From assembly GCF_000710345.2 (NCBI RefSeq), contig NZ_KL537415.1, positions 102,433 through 166,432 of the forward strand: a DNA stretch of 64,000 bases. Direction: 5' to 3'. Both the position numbers and the translations under genes were made by a program. This stretch comes from Curtobacterium sp. S6. GTDB lineage: Bacteria > Actinomycetota > Actinomycetes > Actinomycetales > Micrococcaceae. The stretch's first letter is position 1. Each line of letters begins with the position of its first letter. This document shows, piece by piece, positions 1-64,000 of this stretch. A model generated the notes under the pieces. That model saw only the letters and a list, made by a program, of their open reading frames with translations, had not been told where the DNA came from and did not search any database.

Positions 1-1
1 C

Positions 2-706
2 GCGACCGGTACCCACCTCATCAACGAGGGCAGCGGCATCGGGAGCAAGTGGGCCCAGGACGGGCGCGAAAACGGCTCGGGCATTCCCACGAGCGACGAA
101 TTGTCCAAGACCAACCTGGCCTACCAGTGGTTCAAGAACGGAAACGTCTCCAACCTGTACATGTGGACACCCGGGACCGGAACCCACACGATCAAGGAAT
201 CCGGAAGCATCGGAAACCGCTGGATTCAGCAGGGCCGAGAGAACGGCTCGGGCGCGCCGACCAGCGACGAGATCTCCAAGAACGGCACGGCCTACCAGTG
301 GTTCGTCAAGGGCAGCACCAGTAGCTTCTACATGTGGAGCCCCGCGACCGGAACGCACATCGTCAACGAATCCGGCGGCATCGGCGGCAAATGGGCTCAG
401 GACGGCCGCGAGAACGGCTCCGGGATTCCCACGAGCGACGAAATCACCAAGTCCAACCTGGCCTACCAGTGGTTCAAGAAGGGCGGGGTGTCCAACCTGT
501 ACATGTGGACGCCCGGCACCGGAACCCACACGATCGTCGAGACCGGCGCCATCGGTGGGGCGTGGATCAACAATGGCCGCGAGACCGGTTGGGGCGCGCC
601 CACCACGGACGAATACCGCGGATCGGACGGCAAGGTCCACCAGAAATTCGCCAAGGGCGTCGAGGTCACCTGGTCCGCCTCGGAGGGGGTCCGCGTGATC
701 CGCTGA
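2..706 (+). CDS. LGFP-repeat cell-wall protein, 3' part (5' end outside window)
   Basis: The frame is open from the window edge to TGA at 704-706, so only the last ~234 codons are present. It consists of four tandem 57-aa units. The GRENGSG motif (last copy GRETGWG) recurs at about bases 62, 233, 404 and 575, exactly 171 bp apart, and each unit carries a TSDE/TTDE and YQWF-like signature, typical of LGFP repeats (PF08310). In Corynebacteriales and other actinobacteria these repeats occur on secreted or envelope-bound proteins such as esterases and lytic enzymes and are thought to anchor proteins to the cell wall. The last unit ends in a short tail (GVEVTWS...VRVIR), so this is the C-terminus. 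The N-terminal, possibly catalytic, domain cannot be seen. Confidence 0.85.
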   Translation, partial: ATGTHLINEGSGIGSKWAQDGRENGSGIPTSDELSKTNLAYQWFKNGNVSNLYMWTPGTGTHTIKESGSIGNRWIQQGRENGSGAPTSDEISKNGTAYQWFVKGSTSSFYMWSPATGTHIVNESGGIGGKWAQDGRENGSGIPTSDEITKSNLAYQWFKKGGVSNLYMWTPGTGTHTIVETGAIGGAWINNGRETGWGAPTTDEYRGSDGKVHQKFAKGVEVTWSASEGVRVIR

Positions 707-725
707 GGCTCCGACCCCACGCACG

Positions 726-773
726 ACGACGCCGCCCGCGCCGCTGGTTTCTCAGCGGGGCGGGCGGCGTCGT
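726..773. terminator. Bidirectional Rho-independent terminator
   Basis: A near-perfect ~20-bp stem (ACGACGCCGCCCG / CGGGCGGCGTCGT plus an inner CCGCT/AGCGG) lies between two convergent genes, the LGFP protein and the thioesterase. Confidence 0.75.
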
Positions 774-783
774 TCCAGGTGGG

Positions 784-1605
784 CTACGCCCCGACCTTCC
801 GCAGGGTCAGCGTTTGCTCGGCGCGCCCGAAGGCACCGCGATCATCGTGAAGGATCGAGGAGGTCAGCCCGATGCCGTCGGTCCCGAAGCTCACGAAGTT
901 CTCCAGGCCCAGCCATTCGCCTTCCGGCTCGCGGAAGAGGTGAATCTGAAGGTCAACGTTCGGGAAAATCCACGCCCCGTCGCCGGGGGCCACGCGGGTC
1001 GCGATGCCGTTCGAGGCGTCCACGACGCCCATGAGCCGGACCCAGTCCGGCGAGTCCTGGCCCTCCACGAGCGGTAGCGTCGGGCGAATCCACCCGAGGC
1101 CGTGCCCGCTCCGGTGGCCCGGCGCCTGGAAGCCCTCGATGGACCGGATGAAGCCACCCGGCCACACGTCGGAGGCCCGCCACGTCGTGGATTCCTCGCG
1201 CGACGGGATGCTCGCTTCCTCCGTCGCGGCCACCTCGCTCGTGTCCGAAGTGATCAGGCGCCACGCCGTCGCCCGGATCGCGGTGCGGCCGCCGGCGATC
1301 AACTCCGCCTGGATCAGCTCGATCGTGCGGCCGGGACGGATGGTCGAGGTCACCACCTCGAACTCTCCTCCGGGGATCACGCCGAGAATCTCGAAGCCGA
1401 TGCGGGCGATGCGCATGCCCTCTCGCGGTTCGTGACGGCTCAGGCAGTGCGCCATGATTCCCGAGGCCGGGGCCATGTGCTGCTCGTGCTCGTTCCACGC
1501 CCCCTGAGCGTGAATCGTGGAACGGAACCGCCCCTGCCCTTCCTCCACGTAATAGGCATCCGCCTGCGTGAGTTCCTGCGGCTGTTGCTGACTCGTGTGC
1601 TCCAT
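784..1605 (-). CDS. Acyl-CoA thioesterase family protein (TesB-like, double hotdog)
   Basis: 273-aa protein resembling the actinobacterial thioesterase-family (4HBT_3/TesB-like) proteins built of two hotdog halves. Visible family features are an N-terminal GAWNEHEQHMAPASG segment, a central P-rich linker with WIRPTLPLVEG, and a C-terminal half with DGAWIFPNVDLQIHLFREP and a conserved GxSS...DDRG segment. It would hydrolyse an acyl-CoA of unknown chain. I chose the ATG at 1605 because GGGAGG sits 5 nt upstream; a longer frame to 1635 lacks such a site. It stands alone, convergent with the LGFP gene. Exact substrate unknown. Confidence 0.75.
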   Translation of the reverse strand: MEHTSQQQPQELTQADAYYVEEGQGRFRSTIHAQGAWNEHEQHMAPASGIMAHCLSRHEPREGMRIARIGFEILGVIPGGEFEVVTSTIRPGRTIELIQAELIAGGRTAIRATAWRLITSDTSEVAATEEASIPSREESTTWRASDVWPGGFIRSIEGFQAPGHRSGHGLGWIRPTLPLVEGQDSPDWVRLMGVVDASNGIATRVAPGDGAWIFPNVDLQIHLFREPEGEWLGLENFVSFGTDGIGLTSSILHDDRGAFGRAEQTLTLRKVGA

Positions 1606-1794
1606 GCGTCCTCCCTGGTGCCCGGTCCGTCGCACGCCGGGTCGTGGGGCCGTCCGCCCGGTGGCGCGCGGCCCGCGATGTCGTCCTCGTCATCGAGGTT
1701 CTGTGACGGACCTTACCCGGAACGGGCGTCGTACCTCGCACATCCGTACACTTGGTCCAAAGATCACGCGCCCACCGACACACCAGGGGACTCC

Positions 1795-2595
1795 ATGACG
1801 CCGAAACTGATGGCCTTCGACCTCGACGGAACCCTGGTTTTTGACCAGCGGATCAGCCGGGAGAGCATCGAGGCCATTCAGGCCTGGCAGGCCGCGGGTA
1901 ACGTGGCCGTCTGCTCGACGGGCAAGTCCATCGCCGCGACGATCCACGCCCTGAAGGGCACTGGCCTCCGGTTCGACTATTACGTCTTGTATACCGGCGG
2001 TGCCGTGACCGACGCCGATTTCCGGGTGCTGATGAGCCACACGATCCCCAACGACGTCGTGCGCGAGATCGTCGAAACCATGACGCGTGAACCCGGGGTC
2101 GCCGTCTACGGGACCACCCTCGAGACCGATCACGACGTGCAGTTCCCCTCCACGACCGGGACCAAGGCCAGCTCGATCCTGGCCCACTTCGCGCCCTTGA
2201 ACATCGAGGAAATCCCGGACCACGAATTCGTCGGGGTGCCCCTGTGGATCGATGGTCGGGAAGACCTGATCGGCAGCACGGCGACCTGGATCCGGGAGCG
2301 CTTCGCCGGGCAGGTGGACTGCCACCGCAACCAGGACTTCCTCGATGTGGTGCCGCCCAACTGCACCAAGGGCACGGGCCTGGCCTGGCTCGACGAGGCC
2401 CACCTCGGCGGGCGCTACCAGACCTACTCGATCGGCGACTCGTGGAACGACCTGGCCATGCACGAATGGGCCCAGCACGCCGCGTCCTTCCCGTACTCAC
2501 CGCAGGAAGTCAAGGACGCGACGCAGACGGTCGTGACCACCGCTGCCGAGTACATCCACTCCATCCTGGAGGGTTCCTCGGCGAGGTCATCGTAG
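1795..2595 (+). CDS. HAD-superfamily hydrolase, Cof type
   Basis: 266-aa cytosolic phosphatase of the Cof/HAD-IIB kind. HAD motif I is FDLDGTLV (residues 7-14, nucleophile Asp8). Motif II is the STGK segment near residue 39. Motif IV is SIGDSWNDLAM near residue 213, binding Mg2+. The C2-type cap lies between. The family dephosphorylates sugar phosphates or cofactors such as PLP and FMN; the substrate is not predictable. ATG at 1795 follows CAGGGGA. The longer open frame upstream overlaps the thioesterase on the other strand and is not coding. Confidence 0.85.
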   Translation: MTPKLMAFDLDGTLVFDQRISRESIEAIQAWQAAGNVAVCSTGKSIAATIHALKGTGLRFDYYVLYTGGAVTDADFRVLMSHTIPNDVVREIVETMTREPGVAVYGTTLETDHDVQFPSTTGTKASSILAHFAPLNIEEIPDHEFVGVPLWIDGREDLIGSTATWIRERFAGQVDCHRNQDFLDVVPPNCTKGTGLAWLDEAHLGGRYQTYSIGDSWNDLAMHEWAQHAASFPYSPQEVKDATQTVVTTAAEYIHSILEGSSARSS

Positions 2596-2731
2596 GTCAC
2601 CTGGGCCGTCCGCGTTCGCCCTGATCGCAACGCGAGGTCACCCGGGTACTCGCTTCTACTCACCCTTTGAGCGCGGCACGCGCGGCTCCCTATGGTGTTC
2701 AGAATTGATCACCTCAATCCGGGAGTGCCTC

Positions 2732-3646
2732 GTGAAAACCCTGATCTTCCTCGGCCTCATCGGGCTGGCCGCGCAGCTCGTCGACGGCTCGCTCGGCATG
2801 GCCTATGGCGTGACCTCGTCGACGCTCCTGCTGACCGCGGGCCTCGCGCCCGCGTCTGTCTCCGCGACGGTGCACCTGGCCGAGATCGGCACGACCCTGG
2901 CCTCGGGCGCATCCCACTGGAGGTTCGGCAATATCGACTGGCGGGTCGTGACCTTCATGGCCGTGCCCGGTGGGATCGCCGCTTTCTTGGGCGCCAACGT
3001 GCTGACCGCGTCCGGGGAGGGCGCCGAACCGGTGATGTCGGTGATCCTGTTGCTCCTCGGCGCTTATGTCCTGGTGAGGTTCCTGCGGATCCCGAAGACG
3101 CGGCCGTCCTTCCGTGGCAAGGTTCCCGGATTCCTCCTGATCCCCCTCGCGATGGTCGCCGGCTTCATGGACGCGATCGGCGGCGGCGGATGGGGCCCGG
3201 TCGGCACGCCGACGCTGCTGGCCTCCGGAAAGATCCCCCCGCGCAAGGTCATCGGGTCGATCGACGCCTCCGAGTTCGTGGTCAGCCTGGGTGCCTCGGC
3301 CGGTTTCCTCCTGGCCCTGGGACACCAGAGCATCAACCTGCCGTTCGTCCTTGCCCTACTGATCGGCGGCGTGATCGCCGCGCCCGTCGCGGCATGGCTC
3401 GTGCGTCTCTTGGCTCCGCGGATCCTCGCCGTCGGCGCGGGCGGACTGATCATCGTCACGAACAGCCGGACCCTGCTCTCGACCGACGCGGCGCAGTCCG
3501 CGCTCCCCGCGGGGGCCTCCACGATCGTGCTGATTGCCTTGGCCGCCGCCTGGGTTGCCACCCTCGGCTGGGTCATTCGTCAGCAGGTGACCGCGCCGGC
3601 CGCCGATCCCGCCCAGGAACCCGAGAAGGTTCCCTCGGAGCCGTGA
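2732..3646 (+). CDS. TauE/SafE-family membrane permease (sulfite/organic anion exporter type)
   Basis: 304-aa integral membrane protein with about eight hydrophobic segments. It has the two glycine-rich signatures of TauE/SafE (PF01925): DGSLGMAYG near the N-terminus and AGFMDAIGGGGWGPVGTP in the middle. Family members export sulfite, sulfoacetate or related anions; the real substrate is unknown. The start is GTG 2732, preceded by CGGGAG. A TTG further upstream at 2705 has no ribosome site. The tail is polar and Pro-rich. The gene is convergent with the lipoprotein gene, with a 4-base gap. Confidence 0.85.
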   Translation: MKTLIFLGLIGLAAQLVDGSLGMAYGVTSSTLLLTAGLAPASVSATVHLAEIGTTLASGASHWRFGNIDWRVVTFMAVPGGIAAFLGANVLTASGEGAEPVMSVILLLLGAYVLVRFLRIPKTRPSFRGKVPGFLLIPLAMVAGFMDAIGGGGWGPVGTPTLLASGKIPPRKVIGSIDASEFVVSLGASAGFLLALGHQSINLPFVLALLIGGVIAAPVAAWLVRLLAPRILAVGAGGLIIVTNSRTLLSTDAAQSALPAGASTIVLIALAAAWVATLGWVIRQQVTAPAADPAQEPEKVPSEP

Positions 3647-3650
3647 TCCG

Positions 3651-4487
3651 CTACTGGACCTGCCACTCCCAGCCGTCGTCGATCAGCGGATCCGTGTAGA
3701 CCAGGGTGCCCGCCTCCTGAGGAATGTCGAGGATGACCGCGCCCGACGTCTTCTCCCCGGGCCCCATGCCGAGAGGAATCGTCTGGTGAGGCGGAATGCA
3801 GCTGTACGTGGAGACGGTTGCCGGCTGGCTGATGAGGTTCCCGTCCGCGCCGATGAACTTCCAGTTCGCCTCGGAGAAGTAGAACTTGTTGTCGTACAGG
3901 ACGCTTTCCATGTCCGCGGCCGACCCCGTCGAGACGTCCATGTTCAGGCGGATGAATCGGCCGTTTTCGGGCTTGCCGGCGTAAGGGGCCGTGCACTGGG
4001 GCGAGTTTTGAATGCCGTTGAGGACCATGGTCGCGGCGGGCTGACCGCTGGCGCCGTTGATGACCGCTGGCTGGCCGATGCTCTTGACCAGGTTCCCGCG
4101 CTCGGATCGGGTTCCGTTGGCCGCCGGTGCCTCCTGCTCGGCCTGCGGGGTGGAGGCCTTGGGGGCCGGCGTCGGGCTTTGCTCGGTCCCCTGGCTCTGG
4201 CCTCCACTGTTCCCCTGGTCGGTTCCCTGGCTCTGGCCACCGTTATTCCCCTGGCTCGAGGAAGAGCCGGAGGGCTCCGGGGATGAACTCTGCGTTCCCT
4301 CCGAAGGCTTCTTCGAGGATTCGCTGGGCGAGGCCGAGGCGGACGAGCTCGACGACGTCGACGACGACCCGGAAGGTGAGTCCTTCGAGTCATCCGACGA
4401 CCCACCGCATCCGGCGACCGTGAGGCCCAGGAGAGCGACGACGGCGAAGGTCGCGAATCGAGATGGGTTCTGCAAGGGGCGGTTCAT
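3651..4487 (-). CDS. Secreted lipoprotein with Ser/Gln-rich linker, DUF4352-like domain
   Basis: 278 aa. It begins with a signal peptide and a lipobox LTVAGC (lipidated Cys27). A low-complexity linker of about 100 residues follows, rich in S, T, P, G and Q, including two copies of GGQSQGT. A folded C-terminal domain (~res 140-278) contains two cysteines (QCTAPYAG, TYSCIPPH) that probably form a disulfide. The fold is compatible with the DUF4352/telobox-like extracellular domains of actinobacterial lipoproteins, but that assignment is tentative. The linker probably spans the peptidoglycan. Function unknown. Confidence 0.75.
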   Translation of the reverse strand: MNRPLQNPSRFATFAVVALLGLTVAGCGGSSDDSKDSPSGSSSTSSSSSASASPSESSKKPSEGTQSSSPEPSGSSSSQGNNGGQSQGTDQGNSGGQSQGTEQSPTPAPKASTPQAEQEAPAANGTRSERGNLVKSIGQPAVINGASGQPAATMVLNGIQNSPQCTAPYAGKPENGRFIRLNMDVSTGSAADMESVLYDNKFYFSEANWKFIGADGNLISQPATVSTYSCIPPHQTIPLGMGPGEKTSGAVILDIPQEAGTLVYTDPLIDDGWEWQVQ

Positions 4488-4558
4488 GGTGACGTCCTTT
4501 GGAGTGCGATGTTATGTGATTACTCACCTCGGCATCAGCTTACCGCCAGGTTCGCTCG

Positions 4559-5485
4559 TCAGGGGGCTGTGGACGAAAGAATCTCCCGGACCGCGGAACG
4601 GAGCGGCGTCGGCTCCAGGCCGTAGCGACGACTCAGCGTCCCGGGGCGCATCAGCACCGGACGGGTCCACAGATACGACTGATTCACCAGCTCCCGGAGC
4701 ATGGGATGCGTCCATGCCACGGCCCTCACGACGCCCACCGGCACGGCTCGAATCGCTCGACGGCGCACCCCCGCCTCCTCGGACACCACGCGGTTCAATT
4801 CCTCCAGGCTGCACTCGGTGATCGACGGTGCGTGCAGTATCGCGTCCCCATCCGGCGCCAGCTCCGCGGCGTTCTCCGCGGCCACCATCATCGACGCCGC
4901 GAGGTCCGGAATATAGGTCACCGTGTGCTGCACACGGGGCTTTCCCAAGGCATATCCGGCCTTGCCCCGCGGGCGCGGCACCATGACCGCCAGATGTGCG
5001 ACGGAGGTCGACGGCGCGGCGGTCGGTCCCCACAGGTCCGAGGCGACGACGCTCAGCGTGGTCGCCTCGTGCTCCCGGCGGGCCGCGAGAAGCTCCGCCC
5101 GAACCTGGCCCATCGGGCTCCGCGGCGCCAAGGCATCGCCTTCCGCCAGATCTTGGGCCCCCGACCCGAATCCGTACACGGACTCCGGAAAGACCACCGG
5201 GATATTCGCCTCGGCGGCCAAATCCATGACGGCTCGTTCCCGCTCGGGGAGAACCTTTCGCCATGCGTCGGCGTCGTACGAGGTGTGAACGCAGTGGAAC
5301 ACGGCCGCCGCGTCCCGCATGGCCCGGGCCAGGAGGTCCCGGTCGGAAACGTCCCCCACCTGAACCTCGGCCCCTTCGACCTCCTGGTGGCTACGTCGCA
5401 GAACCACCACCCGATGACCGGCGTCGGCTAGATGTCGCACGATCTGGGTACCGATCTGACCGGCGCCCGTGACGAGGTATTTCAT
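4559..5485 (-). CDS. NAD(P)-dependent SDR/epimerase-family oxidoreductase
   Basis: 308-aa extended-SDR/atypical epimerase. The nucleotide-binding motif is at the N-terminus (TGAGQIG, residues 6-12), followed by GHRVVVLRRS whose basic residues after strand 2 suggest NADP(H). The middle contains VFPESVYGFG with the Tyr of the active-site region. The protein resembles NAD-dependent epimerase/dehydratases of actinobacteria often placed beside a TetR gene. It is divergent from the TetR gene at 5595, and two identical 13-bp palindromes lie in the shared control region, so TetR repression is likely. Substrate unknown. Confidence 0.8.
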   Translation of the reverse strand: MKYLVTGAGQIGTQIVRHLADAGHRVVVLRRSHQEVEGAEVQVGDVSDRDLLARAMRDAAAVFHCVHTSYDADAWRKVLPERERAVMDLAAEANIPVVFPESVYGFGSGAQDLAEGDALAPRSPMGQVRAELLAARREHEATTLSVVASDLWGPTAAPSTSVAHLAVMVPRPRGKAGYALGKPRVQHTVTYIPDLAASMMVAAENAAELAPDGDAILHAPSITECSLEELNRVVSEEAGVRRRAIRAVPVGVVRAVAWTHPMLRELVNQSYLWTRPVLMRPGTLSRRYGLEPTPLRSAVREILSSTAP

Positions 5486-5501
5486 GATCCACCACTTTCT
5501 G

Positions 5502-5514
5502 AGAGCAGTGCTCT
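5502..5514. promoter_or_regulatory. Palindromic operator (TetR-type), copy 1
   Basis: AGAGCAGTGCTCT is a perfect 13-bp palindrome around a central G, 16 bp upstream of the SDR start. It is identical to the copy at 5558-5570, 56 bp away. Probably bound by the divergent TetR protein. Confidence 0.7.
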
Positions 5515-5557
5515 CTCATTGATGGATTCAGCGTATGCCAGGTCGGGGTCTCATTCA

Positions 5558-5570
5558 AGAGCAGTGCTCT
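5558..5570. promoter_or_regulatory. Palindromic operator (TetR-type), copy 2
   Basis: Second identical AGAGCAGTGCTCT palindrome, 12 bp upstream of a CAGACT (-10-like) box that leads with a 6-nt gap into the TetR start codon. The position suggests autorepression. Confidence 0.7.
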
Positions 5571-5594
5571 CGTTTTTTGTGGCAGACTGAATCC

Positions 5595-6275
5595 ATGAGC
5601 ACCCCACGTACCACCCGCGCCGAAACCCGCGCGCACATGGAGGCGGCGATTCTGGACGCCGGTCGCCAGCAGTTGGCGACGCGCGGCGCCGCCAACCTGT
5701 CCCTGCGGGAGGTCGCGCGCACGATCGGCGTCGTCTCCTCGGCGGTGTACCGATACGTCTCGAGCAAGGACGAGCTCCTGACGATGCTGTTGGTCGATGC
5801 CTACGAGTCTCTCGGCGGCTTCGTCTGCGAGCGCGTCGACCCCGCGACGGAATCCGCCGCGCGTTTCCGGGCCATCGCCCACGCCATGCGGAACTGGGCC
5901 CTGGAACACCGTGAGCAATGGGCGCTCCTGTACGGATCGCCGGTGCCCGGCTACGCGGCCCCGGAGGAGCGCACCACGAGCGCGGGGACACGAGTCATCG
6001 GGATGCTGATCGCGGCGATCGCGGAGGGAAATCCCAGGTCAGGCCAGCCTTCCGAAGCCCTGACCGCGTGGATCGTCCCGGAGGTGGAAAAACTGGGCGT
6101 CGAGGCCACCCCCACCCAGATCGCGTTCGGCATCGAGGCCTGGGGAACGCTGATCGGAACCATCAGCATGGAACTCTTCGGGCAGCTCGGCCCGCTGCCG
6201 GAAGAACTCGGCGAAGAGATCTTCGCACGCACCACGGGGTCGCTCGTAGGGCGCCTGACCGGCGGCGACGCCTAG
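5595..6275 (+). CDS. TetR/AcrR-family transcriptional regulator
   Basis: 226 aa. The N-terminal helix-turn-helix occupies residues ~12-60 (REVARTIGVVSSAVYRYVSSKDELL is the recognition region). The C-terminal ligand domain is of the TetR_C/WHG-like type. It is divergent from the SDR gene and probably represses it and itself through the two palindromes. The ATG at 5595 lies 6 nt after CAGACT, so the mRNA may be leaderless. Its stop codon overlaps the stop of the convergent TetR gene by four bases in a CCTAGG. Confidence 0.85.
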   Translation: MSTPRTTRAETRAHMEAAILDAGRQQLATRGAANLSLREVARTIGVVSSAVYRYVSSKDELLTMLLVDAYESLGGFVCERVDPATESAARFRAIAHAMRNWALEHREQWALLYGSPVPGYAAPEERTTSAGTRVIGMLIAAIAEGNPRSGQPSEALTAWIVPEVEKLGVEATPTQIAFGIEAWGTLIGTISMELFGQLGPLPEELGEEIFARTTGSLVGRLTGGDA

Positions 6276-6892
6276 GCGTCGCCCTTGATCCGGTCCACGA
6301 GATTCAGCAGGTCCTCCAGGCCATCCGGGCTCATGATCGACGCGGCGCCGGGGGCCGACTCCCGCAGGCTATCGACGACCGGCGCCCCCTCCGAGTCGAG
6401 CCCGCCGCCCGCCATCGCGGCGTTGTAGTAGAGGCCGTCGCCCATGAGGAGAATCGCGGAGGCGATCACGGGGTCGCCGACCTCTCCCAGGATGATCTCG
6501 TACCAGTCCGCGTGGATCCGGCGCATGGCCTCGCGGGCCTTGGGCTGCGCCTCCTGCCCCAGGCTCAATACGGCGATGAACGTGCGGTCTATCGCCGCAC
6601 CCTGGCTCGACTCGTCGTTGAGGTAAAACGCGGAGGAGCGCACGTAGTACCGCGAGGGGCCTTCGGGGGACGAACGCATGAGCTGCCGGTCCTCCTCCGC
6701 ATAGTGGAGGAGGCGTTCGATCAGGCCGTCGGCCAGCGCGTTCTTGTCCTTGAAGTGATAGAGCAATCCGCCCTTGGAGACCTCCGCGCGCGCGGCCACC
6801 GCATCCATGGTCGCCGCTCGCTCCCCCTCCGAAATCAGAATGGACTCGTAGGCGTCCAGGACGCGGGTCTTTGCACTCATGATGTCGACCAT
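6272..6892 (-). CDS. TetR-family repressor of adjacent MFS efflux gene
   Basis: 206 aa with an N-terminal HTH (VSKGGLLYHFKDKNAL recognition helix) and a C-terminal domain of the TetR_C group seen in LfrR/QacR-like efflux repressors. It is divergent from the DHA2 efflux pump at 6966, with an imperfect ACNGTC-GACNGT operator between them. I chose ATG 6892 because AAGG lies 4 nt upstream; an ATG at 6880 (MSAKT...) is possible but has no clear ribosome site. The likely role is drug-responsive repression of the pump. Confidence 0.82.
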   Translation of the reverse strand: MVDIMSAKTRVLDAYESILISEGERAATMDAVAARAEVSKGGLLYHFKDKNALADGLIERLLHYAEEDRQLMRSSPEGPSRYYVRSSAFYLNDESSQGAAIDRTFIAVLSLGQEAQPKAREAMRRIHADWYEIILGEVGDPVIASAILLMGDGLYYNAAMAGGGLDSEGAPVVDSLRESAPGAASIMSPDGLEDLLNLVDRIKGDA

Positions 6893-6908
6893 AATGCCTT
6901 GGCGGTAA

Positions 6909-6922
6909 ACAGTCCAGACGGT
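6909..6922. promoter_or_regulatory. TetR-type operator in the efflux-pump control region
   Basis: ACAGTCCAGACGGT is a 14-bp imperfect palindrome (ACNGTC-CA-GACNGT, mismatched only at the third position). It lies between the divergent TetR and MFS genes, overlapping where both promoters must be. Confidence 0.6.
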
Positions 6923-6965
6923 ACAGTTGCGGTAGTCAACCGAACCATCACGGGATTGGAGCAGC

Positions 6966-8489
6966 ATGTCTCTCACCTCGAGGCGCAAGAACCTGCGCCC
7001 GGAGCACCACGAGCGCCGTTGGGCCGCCCTGGCCGTGCTCATGCTGCCCGTGATGCTGATCGCCGTGGACAACACGGTGCTCTCCTTCGCGCTGCCGCCC
7101 ATCTCTTCGGACCTCGAGCCCACGGGCACGCAGTTGCTGTGGATCGTGGACATCTATTCCCTCGTGCTCGCCGGCCTCCTGGTCCCCATGGGGAGCCTGG
7201 GGGACCGCATCGGGCGGCGTCGCCTTCTGCTGATCGGCAGCACGGGATTCACCGTCATCTCGATCGCGGCCGCCTTCGCTCCGAGTGCGGCCTGGCTGAT
7301 CGCGGCCCGCGCCGCGATGGGCCTGTTCGGTTCGGTGCTGATGCCGGCCACGCTGTCCCTGATCCGGAACATCTTCGTCAACCCGCAGGAACGCCGCCGC
7401 GCGATCGCGATCTGGGCCTCGGGCTTCTCCGGGGGCGCGGCCCTCGGGCCGATCGTGGGTGGGTTCCTCCTCGAACACTTCACGTGGGGATCGGTGTTCC
7501 TGCTGGCCGTGCCCATGTTGGTCCCGTTGCTGGTCTTCGCGCCGATGCTGGTTCCGGAGTCGAAGGACCCGAAGCCCAACCGCATTGACATCCCGAGCAT
7601 CGTGCTGGTCATGGCCACCATGACGCCGCTCGTCTACGGCATCAAGACGGTCGCCAGCGACGGGCTCCGCGTCGACGTCGTGGCCTGCCTGATCGTCGCC
7701 GTCATCGCGGGCATCTGGTTTGTCCGGCGGCAGCTCGGACGGCCCGACCCCATGCTGGACGTTCGCCTGTTCACCAACCCCGCTTTCTCGGGGGCGGTCA
7801 GCGCAAACCTGCTGAGCGTGTTCTCACTGGTGGGTTTCCTGTACTTCGTGTCCCAGCACCTCCAGCTCATCAGCGGCATGACGCCCATGCAGGCCGGTTT
7901 CGTGCTGATCCCGGGGCTCGCGGCGACGATCATCGCCGGCCTCACCGTGGTTCCGTTGGTTCGGCGATTCAAGCCGTCACACGTGGTCGCCGGGGGCCTC
8001 ACGCTGAACGCGATCGGCTTCGCGATCATGACCTTCGCGGGCCCGGCCGGTTCGGACCTCGGGCTGATTCTCGCGTTCGTGATCCTGGGCGCGGGGATCG
8101 GCTCCGCGGAGACTATCTCCAACGACCTCATCCTCTCGGCGGTGCCCGCCCATAAGGCCGGCGCGGCGTCGGCCATCTCGGAGACCGCCTACGAATCCGG
8201 CGCGGTGCTCGGCACGGCGGTCCTCGGCTCGATCCTCAACGCGGCCTACTCGGCCAACGTCTCCGTCCCGTCGGACGTTCCCGCGGCGGCCCGTTCCACC
8301 GCGCAGGAAACCCTCGGCGGCGCCACGGAGGTCGCCTCTCACCTGGGCGGACCGGCCGGCGCACAGCTCCTCGAATCCGCCCGCTCGGCCTTCGACTCGG
8401 GGGTCGCGCTGACCTCGGGCATCGGCGTCGTCCTGATGATCTTCGCGGCCGTCATGGCCCTGCGGACCCTGCGGGATGCGGAATCATAA
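6966..8489 (+). CDS. DHA2-family MFS multidrug efflux transporter (SmvA/LfrA/QacA-like, 14 TM)
   Basis: 507-aa proton-driven exporter. Family signatures seen are VDNTVLSFALP in TM1 (with the membrane-embedded Asp of DHA2 pumps), the loop motif A-like GSLGDRIGRRR, and motif C-like GAALGPIVGG in TM5. The length and segment count fit 14 TM. ATG 6966 follows ATTGGAG. It is paired with the divergent TetR gene, as in lfrA-lfrR and qacA-qacR. Likely substrates are lipophilic cations or dyes; specificity is not provable from sequence. Confidence 0.87.
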   Translation: MSLTSRRKNLRPEHHERRWAALAVLMLPVMLIAVDNTVLSFALPPISSDLEPTGTQLLWIVDIYSLVLAGLLVPMGSLGDRIGRRRLLLIGSTGFTVISIAAAFAPSAAWLIAARAAMGLFGSVLMPATLSLIRNIFVNPQERRRAIAIWASGFSGGAALGPIVGGFLLEHFTWGSVFLLAVPMLVPLLVFAPMLVPESKDPKPNRIDIPSIVLVMATMTPLVYGIKTVASDGLRVDVVACLIVAVIAGIWFVRRQLGRPDPMLDVRLFTNPAFSGAVSANLLSVFSLVGFLYFVSQHLQLISGMTPMQAGFVLIPGLAATIIAGLTVVPLVRRFKPSHVVAGGLTLNAIGFAIMTFAGPAGSDLGLILAFVILGAGIGSAETISNDLILSAVPAHKAGAASAISETAYESGAVLGTAVLGSILNAAYSANVSVPSDVPAAARSTAQETLGGATEVASHLGGPAGAQLLESARSAFDSGVALTSGIGVVLMIFAAVMALRTLRDAES

Positions 8490-8589
8490 TCCGACCCCAC
8501 GACGCGCGTAGCGTCGCCGGATTTTTCGCATAGGCTCGGTCTGAACCGAACCACAACCGTGATCCTCGTCGATCACCAGGAAGGACGTC

Positions 8590-9843
8590 GTGGAGTCCCC
8601 CGTACGCAAGTACATGCAGCAGTTGCTCGAGGAAACCCGAGGCCAGGACGGCGGAGAGCTCGCCGACTACATCCCGGAGCTGGCCAAGGCCGCCCCCGAC
8701 GTCTTCGCGATCGCGATGACCACGATCGACGGCCGCACCTATTCGGTGGGCGACGACGACCGCGAGTTCACGATCCAATCGATCTCCAAGCCCTTTGCTT
8801 ACGCGACCGCCCTGATGGATCGCGGGCTCGACGCCGTCTCGGAGAAGGTCGGCGTCGAGCCGACGGGTGAAGCTTTCAACGAGCTGTCCCTCGAGAAGGG
8901 CACCAACCGACCCAAGAACCCCATGATCAACGCTGGTGCGATCACGATCCACAGCATGCTCGCCGACCCCGGCTCGTCGCTCGAGGAGCGCGCCGAACGC
9001 ACCCGGGAGTTCTTCTCCCGGCTGGCCGGACGCCACCTCGAGATGGACGAATCCGTGTTCCGCTCCGAGTTGGAAACCGCCGACCGCAACTTCGCCCTGG
9101 CCCACATGCTCCGCAACCTGGGGGTCTTCGAAGAGCACGCTCATCAGGCAGTCGCGGGATACGTGGCGCAGTGCGCCATCAAGGTCAACGTGTGCGACCT
9201 CGCCGTGATGGGCGCGACCCTGGCCAATCGCGGGATGCACCCGTTCACCGGCGAGCGCGTCGTGAGCCGCGAGGTCGCCCGCCAGGTGCTCGCCGTGATG
9301 GTCTCGGCCGGCATGTACGACGCCTCGGGAACGTGGTTTTCCAACGTGGGCATCCCCGCCAAGTCGGGGGTCTCCGGCGGCATCCTCGGTGTCCTGCCCG
9401 GACAGGTGGGTATCGGCGTCTTGTCGCCCCGCCTGGACACCAAGGGCAACAGCGTTCGCGGCGTCCGCGTGTTCAATAAGCTCTCGCAGGATATGGGCCT
9501 GCACCTGTTGGACGCCGGAATCTTCGGCTCGAACGTCATCCGCTCCGTGAGCGAGGAGCCCGACGAGACGATCATGCGGATGCAGGGCGTGATCCAGTTC
9601 TCCGGTGCCGAGGCGATCATGCACCGCCTGTCCGGCCTGGAATGCGCTTCCGGCACGATGGTCTTCGACCTCACCCGCGTGACGCGCCTCGACGCGATGG
9701 CCCGCAGGATGTTCTTGGAAGGGCTACGCCGCCTGATCGCGGACGGCCACCGCGTGGAGATCATCGACCCCGACGATGTCCTGCCGGACCCCGACCTCGG
9801 AGGCAACACGTACCCGGTGCAACGCGAAACCGACCGCGACTGA
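8590..9843 (+). CDS. glsA: Glutaminase with C-terminal STAS domain
   Basis: 417 aa. Residues ~1-310 are a serine-dependent beta-lactamase-fold glutaminase (L-glutamine to L-glutamate plus ammonia). The catalytic SxxK is SISK (Ser64, Lys67), and further motifs are KNPMINAGAI, the Tyr in VAGYVAQC, and KSGVSGGI. Residues ~320-417 form a STAS domain (MRMQGVIQFSGAEAI..., VFDLTRVTRLDAMARRM), as found in the long glutaminases of some actinobacteria and in eukaryotic-like architectures. It starts at GTG 8590 with GGAAGGAC upstream. It is convergent with the metB-type gene. The STAS domain may act in regulation or oligomerisation. Confidence 0.9.
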   Translation: MESPVRKYMQQLLEETRGQDGGELADYIPELAKAAPDVFAIAMTTIDGRTYSVGDDDREFTIQSISKPFAYATALMDRGLDAVSEKVGVEPTGEAFNELSLEKGTNRPKNPMINAGAITIHSMLADPGSSLEERAERTREFFSRLAGRHLEMDESVFRSELETADRNFALAHMLRNLGVFEEHAHQAVAGYVAQCAIKVNVCDLAVMGATLANRGMHPFTGERVVSREVARQVLAVMVSAGMYDASGTWFSNVGIPAKSGVSGGILGVLPGQVGIGVLSPRLDTKGNSVRGVRVFNKLSQDMGLHLLDAGIFGSNVIRSVSEEPDETIMRMQGVIQFSGAEAIMHRLSGLECASGTMVFDLTRVTRLDAMARRMFLEGLRRLIADGHRVEIIDPDDVLPDPDLGGNTYPVQRETDRD

Positions 9844-9846
9844 TCC

Positions 9847-11091
9847 CTAGGCGGTCGCCAGGGCCGCGTCCAGGTCTTCGATCAGGTCTTCCACGTCCTC
9901 GATGCCGACCGACAGGCGCACGACGTCGCTCGGCGGGGCCTGCGGGGTGCCCTTGGTCGAGCCGTGCGTCATGGTCGCCGGGTGAGAGATCAGGGATTCG
10001 ACGCCGCCCAGGCTCACGGACAGGCCGAAGACCTGCGTCGCCTCGGCGACCCGACGGGCCGCCGCCTCCCCTCCCCGGAGCCCGAGGGAGACGATCCCGC
10101 CGAATCCGGTCATCTGACGCGCCGCGATCTCGTGGCCGGGGTGGTCCGGCAGGCCCGGGTAGTAGACGCGATCCACGGCGCGATGCCCCTGGAGCCACCT
10201 CGCGATGACCTCGGCGTTTTCGGCATGTTGCCGCATCCGCACGCCGAGGGTCTTCAACCCGCGGGAGGTCAGGAATGCGTCCTGCGGACCCGCGACCGCG
10301 CCGCCGGCGAACTGCTGGAATTGGACCAGGTCCGCGAGGGGCTGATCCTCCCACGCGGCGTCGCCCACGACCACTGCCCCACCGAGAACGTCCGAGTGGC
10401 CGCCGATGTACTTGGTCGTCGAGTGCACGACCGCGTCCGCGCCCAGGGTCAAGGGGTTTTGCGTGGCCGGAGAGGCGAAGGTGTTGTCCACGAACAGCAG
10501 GGCGCCGTGGGCGTGCGCCGCGTCGGCCCAGTCGCGAATATCCACGATCGTCAGCAAGGGATTCGTGGGCGTTTCGAGCCACACCACCCGGGCTTCCGGG
10601 GCGGCAAGCGCGCGTTCGCGGGCGGCGTCGTCCCCCGGGGCAATGAATTCGGTCGCCACGCCCCACCGCGCGTAGAGCTGGCTGAGCAACCGGTGCGTTC
10701 CGCCGTACGTCTCGGCGACGGCCACCACGGTGTTGCCGGGGCGCAGGGTCGACCGCAGGAGGGCGTCCTCGGCCGCGATCCCCGAGGCGAAAGCGTAGGC
10801 CGCCGATCCGTGCTCGAGCGCCGCGAGCTGGGTTTCGAGCGCGTTACGGGTGGGGTTGCCGCCGCGGGAATATTCGTAGCCGTTCTTGAGGGTCTCGACC
10901 CCGGTCTGGGTGAACGTGGAGGTCTGATAGATCGGCGGGATCACCGCACCCGTGTGCGGATCCGGCTCCTGGCCGGCGTGAACCGCGGCGGTGCGGAAGC
11001 CGGGCCGACGCGGGGTGCGGGTCGGCGCTTCCTCGGGGATGGCGTGAGGGCGAGCATCGTTGTGGTCGATTCCGTGGTCGAGGGGGCTCAT
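9847..11091 (-). CDS. metB: Cystathionine gamma-synthase/lyase-type PLP enzyme
   Basis: 414-aa Cys/Met-metabolism PLP enzyme (PF01053). The PLP lysine is Lys227 in STTKYIGGHSD. Other motifs are YSRGGNPTRNALE, ETYGGTHRLL, ETPTNPLL and SLGGVESLI. This set matches actinobacterial MetB/gamma-lyases, which use O-acyl-homoserine plus cysteine or act in reverse transsulfuration; the direction cannot be read from sequence. The start ATG 11091 overlaps the stop of the upstream metY gene (ATGA), with GGAAGGAGG upstream, so the two are translationally coupled. The operon is under a SAM riboswitch. Confidence 0.82.
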   Translation of the reverse strand: MSPLDHGIDHNDARPHAIPEEAPTRTPRRPGFRTAAVHAGQEPDPHTGAVIPPIYQTSTFTQTGVETLKNGYEYSRGGNPTRNALETQLAALEHGSAAYAFASGIAAEDALLRSTLRPGNTVVAVAETYGGTHRLLSQLYARWGVATEFIAPGDDAARERALAAPEARVVWLETPTNPLLTIVDIRDWADAAHAHGALLFVDNTFASPATQNPLTLGADAVVHSTTKYIGGHSDVLGGAVVVGDAAWEDQPLADLVQFQQFAGGAVAGPQDAFLTSRGLKTLGVRMRQHAENAEVIARWLQGHRAVDRVYYPGLPDHPGHEIAARQMTGFGGIVSLGLRGGEAAARRVAEATQVFGLSVSLGGVESLISHPATMTHGSTKGTPQAPPSDVVRLSVGIEDVEDLIEDLDAALATA

Positions 11092-12515
11092 GCGCGCGCC
11101 GCCTCCTTCCGTTCCGTGACGTGGTGCTGGGCGGTGGCGTCCTGGTTCGCCGCGGCGGCGGTTTGCGGCGCCCCCACGGAGTCGAGGGCCTGAGCCAGGT
11201 CGGCCCACAGGTCATCGACGTCCTCTCGCCCCAGGGCCAGGCGGACGGTCTGGTCCGTGATTCCGCCGGCGGCCTTGAGCTCGGGCGTGAGCCGACAGTG
11301 CGTGGTCCAGGCGGGATGGCTGATCATGGACCGGCCGTCCCCCAGATTGACCGCGATCGTGAATAACCGAAGGGCGTCGAAAAACTGTTCGACCTCCCGG
11401 GTGGTGCCGTCCAGCTCGAAGGACAGGATGGCGCCGGTGCCGCGAGGAAAATCCCGCCGCGCGATGACGGCGTCGGGCGATCCGGGCAGGCTCGGGTGCC
11501 GCACCGCCGCGACCCTGGGGTGCCCCTGGAGCCTGCTCGCGATTTCCTCCGCGACCTCGCAGTGGCGCCGGACCCTGACGTCCAGGGTTTCGATACCCTC
11601 GAGGGCCTGCTGGGCGTTCCACGGCGCCAGACTCGGGCCCAGGTCGTTGAGCAACTGCGCCCTGACCAGGTGCAGAAAAGCACCGTGCTCTCCGCGAGCG
11701 GCCACCATGGATTGGTTGCCGAAGCGCCGGCGGGGCGCGGTGAACTGCGGCCAGCGGTCCGCATCGAGGCTCGGGCTGAACCGACCGGTGTCCACGACGA
11801 CGCCCGCGAGCGCGGTCCCGTTGCCCGTCAGGTACTTGGTCACGGAATGCACCACGACGTCGGCCCCGAGGAGGCCTGGCCGCAAGAGGTAGGGAGTCGC
11901 CAGCGTGTTATCCACGATCAGCACGGCGCCCGAGGCGTGAGCGATCTCGGCCAGCGCGGGCAGGTCCGGAAGATCCGCGTGGGGGTTACCGATGGATTCC
12001 ACCAGGAACGCGCGGGTCCGCGGGGTGACGGCGCGCGCCCATTCCTCGGGTCGGTGCGGGCTGACCCACGTGACGCCGATGCCGGCCTCGGCGAGGGTGT
12101 CGTTGAGCAGGTCCGCCGTGCCGCCGTAGATCCTGTTGGAGGCCACCACGTGACCGGGGTCGACGTCGGGGTGCGGCTCACCGTCGGGGCTCTGTCCGGA
12201 CCGTCCCGCGAGCGCGAGCAGGGCGAGGCTGATGGCCGCCTGACCGGAAGCGGTGGCGACCGCCCCGACCCCGCCCTCGAGTTCGGCGAGGCGTCGTTCC
12301 AGAAGACCCACCGTGGGGCTACCCGTGCGGGAATACGTAAAACCCGGTTGCCGCTGGGCAAAACATTCGCGGGCCTCGGCCAGGGAGCCGAAGGAATACG
12401 AGGCCGTCAGGTACAGCGGCGGGTGCACGGGATGCGCGGCCGGCGGGTTCGCGGTTCCCCCGTGCACCTGGACCGTCCCGATCCCGGGTGCCGTGGGGTT
12501 CGTTTCAGCGGACAT
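11088..12515 (-). CDS. metY: O-acetylhomoserine sulfhydrylase-type PLP enzyme
   Basis: 475-aa PLP enzyme of the MetY group. It would make homocysteine (or methionine) from O-acetyl-homoserine and sulfide. The N-terminal VQVHGGTAN...PPLYLTASYSF is typical. The PLP lysine is Lys227 in HSVTKYLTGNG, followed by LAGVVVD. The C-terminus has VNLGDGRSMISHPA...THCRLT as in MetY. It has longer Ala/Gln-rich ends than usual. The start ATG 12515 (or the adjacent ATG 12518) follows AGGAGGAGG. First gene of a two-gene operon with metB, downstream of a SAM-sensing leader. Confidence 0.85.
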   Translation of the reverse strand: MSAETNPTAPGIGTVQVHGGTANPPAAHPVHPPLYLTASYSFGSLAEARECFAQRQPGFTYSRTGSPTVGLLERRLAELEGGVGAVATASGQAAISLALLALAGRSGQSPDGEPHPDVDPGHVVASNRIYGGTADLLNDTLAEAGIGVTWVSPHRPEEWARAVTPRTRAFLVESIGNPHADLPDLPALAEIAHASGAVLIVDNTLATPYLLRPGLLGADVVVHSVTKYLTGNGTALAGVVVDTGRFSPSLDADRWPQFTAPRRRFGNQSMVAARGEHGAFLHLVRAQLLNDLGPSLAPWNAQQALEGIETLDVRVRRHCEVAEEIASRLQGHPRVAAVRHPSLPGSPDAVIARRDFPRGTGAILSFELDGTTREVEQFFDALRLFTIAVNLGDGRSMISHPAWTTHCRLTPELKAAGGITDQTVRLALGREDVDDLWADLAQALDSVGAPQTAAAANQDATAQHHVTERKEAARA

Positions 12516-12589
12516 CATGACCTCCTCCTGGGCGGGCGCCGAGAGGGTCTCGAAACGCCGTGCTTGCCGAGGCGATGGCGCTCCCGGCC

Positions 12590-12672
12590 GGATCGTCATC
12601 TGGGGCACCCCATCACAGCGGGAAGGGTTGCCGACCGGTCAGCCAGAGCATTTCGACCGGTACTCGTGATCC
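12590..12672 (-). ncRNA. SAM riboswitch (SAM-I/SAM-IV superfamily) upstream of metY
   Basis: On the minus strand the leader reads GGATCACGAGTACCGG at its 5' end, GGTCGGCAACCC in the middle, GATGGGGTGCCCCAG next and GATGACGATCC at its 3' end. These match the conserved core of actinobacterial SAM-binding leaders (the SAM-IV consensus has GGTCATGAGTGCC, CCGGCAACCC, GTGGGGTGCCCC, GGTGA). The terminal GGATC/GATCC closes P1. It lies about 75 nt upstream of the metY start, as expected for SAM-dependent repression of methionine synthesis. Confidence 0.85.
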
Positions 12673-12841
12673 TTAGCCCCGAACCTAACAGCGCCGCCCG
12701 GGGCCCGGCAGGTCATGACGGAATATGCGCGCCGTGCGTCACACACGGTTCACCGGGGCGTTTCGACGCGTCATATGACGACGTGCGACGGCGGCGCCGG
12801 GAGGTCCGGTCGACGCGATCCGAGAGCGTCCGTCCGGCCGC

Positions 12842-13771
12842 TCAGCGGCTCAAGCGCAGCTCCGGATCCGGGGAGGCCTCGCGATGCACCGCGGCCTCGA
12901 AGGCTTCCCGGCATGCGCGCACCGCGGGGTGGTTCTCGCGGCCGGTCCGCACCGAGGTGTAGACCATGCGGTACCCGTTGCCGGGAAGTCCGATGAGCCG
13001 CGTGCCCGCCGCGGCGTGATCGCCGAGCAGGGCCGGAATCACGGCGACGGCGTGCCCCGCCGCCACGAGGTTCGATTGGATCAGCGGATTGTGGGTGTTG
13101 AACCGGACGCGCGGTTCGAAGCCCGCGTGGCGGCACAGGGCCCGCGCCCAGAGCCCGGTCGGCTGGTCGTCGGGGTCCATGGCCCACGGGCAGTCGGCCA
13201 GGTCTCGGAAGGTTTCCGGGATGTCCGAGAATGGCCCCGTCGTCGGAATCACCAGATACATCGGGTCACGAATCAGGTCGACTCGCTCGACGCCCGGGCG
13301 CACGGGCTCCGCCAAGCCGGGATATTCCTCGCCGATGATCATGTCGACGTCGTGGGAAACGAGCCCCTCGTAGGCCGCCGTAACCTCCTGCTCGGTGATC
13401 TCGACGGTCAGTTGCGGGTGGGCCTGCTCCAAATAGTCCAGGGCCGTCGACGCCGCCGCCATGACCGCGGTCTGAAAGGCGCCGATCCGAATGGTTCCGC
13501 CAACCGTCGTCTGGGCCCCGGCGAGGTCCGCCTCGGCCCGCTCCATCTGGGCGAGCATTTCCTCCGTGTGCCGGACCAGGGTCACGGCCTCGGGCGTCAG
13601 GCGGACCCCTCGACCCACGCGCTCGAGCAGCACGACCCCGGCCTCCTTTTCGAGCAACGACAGCTGATGGGAGATGGCCGACGGGGTATACGCCATCGAA
13701 TCGGCGGCGCGGGCAAGGGTCCCCAGCCGGTGCACCTCGCGAAGCATGCGAAGCCGTTGCAGATCGAGCAT
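12842..13771 (-). CDS. LysR-family regulator (LysG/ArgP-like)
   Basis: 309 aa. The N-terminal winged HTH spans residues ~3-60 (GTLARAADSMAYTPSAISHQ, LLEKEAGVVLLERVGRGVRLT). The C-terminal periplasmic-binding-like effector domain spans ~90-295. The ATG at 13771 has GGAGGG 5 nt upstream. It is divergent from an RhtA-like amino-acid exporter, an arrangement like lysG-lysE, so it probably activates the exporter in response to an amino acid. An inverted repeat (TTCAC-N8-GTGAA) sits in the control region. Confidence 0.82.
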   Translation of the reverse strand: MLDLQRLRMLREVHRLGTLARAADSMAYTPSAISHQLSLLEKEAGVVLLERVGRGVRLTPEAVTLVRHTEEMLAQMERAEADLAGAQTTVGGTIRIGAFQTAVMAAASTALDYLEQAHPQLTVEITEQEVTAAYEGLVSHDVDMIIGEEYPGLAEPVRPGVERVDLIRDPMYLVIPTTGPFSDIPETFRDLADCPWAMDPDDQPTGLWARALCRHAGFEPRVRFNTHNPLIQSNLVAAGHAVAVIPALLGDHAAAGTRLIGLPGNGYRMVYTSVRTGRENHPAVRACREAFEAAVHREASPDPELRLSR

Positions 13772-13799
13772 GGACCCTCCGAGCGTTGCGTGAATAATC

Positions 13800-13817
13800 T
13801 TCACCGGGTTCCGTGAA
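13800..13817. promoter_or_regulatory. Inverted repeat, candidate LysR binding site
   Basis: TTCAC-N8-GTGAA lies between the divergent LysR and exporter genes, 29 bp upstream of the LysR start. Assignment is by position and symmetry only. Confidence 0.4.
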
Positions 13818-13925
13818 ATACCTTCGCTAGACTACTCATTCCCGAGGCCCCAAGCTATAGAGGTGGATGTCGCCGAGGGGCGTCTTCCGCGTCGTCCATC
13901 GCAGTCATCTACAGGCAGGGCCGTC

Positions 13926-14927
13926 ATGAGCAGAATGAACACCGGACCCGTGACCGGCGTGACCCCGGCGGTCGTCTCGACCGGGTCGATGCCCACGGTC
14001 AACCCCGACCCGGCCTCGCAGCGGCACATGGGGCTCGGGGTCCTCATGGTGCTCGGCTCCTGCACCTCCCTGCAATTGGGCGCCGCCATCGCCACACAAC
14101 TGTTTCCGACGCTCGGGGCCTGGGGCGTCACGTCCTTGCGGATGGCCTTCGCGGCCCTCATTCTGCTGCTGGTCGTCCGGCCCCGCATTGCGGGGTGGAC
14201 CTGGCACCAGTGGCGTTCGGTGATCCTCTTCGGCCTGGCCCTGGGCGGCATGAACGGCTTCTTCTACGCGGGGATCGACCGCATCCCGCTGGGGGCCGGC
14301 GTGGCCATCGAGTTCTTGGGGCCGCTGACCCTCGCGGCGGTCCTCTCCCGCAAAATGGTCGATTTCCTGTGGGTGCTCCTCGCGCTGTGCGGCATGGGCG
14401 TTTTGGGCTTCGAGAGCCTGACCTCTAGCGAGGCCGCCCTCGACCCCCTCGGCGTGATGTTCGTGCTGATCGCCGGCGCCTTTTGGGCCGGGTACGTGCT
14501 GACCAGCTCGAAGGTCGGCAAGATCGTCCCCGGCACCGGAGGTCTGGCGATGGCGATGGTCGTGGCGGCGATCGCCATGGCACCCGTGGGTGGACCCATG
14601 GCCGTTCACGCGTTCTCGGATCCCGCCTTGCTCGGCGTCTGCGCGGCGGTCGGGCTGCTGTCCTCCGTGATCCCCTACTCCCTGGAACTCAAGGCCCTGC
14701 GCGTTCTGCCCAGCGCGACGTTCAGCATCTTGCTGAGCCTCGAACCGGCTTTCGCCGCGCTGTTCGGGTTCTTCCTGTTGCACCAAGCGATCAGCCCGCT
14801 CCGCTTCCTCGCGATCACCCTGGTGATCCTCGCGTCGATGGGCACGACGCTGTCCTCCACCAGGGTCAGCGTGCCGAAGCGGCGGCAGGCCCGGCGTGCG
14901 GCCTCGGCGATGAGCGCACGCGAGTAG
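13926..14927 (+). CDS. EamA/DMT-family transporter, RhtA-like amino-acid exporter
   Basis: 333 aa with ten hydrophobic segments and two EamA halves. The segment GGMNGFFYAGIDRIPLGAG followed by AIEFLGPL is characteristic of the threonine/homoserine exporter RhtA group. A second half-signature is PYSLELKALRVLPSATFSIL, followed by LEPAFAALFGFF. It probably exports threonine, homoserine or a related amino acid under control of the divergent LysR. ATG 13926 follows AGGCAGGG. The C-terminus is basic. Confidence 0.83.
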   Translation: MSRMNTGPVTGVTPAVVSTGSMPTVNPDPASQRHMGLGVLMVLGSCTSLQLGAAIATQLFPTLGAWGVTSLRMAFAALILLLVVRPRIAGWTWHQWRSVILFGLALGGMNGFFYAGIDRIPLGAGVAIEFLGPLTLAAVLSRKMVDFLWVLLALCGMGVLGFESLTSSEAALDPLGVMFVLIAGAFWAGYVLTSSKVGKIVPGTGGLAMAMVVAAIAMAPVGGPMAVHAFSDPALLGVCAAVGLLSSVIPYSLELKALRVLPSATFSILLSLEPAFAALFGFFLLHQAISPLRFLAITLVILASMGTTLSSTRVSVPKRRQARRAASAMSARE

Positions 14928-14951
14928 TGCCGGGCCCGGCGGGCACGACGA

Positions 14952-14982
14952 GGCCTCGGTGCCGCCGAAAACCGCCGAGGCC
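14952..14982. terminator. Terminator hairpin between convergent genes
   Basis: GGCCTCGG...CCGAGGCC stem with a GCCGCCGAAAAC loop, between the exporter and the hydrolase pseudogene. Confidence 0.55.
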
Positions 14983-14998
14983 CGACCCGGCCCCGTTC

Positions 14999-16930
14999 CT
15001 AGTGCGGCAGCGGCACGTAGATCACGCTGCCGCCGAGGGCCATCATCGCGAAGAGCGTGACCGTGACGATGGGCCCGAGCCAGACCCGTCCCGTGATCGT
15101 GAAGAACGCCCTGTTGAACAGCGGGAGGATCACCATCATCGGCAACACCGACTGGAGCATGTTCACGTAGAGCCAGTCGTCGGTCCAGAACACCGTCCCC
15201 GTGGAGAAGAACGTGACGTACTGGATCACGAAGATCGCCGCCAGGCCTACCGAGTTGGCGAGCGCGGCGATCAGGTAGCCCACCCACTTCTTGTGCCCCG
15301 CGATGCGCATCGACCCGTTGACGCGCAGCGAATTGCTGAAGAAGAAGACGAAGAGCAACACGATGTACATGAGCCCGACCCAGAACCACCGCGCCGAGAT
15401 CGGGCGGGCCGCGACCACCAGGAAGCGGTAGTCGGAGTGGAACAGCCCGTAAATCACGGACAGCAGCACGTAGAAGCTCGTGACGAGCAACAGCGCGAGC
15501 AGGAGCGTCTTGCCGAAATCCTTGGCGCCGATCCTGAGCCCCCACGTGCGGGAGCTCGCACCGCGGCGTCGCCCATAGAGCCAGTGCGTCCCGAAGAACA
15601 GCGCCAGGCCGAACAGCCCGTTGACCAAGGACCAGAGCAAAACACCGTTGACCATGCGCGCGGGGAAGAACCACGTGTTGACCGAGTTGGTCGCGTCGGG
15701 GAACACGAATTTCGTGGCGTTGGAGAGCGGAATGAACGTCAGGCAGGCCACCGCGGCAGAGACCACCAGGGTGCCCCAGAAGATCAGCTTGCCGACGCCG
15801 GTCTGCCGGCCCTGTGGCGCCGGAACCGGTTGGGCCGCAGAGCTGAGCGCCGGGATGCGCAGGAACAGCCTGCTCAACGGCAGGAGCATCACCAGCCCGC
15901 CCACCAGGGAGATCAGGTTGAACACTTCCTTCAGGAACCAGGTCTGATTCCCGCTCGAGAGGTCGGTGTGTCAGTCGAGGGTCGTCGTGAAGAAGTCCAT
16001 GAGGCCGCCGATGGCGCTGGGCGACATCGGTTGGAAGGGGTGGATGGTCTCGTCGTTATTGGCGATGCGGTAGGTGCGGTCCGAGGCGTCCCCATAGGGG
16101 GTGTCGGTATCCACGGAGGTCACGTGCTGGCTCTTGGGCAGGCCGGAATTGATGAACGCGATGGCCTCCGGGGCGTCGGTCAGGTCGCCGTCCCCGTTGA
16201 CGTTTCGGTATCCGCCCTCGTCGTACCGGGCGTAACCGAGGCCCAGGTTCGAGTCGATGTTCTTGAAGGACTTCTCGTCGAAATTGCGTAGCCACCCGGA
16301 GATATACGCCGACCGGATTTTATTGAGGGACCGCGCATGGGCGCGCTCGTCCTCGGTCACCGTGGCGCCGCCGGGCGAGGAAGGTTCGGCGGCCTTCTTC
16401 AGGGCGTCCTTCTCCAACTTCCCGTAGTGGGCCGCGGCGGTCCTGACCTGGCTGCCTCCGGCGGAATGTCCCGTCATTCCAATACGGTCCTGGTCCACAT
16501 AGTTGAAGGTCGAGGTCTTCGTGACGTAGTCGACCGCAGGGATCAGCGCGGATTCTTTGGAGCCGGGATCCTGCGAGCTGGATTCGCCCTGGTTATAGGG
16601 ATCGACCACGAGCGTGGCCATGCCGCGTCGGCTCAACTCGAGGGAATTGCTGACCTGGGTCTCTTTGGTGCGCTGGAAGCCGGGGGTCACCACGACCATC
16701 GGCACCTTGTGGTCCTCACTCGCGGCGACCGGCTTGTACAGGTCCGCGGAAATCACCTGCCCGTTGGGGCCGGGGATCTTGAGGCTCTGCACCTGAACGG
16801 TTCCCGCGTTGGTCTGGACGAGGAAGGAGCCGAGGCCTCCCACGAGCACCATGGCCAAACAGACCAGGAGTTTCATGACGTCGCGTCGGACGTTCGAGGC
16901 CGGTGCGATGCGTCGTGAGGAACTGGGCAT
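14999..16930 (-). pseudogene. Membrane-anchored alpha/beta hydrolase, split by in-frame TGA at 15971-15973
   Basis: Two open frames in the same reading frame are separated only by TGA at 15971-15973. The first (16930-15974, ~319 aa) has an N-terminal TM, a nucleophile elbow GHSAGGS and a late His in NDETIHPF: an alpha/beta hydrolase. The second half (to TAG 14999) is a polytopic domain of about eight TM segments. Directly after the stop, the frame reads HTDLSSGNQTWFLKE before the first TM, which looks like continuous protein, and full-length ~640-aa hydrolase-plus-membrane-domain proteins occur in Gram-positive bacteria. The GTG at 15925 has no properly spaced ribosome site, so separate translation is unlikely. 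Either a nonsense mutation, readthrough, or a sequencing error. Confidence 0.75.
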
Positions 16931-16965
16931 GGGTGAGACTTCCCTCCCGGAAGGCGCCAAAAAAT

Positions 16966-16976
16966 TAGTGTCACTA
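16966..16976. promoter_or_regulatory. 11-bp palindrome upstream of the hydrolase gene
   Basis: TAGTGTCACTA, a perfect palindrome around a central T, about 36 bp upstream of the hydrolase ATG. Candidate operator; no regulator gene is adjacent. Confidence 0.4.
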
Positions 16977-17053
16977 GGTATTTAGAGCCTACTCGCCCAG
17001 AGGCGCTCGCACCGCCCCGGCCTTCCATATTTCTCTACGGATACGACACCGTT

Positions 17054-18055
17054 TCAGCCTGTCCCAGAGCCCGAAACCTTCAGAGCACCATCGAGTGCTG
17101 CGGCGCAGGCATCCACCCCGATATCGATGCCCGTTGCGGCCAGCTGCCCGCTGATCCCCCCGGGGTTCACCAGGTTGTACTCGACGATGTAGGGGAACGC
17201 CAGGTCGATGCCGACGTAGTTGATGCCGTGCTCCTGCAGCTCACGGCCGACCTCCTCGCACAGCTCCCGGGCGGCCTCGGAAATCTCGAGTTCGGTCTCT
17301 ACCCCGCCGACCGCGTAGTTACCGCGGAATTCCGCTCCCGTGGGCGTCTTTTTGTAACCGCCCACGACACGACCGCCGGCAACAATCACTCGGTTCTCGG
17401 CCGCAGCCATCTCCGGGATGTACCGCTGCAAGAGGGTGTATTCCTCGGCTTGACCGTACGCTTCACGCGTGTGCATCTCGTACTTCTGGTAGGCGTTCCC
17501 GGTTGCGGCCTGGATCAATGCGGACCGGTTCGAGTCACCCTTACGCAGGAGAAAGACGCCGGCGCCGCACCCCAGGTTCGGTGGTTTCAGGACCCAGGTG
17601 TCGTCGGGCGCCGCGTCGACGACCTCCCGCACCTCGGACTCCTGCAGGAGCACATGCGACGGGGCGAAATGTTTCGCGGCCCGCAGCCCGAGCACACCGA
17701 TTTTGTTGTTGATGAAGACAACAGATGATGGCCGGTTGACGAAGGTGACTCGCTGCTCAAGCACCCAGAGCAGCTGGAAGAACTCTCGCTCTCGGGAGGG
17801 GTGCGAGTATTCCAGGAGCCACACCAGGTCGAAGTCCTCGCAGGAGAGCGCCTCGGTCATCCGTGGGTGCTCGTCTCCCACCTGACTTTCCTCGAACGGG
17901 GCGGTGCGCGCGGTGACACGGCCGTCGACGAGGGTGAGCGTGTCGACGTCACCGAGCACAACCTCATGGCCGAGCTCGTGGAGGGATCGGGGAATGAAGA
18001 AGTTGTTGACCGGTTCGTAGTGGGTTCTGTGGAGTGTCAGGACGAGGATCTTCAC
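17054..18055 (-). CDS. ATP-grasp ligase, glutathione-synthetase (GshB/RimK)-like
   Basis: 333 aa, last gene of the six-gene operon. A GshB-like N-terminal Rossmann region (MKILVLTLHRTHYEP) comes first. The ATP-grasp fold follows, with the ATP-binding Lys in WVLKPPNLGCGAGV, a second hinge near LLQRYIPE, and the metal-binding strand IVEYNLVNPGG (Glu/Asn pair). The fold activates a carboxylate as acyl phosphate and joins it to an amine or thiol. It starts at GTG 18055 (AAGG 9 nt upstream), overlapping the previous stop in GTGA. Since this chromosome already places it between biosynthetic genes and not with a gamma-glutamylcysteine ligase, a glutathione role is unlikely. Probably forms one amide of a small peptide product. 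Confidence 0.82.
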   Translation of the reverse strand: MKILVLTLHRTHYEPVNNFFIPRSLHELGHEVVLGDVDTLTLVDGRVTARTAPFEESQVGDEHPRMTEALSCEDFDLVWLLEYSHPSREREFFQLLWVLEQRVTFVNRPSSVVFINNKIGVLGLRAAKHFAPSHVLLQESEVREVVDAAPDDTWVLKPPNLGCGAGVFLLRKGDSNRSALIQAATGNAYQKYEMHTREAYGQAEEYTLLQRYIPEMAAAENRVIVAGGRVVGGYKKTPTGAEFRGNYAVGGVETELEISEAARELCEEVGRELQEHGINYVGIDLAFPYIVEYNLVNPGGISGQLAATGIDIGVDACAAALDGALKVSGSGTG

Positions 18056-19227
18056 GGGAGTGCCTTCTGGCGTTGGAGGGATAGTTTCGCTTCGGTGATC
18101 GTGCTTCCGGCGAGGATCACATACGCGTGCCGGTCCGCAGAGCACACCATGTCGCCGCGGTGACCTGCCGCTTTCAGGACATCGGCCTCTTGCACACTCT
18201 CGGTCCGTCGTACTGTGTCCAGCCAGTGCTGATCGGTGGATGGCCAGGTGCGCAGATCGGGGAAGAGGACGCTCGCCTGGTTGCCGGTTGGTTCTGCGTC
18301 GGGCAGTTGTTGATGCTGGTAGGCGGTGAACAGCGCCTCGAATGCCGACCGGCCAACGCTCCACTTCATGAGGTCAGCGATGTGGTCGCCGCCGACTCGT
18401 CCGTGGGCTTCAATGAGCCGGGGTTGCCCGTCCTCGAGAATGAACTCACTGTGCGAGAGCCCAAACCGGTAGTCGGCGGCGTCGAGAACCGCGCGGGCCG
18501 CATCGAATAAGCGATCCCGATGCTCGTCTGGGATTCGAGCCGGCTGATGGTGGCCCGTCTCGACCAGTCCGCTCGTCCCGCCCGTTTCTTTCTCGGTCAC
18601 CACCAAGGGGCGGTGCACACCATTCCAGGAGATGCTTTCCACCGAGAACTCGGATCCGACGAACCGCTGCTCGACGAGGTAGGTGCCGGGCTCCAGCTGG
18701 ACGGCGTGAAGCTGCCTTTCCGAGGTGATGCTGTGTACCCCACGGCTGCCGGAGCCGGAGTTTGGTTTAACGACGATGCCGTGGGGAGCTCGCGCGAAGA
18801 ACCGCCGAAGGCCTCCGTCCGACTCCTCCGAAATGTTTGCTGACCAGTGGAGTCCGTTAAGGGGCGAATCGGTGGGCAGCGACGCCCGCAGTCGATGCTT
18901 GTCCCGCATCACTTCCAGGCTCCTCACCGTGGGGAAATTCCCGCCCGCCAGGCCCAGGGCACTGTTCACGAGCGCGGCCACCTGAGAACTGTCGTCTCCC
19001 AGGCCGACGCACAGCACTTCCTCCGGGGGATGCCCGCTCCTCCCGACGATCGGCTCGAGGGCGCGCGTGACCTCGAGGGCGTCTAACGGGTCGGCCACCT
19101 CGACGGCCTCCCGTTCGGTGGTCAGCGAGGAGAGCGACCGAGCATCCGCGACGGCGGTCATCGAGGCGCCCACCGATTCGGCCGCGTCGAGGACGGCCTG
19201 GCGAGGGTTAAGGACGAAGAAGATCAC
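18052..19227 (-). CDS. ATP-grasp carboxylate-amine ligase (L-amino-acid ligase type)
   Basis: 391 aa. An N-terminal preATP-grasp region (MIFFVLNPRQAVLD) is followed by the ATP-grasp core: ATP-binding VVKPNSGSGSRGV near residue 150, hinge YLVEQRFVGSEFSVE, and the metal-binding stretch HSEFILEDGQPRLIEAHGR near residue 260, followed by GGD. The EAHGRVGGD form is the variant seen in dipeptide-forming ligases related to BacD and DdaF/DdaG rather than biotin carboxylase. The start ATG 19227 overlaps the MFS stop (ATGA), and its own stop overlaps the next GTG, so it is translationally coupled on both sides. Substrates unknown. Confidence 0.82.
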   Translation of the reverse strand: MIFFVLNPRQAVLDAAESVGASMTAVADARSLSSLTTEREAVEVADPLDALEVTRALEPIVGRSGHPPEEVLCVGLGDDSSQVAALVNSALGLAGGNFPTVRSLEVMRDKHRLRASLPTDSPLNGLHWSANISEESDGGLRRFFARAPHGIVVKPNSGSGSRGVHSITSERQLHAVQLEPGTYLVEQRFVGSEFSVESISWNGVHRPLVVTEKETGGTSGLVETGHHQPARIPDEHRDRLFDAARAVLDAADYRFGLSHSEFILEDGQPRLIEAHGRVGGDHIADLMKWSVGRSAFEALFTAYQHQQLPDAEPTGNQASVLFPDLRTWPSTDQHWLDTVRRTESVQEADVLKAAGHRGDMVCSADRHAYVILAGSTITEAKLSLQRQKALP

Positions 19228-20423
19228 GAGTCCACCTTTCGACGTGAGAGAACCGCGGAACCGGAGAAGCCGAGGGCGGCCACCGGAAGCACCAGCCAGA
19301 GAACTGAACCGGGGGTGCCGAGATGCTCGATTAGGGCGCCGCCCGCACTCGAGCCCGCCAGCGAGGACACGCCGCCGACCGTGGCGGTAGTGCCGTACGC
19401 GCGAGTGAGCCCAGGCCCCTCACTGCGGAGCCGCGCGGTCACCTCATCGAGGGTCGGGCTGATCAGAAGCTCAGCCAGGCTGAACAACGTCGCGAAGGCA
19501 ATCACGGCTCCCGGCCCCGCCGGTATGGGCAACACCAGGAACGCTCCACCGAACACCAGGAATCCGGTGGCGAGAATATGCGGGGATCGGACGCCCTTGA
19601 GGAGCCCGACGAGGAGCGGATACTGCACGACGAGGATAAGTATCGCGTTACCCGTGTACACCCACGTCGAGCCCAGCGGGGTGCCGAACCCTCTCTCCGC
19701 GTAGACGGGGACAACGAGCGCCCACTGGGAGTAGATGCCCCAGTACGCCAACGTGCAGCCGAGCAGAACGAGGAAGGGCTTGTCGAACCCGGGCCCGGAC
19801 CGGGCAGCCGCTCGTCCCGCCGGCGGGGCACCCTCCTCCGGCGGCTGGAACGTGACGAAGAACAGGCCCAAGCCCAGCACCACGTATGAGATGACCACGG
19901 AAAGAACGATCACCGAGAATGACGCCGCGACGAAGACCAGACCACCGATGGACGGGCCGACGAGAGCACCGATGTTCACGGCGATGGATCTCATCGTGAT
20001 GGTTCGACGGTCGGCAGAGGCACGCATGAGCTCGGTTTTGAGCGCCAAAGCGGTGGAGGAACTACCTATGCTGGCGACCACGGCGCCGGCCGCGTAGACC
20101 AGTGTGTTGCCGTCGATCGCGAAAGCCAGAAGACCCACGCTGCGCAGGGCCAGACCGCCGACGGCTAGAGCCCTGGACCCCAACCGGGCGTTGACCCTGC
20201 CTATCAACCCCGACAAGATCTGCCCCGTGCCCGAGAGGAGCCCGAGGACCGCTCCGGTAGCGCCGGCGCCTATACCGCGATCCAGGAGTTCAAGGGTTAT
20301 CAGCGGATAGAACATGAACGTGGTGACGCCGCTGACCACAATCGCGGAGAGGAGGAGCCCCGTTGACGAGGTTGGCTGGCCACCGGCGCCGGGGAGCGTG
20401 GCATCGGGAGGCTGCGCGGTCAC
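19224..20423 (-). CDS. MFS transporter, probable product exporter of the ATP-grasp cluster
   Basis: 399 aa with about twelve hydrophobic segments. Motif C-like VNIGALVGPSIGG lies in TM5, and the N-half loop reads GLIGRVNARLGSRALAVGG, a motif A relative. It is an MFS of the drug:H+ antiporter kind. It sits between two ATP-grasp ligase genes with 4-base overlaps on both sides (GTGA upstream, ATGA downstream), so it is made together with them. The usual meaning in such operons is export and self-protection. It could instead import a precursor. Confidence 0.82.
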   Translation of the reverse strand: MTAQPPDATLPGAGGQPTSSTGLLLSAIVVSGVTTFMFYPLITLELLDRGIGAGATGAVLGLLSGTGQILSGLIGRVNARLGSRALAVGGLALRSVGLLAFAIDGNTLVYAAGAVVASIGSSSTALALKTELMRASADRRTITMRSIAVNIGALVGPSIGGLVFVAASFSVIVLSVVISYVVLGLGLFFVTFQPPEEGAPPAGRAAARSGPGFDKPFLVLLGCTLAYWGIYSQWALVVPVYAERGFGTPLGSTWVYTGNAILILVVQYPLLVGLLKGVRSPHILATGFLVFGGAFLVLPIPAGPGAVIAFATLFSLAELLISPTLDEVTARLRSEGPGLTRAYGTTATVGGVSSLAGSSAGGALIEHLGTPGSVLWLVLPVAALGFSGSAVLSRRKVDS

Positions 20424-21568
20424 CGGATGTCCACCGTGAGCGCTTGCGATGCCGCGATGGCCCGATCCTGAGCGAGTGCCGGCGTGTTGGCGGTGGCAAA
20501 GACGTTGCCGATGCGCGCCCGGTACGAGTGAGTGTCCGAGACCCGGTCACCCACGGATTTCGACGCGGTCCACCCCGGCCGCCCAGGGTAATTCTGGAGC
20601 TCCTGGAGGCCGTCAACACCGCGCAGTCGACCCATGCTGGTGGCGTACACGCTCACGTGGCTGTGCCCGGCGTGAATCTCACGGGAGTTCGGCAGGTCGG
20701 GCTCGAGGTTAAGCGCGTCGTCGACCGCTAAGGCATACGGGTCAAAGTTGGTGCATTCGTCGATGGCGGGTGTGATCAGGGCGCCCGGCATCCGGGCGTT
20801 GAGTTCGACCAGTGCGAACCCGTGGGAGGTCTCGATGAACTCGATGTGAGCGAAGCCGACGTCATACCGTAGCGCCTCGAGAAGCCCGCGGGCCCAGCGT
20901 TGCACGTCCGCTTCCCACGGCGTGCCGTGCTCGTGGGGGAACGTCTTGACCTTCTCCAAGAACAGTGGAGGGGCCGTCAGGACACGGTTGGTCACGCCGA
21001 AGAAGACCGTTGCTTTGCCGTTCGACCAGAGCTCCGCCGAATAGACGGGGCCGCGGTAGTAGGGCTCGGTCATGTACTCCGCGGGGTCGTCGAGGGACTC
21101 GAGCGATGCGCGGAGTTCGTCTTCCGTACGCACCAGAGTCACACCCGCGGATCCGGTACCGCCTCGGGGTTTCAGGATCTTCGGGAGCTGATCGAGGGAG
21201 CCGGCAGGTTCCCCGCTCACCGCGTTTCGGACCCACTGCTTATCGCGCAGATCTCGCAGTCGCGCTGACGTGAAACGACGAGGCAGTTCGAACTCTTCGC
21301 GGAGCTCAGCTGCGACGACGCCCCAGGTGTCGGTGGGGCTGAAAACCCCACCGATCGTGTCTCGTTCGCTTCGGACGTACTCGCGCAACGTCGCGTGATC
21401 GCGCGTGGGAAAGGTCAGCACGTCGAGCCCGTCCACATCGGAGTAGATCGTGGGGTCCTCCGCGAGCAGCCTGAGCCGGTACCCGCGCGTGCTCGCGTGG
21501 TCGGCCATCCGCCGCACCCCAGCTGTCATCGCCTCCACGGCCAGTAGGATCTTCACTGCCGTTTGCAC
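20420..21568 (-). CDS. ATP-grasp ligase, carbamoyl-phosphate/biotin-carboxylase fold type
   Basis: 382 aa. The N-terminal Rossmann region (VKILLAVEAM...) precedes the ATP-grasp core: glycine loop KILKPRGGTGSAGVTLV near residue 130, and the C-terminal metal ligands FALVELNARMPGALITP near residue 255, where Glu, Asn and Arg are canonical. It is the first of three ATP-grasp genes in the operon. GTG 21568 has GAAGGG 4 nt upstream; an inner GTG at 21556 has no fitting ribosome site. It lies 12 bp after the PLP-enzyme stop. It probably couples the unusual amino acid made by the two upstream enzymes to another amino or carboxylic acid. Confidence 0.82.
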   Translation of the reverse strand: MQTAVKILLAVEAMTAGVRRMADHASTRGYRLRLLAEDPTIYSDVDGLDVLTFPTRDHATLREYVRSERDTIGGVFSPTDTWGVVAAELREEFELPRRFTSARLRDLRDKQWVRNAVSGEPAGSLDQLPKILKPRGGTGSAGVTLVRTEDELRASLESLDDPAEYMTEPYYRGPVYSAELWSNGKATVFFGVTNRVLTAPPLFLEKVKTFPHEHGTPWEADVQRWARGLLEALRYDVGFAHIEFIETSHGFALVELNARMPGALITPAIDECTNFDPYALAVDDALNLEPDLPNSREIHAGHSHVSVYATSMGRLRGVDGLQELQNYPGRPGWTASKSVGDRVSDTHSYRARIGNVFATANTPALAQDRAIAASQALTVDIR

Positions 21569-21580
21569 CGTCCCTTCGGT

Positions 21581-22666
21581 CTAGCCCTGATCGGTTGCTG
21601 AGTGGCTCCTGACTACAGGACGCCGATCCGTGGTGTGCGCGGTTCGCGTGCCCCACGAGCTTTCCTGCCCCACGCGATAAAGCTGCCCCGACCATTCCGC
21701 GTAGCACCACGGTGGCCGCAGGTCGGAACGCCGGGTCACCGGTTCGGGGGAGAAAGCGGACAACTGCGGGGAGGAAGGTTCCTCGAAAACTTGGCGGGTG
21801 TATCGATGCCCCGTGTCCGCGGCCAACATCACCACGTGCCTTGGTTCCGCCTCGCGCGAGGCCCACCGGGACACGAGGTAGTTCGCTCCGCTCGACAAAC
21901 CGGCGAAAACCCCGGTGTCCCGAAGGAGCGCTTGGGCGCCGACCACCGCGGGTTCGAACCCGACCCAGTGGATCTGGTCGTAGAGGCTGTAGTCGATGTT
22001 GCGGAACTCGATCGCGCTACCGATTCCCGCGATGATGATCTGGGGGTCGTCGACGTGCTCGCTACCGAAGGACACGCTCCCGAACGGCTGGATCCCCCAC
22101 AGCCTGTGGTCCACGCCGGTGGTGTTCCACCGGTGCGCGATTCCGGCCGTGGACGCCCCCGACCCCACACCCCCTACGAGCAGAAGCGGCTCGTCAGGTG
22201 TTCCCTGGGCTATCCGATCGGCGACCCGCTGATAGCCCAGGTAGTGAACGTTGTCGTGGTACTGGCGCATCCAGTGGGCGTCGGGATGTTCTTCGAGGTA
22301 TCGGTGGACCCTCGCGACACGGTCATTCTGGTCCAGGGCCAGCGAACTCTGGTTCGGCGCCTGCTCGACCGTCGCTCCCAACGCGAGCAGCTGGGCCTTC
22401 AAGGTGGCGTCGACGGTCACCGACGCGACGATGTGACACCGGTAGCCCTTCCAGTGGGAGACCAGGGCTAGCGCGTAGGCGTAGATGCCGCTGGAGCTGT
22501 CGACCAGGGTGTCGCCTCGTCGAATCTCGCCGGTGGACTCGAGATGGTCGATGGCGCCGATGACAGAGGCAACCTTCATGGATTCGAAGCGGACCACCGT
22601 GAGATTCTCAGCCACGCGAACGATGTCGGGTTCGGCCAAGCACTGTGCGATGTGTTCATGCGTCAT
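21581..22666 (-). CDS. Fold-type II PLP enzyme, cysteine synthase/SbnA-like
   Basis: 361 aa. The likely PLP lysine is Lys31 in RFESMKVAS, in the position of the NxTxSxKDR lysine of CysK. Next come the substrate loop DSSSGIYAYALAL (TSGNTG equivalent), the PLP-phosphate loop GGVGSGASTAG, and a C-terminal SSGANY whose Ser contacts the pyridine nitrogen. All the parts of a beta-replacement enzyme are there, but the motifs are divergent from housekeeping CysK. The neighbour upstream is a PduX-like kinase, and SbnA-type enzymes use O-phospho-L-serine. I therefore infer that this one converts a phosphorylated Ser or Thr to a new amino acid. ATG 22666 has GAAGGTGGG upstream and overlaps the kinase stop by 11 bp. 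Confidence 0.82.
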   Translation of the reverse strand: MTHEHIAQCLAEPDIVRVAENLTVVRFESMKVASVIGAIDHLESTGEIRRGDTLVDSSSGIYAYALALVSHWKGYRCHIVASVTVDATLKAQLLALGATVEQAPNQSSLALDQNDRVARVHRYLEEHPDAHWMRQYHDNVHYLGYQRVADRIAQGTPDEPLLLVGGVGSGASTAGIAHRWNTTGVDHRLWGIQPFGSVSFGSEHVDDPQIIIAGIGSAIEFRNIDYSLYDQIHWVGFEPAVVGAQALLRDTGVFAGLSSGANYLVSRWASREAEPRHVVMLAADTGHRYTRQVFEEPSSPQLSAFSPEPVTRRSDLRPPWCYAEWSGQLYRVGQESSWGTRTAHTTDRRPVVRSHSATDQG

Positions 22667-23588
22667 GTGAGCCCACCTTCTCGAATCGTGCGGTGAGGTC
22701 ACGTGCGTGGAAGTAGCGAGAAAGGCGTTCCTTATCCGCGATGCTGAGAGAGGCCGCGAAGAGCAGCATCACGATGGACCCGGTATGTGCTCGGGCGACG
22801 CCGATTGCTCCCAACTTCCGGAAGTCTCTGCCGAGCTCGTCGATGACGGGGTTCGGCAGGTAGTCCTGGGCAAGGAGAGCGCTACGCGTTGCTTCCTGCG
22901 CGACAACCTCGAGGTCTCGGCCGCGCAGTCCCTGGCGTATCCGCGCCAGGGACTCGGCGTAGTCGCGGGCGTTCTGGCGGTATGCAGCCAGGAGTTCGGC
23001 CTCACTGACGCGCCTGGTCTCAACGCCGGAACCGCTCAGGGCGTAGCAGGCGTGAAACGCGATATCCGAACCGAAGTCCTCGATCAACACGTGTTCCGAC
23101 GTCTTATAGAGCGACACCGAAGGGCGGAAGACGGGGTCTGATCGTTCGAGCCTTCGCAGTATGGCGATCACGTCCTGTTCCAGGAGGACCACGCCCGCGG
23201 CGTCGGCGAGGCACCGGAGAAAAGCCACGATATCCGCGGTGGAGCTGGCCATTCCGTGCCCGGTGGCTAAACCGGAGTCGAATGCCCAGGCCCCGCTCGG
23301 TATCCGCGCCCCCGGGTAGCGTTCGTGGAATTTGACCAGCGCGGCCTGCCGCAGAGGCGTCAGGCACGACGCGGGGTTTTGCGATTTTGCAGATGAGGAA
23401 AGTACAGCGCGGCTGAAGGATGCGGTCGGTAGCGATACCACCGCCACGGTCTCGTCTACCGGCCCTTGCCAGAGTTCCCCCAGAACGCCGTGCGCTATGC
23501 CGATGGCTGCCCGACGATCGGGTGGCGCCCAAGAACCATCCCGAGAACGTACGGTTGCGTCGCTGACTCCCTCTACCTTGACTTGCAT
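22656..23588 (-). CDS. GHMP-superfamily kinase resembling L-threonine kinase PduX
   Basis: 310 aa, first gene of the operon. The N-terminal motif GIAHGVLGELWQG corresponds to the GxxGELxQG start of PduX kinases. The GHMP ATP-binding loop is ATGHGMASSTADI (res ~117-129). The C-terminal motif reads GAIGVARAHTGSIVMLLF. PduX phosphorylates L-threonine to O-phospho-L-threonine for cobalamin side-chain synthesis, but no cobalamin gene is seen here. The partner is a PLP beta-replacement enzyme plus ligases. The likely job is to activate the hydroxyl of Thr, Ser or an analogue for replacement. ATG 23588 has only a weak GGGACGGG upstream. Substrate is inferred, not proven. Confidence 0.75.
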   Translation of the reverse strand: MQVKVEGVSDATVRSRDGSWAPPDRRAAIGIAHGVLGELWQGPVDETVAVVSLPTASFSRAVLSSSAKSQNPASCLTPLRQAALVKFHERYPGARIPSGAWAFDSGLATGHGMASSTADIVAFLRCLADAAGVVLLEQDVIAILRRLERSDPVFRPSVSLYKTSEHVLIEDFGSDIAFHACYALSGSGVETRRVSEAELLAAYRQNARDYAESLARIRQGLRGRDLEVVAQEATRSALLAQDYLPNPVIDELGRDFRKLGAIGVARAHTGSIVMLLFAASLSIADKERLSRYFHARDLTARFEKVGSHDA

Positions 23589-23613
23589 TGCTAGACCCGT
23601 CCCTGCCTAATTC

Positions 23614-23627
23614 ATTGACCTGACAAT
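23614..23627. promoter_or_regulatory. Imperfect palindrome upstream of the ATP-grasp operon
   Basis: ATTGACCTGACAAT (outer ATTG/CAAT arms match, inner bases partly) lies 26 bp upstream of the kinase ATG, in the only sizeable upstream gap of the operon. It may be a regulator site. No regulator gene belongs to the cluster. Confidence 0.35.
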
Positions 23628-23800
23628 AACGACCTAGAGGTGTGGCATAAATCTCGCCAGCAGGATACGCCCCTAGTCACAGCCTGTAAAGGGTGTCTCA
23701 CACCGTGGCGGATCCCTCCCCAGGGTTCGCACGGCACGGCCCCGCCAGGCGCACAAACTCGTTTCCACACAAGCCGGCGGCTGGGGGCTAACCTCGAACC

Positions 23801-24214
23801 ATGAGGGTGTTCGTGTATGACGACAATTGCGGTCCCTGCGTTCCCATGGCGCACCTGCTCGCGCGGCGGACCCGGGGCAGATTGGACGTGGCCCCTTTCT
23901 CGACGGTCCGCGAAGAGCTCACCGAGGAAGAAATCGAGCGCTTCGCCGACGAAGCCCTGTATGCGGCCGGGCCGAAACCCTTGGGCGGCGCGACCCTTCC
24001 CGACGTCGCGCACCGCTGGGGGCACGAGGCCATCGCGTGCGGCCTGGCGGCATCCCACCACCGTGCCGACCGACTGATCGCGCGAATCATCCTTGCCCCC
24101 GGGGTTTCGATGATCGCGCGCGCGGGCTACCGCTGGTTTTCTCACAACAGGTCGCGATTCGGCGGCACATCCTGCGGGATCCCGGCCTCGCGGAATACTT
24201 TACAAGACATATAA
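23801..24214 (+). CDS. DCC-family thiol-disulfide oxidoreductase-like protein (DUF393)
   Basis: 137 aa. An N-terminal DDNCGPC motif replaces the classic DGxCxxC of DUF393 proteins, preceded by a short strand VFVYDD. The C-terminus has AGYRWFSHNRSRFGG, resembling the family's YRxxARNRxR tail. Partner and substrate are unknown. The ATG at 23801 is 6 nt after TAACCT with no ribosome site, suggesting leaderless transcription. It is divergent from the ATP-grasp operon; nothing ties it to that pathway. Confidence 0.75.
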   Translation: MRVFVYDDNCGPCVPMAHLLARRTRGRLDVAPFSTVREELTEEEIERFADEALYAAGPKPLGGATLPDVAHRWGHEAIACGLAASHHRADRLIARIILAPGVSMIARAGYRWFSHNRSRFGGTSCGIPASRNTLQDI

Positions 24215-24291
24215 TTTTTCCCGGGAATAAGCGGTAGATTGCCGATGTTGCTATGGTCAACTGACAAGGAATCACGGCCCAGGAGGCACCC

Positions 24292-25404
24292 ATGCAACTC
24301 GGCATCATGACCATCGGCGACGTCACCCAGGACCCCACCACCGGGAAGACCCCCACCGAGAACGAACGCATCAAGGCCACGGTCGCCATCGCCAAGAAGG
24401 CCGAGGAGATCGGGCTGGATGTCTTCGCGACCGGTCAGCACCACAACCCGCCGTTCGTGGCGCCCGGCAACCCGCCCACGCTCATGGCTTTCCTGGCGGC
24501 GCAGACCGAGAGGATCATCCTCTCGACCTCGACGACGCTCATCACCACCATGGATCCGGTGCGCCTGGCCGAAGACTACTCGTACGTCCAGCACCTCGCG
24601 GACGGACGCGTGGACATGATGCTCGGCCGCGGCAACACGGGCCCGGTGTACCCGTGGTTTGGCCGGGATATCCGGCAGGGCGTCAACCTGGCCATCGAGA
24701 ACTACGCCCTGCTGCACCGCCTGTGGACCGAGGAGGTCGTGAACTGGCAGGGCAAGTTCCGCACGCCCTTGCAGTCCTTCACCTCGACGCCGCGGCCGCT
24801 GGACGGCGTCGCGCCCTTCGTCTGGCACGGCTCGATCCGCACCCCCGAGATCGCCGAGCAGGCGGCGTACTACGGCGACGGCTTCTTCCACAACAACATC
24901 TTCTGGAATAAGGAGCACACGCAGCAGATGATCAACCTGTACCGCGAGCGCTTCGAGCATTACGGCCACGGAACGGCCAAGGAAGCGATCGTCGGTCTCG
25001 GCGGGCAGTTCTTCATGCGCCCCAATTCCCAGGATGCCTGGCGGGAATTCCGCCCGTATTTCGACAACGCACCGGTCTACGGCCACGGGCCCACGCTCGA
25101 GGAGTTCACCGATCAGACGCCCCTGACCGTCGGCTCGCCGCAACAGGTCATCGAGAAGACCCTGTCGTTCCGGGATTATGCCGGGGAGTATCAGCGTCAG
25201 CTGTTCCTCGTGGATCACGCCGGCCTGCCGCTGAAGACCGTGCTGGAGCAGCTGGATCTGTTCGGCGAGAAGGTCCTCCCGGAACTCCGGAAGGAATACG
25301 CGGCCTCCCATGACCCGGAGGTCCCCGAGGCTCCGGTGCACCCCCGGGCCGCCGCGGCCCGGGACCACCTCGAAACACGCGAGGAGGCGCAGAACCATGC
25401 GTAA
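24292..25404 (+). CDS. CE1758-type FMN-dependent luciferase-like monooxygenase
   Basis: 370-aa TIM-barrel flavin monooxygenase of the luciferase-like (LLM) class. It has ATGQHHNPPFVAPGNPPT near residue 45 (the EHH-like substrate/FMN region), STSTTLITTMDPVRLAEDY, and GRGNTGPVYPWFG, all typical of the CE1758 group. It oxidises an unknown substrate with FMNH2 and O2. ATG 24292 follows AGGAGG. Its TAA lies within the first codons of the FMN reductase gene (ATGCGTAA overlap), so the two are translated together and the reductase must supply reduced flavin. Confidence 0.87.
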   Translation: MQLGIMTIGDVTQDPTTGKTPTENERIKATVAIAKKAEEIGLDVFATGQHHNPPFVAPGNPPTLMAFLAAQTERIILSTSTTLITTMDPVRLAEDYSYVQHLADGRVDMMLGRGNTGPVYPWFGRDIRQGVNLAIENYALLHRLWTEEVVNWQGKFRTPLQSFTSTPRPLDGVAPFVWHGSIRTPEIAEQAAYYGDGFFHNNIFWNKEHTQQMINLYRERFEHYGHGTAKEAIVGLGGQFFMRPNSQDAWREFRPYFDNAPVYGHGPTLEEFTDQTPLTVGSPQQVIEKTLSFRDYAGEYQRQLFLVDHAGLPLKTVLEQLDLFGEKVLPELRKEYAASHDPEVPEAPVHPRAAAARDHLETREEAQNHA

Positions 25405-26122
25405 CCCGAAGATCGTGGTCGTGGCCGCCGGCCTGTCCGAACCGTCGTCGACCGCCCTGCTGGGCGAGCGCCTCGCGGAAGCCGCTCGCTCCGCTCTGGA
25501 GCGGGCGGGCGTCGAGGCCTCGATCGAGACGGTCAATCTGCGCTCGTTGGCCCACGGCATCGCCGACTACATGACCATGGGATTTCCGTCCGGGCCGATC
25601 GGGGCGGCCCTGGACGCGGTGCGCTCCGCCGACGCCGTCATCGCCGTGACCCCGACTTTCAAGGCCGGGTACACGGGACTGTTCAAGTCCTTCTGGGACC
25701 TGACGGACGACGCCGACCTGACCGGCAAGCCCGTGATCCTCGCGGCGACCGGCGGCACGGCACGCCACTCCCTGATGATCGACGCGGCCATGCGACCGCT
25801 CTTCGCGTACCTGCACGCCGACGTCGTCCCGACCGGCGTTTTCGCGGCGACGGACGACTTCGGCGCGGACACCTCCCTACAATCTCGGATCGACCGGGCG
25901 GGCGAAGAGCTGGCAGAGAGACTGGTCTGGCGGTTCGGGACTGGCGAGGCGATCCGCGGCGTAACGACCGTCCGCGAGGCGGCCGAGGAATCCGTGCCTT
26001 CGGGTTCGGAGGCCGCGGCCTCGTCCGGTCGGGGTGCCGAGGCGCGTCAGCCCGTCCTGCCCGGCGGAAGCGGCCTGCCCCCACTGACGGTGACGCCTTT
26101 CGAGGAGCTGCTGGGCCGGTAG
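25397..26122 (+). CDS. CE1759-type NAD(P)H-dependent FMN reductase
   Basis: 241 aa, flavodoxin-like fold. The phosphate loop region is VAAGLSEPSSTALLG. FMN-contacting segments are TPTFKAGYTGLFKSFWDL and ATGGTARHS, as in NADPH-dependent FMN reductases paired with LLM monooxygenases. The extra C-terminal ~60 residues are low-complexity (Ser/Ala/Gly). It overlaps the monooxygenase gene by 8 bp, with GGAGGCGC upstream. It provides FMNH2 to the monooxygenase. Confidence 0.86.
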   Translation: MRNPKIVVVAAGLSEPSSTALLGERLAEAARSALERAGVEASIETVNLRSLAHGIADYMTMGFPSGPIGAALDAVRSADAVIAVTPTFKAGYTGLFKSFWDLTDDADLTGKPVILAATGGTARHSLMIDAAMRPLFAYLHADVVPTGVFAATDDFGADTSLQSRIDRAGEELAERLVWRFGTGEAIRGVTTVREAAEESVPSGSEAAASSGRGAEARQPVLPGGSGLPPLTVTPFEELLGR

Positions 26123-26195
26123 CGGCCGTCGGCGCGCCGAGCGGAGCGCCCCCGCCCGGCGCACGGCGGTTCGGCCCGTTCGACGCCGTCGCGCG

Positions 26196-26894
26196 CTAGG
26201 CCCTCAGCCCCAGCAGGCCGTCGACGATGAAGACGATCCCGATCACCGCGAACAGGCAGGTCGTGACGACCTCGACCCGGAACCAGTACGCGCGCACCCA
26301 CCGGACCACGACCGCGCTCGAAGCGATCCAGGCGAACATCGAGAACCAGGCCAGCCCGATCGCCATGAACACGAGGACGAGGATCGCGGTCTGCCACCAC
26401 GGGTACCCGTGACTCATGAAGGGCGCCAACATCGCGCTGAAGAAGACGAGGGCCTTCGGGTTGGAGAGGTTCGTGGCGAGTCCCTTGAGGTACGCGCGTC
26501 GCGGGCTGGCCCGGCGGACCTTGACCCGCGGCCCGCCGCGTGAGGCGCCGCGCAGGGCCCACAGCCCGGACAGACCCACATAGGTCAGGAAGGCCCCGCC
26601 GAGGATCTTGAGGATCGGCACGATGGCGGGAAACAGCGCGATCAGCGCCCCGAGCCCGATCACGGCACCCATCATCCACAGGAAATTCCCCGTCATCACG
26701 CCCAGGGCCGACCAGAGCCCCAGAATGCGCGGATTCGGTGCGTTCTCCGCCGAGGCGTGGCCGTCCGACGCGGCGCGGTCCCGGTCGGCGTCTCGCGGGG
26801 CGGCCTGCTGAAGGATCATCAGCACGTCCGGCCCGGGCGCCACCAGCACGACGATCCAGGTCACCACGAGGGGAAGAGCGGTCAAGGGCGTCAC
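26196..26894 (-). CDS. LysE/RhtB-family exporter
   Basis: 232 aa, about six TM segments. Signatures seen are VAPGPDVLMIL near the N-terminus and GLATNLSNPKALVFF in the middle, both classic for the LysE/RhtB amino-acid efflux family. A polar 30-residue insert (RDADRDRAASDGHASAEN...) after TM1 is unusual. GTG 26894 has AGGAG 8 nt upstream. The substrate is probably an amino acid. Confidence 0.83.
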   Translation of the reverse strand: MTPLTALPLVVTWIVVLVAPGPDVLMILQQAAPRDADRDRAASDGHASAENAPNPRILGLWSALGVMTGNFLWMMGAVIGLGALIALFPAIVPILKILGGAFLTYVGLSGLWALRGASRGGPRVKVRRASPRRAYLKGLATNLSNPKALVFFSAMLAPFMSHGYPWWQTAILVLVFMAIGLAWFSMFAWIASSAVVVRWVRAYWFRVEVVTTCLFAVIGIVFIVDGLLGLRA

Positions 26895-27142
26895 GGGGGA
26901 TCTCCTGGAGGCAAAGTGGTCACGGCGTCGGCACGCGCCCCGACGGGGCCAGAGCCTCCCCAAAGTATCGTGTTCGCGACGTGCCCTGCATCCCGGAGAT
27001 GCCACGTGACGCACCGCGTCACGCGAGGCCGCCACGACGACTCCCCTTCACGTCCCACGGGGGCTCCCCGCCCCGGCGAGGCGGGCGCCCCCGCGTGACC
27101 AGGAAATATGCGGTGGGCGCCGAACCGACCTACGATATCCGG

Positions 27143-28024
27143 GTGAAGAAGCCATACGTCGTACGTCATGAGTGCTTGACCCTCCAGGAGGTCGAGAGGA
27201 CCTACACCCTGGTCGAGCCACACCATCACGGTCCGAACCCGCCCCTGATCATCGTGTTCCACGGTTCCGAGCAGAGTTCGCGCGTGTTCCGGAAGTTCAC
27301 CGGCGGGATTTTCGACGACGCCGCCGCGGCCACCGGCGCGATCCTCGCCTACCCGGACGGCTACCACCAACACTTCAACGACGCCCGCATCTGCATCTGC
27401 TCGAGCTTCGAAACCCGGAAACGCGGCATCGACGACGTCGCCTTCACCGCCGCGATCATCCACCGCACGGTTCAGACCCACGGCGTCGATCCGTCCCGCG
27501 TGTTCGTGGTCGGCTACTCCAACGGCGGTCAGATGGTCATCCGCCTCATCCACGAAGCCCCGAAGCTGCTGGCCGGGGCGGCGACGATCGCGGCCACGCA
27601 ACCGTCGCCGAGGAATTTTCTCCTCGCGGACCGATTGCCAACCAAGCCGAAGCCGGTCCGGCTGTTGGCCATTCACGGCACCGCCGACCCCCTCGCACCC
27701 TACGAAGGCGGCGAAGCCTCCCTGTGGGGGCACGAGTCTCGGGGCTGCGTGCTCTCGGCACCCGATTCCGCTGCATACTTCGCCCGACGCAACTGCATCA
27801 CCGCCACCCCAACGCGCGACCGGCCGATGGACGACGTCGAGGTCACCCGCTGGCGAGAGCCCGGCCGGGAACCCGTCGAACTGTGGACCGTCGAGGGCAT
27901 GGGCCACGTCGTGCCGTCGCCACGCAAGCTCTCGCCACGGCTGGGACCGGGCACGGACTCCTTCGTCGCCGCCGAGGTCATCGCGGAGTTCTTCGGCCTC
28001 GAAGCCGCACCGGCCGAGGGGTAG
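27143..28024 (+). CDS. Alpha/beta hydrolase, PHB-depolymerase/feruloyl-esterase family (LpqC-like)
   Basis: 293 aa. Esterase_PHB features are LIIVFHGSEQSS (oxyanion hole), GYSNGGQM (nucleophile Ser in GxSxG), AIHGTADPLAPYEGG (Asp) and a late GMGHVVP (His). No signal peptide with this start, so cytosolic. GTG 27143 lies 6 nt downstream of TACGAT with no ribosome site, suggesting a leaderless mRNA. An in-frame GTG at 27095 would add 16 residues. Substrate unknown. Confidence 0.78.
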   Translation: MKKPYVVRHECLTLQEVERTYTLVEPHHHGPNPPLIIVFHGSEQSSRVFRKFTGGIFDDAAAATGAILAYPDGYHQHFNDARICICSSFETRKRGIDDVAFTAAIIHRTVQTHGVDPSRVFVVGYSNGGQMVIRLIHEAPKLLAGAATIAATQPSPRNFLLADRLPTKPKPVRLLAIHGTADPLAPYEGGEASLWGHESRGCVLSAPDSAAYFARRNCITATPTRDRPMDDVEVTRWREPGREPVELWTVEGMGHVVPSPRKLSPRLGPGTDSFVAAEVIAEFFGLEAAPAEG

Positions 28025-28261
28025 AACCAGCACTACCCCGAACATCAGCCCGTCCCCCACTGTCCGCGAGCTCATTCCGAGCGATGCTGGACGGGTGACG
28101 TAGCGCCGATCCGAAGAGAAGACCTCCCCCGCCCGGTGAGTCCGTCTCGACCACTGCACAACTCACCGGGCCGGCATCTTCCTCTTCGGCTCGGCCTCGT
28201 CCTGACCCGGCGTGTAACGTCACGGATAGCTAAGACCCGGAACCACGAGGCGAAGGACACC

Positions 28262-29650
28262 ATGAATCGGTCGATGTGGAGCATGCTGAGGAGCCCCTGG
28301 TACCTCGTCTCGGCGGCGCCGTGGGCCGCGCTCATCAGCATGGTCATCCAACCTTCGGTTTTCTTCTTCGGGCTCTTCTTCTTCTGGTTCTCCGTTTCTC
28401 TGGCGTCCACCGTTAACCCGATTCAATACCCCACCGGATTCATTATCGAAATGCTCTTGATGGTGATCTTGTGCGGTGGTTTTCTACCGATCCTCGGGCT
28501 GTGGTTCAGTTACGTCGAACGAGGGCGCCTCTGGGTGCTCGGGTTCCGAGACATCCCCTCTGCTCACGTTGCCCTACCATTGCGACCAGTCAAAGTATGG
28601 TTCGTGACGCGCTACAGGGAGCCCGCCTCCTGGCGCAATGTACTGGCAATGGCGGCCTCTACGATGTTCGGCATCGCCACTATGGTCGTCTTCCTCTTTG
28701 AAGGCATGTTCCTCGGCGTCACCGCGTTTCTGTGGGCGGTGACGGGGGGCCTTCACCGTAGTCTTTCCGCGAGCGACCTGGAGTCTATTCCGATTCGGGT
28801 CTCGTGGTTAACCAAGGGCCACCTTGCCGCGGACGACTGGTGGATGGCGGCCCTGACGTTCCTAGGATTCCTCCTCCTCTTCGCATACTTCAACGGGCTA
28901 TACGCCGCGATCACGGGCACGGTTTCAAAACTCCTGCTCAGCCCACGCCCCGAGGAGATCGAGCGCCAGGTTCACCAGCTGACCTCGTCCCGCGCCCGGA
29001 TCCTGGACAACTTCGAATCCGAACGCCGCCGCATCGAACGGGACCTTCACGACGGCGTCCAGCAGGAACTGGTCAACCTCAACCTCCGCCTGGGGTTGGC
29101 GGAATTCGAGCTGCAAATGCTCGAGGGCCAAGGGGTGGACGCGTCCGCGGCCCGCGAGCAGGTCGTGCGCGCCCAGGAGCAGATGAACCACGCCCTGCAG
29201 ACTCTCCGCAATACGGTCCGCGGCATCTACCCCGCCGTCTTGGAGGACCACGGCCTGAAGGCGGCGCTGGAAGAGCTCGCGAATAACTGCATGTTGCCCG
29301 TGCACCTCCACTACACCGCAGCGGAACAGCTCCCCAATGACGTCCAGCGGACCGCCTATTATCTGGCGAACGAGGCGGTAACGAACGCCCTCAAGCATTC
29401 CACCGCCAACGCACTGTGGATCAACGCATCGGTCGAGGGTTCCGCCCTGCTCGTCGAGGTCACGGACAACGGCCAGGGCGGCGCGGACATGAGCCGAGGC
29501 ACAGGCATCTCGGGGCTCAACGAACGCGTGCAACCGCTCGGCGGCGAGGTCTGGGTGGACTCCCCCGTGGGCGGCCCGACCACCCTCTCCGGACGCCTGC
29601 CGCTGCGCGCCGATGCTTCCGCGAACAACCCGGCGCCGGCGGACGCGTAA
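28262..29650 (+). CDS. NarL/DegS-type sensor histidine kinase
   Basis: 462 aa. The N-terminal membrane part (res ~1-235) has about six TM segments and no recognised sensor domain. The HisKA_3 dimerisation domain has the phospho-acceptor His263 in RRIERDLHDGVQQE. The HATPase has N-box NEAVTNALKHS near residue 370 and DNGQGGADMSRGTGISGLNER. Partner is the LuxR-type response regulator at 30557. ATG 28262 follows GAAGGA. The stimulus is likely membrane-perceived. The DUF1445 gene sits between sensor and regulator. Confidence 0.87.
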   Translation: MNRSMWSMLRSPWYLVSAAPWAALISMVIQPSVFFFGLFFFWFSVSLASTVNPIQYPTGFIIEMLLMVILCGGFLPILGLWFSYVERGRLWVLGFRDIPSAHVALPLRPVKVWFVTRYREPASWRNVLAMAASTMFGIATMVVFLFEGMFLGVTAFLWAVTGGLHRSLSASDLESIPIRVSWLTKGHLAADDWWMAALTFLGFLLLFAYFNGLYAAITGTVSKLLLSPRPEEIERQVHQLTSSRARILDNFESERRRIERDLHDGVQQELVNLNLRLGLAEFELQMLEGQGVDASAAREQVVRAQEQMNHALQTLRNTVRGIYPAVLEDHGLKAALEELANNCMLPVHLHYTAAEQLPNDVQRTAYYLANEAVTNALKHSTANALWINASVEGSALLVEVTDNGQGGADMSRGTGISGLNERVQPLGGEVWVDSPVGGPTTLSGRLPLRADASANNPAPADA

Positions 29651-29659
29651 CCTGGGAAA

Positions 29660-30454
29660 ATGCCCGAGATCCCAGACCTGACGACCCTGCTCCCCGCCGA
29701 GGCGCGCGCCCGGTTCCGCCACGGCCTCGTGCGCCCCACCGCCGGGATCTCGCGGGGCTACGCCCAGGCGAACGTGATCATCGTTCCCCGGGACCTCGCC
29801 TTCGACGTGTTGCTCTTCGCTCAGCGCAACCCCAAGTCGTGCCCCGTCCTGGACGTTCTCGACGCCGGGCAGACCACCGGACGGCTCATGGCGGGCGGCG
29901 ACATCCGCACGGACATCCCCGAATACATCGTCTACGAGCACGGCGAACCGGTCGAGCGGCTGACCGACATCACCGGCCGGTGGCGCGGGGACCTGGTGAC
30001 CTTCATCGTGGGATGTTCCTTCACCTTCGAGACCGCCCTTCTGGACGCCGGCATTCCGGTGGCCCACATCGACCAGGGCGTCAACGTTCCGATGTACCGC
30101 ACGTCGGTTCCGTGTTCCCCCGCGGGGTCGCTGGGCGGGCCGCTGGTCGTGTCGATGCGCCCGCTGCCCGCGTCTCAGGTGGCCGACGCCGTACGCATCA
30201 CCTCCCGGTACCCCGCCGTCCACGGCGCGCCCGTGCACGTCGGGAACCCGGCCGAGATCGGCATCGAGGATCTCGGCCGCCCCGACTTCGGCGACCCGGT
30301 CCGCATACCCGAGGGGCACATCCCGGTCTTTTGGGCCTGCGGCGTGACACCCCAGGCGGCGGTGATGGCTTCCCGACCGGAGTTCGCCATCGGGCACGCG
30401 CCGGGCCACATGCTGATCACCGATGCCCGCGATGTCGAGTACGCGATCCCCTGA
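29660..30454 (+). CDS. DUF1445 putative hydro-lyase (YcsI / D-glutamate cyclase-like)
   Basis: 264 aa, full length for the family. Conserved signatures seen are [42 protein letters not shown] and [10 protein letters not shown]. The family is annotated as hydro-lyase and is related to a mammalian D-glutamate cyclase; the true reaction in bacteria is unknown. The ATG lies 6 nt after TAACCT (29648-29653), so it is probably leaderless and separately transcribed, even though it stands between the kinase and response-regulator genes. Confidence 0.82.
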
Positions 30455-30556
30455 GTGATGACCTCGGAGACGGCAAAAAGATAACCTAGTGACGGTGGGC
30501 TCCCGGGAACCACGGCGGCCCACCCCCGTTCCTCGACGCTTTCGAAAGGCCAACCA

Positions 30557-31219
30557 GTGCGCATAGTTCTTGCGGAAGACTCGACCCTGCTTCGGGAAGG
30601 GCTCGTCATGGTCCTGACCAGGCTCGGCCACGAGGTCACCCGGCAGGTCGAGGACGCCGACGCCCTGCTGACGGCCGTGGACCAGGCTCGCGGGGGCGAG
30701 GGGGTCGACGTGGTGATCACGGACGTTCGGATGCCACCGACCAACACCAACGACGGCCTCCAAGCCGCTCACACGCTCCGCGAGCGCTACCCGCGGTTGC
30801 CCGTGCTGGTCCTGTCTCAGTACATCGCCTCGGCCTATGCGCGGGAGCTGTTTTCCGCGGATTCCTCGGGTCTCGGCTACCTCCTCAAGGACAGGGTCGC
30901 CAAGGTCGAGGACTTCGCTCGTGCCCTCGAGACCGTCGCCGGCGGCGGCACGGTGATCGACCCCGACGTCGTGAAGCACCTCATGGGCAACGCCTCGGCC
31001 GACAACCGCTCGTCGTCCTTGGACCTGTTGACGCCTCGGGAGACCGAGATCCTCAACCTCATGGCCCAGGGCAAAGCCAATGCGGAAATCGAGCGGGAAC
31101 TGTATGTGTCTTCCGCTACTGTGGCCAAACACATCGGAAATATTTTCGACAAGCTCGGTCTCGATCCCGACGCGGGAAACCGCCGCGTACGCGCCGTACT
31201 CGCGTTCCTAGACAAGTAA
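30557..31219 (+). CDS. NarL/FixJ-type response regulator
   Basis: 220 aa. The receiver domain has VLAEDS at strand 1, phospho-acceptor Asp near residue 55 in VVITDVRMPP, and a Lys in LLKDRV. The LuxR-type HTH spans ~148-205 (LTPRETEILNLMAQGKANAEI). The partner is the histidine kinase at 28262. GTG 30557 is preceded by GAAAGG. Targets unknown. Confidence 0.9.
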   Translation: MRIVLAEDSTLLREGLVMVLTRLGHEVTRQVEDADALLTAVDQARGGEGVDVVITDVRMPPTNTNDGLQAAHTLRERYPRLPVLVLSQYIASAYARELFSADSSGLGYLLKDRVAKVEDFARALETVAGGGTVIDPDVVKHLMGNASADNRSSSLDLLTPRETEILNLMAQGKANAEIERELYVSSATVAKHIGNIFDKLGLDPDAGNRRVRAVLAFLDK

Positions 31220-31320
31220 AATTCCGCGGGTTGTCAGGGAGCATTCGGCGTGCGCACCGGAGATGTTCCCCCTGCCCAGCGGAGACCCACAAGAAATTTC
31301 CTCAACCATGGTTTTCAAAG

Positions 31321-31354
31321 TTTTGATTTGCAAAAATGCTAGTACTCTTTGTAC
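31321..31354. promoter_or_regulatory. Two adjacent palindromes in the MarR control region
   Basis: TTTTG-N5-CAAAA (31321-31335) and GTAC-N5-GTAC (31342-31354) lie about 80-115 bp upstream of the MarR start codon in an AT-rich promoter stretch. Likely autoregulatory sites of the MarR protein. Confidence 0.45.
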
Positions 31355-31435
31355 GCATGGCAATTACTCGCGCGCGGAAAAATCGCGCTCCGCGAGTGGT
31401 CGCCGTTGCAGAGAAACCACCAAGGGAGAGAACCG

Positions 31436-31909
31436 TTGACAGAACCACAAGATAGCCCGGTCGGGACTGAGGAGAAGATCCGAGCCGACTCGTGGCGAGA
31501 GTATTTCGAGACGTCGCAAATGCTGATGAATAAGCTCGAGCAGCTGCTCCGCAAGGACACCGCTCTTCGCTTGGCCGATTACGACGTGTGCCAGCTCTTG
31601 TTCAATGCCAAGGACCGGCGTCTGCGGCTGGGTGACATCGCCCACGAAATGGTCTTTTCCCCGTCCCGCCTGAGCTACCAGGTGGGCGTCCTCTGCGACA
31701 AGGGGATCCTCCGCCGCATCGAGGATACGACCGACGGCCGCGCGGCTTTCGCGGAGCTGACCAGCCACGGCATGGAGATTTTCCTGGAGGCCCGGGCGAT
31801 CCACAAGAAGCACGTCCAGGACATGTTCAATGACCTCGTCACCCTCGAAGAGGCCGAGGTCGTCCACGGCGTCTTCAGCCGGGTTCGCGAGCGCCTGCGC
31901 CGCGGCTAG
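31436..31909 (+). CDS. MarR-family transcriptional regulator
   Basis: 157 aa. The winged HTH spans ~45-110 (LRLGDIAHEMVFSPSRLSYQV recognition region, then RRIEDTTDGRAAF wing). The start is TTG 31436 with AGGGAGAG 5 nt upstream; longer frames have no ribosome site. Two palindromes upstream suggest autoregulation. No co-oriented target follows: a strong terminator comes directly after. Confidence 0.82.
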   Translation: MTEPQDSPVGTEEKIRADSWREYFETSQMLMNKLEQLLRKDTALRLADYDVCQLLFNAKDRRLRLGDIAHEMVFSPSRLSYQVGVLCDKGILRRIEDTTDGRAAFAELTSHGMEIFLEARAIHKKHVQDMFNDLVTLEEAEVVHGVFSRVRERLRRG

Positions 31910-31930
31910 CTAAAACTTCAGAACCACAAC

Positions 31931-31974
31931 GACGGGCCCGCACGCCTCGCCCCAGCGAGGACTGCGGGCCCGTC
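31931..31974. terminator. Terminator after MarR gene
   Basis: GACGGGCCCGCA...TGCGGGCCCGTC perfect 12-bp stem between convergent genes. Confidence 0.75.
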
Positions 31975-32010
31975 GTCGCGTGCGGGGCGCGGCACGGCCC
32001 GCGCGTGCAG

Positions 32011-32265
32011 CTAGGACCGGGCGGTGCTCGACGTCCGCGTTGCGGCGGGCTGGCCCTGGGCGGGGGCGGAGCGTTCCAGCTGCTCGGCCTTGCGCAGTTC
32101 TTCGCGATTATGGCTGACCATGGAGGCCACGACGTTCAGGGCGATGCCCGCCAGGAGCAGAATCCATCCCAGGACGCCCAGGTGGGCCGTCATCAGGATG
32201 GCGCCCACGAGGAGCGCGAAGAGTGAGGTCAGATACGCGGGGGTGAGGAAGACGCGATAGTTCAT
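32011..32265 (-). CDS. Small two-TM membrane protein
   Basis: 84 aa with two hydrophobic helices (res ~10-28 and ~32-48), then a charged, Ala/Pro/Gln-rich cytosolic tail. It lies 12 bp downstream of the antiporter gene on the same strand, so is probably co-transcribed. It may be an accessory or unrelated small membrane protein. Family not recognised. Confidence 0.65.
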   Translation of the reverse strand: MNYRVFLTPAYLTSLFALLVGAILMTAHLGVLGWILLLAGIALNVVASMVSHNREELRKAEQLERSAPAQGQPAATRTSSTARS

Positions 32266-32277
32266 GCCTCTATTTCA

Positions 32278-33942
32278 TCACGAGGTCGGCGGCGCCGAAT
32301 CACCAGGCTCTTTCCTGACCGGCTTGGCTGCCGTCGGCGCGGGCCCGTCCGTTCGCATGACCGGCAGGATCCCCGCCATGTCGGGATTTTCGACAGCCGC
32401 CAGCTGGTCCAGGCGGCGCAGGACCTGGTCGACGGTCGTGGGGTCGACGCCGCGGTCCGAGCGGGCTCGAATCACCTCGTCCTGGGCCGCGTTCAGCGCG
32501 ACCTCACGCATCTTGGTGAACATCTTGCGGCGCTTGATGCGCTCCCGCATCTGCTGTTCGTAGACCTCGGTGCTCTCGACCTCTTGGGGGCTCCGGGGAA
32601 CCATGCGGCGGTAGAGCTCCGAGACCGTGGCGACCAGTTCCGGGGGCGCGTCCTTGGCGGAATCCCTCACGGCCTCCATCGCGGCGCGCTGAGCCCTTTG
32701 CAAGAGTTCGCGCTCTTGCCGATCCTGCTGGTCCTCTTGGTCGAGCCCCAGCATCTTGACGAGTATGGGCAGGGTCAACCCGGGGAAGACCATCGTGAAG
32801 AGAAGCACCATGAACGCGATGACCAGGACCTCGGAGCGGAAGCCGAAGCCGACCGTGGGCAAGGAGAGGGCCAGGGCCAGGGTGACCAGCCCGCGCATCC
32901 CGGACCACGTCATCACGAGGGCCTCGCCGAAGGTTCGCGGCGTCATGTAGCGCCGGCCCTTTTTGGTCATCAGTAGCGCGATGCCGCACATCCACGCCAG
33001 GCGCAGCAGAATCACCACGGCCGAGATGATGACCCCGTGCAGGATCATTTCCCCCAGGCGATCCCCCGCGTCGGCGATGACCTCCCGGACCTGGAGGCCG
33101 ATCAGGCCAAATGCGACGCCGGTGATCAGCATTTCGAGGACGCCCCAGAACGCCGTGCCGCTGAGCCGGTCTTCGGGTTCCAGGTCGCCCATCGTGCTGG
33201 ACATCTGCACCGCGCCCACCACCACCGCGATGACACCCGAGGCGTGGATTTCCTCCGAGGCGATGTAGATCGCGAACGGCATGACCAGGGTCAGCCCGGA
33301 CCGGGCCACGCTCGACGTCAGATGCCGCCGGGCGATGCCGCCGAGCCACCCAAAGAGGAGCCCCGCGGCGACCGCCGCCACCGCCGTGTAGAGAAATTGC
33401 AGGCCGAGCATCGGCGCGGAAAGGTGGCCGTGATCGGTGATCGCCGCGAGCGCGGCCTGGAAGGCCACGAGGGACACGGCGTCGTTGAACAGCCCCTCGG
33501 TCTGGAGCGTCGCGACGATGCGCCGCGGGATCCCGACGGGTTCGGCGACGGCCTCGACCGCGACGGGGTCGGGCGGGGCCACGGCGGCCCCGATCGCGAC
33601 GGCGGCCGCGATGGTCATGCCGGGGACGAAGACGAGGGCCGTCCACGAGACGGCCAGGATGGTGATCGCGACCAGGACCACCGAGTAGATGACGATCGCC
33701 CGCCAGTTCGTCCGGAACATTTGCCAACTGGCCCGCTGCCCCAGCGCCCACAACAGTGGGGGCAGGAATATCGGCAGGATCAGCTCGGGCTCGATGCTGA
33801 CGTTGGGCACCGCCGGGATGAAGATGATCGCCGCAACGGCGAGGGTCAGCAGCACCGGCCAGGGCAGGTTGAAACGGTCGCCAACGCCGACCAAAACCAG
33901 CGTTGCCAACAAAATCACGATGATCACGATCATGAAGTCCAC
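32278..33942 (-). CDS. CPA1-family Na+/H+ antiporter
   Basis: 554 aa. Twelve or so TM segments. Family residues are PPDPVAVEAVAEP and EGLFNDAVSLVAF, the ND pair of CPA1 exchangers. A long C-terminal cytosolic region (~170 aa, charged, helical) probably regulates activity. It exchanges Na+ (or K+) for H+ for pH and salt tolerance. GTG 33942 has AAGG 8 nt upstream. An ATG at 33933 is an alternative start. Confidence 0.87.
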   Translation of the reverse strand: MDFMIVIIVILLATLVLVGVGDRFNLPWPVLLTLAVAAIIFIPAVPNVSIEPELILPIFLPPLLWALGQRASWQMFRTNWRAIVIYSVVLVAITILAVSWTALVFVPGMTIAAAVAIGAAVAPPDPVAVEAVAEPVGIPRRIVATLQTEGLFNDAVSLVAFQAALAAITDHGHLSAPMLGLQFLYTAVAAVAAGLLFGWLGGIARRHLTSSVARSGLTLVMPFAIYIASEEIHASGVIAVVVGAVQMSSTMGDLEPEDRLSGTAFWGVLEMLITGVAFGLIGLQVREVIADAGDRLGEMILHGVIISAVVILLRLAWMCGIALLMTKKGRRYMTPRTFGEALVMTWSGMRGLVTLALALSLPTVGFGFRSEVLVIAFMVLLFTMVFPGLTLPILVKMLGLDQEDQQDRQERELLQRAQRAAMEAVRDSAKDAPPELVATVSELYRRMVPRSPQEVESTEVYEQQMRERIKRRKMFTKMREVALNAAQDEVIRARSDRGVDPTTVDQVLRRLDQLAAVENPDMAGILPVMRTDGPAPTAAKPVRKEPGDSAPPTS

Positions 33943-34078
33943 AATCCGACCTTACGTGGCGCGCGCTCCTCGGGGAGATCCGAACTCCAGAATGTGGGAA
34001 GTCCGCAAGGGAGTGTGACATGGGCAATCGCCGCCCCCGCGGCGGTCGTGAACCGTCACGCGAGCGCGGCTGGCCATC

Positions 34079-35152
34079 TCACGCGTTGGGCGCCGCGGCC
34101 GTTCCTACCCCGCGGCGCCGCAGGGATACCCGCTCGGCCCGCTCCTCGTGTTCGGCCACGAGGTCGCGACCCTCGGCGCCCAGGACCTCGAACCCCGCGT
34201 CGCGGATCATTCGCAAGTCGTCCAGGGCCGACTGGCCTTCGCTGGTCAGGTAGTCGCCCAGAAAGAGGGAATTGACCACGTGCAGGGCGAGCGGTTGCAG
34301 GGTCCGCAGGTGCATCTCGCGACCTCCGGCCATGCGGACCTCCCGCTGCGGGGCCGCCATGCGAACCATCGAGAGGATGCGGAGGCATTTCAGCGGGTCG
34401 AGCTCCCACGTCCCTTCCAGGGGCGTGCCCTCGAAAGGCATCAGGAAGTTGACGGGTATCGATTCGGACCCCAGGTCCACGAGCGTGTAGACGGCGTCGA
34501 CCAGTTGCTCGGGGGTCTCACCCATGCCGACGATCAGCCCCGAGCACGCCTGGAGCCCGGCGTCTCGCACGTGCTCGACCGTGGCCACGCGCTCCCCGAA
34601 GCCGTGCGTGGTGCAGATGTCCCCGTAGTGGTCCTCGGAGGTGTTGAGGTTGTGGTTATAGGCGTCGGCGCCCGCGTCCCTCAACCGTTCGGCCTGGCCC
34701 TCGCGCAGGATTCCCAGGCACGCGCACACCTCGACGTCGGGATTGGTGGCCTTGAGACCGTCGATCATCCCAGCCACACGGTCGACGTCGCGGTCCGTGG
34801 GGCCTTTTCCGCTGGCCACCATGCACACCCGCGCGGCGCCGCCCGCGATGCCGAGTTCGGCCTGACGGACCGCCTCGTCGGGTTTGATCCAGGTGTACTT
34901 GAGGATTTCCGCGGCCGAACCCAGGCGCTGGGAACAATAGGTGCAGTCCTCGGGGCAGAGCCCCGATTTCAGGTTCACCAGGTAATTGAGTTTGACGGTG
35001 TTGCCGAAATGCTCGCGCCGCAGCTCGGCGGCCGCGGCGACGATGCCCAGCGTGGCCGCGTCGGGGGCGTCGAGAATCGCGAGCGCTTCCTCGCGGGTCA
35101 GGGGTTGGCCCGCGGAGATTCGGCGCGCCAGGTCAAGGGGTTGAATATCCAT
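34079..35152 (-). CDS. bioB: Biotin synthase
   Basis: 357-aa radical SAM enzyme converting dethiobiotin to biotin. The radical-SAM cluster motif is [10 protein letters not shown] near residue 68. Other family parts are [21 protein letters not shown] and [14 protein letters not shown]. The start is ATG 35152; GTG 35167 in frame is possible. Immediately upstream are a 15-bp palindrome TTGAACA-G-TGTTCAA and a further TTGAACA half-site, the sequence type bound by BioQ. No bioF, bioA or bioD is nearby. Confidence 0.92.
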
Positions 35153-35159
35153 GCCAGCA

Positions 35160-35187
35160 TTGAACACGGTTTTTGAACAGTGTTCAA
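35160..35187. promoter_or_regulatory. BioQ-type operator upstream of bioB
   Basis: A half-site TTGAACA (35160-35166) precedes the perfect palindrome TTGAACA-G-TGTTCAA (35173-35187). The core TGAAC-N3-GTTCA resembles the TetR-family BioQ operators of Corynebacterium and Mycobacterium biotin genes. It lies 8-35 bp upstream of bioB ATG. Confidence 0.65.
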
Positions 35188-35303
35188 TGATGAATCGCGG
35201 GACACCCCTGACGAGGATCGGCTCTCAGCGCACACGGGTTCCGCCGGAGGCCGTCGCGGACGTAGCGTAAAAGCGAAAAGTACTTCTCAGAAAGGATTTC
35301 ACC

Positions 35304-35840
35304 ATGGCAGATTTGAACGGAAAGACCATCGCCTTCCTGCTGACCAACGGCGTCGAGGAGGTCGAACTGACCCGCCCGCGCAAGGCCCTCGACGAGGCCG
35401 GCGCCAAGACCGTCATTGTCTCCCCGGCCGAGGGCTCCCTGACGGCCATGAACGGCGACTGGGACCACGGCGACACCTTCCCCGTGGATGTTCCGCTCTC
35501 CGAGGCTGATCCGAGCGATTTCGACGCGCTGGTATTGCCCGGCGGAACCATCAATGCCGACACCCTGCGGATCGCGGACGGCGCCACGGAGTTCGTGCGC
35601 GCCTTCTTCGATCGGGAGAAGACGGTCGCCGCGATCTGCCACGCGCCGTGGATCCTCGCGCAGGCCGATCTCGCGCGCGGGCGCCACCTGACCTCGTTCT
35701 CCTCGATCAGCACGGACCTGATCAACGCGGGGGCCGAGTGGGAGGATTCCCCGGTGGTCGTGGACGGCAACCTCATCACGAGCCGCAACCCCAACGACAT
35801 CGACGCCTTCAACGCCGCGATCTCCGAGGCCCTCTCCTAA
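35304..35840 (+). CDS. DJ-1/PfpI-family protein
   Basis: 178 aa. The catalytic nucleophile elbow is AAICHAPWIL (Cys near res 113), the acidic residue is in the NGVEEVEL segment (Glu), and VLPGGTINADTLR is the family loop, as in YhbO/PfpI stress proteins. Roles reported for the family include deglycase, chaperone and protease activities. ATG 35304 is preceded by AGAAAGGA. It stands between bioB and the TetR gene. Confidence 0.85.
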   Translation: MADLNGKTIAFLLTNGVEEVELTRPRKALDEAGAKTVIVSPAEGSLTAMNGDWDHGDTFPVDVPLSEADPSDFDALVLPGGTINADTLRIADGATEFVRAFFDREKTVAAICHAPWILAQADLARGRHLTSFSSISTDLINAGAEWEDSPVVVDGNLITSRNPNDIDAFNAAISEALS

Positions 35841-35862
35841 TCCAGGCGTCGGGACCGATCGG

Positions 35863-35868
35863 TAGACT
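35863..35868 (+). promoter_or_regulatory. -10 box of leaderless TetR gene
   Basis: TAGACT is followed by 6 nt and the GTG start at 35875, the layout of a leaderless actinobacterial transcript. Confidence 0.55.
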
Positions 35869-35874
35869 CTTTCC

Positions 35875-36552
35875 GTGGCCCTGACGCAAGAACGCATCCT
35901 GACGACCGCCCTCTCGCTGCTCAGCGAGTACGGGCTGGGCGACTTGTCGATGCGTCGGGTCGCCTCGGAACTTGGCGTCGCCCCGGGCGCGCTGTACTAC
36001 CACGTCAAGAACAAGCAAGAACTGCTGACCCTTCTGGCCGGCAGAATGCTCGACGTCCCGCGGGGGTCCGTCGCCCCGGAGCCGGCATCCGGCTCCGGGG
36101 CCACGCCCGCGGCGCACGGCCCGTCCGGCGTCGAGGCCGAGACCATCGAGGCAGTGTCCGCGCTGGCCAGGGGCGTGCGAGAGGCGATCGTTCCCTACCC
36201 CGACGGCGCTGACGTCATCGGAATCGCGATGGCCACTCGCCCGGAGTCCATCGCGGCCTTCGTTCGCATTCGGGAGATCCTGGGTGCGGCGGGCCTGGCC
36301 GAGCGACGCGCCGACTGGGGAGCGCGGACGGTGTTGTACGCGGTGCTGGGGTTCGTCTCGGCCGAGCACAATCACGCACGGTTGATCTCGCCGGCCGGGG
36401 CCTCCGGCGTGGGTGCCGAGGGAGGCTCCTCGGTCGCGGGATTTGAGGCCGAAGCGTGCGATTTCGGCGTCCGTTCGGCCGTGGCCGGCCTGCTGCACAC
36501 CACGAGACCGGCACCACCAGGGGCGCTACGCGGATCGCACTACAATGGGTGA
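35875..36552 (+). CDS. TetR-family regulator, possible BioQ-like
   Basis: 225 aa. HTH in residues ~8-50 (MRRVASELGVAPGALYYHVKNKQEL) with the TetR_C_1-type C-terminal ligand domain. A Ser/Gly/Ala-rich insertion lies around residue 65-80, and a similar one near 180. The only obvious TetR-like operator nearby is the BioQ-type palindrome at bioB, 700 bp upstream, so it may be the biotin regulator. That link is inference. No ribosome site; start GTG 35875. Confidence 0.75.
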   Translation: MALTQERILTTALSLLSEYGLGDLSMRRVASELGVAPGALYYHVKNKQELLTLLAGRMLDVPRGSVAPEPASGSGATPAAHGPSGVEAETIEAVSALARGVREAIVPYPDGADVIGIAMATRPESIAAFVRIREILGAAGLAERRADWGARTVLYAVLGFVSAEHNHARLISPAGASGVGAEGGSSVAGFEAEACDFGVRSAVAGLLHTTRPAPPGALRGSHYNG

Positions 36553-36653
36553 GGCGTTCGGAGCCATACCCCCGGTTCCGAGCCGGCGGCCCCGCAGTTG
36601 GGCACCACGCCATCCGTCCCCGATCACCCAGTGAAGAATTCAGGTATAACTCC

Positions 36654-38030
36654 ATGACCGAGGCTTCGATCTCGGCCCGGTGGGCCACGCTGCCGGACCA
36701 CGCGGCGCAGGTGAGGTCTCTGCGTGAGGCCTTCCTTGAACGCTACGGTTCGGAACCCGACGGCGTCTGGTCGGCACCCGGGCGCCTGAACCTGCTGGGT
36801 GAATACGTCGACTTCAACGGAGGGGCGTGTTTCCCCACGCCCCTGCCCTACCGGACCCTAATCGCTGGCCGTCTTCGCCGCGATGGCATCCTTCACGCCG
36901 AATCTCGCCAAATGTCCGAACCCGTTCAGCACCGGGTGTCCGAGATCGCGCCGGGCACGGTCTGCGGGTGGTTCTCGTACGTCGGCGGCGTCGCGTGGTC
37001 CATGAATCAGGAGGGCAACGGTGACATCGCCCTGCCCCCGGATTTCGGCGCCGATCTTCTCATCGATTCGACCGTCCCGGTCGGTGGCGGCCTGTCTTCT
37101 TCGGCCGCCCTCGAAAGCGCCACGGCCCTGGCCCTCTTGGAACTTTCCTGCCCGTTGCGCACGGAAGCCGCGATGCAGCCTCTTCCCGTGGGTGGCTGCG
37201 GACCGGACAACGACGCCCTGCGCGCCCGCCTTGCTCGCGTGTGCATGAGGGCCGAGAACGAGGTCGCCGGCGCGGTGACCGGTGGCCTCGACCAAACCAC
37301 CTCCCTGCGTTCCCTTCCCGGCCAGGCGATGGTCATCGACTTCCGCGATTTTTCGATCGAGCCGGTGGACGTGAATGTCACGGAGGCGGACCTCGCCTTT
37401 CTGGTGATCGACACCCGCGCCCCGCACGATCTGGCCGACGGGCAGTACTCGAGCCGTCGTGACGTGTGCGAGAGCTTGCAACGCGCGACCGGCGTCGAAC
37501 ATCTCCGCGACCTGCTGCCCGAGGAGATCGGGTTCCCCGACCTCGACGCCGCACAGGCCCGCGACGCCCGCCAACGGGTCATCGGGCAGACCCTGGATCG
37601 GCTGGCCGCGGACCTCGAGGTGATCCAGCACGTCGGCGAGCGGAAGCTGAGGTCGTGGATCAAACACGTTTTCACCGACATGATGCTCGTCGAACGCGCG
37701 CGAACGCTGTTCACGGATCGCCTGCCCGTCGACGAGGAGACCTGGACCGAGCTCGGAACGCTGTTCACCACGTCGCACGCTTCGATGCGTGACGACCTCG
37801 GTGCATCACGCGAAGAGCTCGACGTCGCGGTCAAGACCTGCCTCGACCACGGGGCCCTCGGTGCGCGCCTGGTGGGTGGCGGCTTCGGTGGAGCGGTTCT
37901 GGCGTTGGTTTCTCGGGAGCGGATCACCGAAACCGCCCAGGCGGTGGCGGATGCTTTTGCGCACCGAGACTTCGAGGTACCCGTTTTTCTGCCCCTGGCC
38001 CCAGGGCGTCCCGCCAATCGAGACGTGTGA
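36654..38030 (+). CDS. galK: Galactokinase-like GHMP kinase
   Basis: 458 aa, GHMP kinase in galactokinase architecture. Motif 1 is APGRLNLLGEYVDFNGG (res ~41-57). Motif 2 is PVGGGLSSSAALES. Motif 3 is LVGGGFGGAVL near residue 415. The canonical substrate loop is GEHTDYNGG; here His is Tyr51, Thr is Val and Tyr is Phe, so sugar preference may differ. It would phosphorylate galactose at C1 in the Leloir pathway, but no galT or galE is adjacent. It has a 20-30 residue N-terminal extension. The ribosome site is weak (CAGG). A strong terminator follows. Confidence 0.83.
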   Translation: MTEASISARWATLPDHAAQVRSLREAFLERYGSEPDGVWSAPGRLNLLGEYVDFNGGACFPTPLPYRTLIAGRLRRDGILHAESRQMSEPVQHRVSEIAPGTVCGWFSYVGGVAWSMNQEGNGDIALPPDFGADLLIDSTVPVGGGLSSSAALESATALALLELSCPLRTEAAMQPLPVGGCGPDNDALRARLARVCMRAENEVAGAVTGGLDQTTSLRSLPGQAMVIDFRDFSIEPVDVNVTEADLAFLVIDTRAPHDLADGQYSSRRDVCESLQRATGVEHLRDLLPEEIGFPDLDAAQARDARQRVIGQTLDRLAADLEVIQHVGERKLRSWIKHVFTDMMLVERARTLFTDRLPVDEETWTELGTLFTTSHASMRDDLGASREELDVAVKTCLDHGALGARLVGGGFGGAVLALVSRERITETAQAVADAFAHRDFEVPVFLPLAPGRPANRDV

Positions 38031-38077
38031 AGTACCGAATAATGGCGCTCAACAACTGAGCGTTCCAATAGAAAGTA

Positions 38078-38110
38078 GAAGGCGGAGCGCATGTCATGCG
38101 CCCCGCCTTC
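38078..38110 (+). terminator. Terminator after galactokinase gene
   Basis: GAAGGCGG-GCGCAT-GTC-ATGCGC-CCGCCTTC, ~14-bp stem with one mismatch and TT after. Confidence 0.7.
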
Positions 38111-38172
38111 TTGCCTGACTCACGTGGTTCTTCTCCCATAGACCGCAACGCTGCAGGCACGCGTCACGGGTT

Positions 38173-38203
38173 GTGCGAAGCTTCGCACGTGGTCGATATC
38201 GAC
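38173..38203. promoter_or_regulatory. Two perfect palindromes in an intergenic gap
   Basis: GTGCGAAGCTTCGCAC (16 bp, 38173-38188) and GTCGATATCGAC (12 bp, 38192-38203) lie back to back. A TATAAA-like box follows at 38211. The whole gap 38114-38430 holds no gene; nothing else was recognised in it. Confidence 0.5.
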
Positions 38204-38430
38204 GATTAAGTATAAAACACTCACGAGTACGGACCACCAACGCGAGGGCCGAATCTTAATCAAAGGTTGTCCTCCGGGCGTCACAGTTCTACTTTTTTCC
38301 GAAAATGCTGGCGTTATTGTGTCGGATCGTGACCCTGTTCCGGACCCCTGGGGAATAAGCCGACGCCATGCCGCCGTTGGGCTGGTGGAAACCTCAACTC
38401 CAACGAACCCCCTCGGAAAGGTTGCCCCTC

Positions 38431-39546
38431 GTGGCGTACTCCCACCTCTTTCAGCCATTGACCCTTCGCGGATTGACCCTCAAGAACCGGGCACTGGTCG
38501 CCCCGATGTGCCAGTACAGCGCGGCGGACGACGGCATCCCCACCGACTGGCACCTCATGCACCTGGGGGCCTTCGCGACCGGCGGCTTCTCCCTCGTGAC
38601 AGCGGAGGCCACCGGCGTCGTTCCCGAGGGCCGCATTTCGCCAGGAGACCTGGGCCTGTGGAACGACGAGCAGATCGGGGCGTTCTCCCGCATCGCGGAC
38701 TTTGTGCATGAAAACGGCCAGGGCGCCGCATTTGGCATCCAACTGGCGCACGCCGGGCGTAAGGCCTCGACATACCACGCGCTACCCGGATACCCCAGCG
38801 GCTCCCTGAGCCCCGAGGACGGCGCCTGGACCACCGTGGCCCCCACAGAAGAGCCCTTCGGAGACTTCGACGCGCCCCACGCGATGACCGAGACGGAAAT
38901 CCTCGACACCGCGGAAGCGTTCGCCAGTGCGACCCGCCGCGCCGTGGAGGCCGGGGTCGACACCGTCCAGATTCACGCAGCCCACGGTTACCTTCTGCAC
39001 GAGTTCCTCCAGAAGGCGGTCAATACCCGTGACGACCAGTGGGGCGGCGATGACCTCGAGAACCGCATGCGGTTCCCGCTCGAGGTGGTCCGCCGCGTCC
39101 GCGAGGTGCTGCCCGAGCATATGCCGCTCATGCTTCGCGTCTCCGCCGTGGACTGGCGCGAGGAATGGGGCACCGAGGCGGGGCGTCGCGCCAACGACGA
39201 GGACCTCGCGGACATCACCGAATTCGTCCGGCGCGCCGGCGAGCTCGGCGTGGATATGGTCGATGTTTCCTCCGGGGGCAACCTCGTGCAGCCGAACGTC
39301 AAGCCGGTCCCCGGCTACCAGACGGAGTTCGCCGCCCATATCCGCAGGGAAACGGGAGTGGTGACCAGCGCCGTCGGGATCATCACCGATCCCATTCAGG
39401 CCGAGCACACCGTGGCCACGGGCCAGGCCGACGCCGTGAGCATCGGTCGTGAAGCCCTCCGGGATCCCCGCTGGGCGCTCCGCGCGGCCGACGAGTTGCG
39501 CCAGGACATCGAATGGCCGGGACAGTTCTACCGCGCCCATCGGTAG
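38431..39546 (+). CDS. Old Yellow Enzyme-family flavin oxidoreductase (YqjM-like)
   Basis: 371 aa, TIM-barrel FMN enzyme reducing activated C=C bonds with NAD(P)H. YqjM-type features are APMCQYSA (Cys26-type redox-tuning residue), QLAHAGRKAS, HAAHGYLLHEFLQ (the His pair binding the substrate) and GREALRDPRW. GTG 38431 is preceded by GGAAAGG; the longer open frame from 38368 has no ribosome site. The physiological substrate is unknown. Confidence 0.88.
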   Translation: MAYSHLFQPLTLRGLTLKNRALVAPMCQYSAADDGIPTDWHLMHLGAFATGGFSLVTAEATGVVPEGRISPGDLGLWNDEQIGAFSRIADFVHENGQGAAFGIQLAHAGRKASTYHALPGYPSGSLSPEDGAWTTVAPTEEPFGDFDAPHAMTETEILDTAEAFASATRRAVEAGVDTVQIHAAHGYLLHEFLQKAVNTRDDQWGGDDLENRMRFPLEVVRRVREVLPEHMPLMLRVSAVDWREEWGTEAGRRANDEDLADITEFVRRAGELGVDMVDVSSGGNLVQPNVKPVPGYQTEFAAHIRRETGVVTSAVGIITDPIQAEHTVATGQADAVSIGREALRDPRWALRAADELRQDIEWPGQFYRAHR

Positions 39547-39761
39547 ACCGATTCGGCCGAACTGATTCGCTACCGGAAATCGCCTCGACATTCCCTGGAC
39601 AAGTGGTCACGGTTCGGTTACAACGTTTTGCCAGGGGTGAACAACGGGCACTTCCTGGGGTTTACGGTTCACAGGCGGCCAATCGGTGGCCTAGTGTATT
39701 GGACAAGAGGCGATCCAGAGCACAAAAATTCAAAGGATTGCCGTGACGAAAGGAGCCGATT

Positions 39762-39908
39762 ATGGGTTTCGATCTGAATAACGACAAGGTTGACGACGCT
39801 CTGAACAAGGGCAAGGATGCCGTCAACGACAAGACCGGCAAGGACACTGTCAAGGACGAGCACCTCGACAAGGCCAAGGACGCCTTGAACGATAAGTTCG
39901 GAAACTAA
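39762..39908 (+). CDS. 48-aa hydrophilic helical protein (MT0933/Rv0909-like or CsbD-like)
   Basis: 48 aa, Asp/Lys-rich, with repeating KxKDAxND segments. Contains NDKTGKDTVKDEHLDKAKDA. It resembles the MT0933-like antitoxin family and CsbD stress proteins, which are predicted to be mostly disordered or helical. ATG 39762 follows AAGGAG. It lies 76 bp upstream of the CsbD gene. No toxin partner was found, so a stress-protein role is as likely. Confidence 0.7.
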   Translation: MGFDLNNDKVDDALNKGKDAVNDKTGKDTVKDEHLDKAKDALNDKFGN

Positions 39909-39984
39909 GACTCAGTTCCTTCCGCTCAATCTTGCTCACCCCCTCGGGTAATTCCTTGGGGAACCTTAACGAAAGGAGTCCCAT

Positions 39985-40179
39985 ATGGGTATCGAGGACA
40001 AGGCTAACAACGCATTTCAGGATGCTTCCGGCAACGCCAAGGAGAAAGTTGGCGAGGCCGTTGGCAACGATGATCTGAAGAATGAAGGCAAGGGCGACCA
40101 GATCTCCGCAGCCGTCAAGGACGGTGCCGAGAAGGTCAAGGACGCCGCTCGCAACATCGGCGATAAGTTCAAGGGTTAA
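39985..40179 (+). CDS. CsbD-family general stress protein
   Basis: 64 aa, fully hydrophilic. Family signature seen is KANNAFQDASGNAKEKVGEA followed by VGNDDLKNEGKGDQ. In Bacillus CsbD is under general stress control. AAAGGAG precedes the start, and a strong terminator follows. Likely the second gene of a two-gene stress unit. Confidence 0.88.
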   Translation: MGIEDKANNAFQDASGNAKEKVGEAVGNDDLKNEGKGDQISAAVKDGAEKVKDAARNIGDKFKG

Positions 40180-40200
40180 TTCGGCGACCTGACTTGCCTG

Positions 40201-40243
40201 CTCGTGGCGGTCCCCCTCCGGGGTGGGCCGCCACGAGTGTTTT
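40201..40243 (+). terminator. Terminator after CsbD gene
   Basis: CTCGTGGCGG...CCGCCACGAG 10-bp perfect stem, CCCC/GGGG inner part, then TGTTTT. Confidence 0.85.
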
Positions 40244-40320
40244 AACGGCTCTAGCGGCGGCTTGGAATGCGGATCACGGGTCTGTCGCGAGAAGACGTCT
40301 CGACCAGCGTGCGGCGGTTG

Positions 40321-40334
40321 GTTTCACGTGGAAC
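40321..40334. other. parS-like ParB-binding site
   Basis: GTTTCACGTGGAAC differs at one base from the palindromic core GTTTCACGTGAAAC, and the 16-bp form differs from the ParB site TGTTTCACGTGAAACA at two positions. It is in the gene-free stretch 40245-40706, in which no other feature was seen. It may be a genuine chromosome-partition site close to the origin. Confidence 0.55.
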
Positions 40335-40706
40335 AAAGATTCTGGCTTGTGGGGGGCGCTTCAAATCGGGTGTCCCAGCGGCGTTGGGCTCACGACACCG
40401 AGGACGTTCCACCCCAACCATCACCGGAATTCGCAATCCCCGAGAAAGGCCCAGCCAAGCGTGACCAGCAGAACCCGATGACGGATCCTCTCCCGTCCCG
40501 ATTCCAACCACTCAGACGACGGTCATGCCTTACCCAGGCCTATAGAACGCACCATGCACTATCCCGCGGACGAAACAACACTATGTAGCTCCGTGGAAAC
40601 CACCAACGGAGAGGTCGATAGATGACTATCAATGCGGTGATGTGGTGGTTGAAGGACACAACCCCGGAGACATGACCTCGATGGGCGAGCAGGACGAAGA
40701 GGAGCC

Positions 40707-41138
40707 CTACGTCCCTTCAACCGGACCTTCGAAGTCTTTTCCGATCCAACTGTGGAATATCCATTCACATTGAATTGCGTCAATCGTGAATTTATATTTC
40801 TTCCCAGGCACGAGAGATTCCGCTTCAGTTTTAACATCACCCCAACTCCAGTTTGGGTTACCCATAGAAATATCCGGACACTATTTACCCACTGCCCTTA
40901 CTACATTGACTTCCCTACCAGCTATACCATTGGTTCCCCTAGAGGGTGTGGAGCTCACTACGGTACAAATTTCGGTTCTGCTAGTCAGCTTATTTATTCC
41001 CATACAGGAGATAACGGCTAGCAAGACAACACCAATCGGAATCCAGTAAGTCCTGGCCATCTGATACCAAGGTAGCTCGGGCTTCTTTCCGGCCCGATTT
41101 CTCGTAGACGTTACACCTAGAGCCACTCCGAACCCCAC
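40707..41138 (-). pseudogene. Small single-TM membrane protein interrupted by an in-frame TAG
   Basis: An 85-aa frame (GTG 41138 to TAG 40881-40883) has a TM near residue 35-50 and the motif CTVVSSTPSRGT. Beyond the TAG the same frame continues in coding-like sequence (CPDISMGNPNWSWGD..., ESLVPGKKYKFTID...) to a stop at 40707-40709. The two parts together resemble a family of ~140-aa actinobacterial single-pass membrane proteins with an extracytoplasmic CTV...G...Cys domain and a LxPGxxYxF segment. The single TAG would remove the C-terminal half. The AT-rich composition matches the neighbouring toxin tip and immunity region. Start uncertain. Confidence 0.6.
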
Positions 41139-41215
41139 TGCTAAACGTGGCTTCCGAACCCCCGGTAACCTATTTGGGTATACATTTATGAATACGTTTT
41201 CTGCGTGCGCTGCAA

Positions 41216-42034
41216 TCAGGATTTCCAGTTACAGTGAAATTGTTCAATCCATTGAACAAACTCATTGGTTCCACCCTCATCAAATGTTACACCCAAAACT
41301 CCGTTATTTTCAGGAGAATATACTACCAACTTGCCGTTCGAAATTGATCCGAAAATCTTGTCAACATCAGTTCCACCATGAAATGACCTGTTGAATATCA
41401 AGGCGAAGACTTGATTACTCATACGTCCATTGTCGTCTACGATTTTACCGCTGTGAATAAATTCTTCGTCGAATTCTTTCACCTCAAAATTGCAATTGAG
41501 CACATCCGAGTCCATGAACACTGTTGAACGAAACCCCGCCGGCATTCGCTCTCTGGAACCTAATGAGAATTTGACATGAACCGCTCTTTTTTCCTGACCT
41601 GGAGAATTTGTCACCGATATACCATCCAGCTCAATAATTTCGGCAGGAACAGGTTTCCTGCTCTTATCCACTACTGATCCGCCGACCGAGTTTTTGCTTC
41701 TATTTGTCCGTCGGGATTTTTCTGGTCCTCCAGTAACCAGACTATATACGTGCATCGACGCACAAATACCCATCATGTACGCGAAATTTGTGGTTTGCCC
41801 TCTGGCATTAAACCCGAAGATGGAATAGACAAACACTGAAAAGATTATTATAAAAATTATAAACGGCTCCACTTTGGTTTTTCGTAAGCCAAAAAGGAGA
41901 ATTTGCGATAAAATTACTGCCTCGATCCAAGCGGCCAATTTTCCATACACCATCTCCGTTGACCAGTCGCTCCACGGTGCTAATGCGAGTACAACTGTCG
42001 CGACCGGCAGGAATATATACTTTGTTCTACCCAA
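41216..42034 (-). CDS. AT-rich membrane protein, candidate immunity protein of the RHS toxin
   Basis: 272 aa, not recognised by family. Four hydrophobic segments lie in the first ~110 residues (ending FAYMMGICASMHVYSLV). A ~160-residue soluble C-terminal domain follows (ISVTNSPGQEKRAVHVKF...). The gene is immediately downstream (14 bp) of the RHS toxin gene, on the same strand. It is much more AT-rich than the chromosome average. Position, size and composition are what one expects of a polymorphic-toxin immunity gene, and its membrane segments hint that the toxin acts on the membrane. Function is inferred from context. Confidence 0.6.
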   Translation of the reverse strand: MGRTKYIFLPVATVVLALAPWSDWSTEMVYGKLAAWIEAVILSQILLFGLRKTKVEPFIIFIIIFSVFVYSIFGFNARGQTTNFAYMMGICASMHVYSLVTGGPEKSRRTNRSKNSVGGSVVDKSRKPVPAEIIELDGISVTNSPGQEKRAVHVKFSLGSRERMPAGFRSTVFMDSDVLNCNFEVKEFDEEFIHSGKIVDDNGRMSNQVFALIFNRSFHGGTDVDKIFGSISNGKLVVYSPENNGVLGVTFDEGGTNEFVQWIEQFHCNWKS

Positions 42035-42048
42035 TGTTGTTCTACCTT

Positions 42049-45000
42049 CTAGTTGAATAGCAGGCTACTACTCGAGCTTACCGTGCCGCCGACTAACGTA
42101 CCGTAGATTGCAGAACCGTACATTGTTTTCGTATTTTGTTGCTGCAAGTTGGTCAGGCCGTTCATACTTCTAGGAGCGAAACTCTTCATCTGCCGTAGAG
42201 TCGTTACCCCTGTTTGATTTGTATAATTTCCAATCCCTGTATACTTGCCAGTTATATGCGTTACACCGGTGGTGGCCCCTGAACCACCGGCAGCTATCCC
42301 GGCACTTTTTGCATCGATGTTACGCCCTGCTACAACGTCCGAAACCACTGAACCGCCCGCACCAATACCCATGTTTCCTAGAGTCTTGATTGACGTTGCG
42401 ACATTTCCTGACGCGTTGAAATTCAACTTGTTCGTTACGTTGCTAGGCATATTTTTGAATACCGAACTACCTTCCACTGATGAGCCTATTTTCTTCGCAA
42501 GAGAACCGCTCGCAGGTCCCAAATTCGCACCCGCGGCGGAAGCCACCGTACCGCCCACTACAGTTCCCGCGAAGTCACGGCCATTCTCAATCTTCCAACC
42601 ATGAGTTGCCAAATACTGGAAAGACGAGCCCGCCCCACCAGCAACGCCGTTGACGCCTGCATTGATCCCCATAGCCTTCGCTAGCTGAGTTCCACCGGAA
42701 GTCATTCCCGCGGTCGCACCCTTTGCAACCGCCATGCCAGCACCACCCACGGCACCGGTCGCGGTGCCGATCAACGCGTCCTTACCGGCCTTTTTCCAGT
42801 CAACGGAACCGTTAGTCGCCTTTTGCGAAGCTACCGAGACACCACCAGACATCAAACCTCCGGCACCGGCCATCAGCGCAACACCCGCGACTCCACCAAC
42901 ACCGGTGCACATAAGGGCGACGCCGCCAACAATCGCCGCACCAGCCGCGACATACTCCCAGTTATCCTTCCACCAATGCCCCACAGCACCGGCGGCCTTC
43001 TCCAACGGGCTCTTATGCGCCTCCCGATACGACTCCAAATCCGCAGGCGACACCGGAGACAACCCGAACGGGTCCAACGCCCCCACCGGATCATTACCCG
43101 CAAACGAATACGGATTCCCCGACCAACCAGAACCCACCACAGGATCCAACGGATCAACCGACAAAAACCCACGAGAACCCCGGTCATACACCCGAGCCCC
43201 CATCCACTCCAGACCATCCAGACTCAACGCGCCACCAACAGTCAGACCCACACCACCAACAGCGGAACCCTGACCAAAGAAACCAGCAACATCGGCACCC
43301 AACCCCGGAACAGACCACGGATCAGAAACCAAAGTCTCCCGAGCAGACCGCCACCCAGCAGCAACCCACGAACCACCCACGGCCACACCAGCAACCGAAG
43401 CAACCACCGGGATCTCACCAACACCGGCCAACGCCGGCACCACCGACGCCGAATCCCAACACAACGGTGTGCCATTGACCCGGCGCGGCTCACCAGTGGC
43501 ATCAACCCACACATCAATCGCAGAAACCGCCCCACCAACGGCATCGTCAGTGGTCACAGACTCCAAGAAGCCCGTCGGACCCCACGCGAAATGACGCACG
43601 GAACCATCGGTCCGCGTCTCACGCACACGCCGGCCCAAACCGTCATACACAAACGACGCTTCCGAACCGTCCGTGCCCACTACGGACATCAGCTGCGACG
43701 CCTCGTCGTAGGAATACGTGAACTCCACACCGTCAACGGACTCGCGCACCAAACGCCCGGCAAGATCATAGACCCACGTGCGATCCTCGATATCTGAATC
43801 GGTCGACCCGGTGGTGCGCGAGGCCACCAATTGTGAGGCCTCGTCGTAGGAATACACCGTCAACCCACCATCGGACTGATCCACCGAGGCGACTCGACCC
43901 GCGGCATCGTAAGAAACCTGCGTGCTCGATGAAACCCCATCCTGAGAAACCTTCCGATGGGTCACCATCTGGCCTTCGCGGTACTCCCACGACTGACGCC
44001 CAGCCCCCGAGACGGCACCGACCAACCGGCCCTCGACGTCGTGTTCCAGAGTCACCTCGCCGGCGGCCGGCGTGCGGACGGATACCAGCTGACCGGCGGA
44101 ATCATAGGAATACTCCGTCCGACCGGACGGGGTGTCCATGAAGGTCCGGGCGCCGTCCGCGTCGTAACCCCAACTCATCGACATCCGCTCGGTGGCGGTC
44201 TCGAGGTCGCGACGAACCAACCGACCCAAACGATCGAAGCTCAACGTATGGACGGCCTCGGCATCCGGGCACGTGTAATCGGTGACGGAAACCTCACGGG
44301 CGGAAGAGCGACGGGTCGTCTCGGCGATCAGCCGGCCGTCCACCCGAACGGACCGTTCCAGCCCAGCCTCATCGAACTCCCACTCGGTCACCTGACCGGT
44401 TGGCTCCTTCTGCCATACCTGACGACCGGCGGCGTCATAGCCACCCGTGGTCACGCGCCCGGAAGGATCCACACTCCGAACGACCTGATCCAGCTCGTCG
44501 TATTCTCGTTCGGTTACCCCACCCAAAGGATCGGTGACCCGCACGAGACGCCCGCGCACGTCGTACTCGAAACGCGTCTTACCGCCCAAGCCATTGGTGG
44601 CCTGGATCAGCTGGCCCGCGGCGTCGTAGGCGAAGCGGCGCTGCCCATAACGACCATCGGCCACCGACACCAGGTTCCCGACCTTGTCATAGCCGTATCG
44701 CGCCGTTCCGCGACCGGGTGAGGTTGCCTCAACGACGCGGCCCATCACGTCATAGGTCACCGACTCGGTATCGCCGCTGGGAAGAATTCGCTGAATCACC
44801 CGGGAGCCGGCGTCGTAGACCAGGCGCGTGACAGCACCGCCCGGATCGACCTCGGTCTCGGGGCGGCCGCACACGTCATAAGTAAACCTGGACGTTTTGC
44901 CACCGGGCGTGGTGATCGCCGTGGTTCGGCCGGCCAGATCGTACTCGATCTGGGTCAATCCGCCATCGGCATCGACCAGCTCGACCGGACGCCCGCAGGC

Positions 45001-47748
45001 GTCGTAGGTGGTCAGCTCGCTGGAGCCGTCCGCGGAGGTCGTCTTGGTCGGACGACCGTACTGGTCGTAATCGGTGCGAACCGAGGAAAAAGCGTCCCGG
45101 ACCTGCTCAAAGCGTGTGGTGCGGTCGTAGTCCACGGATTCAGAAACCCCCGTGGGGTCCGTGACCGAGATCAGAACGCCGTTCTTGTCGTAGTCCCGGG
45201 TCCACGATCCACCGGCCGGATCGATAATCTTCCGAACCTGTGAGAGACCGTCGTGCGTGAAATTCCACGCCGCATCGTCGGGAAGGATCAGCGACTCAAC
45301 GTTGCCCATCTGGTCAAAGACGCGGGACACACGCCGCCCCAGCGGATCCACCGTCGCCACCAGATCACCCGAGGGCCCGTACTCCAACTCGGTACGCGCC
45401 CCGGCCGGATCCACCATCGCGGTCATCCGGCCACCGGCGCCGTGCTCGAAACGCCACCGCGAACCGTCCGGGTCGGTCCGGGATACCAAGAGCCCGCTCT
45501 TGTCGTACTCGTAGGTCGTCGAGGCACCCGAGGGGGTGATGGCCTCGGTCACCCGACCGGCGGAATCGCGCACCAACCGCGCGGTCTCTCCCGCGGCATT
45601 GGTCGAAGAGACCAGATCCCCCAAGTCGTCATAACCGAACCGAACCGACACGCCTTCGGGGTCCACGACCTGTAGGAGGAGGCCATCGGTCCAGGTCAGC
45701 TGAGTGCGTCCACCCATCGGATCGACGATCACCGAGGGGTTACGCTCAACCTCGTCCTGGTATTCGTACTCGACGACGGCGCCCGCATCGGTGACCACCG
45801 TGGTCGTCCGATCCTGCTCATCGTAGCCGTACGTGAAATCACCGCCTTCCGGCGTGACCTCTCGGACCAACCGGCCGCGGCTGTCGAAGCCGCGCGCGGT
45901 CACAGAACCATCGCGCTCGGTCACCGAAACGCGGTTGCCAAAGTTGTCATAAGCCATCGACTGACGGTTGTCATCGGTGTCGATGATGCCGACCACACGC
46001 CCGCGCGCGTCGGCGATCCAGGTATTCGACGACGTGCCGTCGTCGTCGGAGACCACCGTGACCCGGCCCGGGAGATACCCGTAGCGGATGCGACGGCCGT
46101 GTTCCGAGACCTGACCGGTCACGCGGCCCTTGTCGTCATACGTATTGGTCACCTCGACGACGCCGGTCTCGGCCACCACGGCCGCAATCAGGCCGTTATC
46201 ACCGATGCGGTATTCCCGGGTGCCGGTCTCCGAGAGGACCTGGATCAAATGGGTGTTGTCGTCGTAGACGTACTCGACGAGCCGACCGTCCGAGGCGCGG
46301 GCCACGACCACGCGTCCGGACGAATACTCGAGGTCGATCCACCGTCCTCGCTCGTGGACTAGGCGGGTAATTTCGCCGTCGTCATTGCGCAGCGCGGCCA
46401 CCGTATTCCCGGTGCCGGAACCGCTTCCCAACCAGCTGCCGCTGCGGGTAAAGGCGACCCAGGAGCCCACATTGTCGCGAATGACGAGGACCCTAGCGAA
46501 CGGATCCGCATCATCCACGCCCGCCTCATCCACCAATCGGGACAGCGCCCGGAACTGGGCCTGATCGCGTGATTCCTCGGTCAGCCAGAACGATTCGGCT
46601 TCGGCGCGTCCCCACCCGGATCCCTCACGAGGGAAGACCACGTGTCGGCCGTCGTCAAAGACCCACGTGGCACCCTCGTTGTTGAGGAGCAGGCGGGCAT
46701 CGAGGATCGAGGACCATCCCGGGCCAAAGGCGCCCGTGCGAGATGCGTCGTCCTCGACGAACACGCTGTTGTACATGCGGGTCAGGGCGAGCGCCGAGCT
46801 CGCACCGGCGAATCCCAGGTCGGTTTCCGGCTCGATGAAGTTACCGGTCGCCGTGTTGACAGGATCGTTTGCGTACCCGGACGTCGGCGGATGGCCCACG
46901 ACCTGAGGAGGGCTCACCGTCAGGTCCTGCCGGGACGCGGAGACGCCCTTGGCCTCGAGGGAAGCCTGAAGGGCCGCATCCGAGACGGTCTTGACGTTGC
47001 CGTCGCCGCCGGCCTCCTCGAAGGCGTCGGCCACCGTATTGGCCCAGTCGACGTCGTCCTTATTCAGTTCAAGCCACTTATCGAAGTCACCCATCAAAGC
47101 GTCAGCGTTGAGGGTTCCCCACTTGCACTGGCTCTTGAAATCCGAGAGTTTGCCGCGCAATTCGCCGGGCTTGCTGGCCAAGGCCTCGTTATTCCCACTG
47201 GATCCGCGGGCAAAAGAACGCAGATTCCCCGGCACGGCCGAGCTGACGCCGCCTCCGCCACCGCCGGAACCGCCCGGAGCAGGTGTCTCACGATTCTTGG
47301 GGGGAGCCGCCGCTTGGGGCTGCTTCGGGGGAACATCGGCCGGACCGACCGGGGGCTCGTCGTGGCCCTGGAAATCGTCCCCGATCTTGTCATCCCAAGC
47401 TTTTTGAACGAAGTTCCGCGACTCACGCTTTTGGACCCACTCCCGGGCCTGCCGGCGACGTTCGTTCTCGCTTTTCGCGGAATCGCGGAGTTCACCGGCG
47501 GACGTCGCGACCTGGCGCAATTGCGTGCACAGCTCGTCCGCGTCCGAGGCCGCGGTCCTGGCGTTGTCCGCAAACAGGGTGGAGAAATGCCCCTTGAACT
47601 CTTTCTTGCCCGTCTCGACATCCCCGGACCGTGACGACTTCTGCCCGTCGATCACTTGGGCACAGTTATTGAACGCCGAGATGACGTCTTCGGCTACGCC
47701 AAAATCGAATTCGACATCGCTGTCAATTCCCTCGAGGACATCAGACAC
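42049..47748 (-). CDS. RHS/YD-repeat polymorphic toxin, WXG100-linked (type VII secretion candidate)
   Basis: 1899 aa. Residues ~1-130 are an acidic alpha-helical N-terminus, compatible with a type VII export domain; there is no signal peptide. A Pro/Gly linker follows (GGSGGGGGG near res 165). The DUF6531-type start is DPVNTATGNFIEPETD (~res 285). About thirty YD repeats fill the middle. The RHS core ends at about residue 1555 with RGFLSVDPLDP...GNPYSFAGNDPVG and DPFGLSP. A 340-aa C-terminal tip rich in Gly, Ala and Ser follows (two hydrophobic stretches, then KNMPSNVTNKLNF... to SSSSLLFN). The last ~250 codons turn AT-rich. GTG 47748 has AGGAGA 8 nt upstream. The tip's activity was not recognised. 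Confidence 0.88.
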   Translation of the reverse strand: MSDVLEGIDSDVEFDFGVAEDVISAFNNCAQVIDGQKSSRSGDVETGKKEFKGHFSTLFADNARTAASDADELCTQLRQVATSAGELRDSAKSENERRRQAREWVQKRESRNFVQKAWDDKIGDDFQGHDEPPVGPADVPPKQPQAAAPPKNRETPAPGGSGGGGGGVSSAVPGNLRSFARGSSGNNEALASKPGELRGKLSDFKSQCKWGTLNADALMGDFDKWLELNKDDVDWANTVADAFEEAGGDGNVKTVSDAALQASLEAKGVSASRQDLTVSPPQVVGHPPTSGYANDPVNTATGNFIEPETDLGFAGASSALALTRMYNSVFVEDDASRTGAFGPGWSSILDARLLLNNEGATWVFDDGRHVVFPREGSGWGRAEAESFWLTEESRDQAQFRALSRLVDEAGVDDADPFARVLVIRDNVGSWVAFTRSGSWLGSGSGTGNTVAALRNDDGEITRLVHERGRWIDLEYSSGRVVVARASDGRLVEYVYDDNTHLIQVLSETGTREYRIGDNGLIAAVVAETGVVEVTNTYDDKGRVTGQVSEHGRRIRYGYLPGRVTVVSDDDGTSSNTWIADARGRVVGIIDTDDNRQSMAYDNFGNRVSVTERDGSVTARGFDSRGRLVREVTPEGGDFTYGYDEQDRTTTVVTDAGAVVEYEYQDEVERNPSVIVDPMGGRTQLTWTDGLLLQVVDPEGVSVRFGYDDLGDLVSSTNAAGETARLVRDSAGRVTEAITPSGASTTYEYDKSGLLVSRTDPDGSRWRFEHGAGGRMTAMVDPAGARTELEYGPSGDLVATVDPLGRRVSRVFDQMGNVESLILPDDAAWNFTHDGLSQVRKIIDPAGGSWTRDYDKNGVLISVTDPTGVSESVDYDRTTRFEQVRDAFSSVRTDYDQYGRPTKTTSADGSSELTTYDACGRPVELVDADGGLTQIEYDLAGRTTAITTPGGKTSRFTYDVCGRPETEVDPGGAVTRLVYDAGSRVIQRILPSGDTESVTYDVMGRVVEATSPGRGTARYGYDKVGNLVSVADGRYGQRRFAYDAAGQLIQATNGLGGKTRFEYDVRGRLVRVTDPLGGVTEREYDELDQVVRSVDPSGRVTTGGYDAAGRQVWQKEPTGQVTEWEFDEAGLERSVRVDGRLIAETTRRSSAREVSVTDYTCPDAEAVHTLSFDRLGRLVRRDLETATERMSMSWGYDADGARTFMDTPSGRTEYSYDSAGQLVSVRTPAAGEVTLEHDVEGRLVGAVSGAGRQSWEYREGQMVTHRKVSQDGVSSSTQVSYDAAGRVASVDQSDGGLTVYSYDEASQLVASRTTGSTDSDIEDRTWVYDLAGRLVRESVDGVEFTYSYDEASQLMSVVGTDGSEASFVYDGLGRRVRETRTDGSVRHFAWGPTGFLESVTTDDAVGGAVSAIDVWVDATGEPRRVNGTPLCWDSASVVPALAGVGEIPVVASVAGVAVGGSWVAAGWRSARETLVSDPWSVPGLGADVAGFFGQGSAVGGVGLTVGGALSLDGLEWMGARVYDRGSRGFLSVDPLDPVVGSGWSGNPYSFAGNDPVGALDPFGLSPVSPADLESYREAHKSPLEKAAGAVGHWWKDNWEYVAAGAAIVGGVALMCTGVGGVAGVALMAGAGGLMSGGVSVASQKATNGSVDWKKAGKDALIGTATGAVGGAGMAVAKGATAGMTSGGTQLAKAMGINAGVNGVAGGAGSSFQYLATHGWKIENGRDFAGTVVGGTVASAAGANLGPASGSLAKKIGSSVEGSSVFKNMPSNVTNKLNFNASGNVATSIKTLGNMGIGAGGSVVSDVVAGRNIDAKSAGIAAGGSGATTGVTHITGKYTGIGNYTNQTGVTTLRQMKSFAPRSMNGLTNLQQQNTKTMYGSAIYGTLVGGTVSSSSSLLFN

Positions 47749-47880
47749 GGGACACTTCTCCTGAAGCTAGCATTTCAACTTTTATTTTAAGTAGATAGGG
47801 ACAGCAAAAGTGGGGCTGGTGCGAGGCCGCTCATGCCAACCAGTCGCATCAGCCCCACCCTGCTGGAACGGGCGCGGTGC

Positions 47881-48171
47881 TTAAGCGCCGCCGCCGGCGG
47901 TGAAGATATCCGTCGAAATCTTGTGAAGCTGCGTGCGGAGCTCGTCGAGCTCCTGCTTTGCCTTCTCGAGAGCGGTCTTGGTCTCGGGCCAGGTCGAGGA
48001 ACGGAACTGATCGGCCAACGGGCCATCCCAGACGTTCGGTTCGGACAGGCGCTGTCCCTGGGTGTCCAACTGCTGGATCTGGTCGGTCAGCCCACCGTCG
48101 ATGATGGTCTGAATCTGGGTAATGGCCTGCTTGGCCTCTTCACTGCTGAGTACGCGTCCTGACATGGTCAT
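47881..48171 (-). CDS. WXG100-family protein
   Basis: 96 aa, helix-turn-helix hairpin with the turn motif VWDGPLADQF (W-x-G) near residue 50, no signal peptide: the ESAT-6/WXG100 superfamily, exported by type VII systems as dimers. ATG 48171 has AAGG 5 nt upstream; ATG 48165 is an alternative. It lies 132 bp upstream of the RHS gene on the same strand and probably serves as its secretion partner. Confidence 0.85.
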   Translation of the reverse strand: MTMSGRVLSSEEAKQAITQIQTIIDGGLTDQIQQLDTQGQRLSEPNVWDGPLADQFRSSTWPETKTALEKAKQELDELRTQLHKISTDIFTAGGGA

Positions 48172-48473
48172 CCCATCCTTATTCGACAAGTTTTGAAATT
48201 TTCTAACCGATGTAGTAACCGGCCAACCGTTGCGAGATTTAGGTTACATGAATCAATAGCGACGCAATGTTCAGTATTCAAGCAAAGGAATTTTGCTTGA
48301 CACTGAAAATATCTCGCCCTGTCACGACCGCCCGCGAGGCTATTGGTTGAATCCGTCACCCCTTTGTCACAGTCTGTAAAAAACATCGGTGTCGGGAAGA
48401 CAGGGCCGGAATCAGCCCCGTCGCGTATGCTTTATCCCGGCACATCGCGGGTATTCAGTCAGGGGTCCAATAA

Positions 48474-50465
48474 GTGGAGGGAATCCAGCAGGGAGCACCG
48501 CTCGGCGCATTCTACGAATTTGCGGAGAAGGTCGGTTCCGGTGCCATGGGCGAGGTCTGGACCGTAACGCATTCCCTGACGGGTGAGACCCGCGCGGCCA
48601 AGGTTCTCCACCCGGAACACGGGAGGGATCCCAAACTCGTCGAGCGGTTTATCCACGAACGCTCGCTCTTACTCTCACTTCACCACCGGGGCATCGCCCG
48701 GGTCCGAGACCTCGTCGTCGAGGCGGATCGACTTGCGATCGTCATGGACTACGAGCCCGGCGGCACCCTCAGCGACTATCTATCCCACCACTCGACGCTG
48801 AAACCGTCGGCCGCGCTCCAGGCGGCGACTCAGGTATTCGATGCTCTGGCCTATGCCCACGAGCACGGCATCGCGCATCGCGACGTCAAACCGGAAAACG
48901 TCCTCCTCTCCCAACGGACCGAGGGCGACCTCGGCGGCATCTTGCGCGTGACCGACTTCGGCATCGCCTCGTTGACCGAATCGGCCACCCGCCATTCCAC
49001 GGGAATCATCGGCACCCCCTACTACCTCTCCCCGGAGAGCATCACGACGGGTGTCACGGGAGGTCCCGCCGACGTATATGCCACGGGCATCATGCTCTAC
49101 GAATTGATGGCCGGGAGAACACCCTTCGCCGGCCCGGGCACCGACTTCGCGATCGCCTACCGTCACGTCAGCTCCCAGCCACCCCGCTTGGACCTTCCGC
49201 TACCGCTGTGGCAGGAGCTCATGGTCCTGCTGTCCAAGAATCCGGAAGAACGGCCTTCCGCAGCCGAGGCCGCCGGCACGACGCGTGCATTGGCCAAGAA
49301 GTACCAAGACCTCGGCGCCCTGGCTCCCCTCCCCGAGCCCATGTACTTCGACGAGGCCGAGAAGCCCTCGACCGCGCACCGTGGCATCGTCCCTGATGCG
49401 TCGGGGAATGGCTCGAGAACCGAGGACGCGGTTCCGAGCGAGGCCGTCGAGGCGGCCCCGCAAGAATCCCCCGAGTTGGGAGACGCGGGGCAGAAGACCA
49501 TCGTCCGCCCCATAGCGCGTCCGGACATCGGCGAGCCGCAGGGCCAAGAGCCTTCAGGCCCGGAGGAAAAGAGCGGCCGTCCGGACTGGCTGACCAACAA
49601 GGTTCTCTGGATGAGCGGCGCGGGCCTGATCTTGGTTCTCGCCGTGGTGGCAGCCCTGATCTGGGGGCCGGGCATGAACAAGGACAAGCCGAAGGAGTCC
49701 TTCACCGCACAGGGTGAGCCCGCCTCGCCATTGCCGAGCGGGCTGTCCGTCCAGCGATCGGCGGAATACGATCCGAACTCGGGGACGGCTCGCCTGAAAA
49801 TCACCTATTCGGCCCAGAAAGCTGACCTCTCCGGCGATTTCCTCGAGGTCATCCCCGACGCCGGCGGTGGCTCCTGCCCGTCGGTGGACTGGGAGGGCGC
49901 TTCCGCCCAGCGCAATCAGGTCTCGGTCACCGGCCTCGAGGCCAAGTGCGGATGGCAGCTCAAAGACCTCAAGGTCCCCGCCAATGATTCGACCGAGGTC
50001 ACCGCGAGGATTCACATGGACTCTTCCTCGGAAAAGGACCTCAAGGACTGGGTCAAGGCCGTGGGAGACAAAACCGAAGACGCCACCACCAATGAAGGCA
50101 CCCATTCCACGGCATACCCGGCACAGCGCCTCACCGACATTCAGGTCAAGGCCCCGGATCGGGCGGTCAATCAGTCGTCACTGAATATCTCCCTCTACCC
50201 GGTGTGGCCGAGCGGCCCGGACACCCTCAACCCTCTCTTCGTCAGCCCGTCCAAGGGTGAGCCGTCGAAGATGTTGTCCTCGATTTCCTCTGCGGATCAG
50301 GGCGTGCATTTCACCGACGGATGCGCCGGAAATACCGTCGTATCCAAGGACGGGAAGTCGGTCACCGCGCTGTCCGTCGCGCCTCAGTGCAGCGTGAATG
50401 CGTCGGTGGGTAATTTCACCGATTTGCAGAGCAACCAATTCAGCATCACGGCTCGCGGCAAATAG
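48474..50465 (+). CDS. Membrane Ser/Thr protein kinase (PknB-type) with large extracellular domain
   Basis: 663 aa. The kinase domain covers residues ~12-275: glycine loop GSGAMGEVW (21-29), catalytic Lys43, catalytic Asp137 in HRDVKPEN, Mg Asp161 in DFG, and a threonine-rich activation loop (TRHSTGIIGTPYYLSPE). A Pro/Glu-rich juxtamembrane follows, then TM ~res 379-399. A 260-residue extracellular part without PASTA repeats has Cys pairs (SCPSVDW, AKCGW, GCAGN, PQCSV). It is divergent from the WXG100-RHS genes and faces the EccC operon, whose ATPase has an FHA domain. Phospho-dependent control of secretion is likely. Start GTG 48474 with AGGGG 9 nt upstream. Confidence 0.9.
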   Translation: MEGIQQGAPLGAFYEFAEKVGSGAMGEVWTVTHSLTGETRAAKVLHPEHGRDPKLVERFIHERSLLLSLHHRGIARVRDLVVEADRLAIVMDYEPGGTLSDYLSHHSTLKPSAALQAATQVFDALAYAHEHGIAHRDVKPENVLLSQRTEGDLGGILRVTDFGIASLTESATRHSTGIIGTPYYLSPESITTGVTGGPADVYATGIMLYELMAGRTPFAGPGTDFAIAYRHVSSQPPRLDLPLPLWQELMVLLSKNPEERPSAAEAAGTTRALAKKYQDLGALAPLPEPMYFDEAEKPSTAHRGIVPDASGNGSRTEDAVPSEAVEAAPQESPELGDAGQKTIVRPIARPDIGEPQGQEPSGPEEKSGRPDWLTNKVLWMSGAGLILVLAVVAALIWGPGMNKDKPKESFTAQGEPASPLPSGLSVQRSAEYDPNSGTARLKITYSAQKADLSGDFLEVIPDAGGGSCPSVDWEGASAQRNQVSVTGLEAKCGWQLKDLKVPANDSTEVTARIHMDSSSEKDLKDWVKAVGDKTEDATTNEGTHSTAYPAQRLTDIQVKAPDRAVNQSSLNISLYPVWPSGPDTLNPLFVSPSKGEPSKMLSSISSADQGVHFTDGCAGNTVVSKDGKSVTALSVAPQCSVNASVGNFTDLQSNQFSITARGK

Positions 50466-50501
50466 AAAACCCGCCGGTCCTGTGATGGACCGGCGGGTTT
50501 T
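50466..50501. terminator. Bidirectional terminator
   Basis: AAAACCCGCCGGTCC...GGACCGGCGGGTTTT, a 15-bp perfect stem with A/T tails on both sides, between the convergent kinase and DUF805 genes. Confidence 0.92.
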
Positions 50502-50516
50502 CACCGCAAAGAATGG

Positions 50517-51080
50517 TTAGGACACGGGCTGATTCACGTCCGGACCGGGCGCCTGAGGATGCTGGCCGTACTGTTGCATCGGCCGCTGAGGGGCGTCGAA
50601 CCGCGCTCCTTCGGGCTTACCGGGTAACAACTCCATGATGAGCAGGGCCAAACCTCCCACAGGGATCAAGATCAGCAAGTAAAACCATCCGCTGAGGTTG
50701 GCGTCGTGCAGACGACGCACTCCCAACGCGATGATCAAAATTCCGAACAACGGCAACAAAAACAGGAGGATGATCGCCGCCGGAATCATGAACGCCCCGT
50801 TCGACTTCTCATATCGTTGCGTGTGGAGTTCTCCGGGCCCCGTCGCATACTGCCATTCGCCATACGAGGGGAATACGTGTTCCCCCAGGAATTGCAGGAC
50901 TACGACGACGATAATCGGCACCAGAATGAGCAACAACCACACCCACCAGAATTCCGACCGCGAGGCGCGTCCCGAAAACTTGAACATGTTTTTCGCCCAG
51001 TTCTTCACGGCGGTACCGAACCCGACGCGCGGCCGCGGTTGCGGTTGCGGTTGCGCCTGGGCGTAATCCATTGAGGTCAT
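50517..51080 (-). CDS. DUF805 membrane protein
   Basis: 187 aa. It starts with a Gln/Pro-rich stretch (QAQPQPQPRPR), then the DUF805 core: FKFSGRASRSEFWW, three to four TM segments, and VRRLHDANLSGWFYL. The family is widespread and its function unknown. Gap of 22 bp to the EccC gene and same strand, so it belongs to that operon and may be a membrane component or scaffold of the secretion apparatus. AGGAGA 8 nt before ATG 51080. Confidence 0.88.
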   Translation of the reverse strand: MTSMDYAQAQPQPQPRPRVGFGTAVKNWAKNMFKFSGRASRSEFWWVWLLLILVPIIVVVVLQFLGEHVFPSYGEWQYATGPGELHTQRYEKSNGAFMIPAAIILLFLLPLFGILIIALGVRRLHDANLSGWFYLLILIPVGGLALLIMELLPGKPEGARFDAPQRPMQQYGQHPQAPGPDVNQPVS

Positions 51081-51102
51081 CTTTAATTCTCCTGGTGATT
51101 GA

Positions 51103-54100
51103 TTAGTCGGTCGTCATATCGTCCGGGCTCATCGCCTGAACGAGGCTCATGTCTCCGCCGGCAAAGGCGTAGCCGCGGCCCTTCGTCAGTGCCACCGGGG
51201 CGCGGCGGGGAAGCGTTGCACCGAAAAATTCGCCGTCGAGGTCGACGTTCGGTTGCAGGATGATGCCGCTACGGGATTTCCTGACGCTGCGGGTCCAGTG
51301 GCTGTACATGGTTCTCAGGTCATTGGACCGGCCCGCGGCGATGATGCATAGCCCCGGATGATCGGTCTCCACGAGTGAGCTGATGGATTTGTCGGTGTCG
51401 TCGAAGCGTTCGGCGTCGTCGATCAGCAACAGAACCGGACCTCGTTCGATGCGCAGGGACGCGATCAGGGCCGGTACCTCATCCGGACCCACGGCGACCT
51501 TGTCCAAATCCGCGTCCACGAGCGGAGACCTCCGGGAGCACACGCCCCACACGGCGGGAATATGTTCCCCACCGCCGCCAAGCTTGCGCACGGATTCGGC
51601 GATGGCCAACAGGAGCGTGGACTTTCCCGAGCGTGCCGGCCCCACGATGAGTCCGTGCTCGCCGTCGTAGAACTCGAGTTCCGACGTCGCCAGATCGTGT
51701 TCGCGGACGCCGATCGGGATCTTCCACGGCATCCCGGAGAAGCTGGGCTCTCCCGCGACCGAGGAGACCGGCAGGACGTCGGGGAGTTGGCCGATCACGT
51801 CTTCCTTGGCCTTCGCGTCCGGCCACTGGCTGACCACGCGGTCGATCGCCTCGAAGATTCCGCACTGCGGTGTGGCCACGTGCATCTGAGAAAGCACGTT
51901 GACGTCCACGCAACGCCCCGACACGGAAGCGGGGATGTTGGTCCCCTTAACCCCGAGCGAGGCATAGTCGTAGTGGTCGGCGAGTTGATAGACCCAACGC
52001 TGAAGGGACACCTCTTCCATGGCCGAAGGCGTTCCCTTGGCGCGCGAGGTCGACACCACGAAATACAGCCCGAGGCTCGGGCCCTCCGCGTAGGCGCGGT
52101 AGAAAAAGCTCAGCAGGTCCGCGCCCACGAAGTCGGAGAATTCGTCCTTGAGCGTCGCGAACCCGTCCAGGAATACGACCGCTTTGGGGTAGCGTCCCGG
52201 ATGGGCGCGGCGTCGCTGGATCTCCTCCATGAGATGCCGGAGGAATCGCGCCTGTTTCTCTTTGGCGCCGGAACCCGTCCCCACGTACGCCACCGTGTGG
52301 GGCATTCGTTCGAGGGGTTCGAGATCCCGGGACCCCATGTCGAGGATCAGGAATTCGAGCTCCTCGGGAGACGCCGATGAGGCGAGCGTCAGGGCAATCG
52401 ACATCATGGTCGTGGTGGTACCGCTACCGGGAATGCCGATGAGCATCAGGTTGCCCTGGCTCATGTCCCATCCGGCCGGGATCTGACGCTGGCGATCCGG
52501 TTCGTCGGCCAAGGCCACCGAGACCATCGTCCCCTCGACGGAACCCACCTCCGGTACTGCTCCCTCGTGCTCGCCGGTCGCAAAGCCTTGCAACGGGACG
52601 CGGCGGCCCAGGGCCTCGGGCCACACCTTGAGGGGATCGGAGTATCCGAGGTCGTCGGAGGCCTCCGTGATCGCGTCGATCAGCACATCCAGGTCGTTCG
52701 ATTCGTTCCCGCCCTGCTTGGCCGGCGCCTCGGGCAACGCCGGAACGCCAAATTCGCTGACGTCGCGGATGCCCACGGAGGTCTTCTCCGTCGCCTCGGT
52801 CCTGCCGGTCACCAGCGCGGTCTGAACAGGCGTGATGTCGTCCTGTCCCAGCTTCACGTAGGCGCGGCCGAGTTGCGAGCGCGAGATCGCCGCGGCCTCG
52901 GGGACACCGATGACGTTCGTGGAGTCTTCCTTGGATTGGACGCGCAGGGCGACCCGCATGTTGGTGTTGGCCAGGATGTCGTCGTTGACCACGCCGGCAG
53001 GTCGCTGCGTCGCGAGGATCATGTGCACGCCGAGGGTACGACCGACCGCCGCGACGCTCACGAGCGAGTCCAGCACGTCCGGGAAATCCTTGGCGAGCAT
53101 CGCGAACTCGTCCACGACCAGGAGGAGACGCGGCATCGGTTCCTCCGGATTCGTCGCGAGGTAGGCCGGGAGGTTATCGATGCCTTCCCCGGCGGCCGCG
53201 AAGACCCGCTGGCGGCGTTCCATCTCGGCCTCGAGCGAGCGCAATGCTCGGTCGGCCAGCTGTTCGTCCAGGTTGCTGATCGTTCCGATGGTGTGCGGAA
53301 GCCGCTCACACGCGGTGAATGCGGCACCGCCCTTAAAGTCGATGAGGATGAAGTTCAGCCGCGTCGGATCGTGGCGCGCGGCCAGACCCGCGACCATCGA
53401 CCTCAGGAATTCGCTCTTGCCCGAACCGGTGGTTCCGCCGACCAACCCATGGGGGCCGTCTTTGACCAGGTCGATCGAGTAGGTGCCATTGTCGCCCACG
53501 CCGATCTCGGTCGCGAAGCCGCGGGCATCGGCCCACGTCTGGCGTATATCCGCGGCGGTGGGGTGCGCTAGGTCCATCAGCTCCGGCAGGCGCACGAGCG
53601 ATGGCAGCGAGGCCCCGGGAATCACGAGCTCCGGATCATCGTAGTGGGCGAGGTTCATCGCCGCCCGGCGCGCGGCCTCGAGGTCGATCCCGGAGAGCAC
53701 CAGATCGTCGACGGTCTTGCGGTCGCCGGGCTCGGTCATGGTCGCCGAGGCATCGTTCTCGACGTGAACCACGTAATTACACGAGGCCGGGAGCTGCTCC
53801 TCGGAGGTCGCGATCACGACGCCGGGGACCCGATGCTTGCGCTCCTCCGGCCGCAAGGTCCGCGCCTGGGTCATCGACCGTCCGTACCCCAGCAAGGAGC
53901 GCGCCGGTGCGTCGCGCCCCTCGGTGAGAACCTCGGAGTCGATCACGACCATGACGGACGGTGTCAGAAAAGTGTCGATCCCCTGCCTCAGCTGCCGCAA
54001 CATCGCGGAACTGGTGTCCTGGTCGTCGGAGATCCATCGCTGCCCGGTCGGCGAGCCCGCCTGCCGCGTATGAGGCAACCACGAGGTCCAGGACCAGTCG

Positions 54101-55395
54101 TCGGACCGGCCCTTGTCGAAGAACACACCCAGGGTCATATCGGCCGGTCCGCAGTGCACCGCGGCCTGAACCACGAGGTTACGGGCGAGCGCGAGCGCGC
54201 CGTCGCGCTGCCCCACGATCCCGATGACGCCGGCGTCCGTCAGATCCGCCATCACGGGAACCTGCGGCAACCGACTCTCGGAGAGGGCGTCCTTGACCTC
54301 GTCGGGAACGGTCGAAATTCCCGATTTGTCGATCTCGGGACTCCAGGGGATGTCTCCCGTACCGATGTAAAGGGCCATGAAGTCTTCGGCCGACTCGCGG
54401 CGTTGCCACATTTCGGTGCTCGGCAGGGCCGGTCGGCGAAGGACGAGCGACGGGTCGGGGATGATCTCCCGACGTCGTGCTGCTTCCTTGACCCCCGCGG
54501 TCAGGATCTTTTCCCTGAATTCCTGGAGGGCCTTCTTAAAGCGTTCGGCTTCTTCCTCGAGCCCCTTCTTGCGACGGTGCCGCTGTTCGACCCACATGCC
54601 GATAGCCATCACGGGGCTCAGGAGCGCAAACAACGCGAATCTCGCGTTTCCCATCACGAAGACCATGGCCACCGCCAGGATCAACGGCGCGATCACGGTC
54701 GCCCAGCTGAATTTGCTCGCGTTGGGTACGTCCTTGTGGACCGGCGGCTTGACCGGCTCCGGACCCTTCGGCGCCCCGGGGCGCGGGGGCCTGTTGAACG
54801 GCGCGGTCCGTGCCGGGGTGAGGTTCGGCAGGGTTCCGGCCGCGGGCGCGGTGGGCTCGTTCATGCTCGGTCGGAAGACGACGGTGCAGCCCCCGGCCTG
54901 GACGGAGGTCGCTTCGGTGATCTCCCGACCTTCCTCCGGGACTTTCGATCCGCCGACCAGGGTCCCGTTGGTGGACCCGGAGTCCAGAATTTTGAGCCCT
55001 TTGCCCGTGCGCTCGACCCGGAAGTGTTCCCAGGAGGCGCTGTCGGTGGGAAGGACGACGTCGGCCTGCGGGGACCGGCCGATGATCATCTGGCGGTGAT
55101 TCGGCACCGCGACCACGGCGCCCGTGGTGATCCCGTCGCTGACGCCCGCCGTCCAGTCCTTGATCCTGGAGGGCTTGGTCGTCGGCGTGAGAGAGATTCG
55201 TGAGCCTTCCAGCAGGTTCAGCTCAGAGAGGCGCGAGGTGGGGGAGATGGGCTCGTGATCCAGGTACGCGGACTGTGCCTCGTCGATCGCGGGAGCGCCG
55301 GCCTCACGGAGGAGTTCCGAAACCGTGGTGGTCTCGCGCCAGTGATCGACCTCCACGCTTCGGTGGAAATCGGCCAATTCGATGAGCAGTCGCAT
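51103..55395 (-). CDS. EccC/EssC-type T7SS ATPase with N-terminal ubiquitin-like and FHA domains
   Basis: 1430 aa. Residues ~1-75 look ubiquitin-like (SELL...LDHEPISPTSRLSELNL). The FHA domain is ~94-175 with IIGRSPQADVVL and DSGSTNGTLV (phospho-threonine reader). TM helices are ~231-249 and ~252-270. Three FtsK/SpoIIIE ATPase modules follow: D1 Walker A GTTGSGKS (~res 650) with DEF Walker B; D2 GIPGSGTTTT (~987), where the Walker A Lys is replaced; D3 GPARSGKST (~1251). It drives WXG100 and RHS export. Such FHA-fused EccC relatives occur in Streptomyces and other actinobacteria. The gene has no EccB, EccD or mycosin neighbour here. Confidence 0.9.
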   Translation of the reverse strand: MRLLIELADFHRSVEVDHWRETTTVSELLREAGAPAIDEAQSAYLDHEPISPTSRLSELNLLEGSRISLTPTTKPSRIKDWTAGVSDGITTGAVVAVPNHRQMIIGRSPQADVVLPTDSASWEHFRVERTGKGLKILDSGSTNGTLVGGSKVPEEGREITEATSVQAGGCTVVFRPSMNEPTAPAAGTLPNLTPARTAPFNRPPRPGAPKGPEPVKPPVHKDVPNASKFSWATVIAPLILAVAMVFVMGNARFALFALLSPVMAIGMWVEQRHRRKKGLEEEAERFKKALQEFREKILTAGVKEAARRREIIPDPSLVLRRPALPSTEMWQRRESAEDFMALYIGTGDIPWSPEIDKSGISTVPDEVKDALSESRLPQVPVMADLTDAGVIGIVGQRDGALALARNLVVQAAVHCGPADMTLGVFFDKGRSDDWSWTSWLPHTRQAGSPTGQRWISDDQDTSSAMLRQLRQGIDTFLTPSVMVVIDSEVLTEGRDAPARSLLGYGRSMTQARTLRPEERKHRVPGVVIATSEEQLPASCNYVVHVENDASATMTEPGDRKTVDDLVLSGIDLEAARRAAMNLAHYDDPELVIPGASLPSLVRLPELMDLAHPTAADIRQTWADARGFATEIGVGDNGTYSIDLVKDGPHGLVGGTTGSGKSEFLRSMVAGLAARHDPTRLNFILIDFKGGAAFTACERLPHTIGTISNLDEQLADRALRSLEAEMERRQRVFAAAGEGIDNLPAYLATNPEEPMPRLLLVVDEFAMLAKDFPDVLDSLVSVAAVGRTLGVHMILATQRPAGVVNDDILANTNMRVALRVQSKEDSTNVIGVPEAAAISRSQLGRAYVKLGQDDITPVQTALVTGRTEATEKTSVGIRDVSEFGVPALPEAPAKQGGNESNDLDVLIDAITEASDDLGYSDPLKVWPEALGRRVPLQGFATGEHEGAVPEVGSVEGTMVSVALADEPDRQRQIPAGWDMSQGNLMLIGIPGSGTTTTMMSIALTLASSASPEELEFLILDMGSRDLEPLERMPHTVAYVGTGSGAKEKQARFLRHLMEEIQRRRAHPGRYPKAVVFLDGFATLKDEFSDFVGADLLSFFYRAYAEGPSLGLYFVVSTSRAKGTPSAMEEVSLQRWVYQLADHYDYASLGVKGTNIPASVSGRCVDVNVLSQMHVATPQCGIFEAIDRVVSQWPDAKAKEDVIGQLPDVLPVSSVAGEPSFSGMPWKIPIGVREHDLATSELEFYDGEHGLIVGPARSGKSTLLLAIAESVRKLGGGGEHIPAVWGVCSRRSPLVDADLDKVAVGPDEVPALIASLRIERGPVLLLIDDAERFDDTDKSISSLVETDHPGLCIIAAGRSNDLRTMYSHWTRSVRKSRSGIILQPNVDLDGEFFGATLPRRAPVALTKGRGYAFAGGDMSLVQAMSPDDMTTD

Positions 55396-55441
55396 GGTGG
55401 GTTTACCTTCTCTTCGGCCGAGGCCGCGGGGTCACGGGGTT

Positions 55442-56731
55442 CTACCGAGTCGTTGCGGAGAACCAGGTGAGGGTCTGGTCGGAAGATTCTTCGGGTCGAA
55501 GGCCCAGTTGCTGGGTCGAGGAATGCACGGGGAGCACCGGGTCGGTCGCGGCGTCCTTGTGGGAGAAGTCCAGGGAAGATCCGGCGAGACCATCCGATGG
55601 CCCGAGGGTGAGTTTGCGCAGGTTGTCGGCGACATCCTTGGGCGCGGCGCTGCCACCCCGAGAAATGCCGTTCACGAGGGCCACCACGGCGTCGTGGCTC
55701 CGCGAATCCGCCTGCTGGGCAACCTTGGAAAACTCTTGGTCTTCCGTGAGGTTCTTGGCCTGAGGATCCTGCGAGAGCACGCGGACACCATTGAGGAACG
55801 CCGACATCGCTCGCCCGTGGCCGTCGCTGGCCAACGAGGCGGAGTCGAAGGAATTCGTGCCGATGGTCATCAGATCACCCGAGGGACTACCGTCTTTCTC
55901 CTTCAGGGTCTTCTGAAATTCCGGGCTGGTGGCTTCGGGCGTCATCACGATCGGCGCGTTGACCTTGGCTTGCTGCAATGCGGCGACGAGGGCGGCCTCG
56001 GTCGAGGCATCGGCGCTGACGACCACCGAGTCGGCGGAGGTTTGCGTCTGGTCCTTTGGATTGGTCTTGTCGGCAACCTTCCGGGCGACCTGTTGGACGT
56101 CGTCTCCTGCCTTGTAGGAGATCGTGTCCGCGTACTGGACGCCCTGGGGCGCGTGGCCGTCTCCATCGATCAACACGGGTTTGTTGTGCGAGTCGAGGGC
56201 CTTCTGCACGCCCTGAGTGGTGTCAGATGCTGACGGAGCCAACGACCAGACGTTATCGCGCGATCCGTCGGTCGGGGAATACGGCTGGATGACCGGGATA
56301 CCGCTGTCGCGGGCTTCGTCGAGCCCGGACGCCGTGTGGTCGCCACTCGTGGCCATCACGATGCCCGAGACCCCTTGCTCGGAGAGCTTGTGAACCGCGT
56401 CCTTGGCCCCGTCGGAGGTTCCGTTATCGTTCTCGGTGACGAGCTCGACCTCGGTGCCGCCCATCTGGAAGCGGTGTTGGGCGACGCGGGCTCCCTGCGC
56501 GGCGTCGGCCCATTCCGAGCCTTCCGCCGCGTTGCTACCGAGGGTCTCGATCACACCGATCTTGGCCTTCTGCGAGACCTTTTCGGCGGACAACGCCACC
56601 GGAACCGTCACGGCGACCGCTTGGTCCTGCTCCTGCTCTTGGTTGGTCTTGACCAGCACGAGCGTGGTGGCGATACCGACGATCAGCACCAGGGCGACCG
56701 CGGAAATCCAGATCAGCGCCTTCTTGCTCAT
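55442..56731 (-). CDS. Membrane-anchored type-I periplasmic-binding-like protein of T7SS locus
   Basis: 429 aa. It has one N-terminal signal-anchor (res ~5-28; no lipobox Cys), then an extracellular type-I periplasmic-binding fold like LivJ or receptor domains: GVIETLGSNAAEG, VSGIVMATSGDHTASG, GIPVIQPYSPTDG, TIGTNSFDSASLAS. A C-terminal 100-residue helical part follows. ABC permeases are absent nearby. It overlaps the upstream lipoprotein gene by ATGA and is 46 bp ahead of EccC, so is co-made with the secretion ATPase. It may sense an extracellular ligand. Confidence 0.75.
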   Translation of the reverse strand: MSKKALIWISAVALVLIVGIATTLVLVKTNQEQEQDQAVAVTVPVALSAEKVSQKAKIGVIETLGSNAAEGSEWADAAQGARVAQHRFQMGGTEVELVTENDNGTSDGAKDAVHKLSEQGVSGIVMATSGDHTASGLDEARDSGIPVIQPYSPTDGSRDNVWSLAPSASDTTQGVQKALDSHNKPVLIDGDGHAPQGVQYADTISYKAGDDVQQVARKVADKTNPKDQTQTSADSVVVSADASTEAALVAALQQAKVNAPIVMTPEATSPEFQKTLKEKDGSPSGDLMTIGTNSFDSASLASDGHGRAMSAFLNGVRVLSQDPQAKNLTEDQEFSKVAQQADSRSHDAVVALVNGISRGGSAAPKDVADNLRKLTLGPSDGLAGSSLDFSHKDAATDPVLPVHSSTQQLGLRPEESSDQTLTWFSATTR

Positions 56732-59700
56732 TTCTCCACCTCACCGATGTGGAAGCTGTAGAGGGACTTGACCGCCACACCGTTGGGTTCATCTAGATGG
56801 AACCCCTTCATAGTGGACAGCTTGTCCAACGACGCCTTGAACTGGGCCTGCCGCAATTGAAGCCCGTCGATATCCTGGCTCCGCACGTTGGCGAAACCTT
56901 CGGCATTCTGTTCGGCGAGCGCCAACTGGTAATCCGCGGACCCGGCCCTGGCCGAGCTCGTGGCCATGGCGCCCAGGAGACCGGATCCGTTGACGCGCCG
57001 GTCACCGAGGTCGAGAAGGAGGTCATTCATGTCGTTGGCCAGCAACGTCGAGGATCCGGCGAGGTCGCGGGTCGCGGCCGAGGTGCGCTCGTTCAACCCC
57101 TGCAGGGAGCCCTGAGTCTGCTGGTCAACACTGGTCTGCAGGGCGTTTCCTTGCCCGGCAAGTTGCTTACGCTGTTCCTCCACGGTTCCGTTCGCCGTGC
57201 CGACTACTGAGGTGGCCGTGTTGGACAGTCCCGCCACGGAATTGCCGAAGGAGTTCACGACCGCTTGGCTGCTTTCCTGGCCCTGTTTCGAGATCACGCG
57301 CGTCTGCTCGTCCATCATGGAGGAGATCTGCTGGGCGGTCTTGTCGGAGGTGTCCTTGAAGGCCTTCTTCACGGATTCTTTGACCTCGGTTTGTGTCTCC
57401 TTGATCTCGTCGAGATCTCCTGAAAGTGCGCCGGTCTGTTCCTTCAATCCGCTGACGGCCCCCTTGAGTTTGCCGACCTGATCGCCGATGGCGCCGCCTT
57501 GAGACAGCGCTAAACTCAGGTCCTCTCGCTTGTCCCCGACGTCATCGGATTGAGCTTTCACTGCCTCGATCTTGTCCTGAAAATCAGCGATCTTTCCACC
57601 GATGAATTGGGCGCTATTTGGGTCCGTCTCGTTAATGATCTGATCCCACTGTGTGGCCTGATTCTCAAGCCGAGCGTCCATTGGCTTTTCCGGAACCGTC
57701 GGTTCGGTATCAACCATCGGCTTGACCTCGACGGCCTGCCCCTGTGCCTGCGCGGTCGGAGTCACAGGAGCGTCTGAGGACTCCTCCGATTTCGGAGATT
57801 CCGAGGTCGACCCGTTCGACGGTTGCTTGTCGCTCGGCTGAGACGATGCTTCGGAAGGGGTCGGAGTGGGATTTTCGGTCGGCGAGGCGGACGCCGTAGG
57901 CTCCGGCGGCGCAGCGGCAGCAGCCGACTTATCGCAGGTCCCGTTGTTGACGTATTTCAACAACTGGGCCACCTGCTCCTTGCTCAGCTTGCCATCTTGG
58001 GCAATCCCATCGTCCTGGAGTGCACAAATCTGTTCGGCCAGCGCCTTATTTTGCGCCTGCATCGTGCCGTTGGCCGCAGCACCGTCGCCGGCGGCGCCGA
58101 TCTCTTGCCTGGCCTGAACCGCGGTCTGATGAATCTCGTCCAGGGATTTCTTGAGTTTGTCCACGTCGATGGAAAGGTCTTTTGTAGATTCCTTCAAACG
58201 ACCGTTGGAGGCATCGAAATCCTGTAAAGCTTTGGCAACATCAGGGTTAATAGGCCCCGGGGGTAGTTTCTCGAGAGCTGCCTCCAACTCACCGATATTG
58301 GCGTTGACCTTGCCGAGGCTCTCGTTGGCCTTGCGCACCCCTTCAGGCTGCAGGGAATCGATGACCTTCGTGCTTTCGTCGACCGTCCCCAGCAGGGAGG
58401 CCGTGACCACCGAGGATGAGCTATACAGCGAGCACGTCAGGGACCCCACCTTGCAGTTTTCCGCGTTCGGCTTCTCCGGACCCACCAGGGTCTTCAGCGA
58501 CGCGGAAAGTTCCTTCTGACATCCCTCATTCGCCTTGGCGTAGCCCTGCAAAAAGCCCGAGAGCTGAATCAGGGACGAATACACCGTCGACCCGCCCTGG
58601 GGTTGCGGGATCTGCGCGTTGCAGGTTTCTCCGCTGAAATCCATCGCGGGCGCGGAGCCCGAGGTGTCCCCGAGCATCGAGTCCAGGGCCTTGACGGTTT
58701 GGCTCAGTTGCTCCGTCATGGCCGACTTATTGTCCTTGGCGGCCTGGTCCAGATCACCGCTCAGGGTGTCCACCTGCTCCGAGAGACCCTTCATGGTGTC
58801 GGTCAGTCGTTGATTGCTCTTGGACAGGTCCTCGGAGGCCGTCTTGCCCAGGGTCTCGGAGTTTGCATCCAGGTTGTTCCGGACGTCGCTGATCTGGGTT
58901 CCGGCGTCGTTGAGCGTCTGCTGCGTCTCGGAGGCAAGTTTCATGGTGCGCTGCAACAGCGCCATTTCGGTGGAATCGTTATTGTTGAACGCCGACGTCA
59001 GGACGCCGTCGGTCGAGAGATTATTCGAGAACCCCGGCTGAACGCCCACATCGAAGTTCGGGGCGTGAAAGTCCTTGGCGTCCAGGTTCAGCTGCATGGT
59101 GGTGCTCGCCCCCGAGGAGGGCGGGGCCAGAATCGAGGCCCACTGCACCACGGTCTTGCCGTCCTTGGTCGAGCTCACGATGCCGTTGGTCCCGTCGGCC
59201 TTGTTGTCGGGATCGGTCGCGTCGCCGACCACCTGATTGGGCGAGACACCGTCGAGCTCGGTCGAACCGGAAACGCTCATCGGGATCCCCACCAGCGCCT
59301 GCTTGCTGTGCTTGGTGCCCCCGGCGTCGTAACTGACCTCTTGCGGGGCCACGCTCAGGTTCTCGACCGTGAGGTTGATGTGAACCTTCCCGGAGTACCC
59401 ATCCAAGTCCTTGAGGTTCGACCCCGACTGATCGTCACCCGTTGTGTAGTTGGTCGTGATTCGCACGGGAAGATCATTGACGACGTCGCGGGTCTCGTAC
59501 CGCGAATCTTTGCTTTCGGACTTCCCCGAGTCTGAGTTGGCGAAGATATTATTGCTCGCCACGGATGACACTGATGCATCGCTTCCCAATTGAACATTCA
59601 CGGACTGCAGAACGTTCGTGGGGTCATCGACGGCGTTCTGTTCCTCGCCGCAAGAAGTCAACAGAAGCGCGGCGATCATCCCGCCACTGAGAGCGGCGAA

Positions 59701-59763
59701 CAGCCGCCGGGGATAGCGATTCTTCCAGGATGAACGTGGGGGCGCTGACGATGATTTGGTCAT
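56728..59763 (-). CDS. Large coiled-coil lipoprotein, EsaA/YhgE-ectodomain-like
   Basis: 1011 aa. The signal peptide ends in a lipobox LLTSC (lipidated Cys38). A beta-rich N-terminal domain of ~250 residues is followed by long coiled coils (res ~270-600 and ~740-980) with Cys pairs (ETCNAQIPQ, KVGSLTCSLY). A Pro/Ser/Thr-rich spacer lies around residue 620-690. Extracellular coiled-coil proteins of the YhgE/Pip/EsaA class are part of type VII systems of Firmicutes, where EsaA has membrane helices; this one has none and is lipid-anchored. Same-operon position with EccC suggests an EsaA-like role. No sequence proof. ATG 59763 follows GAGGAA. Confidence 0.7.
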   Translation of the reverse strand: MTKSSSAPPRSSWKNRYPRRLFAALSGGMIAALLLTSCGEEQNAVDDPTNVLQSVNVQLGSDASVSSVASNNIFANSDSGKSESKDSRYETRDVVNDLPVRITTNYTTGDDQSGSNLKDLDGYSGKVHINLTVENLSVAPQEVSYDAGGTKHSKQALVGIPMSVSGSTELDGVSPNQVVGDATDPDNKADGTNGIVSSTKDGKTVVQWASILAPPSSGASTTMQLNLDAKDFHAPNFDVGVQPGFSNNLSTDGVLTSAFNNNDSTEMALLQRTMKLASETQQTLNDAGTQISDVRNNLDANSETLGKTASEDLSKSNQRLTDTMKGLSEQVDTLSGDLDQAAKDNKSAMTEQLSQTVKALDSMLGDTSGSAPAMDFSGETCNAQIPQPQGGSTVYSSLIQLSGFLQGYAKANEGCQKELSASLKTLVGPEKPNAENCKVGSLTCSLYSSSSVVTASLLGTVDESTKVIDSLQPEGVRKANESLGKVNANIGELEAALEKLPPGPINPDVAKALQDFDASNGRLKESTKDLSIDVDKLKKSLDEIHQTAVQARQEIGAAGDGAAANGTMQAQNKALAEQICALQDDGIAQDGKLSKEQVAQLLKYVNNGTCDKSAAAAAPPEPTASASPTENPTPTPSEASSQPSDKQPSNGSTSESPKSEESSDAPVTPTAQAQGQAVEVKPMVDTEPTVPEKPMDARLENQATQWDQIINETDPNSAQFIGGKIADFQDKIEAVKAQSDDVGDKREDLSLALSQGGAIGDQVGKLKGAVSGLKEQTGALSGDLDEIKETQTEVKESVKKAFKDTSDKTAQQISSMMDEQTRVISKQGQESSQAVVNSFGNSVAGLSNTATSVVGTANGTVEEQRKQLAGQGNALQTSVDQQTQGSLQGLNERTSAATRDLAGSSTLLANDMNDLLLDLGDRRVNGSGLLGAMATSSARAGSADYQLALAEQNAEGFANVRSQDIDGLQLRQAQFKASLDKLSTMKGFHLDEPNGVAVKSLYSFHIGEVEK

Positions 59764-60333
59764 GGTGGTTCCTCGACGATGCAGGGTGAGAGCCAAACTA
59801 GTCTAAGGCCCCGCATCAGAAAACCATGGGCAAAGCAATATATTTCAATAGTCCATATTTGAATGGAGCAGACCTCGAATTGCATTCCCTTGCGACTAAA
59901 AGGATCTGCCGAAAAATTGCTTTACGAATAAAGTAATCAACTCTTTATTGTGAAGCTCAGCCGTGTCCCACGCGCCACCCCGGAGAGGATCTCGCGCAGC
60001 ACACCACCCCACACCACACCGCCACGAGCCTCCACCCCGAGGAGGCCCCGTCGCCGCGAGGGCCGTCGCCGCTCAGAATCACAAGAATCTCCGGCTGGTC
60101 CATGCCCCACTCATCCCCAGTAGTGCACAAAGTTATCCACAGGAGTGGAAAACCAGTCCCCTTCCCACGGGCCGCCGGCGCACTCAACCCCGTCATTCCG
60201 GGAAAAACCATCATCCACAGGGTTATTAACAGGTGTGGAGTTACAGCCCTGTAGTTATTAACAGCTGTGGGTAACTCCTGTGGATAACTGCGGTCAGCCG
60301 CAGGAATCGTGTAATCACAAAAAATGCGAAAGC
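59764..60333. other. 570-bp gene-free region with AT-rich block and DnaA boxes
   Basis: No gene was recognised. 59815-59955 is AT-rich, with direct repeats ATATTTSAAT (59840, 59855) and a 7-bp inverted repeat AATAAAG...CTTTATT (59927-59949). 59960-60120 is GC-rich without clear features. 60133-60287 holds the DnaA boxes listed separately. Confidence 0.7.
60133..60287. other. Cluster of DnaA boxes
   Basis: Perfect TTATCCACA boxes lie at 60133-60141 (+) and 60279-60287 (as TGTGGATAA, -). Near matches are TCATCCACA (60211), TTATTAACA (60223 and 60255) and TGTGGGTAA (60266). Six sites in 155 bp next to an AT-rich stretch look like a replication-initiator binding region. No dnaA or dnaN is in the window. 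Confidence 0.6.
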
Positions 60334-61158
60334 CTACCTGCTGGGCCCGCTCCCCCGCCGTGGCCGGGATTGCCGATGTGTGGTCACGTCGAATAGCAGC
60401 GCGATGACCGCTCCCACCACGAGTCCGCCCACATGCGCCTGCCACGCAATGCCGGGCACGATGAAACCGAAGACGAGGTTGATACCCACCAGAACCAAGA
60501 GTCCACGGGTGTCTCCCCCGCGGAATCGCGTCCACGCGAAGAGGGCTCCAAAGAGGCCGAAGACGCCGCCCGAAGCGCCCACCACGAGGGTGTACGGGCT
60601 CGCCAACAGGTACACGGCCGCGGAGCCGCCGATGATCGACAGCAGGTACACGACCAAGAACCGCCACCTTCCCATCCGCGGTTCCAACGCCGCGCCAAAG
60701 ATGTACAGCGTGTACATGTTCAGCCCGATGTGCAGGAGATTGCCCGGGGAATGGACAAAACCGCTGGTGAGCATCCGCCAAGGCTGCACCTCGGTCAAAA
60801 CCGGCGCGTAGGCCAGATGGTTCAGGACCAACTGCCGAGGTAGAACCCACTGGGCCACGAAGACCAGCACGGTCACCGCGATGAGCGTCCACGTCATCGC
60901 GAGTCCCGAGGCACCGGGAAGGAAAGAACTACGTCCGCCACCACCGCCTTGCTGGTTCTGCTGAACCTCACGCACGCAATCGACGCACTGCACGCCGACC
61001 GGAACCTGCACCTGACACTCGGGGCACACGGGTCGATGGCAGCGAGCGCAGGTCACGTAGGAGACCCGGTCGGGGTGTCTCGGGCAAACGGGCCGTCCGT
61101 TGGGCTCCCCGCCGGCGGACGCGTCTCGCTGTCCGTACCGGGGCGGTTCCTGATCCAT
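60334..61158 (-). CDS. Rhomboid-family intramembrane serine protease with N-terminal zinc-binding (B-box-like) domain
   Basis: 274 aa. An N-terminal cytosolic Cys/His cluster (CPRH...CARCHRPVCPEC...CVDC, res ~25-62) probably binds zinc. The rhomboid core has six TM segments: HIGLNMYTLY, the catalytic Ser in VGASGGVFG, and the catalytic His in WQAHVGG. This form is typical of actinobacteria next to ppiA near the origin. It starts at ATG 61158, followed by DQEPPRYGQ. It faces the DnaA-box region. Confidence 0.9.
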   Translation of the reverse strand: MDQEPPRYGQRDASAGGEPNGRPVCPRHPDRVSYVTCARCHRPVCPECQVQVPVGVQCVDCVREVQQNQQGGGGGRSSFLPGASGLAMTWTLIAVTVLVFVAQWVLPRQLVLNHLAYAPVLTEVQPWRMLTSGFVHSPGNLLHIGLNMYTLYIFGAALEPRMGRWRFLVVYLLSIIGGSAAVYLLASPYTLVVGASGGVFGLFGALFAWTRFRGGDTRGLLVLVGINLVFGFIVPGIAWQAHVGGLVVGAVIALLFDVTTHRQSRPRRGSGPSR

Positions 61159-61193
61159 GGGTTGTCTCCTCGTTTGTGACGCAGTAAAGGTGA

Positions 61194-61235
61194 GTTTAAA
61201 AATGAGGCCCCACCGCGGAGCGGAAGGGCCTCATT
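61194..61235 (-). terminator. Terminator of ppiA
   Basis: AATGAGGCCC...GGGCCTCATT stem followed on the minus strand by TTTTTAAA, just past the ppiA stop. Confidence 0.8.
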
Positions 61236-61279
61236 CGGGTGGGATCGGTGAGTGATCCCGAAGGTGACGCGGACGCGTC

Positions 61280-61828
61280 TTAGAGCTGTTCGATATCGAT
61301 GCTCTTCATGACGATGTCCTCGACGGGACGGTCCATCATGCCGGTGGCCACGCCCTCGATCTCGTCGACGACCTTCTTGGAGTCGTCGTCCGCAACCTCA
61401 CCGAAGATGGTGTGCTTGCCCTGAAGCCAGGTGGTGGGAACCGTGGTGATGAAGAACTGGGAACCGTTGGTGCCCCGGCCGTTCTGGATGCCGGCGTTGG
61501 CCATGGCCAACATGTAGGGCTCGTTGAAGTTCAGGTCCGGGCTGATCTCGTCGTCGAACTGGTAACCCGGGCCGCCGATGCCCTGTCCGAGGGGGTCGCC
61601 GCCCTGAATCATGAAGTCTCGAATGATGCGGTGGAAGATCACGCCGTCGTACAACGGGGTGGTCTTCTTCTCGCCCGTCTTGGGGTCGGTCCACTCCTGG
61701 GATCCGTCGGCAAGACCGATGAAGTTCTTGACGGTCTTGGGCGCATGGTTGCCAAACAGGTTGACCACGATGTCGCCGTGGTTCGTGTGAATGGTCGCTT
61801 TTGCAGTGGGAATCGCAGTCATGTCCAT
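61280..61828 (-). CDS. ppiA: Peptidyl-prolyl cis-trans isomerase, cyclophilin type
   Basis: 182 aa, cytosolic cyclophilin. Family motifs are APKTVKNFIGLADG, VIFHRIIRDFMIQGGDP (active-site Arg/Phe), and NGSQFFITT with the Gln/Phe of the active site, plus TWLQGKHTIFGEV (Trp/His). It catalyses X-Pro isomerisation in folding. The start is ATG 61828 or 61822; neither has a strong ribosome site (GGGAAAA lies upstream). Own terminator follows. Neighbour of rhomboid, as in many actinobacteria near the origin. Confidence 0.92.
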   Translation of the reverse strand: MDMTAIPTAKATIHTNHGDIVVNLFGNHAPKTVKNFIGLADGSQEWTDPKTGEKKTTPLYDGVIFHRIIRDFMIQGGDPLGQGIGGPGYQFDDEISPDLNFNEPYMLAMANAGIQNGRGTNGSQFFITTVPTTWLQGKHTIFGEVADDDSKKVVDEIEGVATGMMDRPVEDIVMKSIDIEQL

Positions 61829-62036
61829 TATTTTCCCATGAGGGCGCCCACCTCCCAAGAGCGTTCCGCCTTCAGTGAAAACACGGGGGCGACTCGCCCG
61901 AAGGGTGGGGACACCGTACTGCTCATTACATATCCTGGGAGAGGACTAAAACTGACTCGGTAAAAACTGCCCGTCTCTTCGACGGGTGGCGTTGGCAGAG
62001 ATGCTGTCTGCGCACCGGTCCACGAGGAGGTAACTC

Positions 62037-62882
62037 ATGGGATGCCAGAAGAAGGCTGAAAAGAAGGCCCAGAAGGCCGCAAAGCAGGCCCGCAAGTCGG
62101 CAAACGCTCGTTACTCCGAGGGTGTCGACAAGGTCAACGATCTGACGACCAAGCTGCAGAAGCGTGCCGATCAGGCCAACGACTGGGCGCAGAAGGAGGT
62201 CGCTCCCCGTATTCAGGAGCAGATCGACCGCGCCACCCCGGCCGTTGAGAACGCCGTGTCGAACGCCCGCGTGAAGGCCGGAGAGGCCGCAGGCGTCCTG
62301 GCCGATAAGCTCAACTCCGCCGAGGTCAACCCGCAGGTCGAAGCCTGGACCACCAAGGTCACCGGCAACAAGAAGACCTTCAAGAAGGCGCAGAAGGCCG
62401 CGGCCAAGCGCGCCGAGGAGTTCGCCAAGCAGCAGAAGAAGGCCAACAAGAAGTCCCACAAGGGTCTTCTCGTCTTCGGTCTGCTGGCCGCGGCAACCGT
62501 CGCGGGTGTCGCCGCATGGCGCGCTTCCCGTCCGGTCGAGGATCCCTGGAAGACTCCGGCGGATGCCAACCAGAAGCCGGGTTCGGCCAAGAACGACCAG
62601 CCGGGTGAGGCCGCCAAGCCCGTTCCGGCTGAACAGAAGGTCACCAAGCCCGCTTCGGCCCCGGCTCCGGCCAACCAAGAGGTCAAGTCGCTGAACGACC
62701 CCAAGAACACCAGCCACCCGGCCCCGGGCGCCCCGATGGATAAGCCGGCCACGCCGGTCGCGGGCACCCCGGACGCCAAGGGCAACCGTCCGGCTGATGG
62801 TCAGGACAAGGGCGAGGCCGAGAAGCCCGCTCGTCCGGGCAAGCACGAGGCCCCGAAGAACGATCAGGACGGCAAGAACTAA
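62037..62882 (+). CDS. Lys/Ala-rich single-TM protein with Pro/Lys-rich C-terminal tail
   Basis: 281 aa. A highly charged helical N-terminal region (~140 aa, KKAQKAAKQARK and similar; predicted coiled coil) comes first. One TM lies at ~142-160 (LLVFGLLAAATVAGVAAW), directly followed by ASRPVEDPWKTP, a motif seen in other actinobacterial membrane proteins. The last ~110 residues are Pro/Ala/Lys-rich and probably unstructured. Topology is likely cytosolic coiled coil to membrane to outside tail, though the reverse is possible. GAGGAGG precedes ATG 62037. Function unknown. Confidence 0.78.
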   Translation: MGCQKKAEKKAQKAAKQARKSANARYSEGVDKVNDLTTKLQKRADQANDWAQKEVAPRIQEQIDRATPAVENAVSNARVKAGEAAGVLADKLNSAEVNPQVEAWTTKVTGNKKTFKKAQKAAAKRAEEFAKQQKKANKKSHKGLLVFGLLAAATVAGVAAWRASRPVEDPWKTPADANQKPGSAKNDQPGEAAKPVPAEQKVTKPASAPAPANQEVKSLNDPKNTSHPAPGAPMDKPATPVAGTPDAKGNRPADGQDKGEAEKPARPGKHEAPKNDQDGKN

Positions 62883-62901
62883 GGTTCTTTCCTACTGAAC
62901 G

Positions 62902-62943
62902 ACGACGCCGCCGCGCTGATCCAGCGCGGCGGCGTCGTTTTTT
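62902..62943 (+). terminator. Terminator after the Lys/Ala-rich gene
   Basis: ACGACGCCGCCGCGCTG-ATC-CAGCGCGGCGGCGTCGT followed by six T (62938-62943); a 17-bp perfect stem. Confidence 0.93.
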
Positions 62944-63057
62944 ATGGTTCTGATACGTGATCATTCAATTCCGTGCCGGGATATCGACCGGTGAGGAAAT
63001 TGACGGTGGGCTTCGACCGGGAGAATCGGTTCCCTGCGCCGAGCGTTCACGCCGGGG

Positions 63058-63336
63058 TTAGAGGTCCCAACCGCCGTGACGGAGGTGTTCCTCCACGCGG
63101 TTGACGTCCTCGGGAAGTGGCATCTCGTCGGTGATCTTGGTGATCTCCACGCCGATATCCACGGTTCCCGCGGGAATGACCCCTTCGGCCTTGAGCTGTC
63201 GGCAGATGTCGACGATTTCGTCGTCACCCAGCCGACGCCGCAATACGGCCACCAGGGGGATATAGTCCTGGCTTGGCATTCCCTCGGGGTATCCAGCTCT
63301 GAGCCACCTGATCACGGAGGCAGCGATGTTTCGCAT
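63058..63336 (-). CDS. DUF3349-domain protein
   Basis: 92 aa. The small helical actinobacterial family of M. tuberculosis Rv0543c: SVIRWLRAGYPEGMPSQDY, PLVAVLRRRLGDDEI, and a C-terminal P...DVNRVEEHL segment. Function unknown. ATG 63336 has a GAAAGGAGG-like site upstream. Same strand as and 33 bp after the small TM gene at 63370. Confidence 0.88.
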   Translation of the reverse strand: MRNIAASVIRWLRAGYPEGMPSQDYIPLVAVLRRRLGDDEIVDICRQLKAEGVIPAGTVDIGVEITKITDEMPLPEDVNRVEEHLRHGGWDL

Positions 63337-63369
63337 GTCGCCTCCTTTCTTAGGGCTCTGGAGAGAACC

Positions 63370-63666
63370 CTACTTTTTGGCGAGACCCAAGAAGTTAAAT
63401 CCCGTCAAATGAAAGAGGAAATCCTTGGCGATCCAGAGGATCCCCATGAGAATCGCCGCGATAATCACGGCGAAGACGATGGTGCCCAGAATCCGCATGG
63501 GGGCGGACGCCGGACGGACCTGCACCACGGAGCCATCTTCCTGAACCTGGGTCTGGCCGGAATTGATGCGCATTCCCAGGGCGAAGAGGGCGGGGAGCCC
63601 CGCGCCCAAGACGATGCCCGCAATGGTCACGGGAATCAGATTCGACAGAAGCTGCAGAAAATTCAT
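63370..63666 (-). CDS. Small two-TM membrane protein
   Basis: 98 aa. TM1 ~res 8-32 (LIPVTIAGIVLGAGLPALFAL) is followed by a polar loop (SGQTQVQEDGSVVQ) and TM2 ~60-85. ATG 63666 follows GAAAGG. It lies between another small membrane protein and DUF3349 on the same strand, probably an operon. Family not recognised. Confidence 0.68.
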   Translation of the reverse strand: MNFLQLLSNLIPVTIAGIVLGAGLPALFALGMRINSGQTQVQEDGSVVQVRPASAPMRILGTIVFAVIIAAILMGILWIAKDFLFHLTGFNFLGLAKK

Positions 63667-63682
63667 GATGATCCTTTCGTGA

Positions 63683-64000
63683 CTAGCGGTTGAGTGAATC
63701 GGCTGGGTGGGAGCTGCTCGTGGCGTCCTGACCAATCATTTCGCCAACCTTCTGGGGAACCATCGGTCCGCCGAGAGAACTCTCAGCTTCACCGGGCTTC
63801 GGCGTCGCGCCGTCGAGGCTCGCGGAGTCGCCCTCCCAATGGTCGTTGACGTTGTCCTGCGTGACCGGGGTCTTGCGGGAGCGTGCCCACATGAAGCCCG
63901 ACAGTGCGATCAGCAGAGCAAAGACCACGAGGGCTCCGACGAGCTCGTTGCTCACCATCGCGACGAGATGAGCGATGAACCACGTGATCGCGCCGACGAT
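63683..64000 (-). CDS. Membrane protein C-terminal part (start outside window or at 63958)
   Basis: The frame is open to the right edge of the window. The ATG at 63958 gives 91 aa: one TM (LVVFALLIALSGFMWA) followed by a polar acidic tail. No ribosome site precedes it, and the upstream in-frame codons to 64000 are also hydrophobic (IVGAITWFIAHLV), so the gene probably begins beyond the edge. Same strand as the next two genes. Not recognised. Confidence 0.6.
   Translation of the reverse strand: MVGAITWFIAHLVAMVSNELVGALVVFALLIALSGFMWARSRKTPVTQDNVNDHWEGDSASLDGATPKPGEAESSLGGPMVPQKVGEMIGQDATSSSHPADSLNR

Follow-up and report, generated by a model that had tools for sequence, protein, structure and literature searches.

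The window, by which we mean the whole 64-kb stretch of DNA analysed here, carries one tight operon of six genes on the minus strand at 17054–23588. In the order of reading, these encode a PduX-like small-molecule kinase of the GHMP fold (kin, 22656–23588, 310 aa), a PLP enzyme of the PALP fold from a zincophore-associated subfamily (plp, 21581–22666, 361 aa), an ATP-grasp ligase of the L-amino acid ligase type with a LAL_C2 domain (agA, 20420–21568, 382 aa), a transporter of the MFS family (mfs, 19224–20423, 399 aa), a second ATP-grasp ligase (agB, 18052–19227, 391 aa) and a GshB-like ATP-grasp ligase (agC, 17054–18055, 333 aa). All six frames are open between these ends; kin and plp start with ATG, and agA starts with GTG. 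The overlapping or abutting arrangement described in the original prediction is borne out: kin and plp overlap by 11 bp, plp and agA are separated by 12 bp, and GTGA overlaps join agA to mfs, mfs to agB and agB to agC. A mechanical list of open reading frames begins agC at 18364 and plp at 22702, farther upstream, but homologues favour the shorter starts; for our queries, plp was 373 aa long and agC began, in frame, at 18049 or 18097.

Upstream of kin, on the same strand, lies a promoter-like site (TTTACA-17-TATCCT, 23662–23690), which is a consensus match alone, with one found against 0.8 expected by chance. Pfam searches detected no NRPS, PKS or carrier genes among the six, as had been claimed. 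DtxR/IdeR-like iron boxes had no match in the window or in the related locus L105 at up to three mismatches, nor at up to four in a set of 21 sources made up of the window and 20 loci, and we therefore reject regulation by such a box.

Kinase, ligases and transporter

The kinase matches GHMP_kinases_N with 28.2 bits (cut-off 22.3). While a single-sequence search of the PDB returned no GHMP structure and a profile was needed to reach one, the AlphaFold model of kin (pLDDT 90.4) matches IspE and mevalonate kinase in Foldseek (E about 1e-10, TM about 0.6) as well as galactokinase, which identifies the fold. The protein carries the stretches GELWQG, GHGMASSTAD and AHTGS, and the underlying patterns G-E-L-x-Q-G and G-M-x-S-S-T-A-D show little or no variation across 48 kinase rows. 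PduX is an L-threonine kinase that makes O-phosphothreonine, and some relatives of kin are named after it in JGI/NCBI records, among the matches listed, as ‘uncharacterized protein involved in propanediol utilization’ or ‘L-threonine kinase’. Kin shares the GHMP fold with PduX, but its neighbours are PLP and ATP-grasp genes instead of propanediol or cobalamin genes.

Among the three ATP-grasp proteins, agA combines matches to LAL_C2 (54 bits) and ATP-grasp_4 (31 bits). Here, too, a single-sequence search of the PDB found no structure, and a profile (A4) was needed to reach BL00235 (8e-24); the top Foldseek matches of the model (pLDDT 73.8) are the L-amino acid ligases BL00235 and RizA. With its ATP-grasp and LAL C-terminal domains, agA is thus closest to characterised L-amino acid ligases. 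AgB matches ATP-grasp_4 (44.5 bits) and has E-A-H-G-R at the position of E-L-N-A-R in agA; both proteins also match PRK02186, though only over positions 2–396 of this 890-position model. AgC matches GSH-S_ATP (93.5 bits) and contains RGN and E-x-N-x-VNPGG stretches, and in alignment with 1gsa the E-x-N and RGN stretches are retained. On the glutathione synthase model NF003573, it scores 127 bits, under the equivalog cut-off of 272. Since all three proteins score under the curated cut-offs of their matching NCBIfam models, we use ‘ligase’ as a family-level term. The transporter matches MFS_1 (56.5 bits) and is presumed to be an exporter, its direction being an assumption.

L-amino acid ligases such as BacD, BL00235 and RizA act in pathways that include those of bacilysin and rhizocticin. 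The operon resembles these pathways in the LAL_C2 domain of agA, in its best PDB matches by profile and fold, and in the MFS transporter. It differs from them in lacking anticapsin-type genes and in having three ATP-grasp genes, and its special residue apparently comes from a kinase and a PLP enzyme. With the dapdiamide system it shares a diaminopropionate-type PLP enzyme, an ATP-grasp ligase, an MFS protein and, presumably, a small peptide as product; here, however, there is a kinase, and an NRPS/adenylation gene and SbnB are missing. The original prediction did not recognise the gene set, and searches of open-licence PMC papers gave no description of a characterised cluster that contains it. 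According to the pertinent parts of PMC4010436, the PNP-1 cluster is a different one, and that of strain Eh318 merely includes an ATP-grasp/glutathione-synthase gene. Opine zincophores are the subject of PMC7438024, whose relevant parts mention neither EDDS nor ATP-grasp proteins nor a kinase.

A zincophore-associated PLP enzyme

The enzyme encoded by plp matches PALP with 101 bits, and K43 (373-aa numbering), the presumed Schiff-base lysine, is invariant in an alignment of 18 rows (A1). The description of the six gene families given in the original prediction holds for the PduX-like kinase, the three ATP-grasp proteins and the MFS protein, but ‘SbnA/CysK-like’ applies to plp at the superfamily level only: on the SbnA model TIGR03945, it scores 129 bits against an equivalog cut-off of 350, so we reject its assignment as SbnA. 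Likewise, we reject a cysteine-synthase role, given that two separate loci of the same genome score far higher (244 and 228 bits) on an SbnA/CysK-type model. SbnA and SbnB belong to staphyloferrin B synthesis, and VioB/CmnB-type enzymes are diaminopropionate synthases. The operon shares the PALP-fold enzyme and the O-phosphoserine logic with these systems, but has a dedicated GHMP kinase and, among its six genes, no SbnB-like partner of the ornithine cyclodeaminase (OCD) family; two matches to PF02423 are found outside the operon, at G000:C9 and C12:1285480.

Plp instead falls within a subfamily whose genes usually have a DUF364 gene and a Zur (zinc) box next to them, with about 45–56% identity to the PLP enzymes of such Zur-boxed loci. 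These actinobacterial loci are zincophore-type by gene content, which does not imply that the subfamily makes EDDS. The characterised zincophore that is Zur-controlled, non-NRPS and non-NIS is [S,S]-EDDS from Amycolatopsis japonicum (PMC4993170, PMC9252823, PMC6103462). The genome of the window itself has a second locus of this PLP/DUF364 type, with a perfect Zur box.

Among the loci examined, DUF364 and ATP-grasp genes alternate beside this PLP subfamily. A DUF364 gene is present in 69 of 72 loci lacking the ATP-grasp gene of the operon type and in none of the 17 that have it (including L114, which has no PLP gene). Zur boxes follow the same pattern (54/67 loci without and 1/13 with that gene; Fisher p 9e-7, which overstates the independence of these related rows), where a box was counted at any position in loci that extend up to about 17 kb. 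The single exception, L066, has its box at 16904, with one mismatch, some 7.9 kb beyond the PLP gene; in L118, which is outside the 13, a one-mismatch match at 8847 lies within a coding region. In the 64 kb of the window, there is no match to TGANAATNATTNTCA at up to two mismatches, and a looser published Zur motif yields one one-mismatch match (53343), which is at chance level. On the PLP tree, the ATP-grasp label changes only about three times, and both contrasts therefore rest on few independent events.

The PLP enzymes of the two locus types differ little. In a comparison of alignment columns rather than of mapped active-site residues, only seven columns are at least 95% conserved in 72 zincophore-type rows and different in at least six of eight window-type rows, and all but one of these changes are conservative. 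A GHMP kinase gene is near the PLP gene in only 32 of 88 loci, some of them cut by contig ends, namely in 26 of the 72 that lack the ATP-grasp gene and in 6 of the 16 that have it; none was detected in the nine Amycolatopsis ATP-grasp loci. Supply of the PLP substrate by such a kinase is consequently not universal. We also considered cluster 4, whose 27 ORFs each come from a different locus, as a source of an alternative, SbnI-like kinase encoded upstream of the PLP enzyme, but dropped it, as the best PDB matches of its L022 member are N6AMT1-type methyltransferases.

Conservation and spread of the operon

The six genes recur in the same order in one distant genome of another genus (L108), where the frames also overlap or nearly abut (identities: kin 36%, PLP enzyme 49%, agA 47%, MFS protein 42%, agB 37%, agC 56%). 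The grouping thus exceeds chance, and the expected conservation of the six genes together is realised there. Beyond this locus, partial or reshuffled sets occur in Streptomyces genomes and on Streptomyces and Pantoea plasmids, and agA is present in only 2 of 395 genomes of the family. In view of this sporadic distribution, we regard the operon as a real unit that is probably mobile.

The original prediction had proposed to look for genes of kinase, PLP enzyme and ATP-grasp ligases that occur together, and such groupings are seen in other genomes and on a plasmid. Four of 80 genome loci, the best 80 of 467 relatives and not a random sample, with several cut by contig ends, have kinase, PLP and agA genes together (L037, L045, L066 and L093); in L066, MFS and methyltransferase genes come after these. 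A conjugative Pantoea plasmid begins its set with a PduX-like kinase, an SbnA/CysK-type PLP enzyme and an ATP-grasp protein, after which come GshB-like, MFS, leucyl-aminopeptidase-like and methyltransferase genes. Its PLP enzyme scores 228 bits on the SbnA model, also below the cut-off, and represents a different subfamily with the same kind of partners. The Streptomyces plasmid has PLP, ATP-grasp, MFS, agB-like and agC-like genes, with no kinase detected. Furthermore, protein clusters of kin and agC, or of PLP enzyme and kin, have equal longest contigs (7068 (Allorhizobium), 7974, 7223 and 14937), and named relatives of agC and of the kinase belong to two phyla among the matches listed. These names come from two protein-database searches, each of which scored only the roughly 8000 candidates with the most words in common. 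Homologues are also present in Qipengyuania, Sphingomonas and Lysobacter.

Smaller sets are also found. One genome (G617) has agA-MFS-agB alone, with neither agC nor a close PLP homologue found, so these three may act on their own; in another (G986, L115), agC has a match of 37% over part of its length, and no other gene of the operon was seen. Around the operon, the lipase-like gene beside agC is present in 2 of 34 other genomes of the genus searched, and the gene pair at 14970–16932 has 82–83% DNA identity to these two, with no operon DNA in the stretches compared. They offer no clean empty site, because the right flank has no match. Finally, no cysteine- or cobalamin-synthesis operon was seen around 11 loci whose neighbours were scanned or read in part, in keeping with the original view of the kinase and PLP genes.

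A proposed peptide pathway and its alternatives

With modest confidence, we favour the view that the operon encodes an NRPS-independent small-peptide pathway, in which a zincophore-type kinase/PLP module has been rerouted from DUF364 to ATP-grasp ligases. We infer its chemistry and product class as follows. Kin would phosphorylate free L-Ser or L-Thr on its side-chain hydroxyl. Plp would then expel the phosphate and attach nitrogen at the beta carbon, with either ammonia or a second amino acid, through its amine, as the nucleophile. The resulting 2,3-diaminopropionate-type or N-(2-amino-2-carboxyethyl) amino acid is probably the same kind of block that sister enzymes make in Zur-boxed zincophore-type operons. 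In place of the DUF364 protein, agA, agB and agC would join this block to at least one further amino acid, and mfs would export the resulting di- to tetrapeptide.

It is possible, if rather doubtful, that the product is instead a metallophore of peptide type whose metal is not zinc, with plp making an aminopolycarboxylate, the ligases adding ligand groups, mfs exporting the chelator and uptake being encoded elsewhere. Besides the DUF364 genes and Zur boxes of the sister loci and the small difference between the PLP enzymes, this is suggested by importer genes next to sister enzymes (FecCD, Peripla_BP_2 and ABC in L022/L105; SBP_bac_5 and BPD_transp_1 in L042) and by FecCD and ABC genes in L070, the one ATP-grasp-type Amycolatopsis locus that was scanned. 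Four metallophore-type loci also have a RimK-like ATP-grasp protein, detected by scanning in L022 and by clustering in L023, L046 and L075, which is not alike to agA–C by blastp. In the window, however, neither the six genes nor their scanned neighbours include DUF364 or a metal importer, there is no Zur box near the operon and no iron box, and the host already owns a Zur-boxed locus of this type. The missing metal boxes and importer, the scattered distribution and the presence of related sets on plasmids make an antimetabolite-like secreted peptide more likely, in our view, than a zinc chelator.

A sub-case of the favoured peptide pathway, with threonine in place of serine, would have kin make O-phosphothreonine and plp a beta-methyl diamino acid of the 2,3-diaminobutyrate type for the ligases, in the manner of the kinase/PLP pairs of uridyl-peptide and lipopeptide antibiotic pathways. 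The threonine-kinase and propanediol names among the kinase relatives and the near-invariant kinase stretches are consistent with it, but the sequences do not distinguish between Ser and Thr as the substrate of kin. Moreover, the pacidamycin-type diaminobutyrate route uses an argininosuccinate-lyase-like partner, a gene missing from the six, and we consider this sub-case unlikely on balance. A role in primary or cofactor metabolism (cysteine, cobalamin or a glutathione-like thiol) might be read from the shared superfamily of plp and CysK and the GshB-like agC, but is very improbable given the better-scoring loci elsewhere in the genome, the low score of agC on the glutathione synthase model, the transporter gene inside the operon and the rarity of agA, which marks a non-core function.

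The original interpretation hence stands as to the operon, its families, the absence of NRPS and PKS genes and the co-occurrence, with the SbnA-like enzyme now replaced by a member of a zincophore-associated subfamily. This tie and the contrast between DUF364 and ATP-grasp genes are what is new here. Tentatively, the kinase/PLP pair might be an exchangeable module for a zincophore-type aminopolycarboxylate, whose second step was swapped in evolution between a DUF364 protein, giving a zinc chelator, and ATP-grasp ligases, giving a secreted peptide. The operon would then represent an uncharacterised ribosome- and NRPS-independent class of peptides that contain a metal-chelating amino acid and whose genes are distributed over both actinobacteria and proteobacteria, partly on plasmids. 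The six genes suggest a compact route, easy to clone, to small peptides that contain a non-proteinogenic residue; genome mining that looks for NRPS and PKS genes may miss pathways like it. Furthermore, the occurrence of either DUF364 or ATP-grasp genes beside one PLP subfamily raises two testable questions: what the zincophore-type PLP enzymes make, and how DUF364 proteins use that product.

The operon and its gene families

The reading frames bear out six minus-strand genes with the overlaps claimed in the original prediction, and Pfam and NCBIfam return the families that had been named for them. The operon comprises a GHMP kinase (22656-23588), a PLP enzyme whose frame overlaps that of the kinase (21581-22666), an ATP-grasp protein of the L-amino-acid-ligase type (agA, 20420-21568), an MFS protein that is presumably an exporter (19224-20423), a second ATP-grasp protein (agB, 18052-19227) and a GshB-like ATP-grasp protein (agC, 17054-18055). 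The kinase has a weak Pfam score (28 bits), and a PDB search with its single sequence found no GHMP structure; both the profile and an AlphaFold model of the protein (pLDDT 90.4) identify it as a GHMP kinase, and some relatives bear the names of propanediol-utilization or threonine kinases. Likewise, a PDB search with the single agA sequence gave no match, and its assignment is based on three lines, namely domain, profile and fold. agC retains the ATP-grasp motifs and scores far under the glutathione synthase cut-off, and does not qualify as a glutathione synthase by this score. Ahead of the kinase gene there is one promoter-like site, a count equal to chance expectation.

In five of five aligned agB proteins (from the window and from loci L108, L114, L117 and L037), an E-x-H-x-R motif is found at the place of E-x-N-x-R in agA, a difference that would sit at the presumed metal-binding site. 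Elsewhere in the window, the minus strand encodes an RHS-repeat protein of 1899 aa (42049-47748) and an FtsK/SpoIIIE protein of 1430 aa with an FHA domain (51103-55395), which we take to be EssC/EccC-like; a protein-kinase-domain gene lies between them on the plus strand (48474-50465).

Conservation and variant gene sets

The six genes are conserved together in genome G052, from a different genus of the same family. All of them stand there in unchanged order (L108:6893-13354), their frames overlapping or nearly abutting, with identities of 36% for the kinase, 49% for PLP, 47% for agA, 42% for MFS, 37% for agB and 56% for agC. The distribution is sporadic, because agA (E <= 1e-25) is found in just 2/395 genomes of the family and 2/396 of the order, and agC (E <= 1e-30) in 2/394 of the class, the window's own genome included each time; within the genus of G052, agC occurs in one of four genomes, G052 itself. 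Among the 48 proteins listed, agC relatives with 61-65% identity carry the alphaproteobacterial names Allorhizobium undicola, Qipengyuania flava and Sphingomonas sp. Leaf242, followed by Arthrobacter (55%), Actinomyces (51%) and Streptomyces (about 40%), and names among the kinase relatives are Lysobacter, Massilia and Allorhizobium. For Allorhizobium, the kinase cluster and the agC cluster agree in the length of their longest contig (7068), as do three further cluster pairs (7974, 7223 (kinase/agC) and 14937 (PLP/kinase)), which indirectly suggests that their genes are co-located.

Other loci hold variants of this set. A core of kinase, PLP and agA is found in L045, L093 and the Streptomyces locus L066, where an MFS and a methyltransferase gene follow, while in L037 the kinase and PLP genes are accompanied by two ATP-grasp stretches and another PALP gene. 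On a Streptomyces globosus plasmid, PLP, ATP-grasp, MFS, agB-like and agC-like genes adjoin an NRPS gene and a P450, and no kinase was detected in this locus. The Pantoea agglomerans conjugative plasmid pNBBC01-3 (L118:5890-13308) encodes a PduX-like kinase, an SbnA/CysK-type PLP enzyme, ATP-grasp, GshB-like and MFS proteins, in an order that departs from the window beyond the third gene, together with a methyltransferase and a leucyl-aminopeptidase-like protein, the latter suggestive of self-protection or of a product that is a peptide. Nine Amycolatopsis loci combine PLP and agA, all with the kinase undetected; the one scanned (L070) is surrounded by FecCD, ABC, methyltransferase-cluster and SDR genes. 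Finally, genome G617 has agA-MFS-agB only (L114:8870-12374; 64-76% identity), and lacks the kinase, agC and a close PLP homolog (best match 27%). By sequence, the trio is flanked by AbiE-like ORFs on one side and a tyrosine-recombinase-like ORF on the other, and agB occurs in 1/57 genomes of this genus, G617 itself. The trio may be what decay has left, may act on another substrate or may serve for protection.

Relationship to zincophore-type loci

The window PLP enzyme was predicted to be SbnA/CysK-like. It does not qualify as SbnA: the model for that enzyme gives it 129 bits, against 244 and 228 for two further loci in this genome, and by sequence it forms a subfamily of its own. One second, divergent kinase/PLP locus of this genome (L105, G000:C12:1076000-1092000, 980-8118) holds FecCD, ABC, Peripla_BP_2, DUF364, MFS, kinase and PLP in a single run, and its PLP homolog is 45-47% identical to the PLP enzyme of the window. 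A perfect 15-base Zur box (980-994) ends 10 bases ahead of the called FecCD frame, and four genus mates (L106, L107, L109, L110) have an L105-type PLP homolog with a kinase close by and a Zur box at 0 or 1 mismatch. L105 is probably a zincophore operon.

Among PLP relatives in genome contigs (best 80 of 467 kept), neighbors at the loci scanned include DUF364, Peripla_BP_2, FecCD, RimK-like ATP-grasp and MFS (L022), Peripla_BP_2 and MFS (L030), or SBP_bac_5, BPD_transp_1 and MFS (L042). By tblastn with the L105 protein as query, DUF364 is present in 69/72 loci without the agA-type ATP-grasp gene, versus 0/17 with it. Of the three exceptions (L032, L046, L075), the latter two have a RimK-like ATP-grasp unlike the agA type, and L022 and L023 have both RimK-like ATP-grasp and DUF364. 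A gene with weak N6AMT1-type methyltransferase similarity (L022:7205-7996 and 26 similar ORFs) often lies directly upstream of PLP in metallophore-type loci.

Zur boxes, with one mismatch allowed, occur in 54/67 loci without an agA-type gene (0/67 in each of five shuffles), versus 1/13 with one (L066, far from the operon). The consensus used matches the motif from the S. coelicolor ChIP study (PMC5472717). In the window, this consensus is absent, a looser motif matches once at chance level (53343), and no iron box was found; the operon does not qualify as a locus of the Zur/DUF364 zincophore type.

On a quick PLP tree (94 rows), the ATP-grasp label needs about three changes, and the window group (P0002-P0005, P0007, L117) is separate from the ATP-grasp group of Streptomyces and Amycolatopsis; three long branches (L108, L117 and L118) are of unsure placement. 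Only seven positions separate the zincophore and window PLP types by the criterion used, six conservatively and one from Ser to Gln, and judging from these sequences the two therefore likely catalyze one reaction or two that are much alike.

A proposed ligase pathway

Most likely, the kinase would form O-phospho-Ser/Thr, the PLP enzyme would replace its phosphate by a nitrogen nucleophile, further amino acids would be attached by the ATP-grasp ligases, and the resulting peptide would leave the cell through the MFS protein. The strongest support for this pathway is that kinase, PLP and ATP-grasp recur together with different PLP subfamilies in the window and in Pantoea, and that, beside one PLP subfamily, the agA-type ligase and DUF364 take each other's place. 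The main objections are that only 32/88 PLP loci have a detected kinase, that metal-type importers are retained at some ligase loci, that ATP-grasp is also present in some metallophore-type loci and that the three middle genes stand alone in G617.

The gene set had not been recognized as a known cluster, and we likewise found no description of it in the open-licence PMC literature. According to PMC9252823 and PMC4993170, EDDS is Zur-controlled and its biosynthesis is unlike NRPS or NIS routes. The window operon would work like a bacilysin-type ligase pathway coupled to the synthesis of an amino acid in an EDDS/SbnA-like manner.
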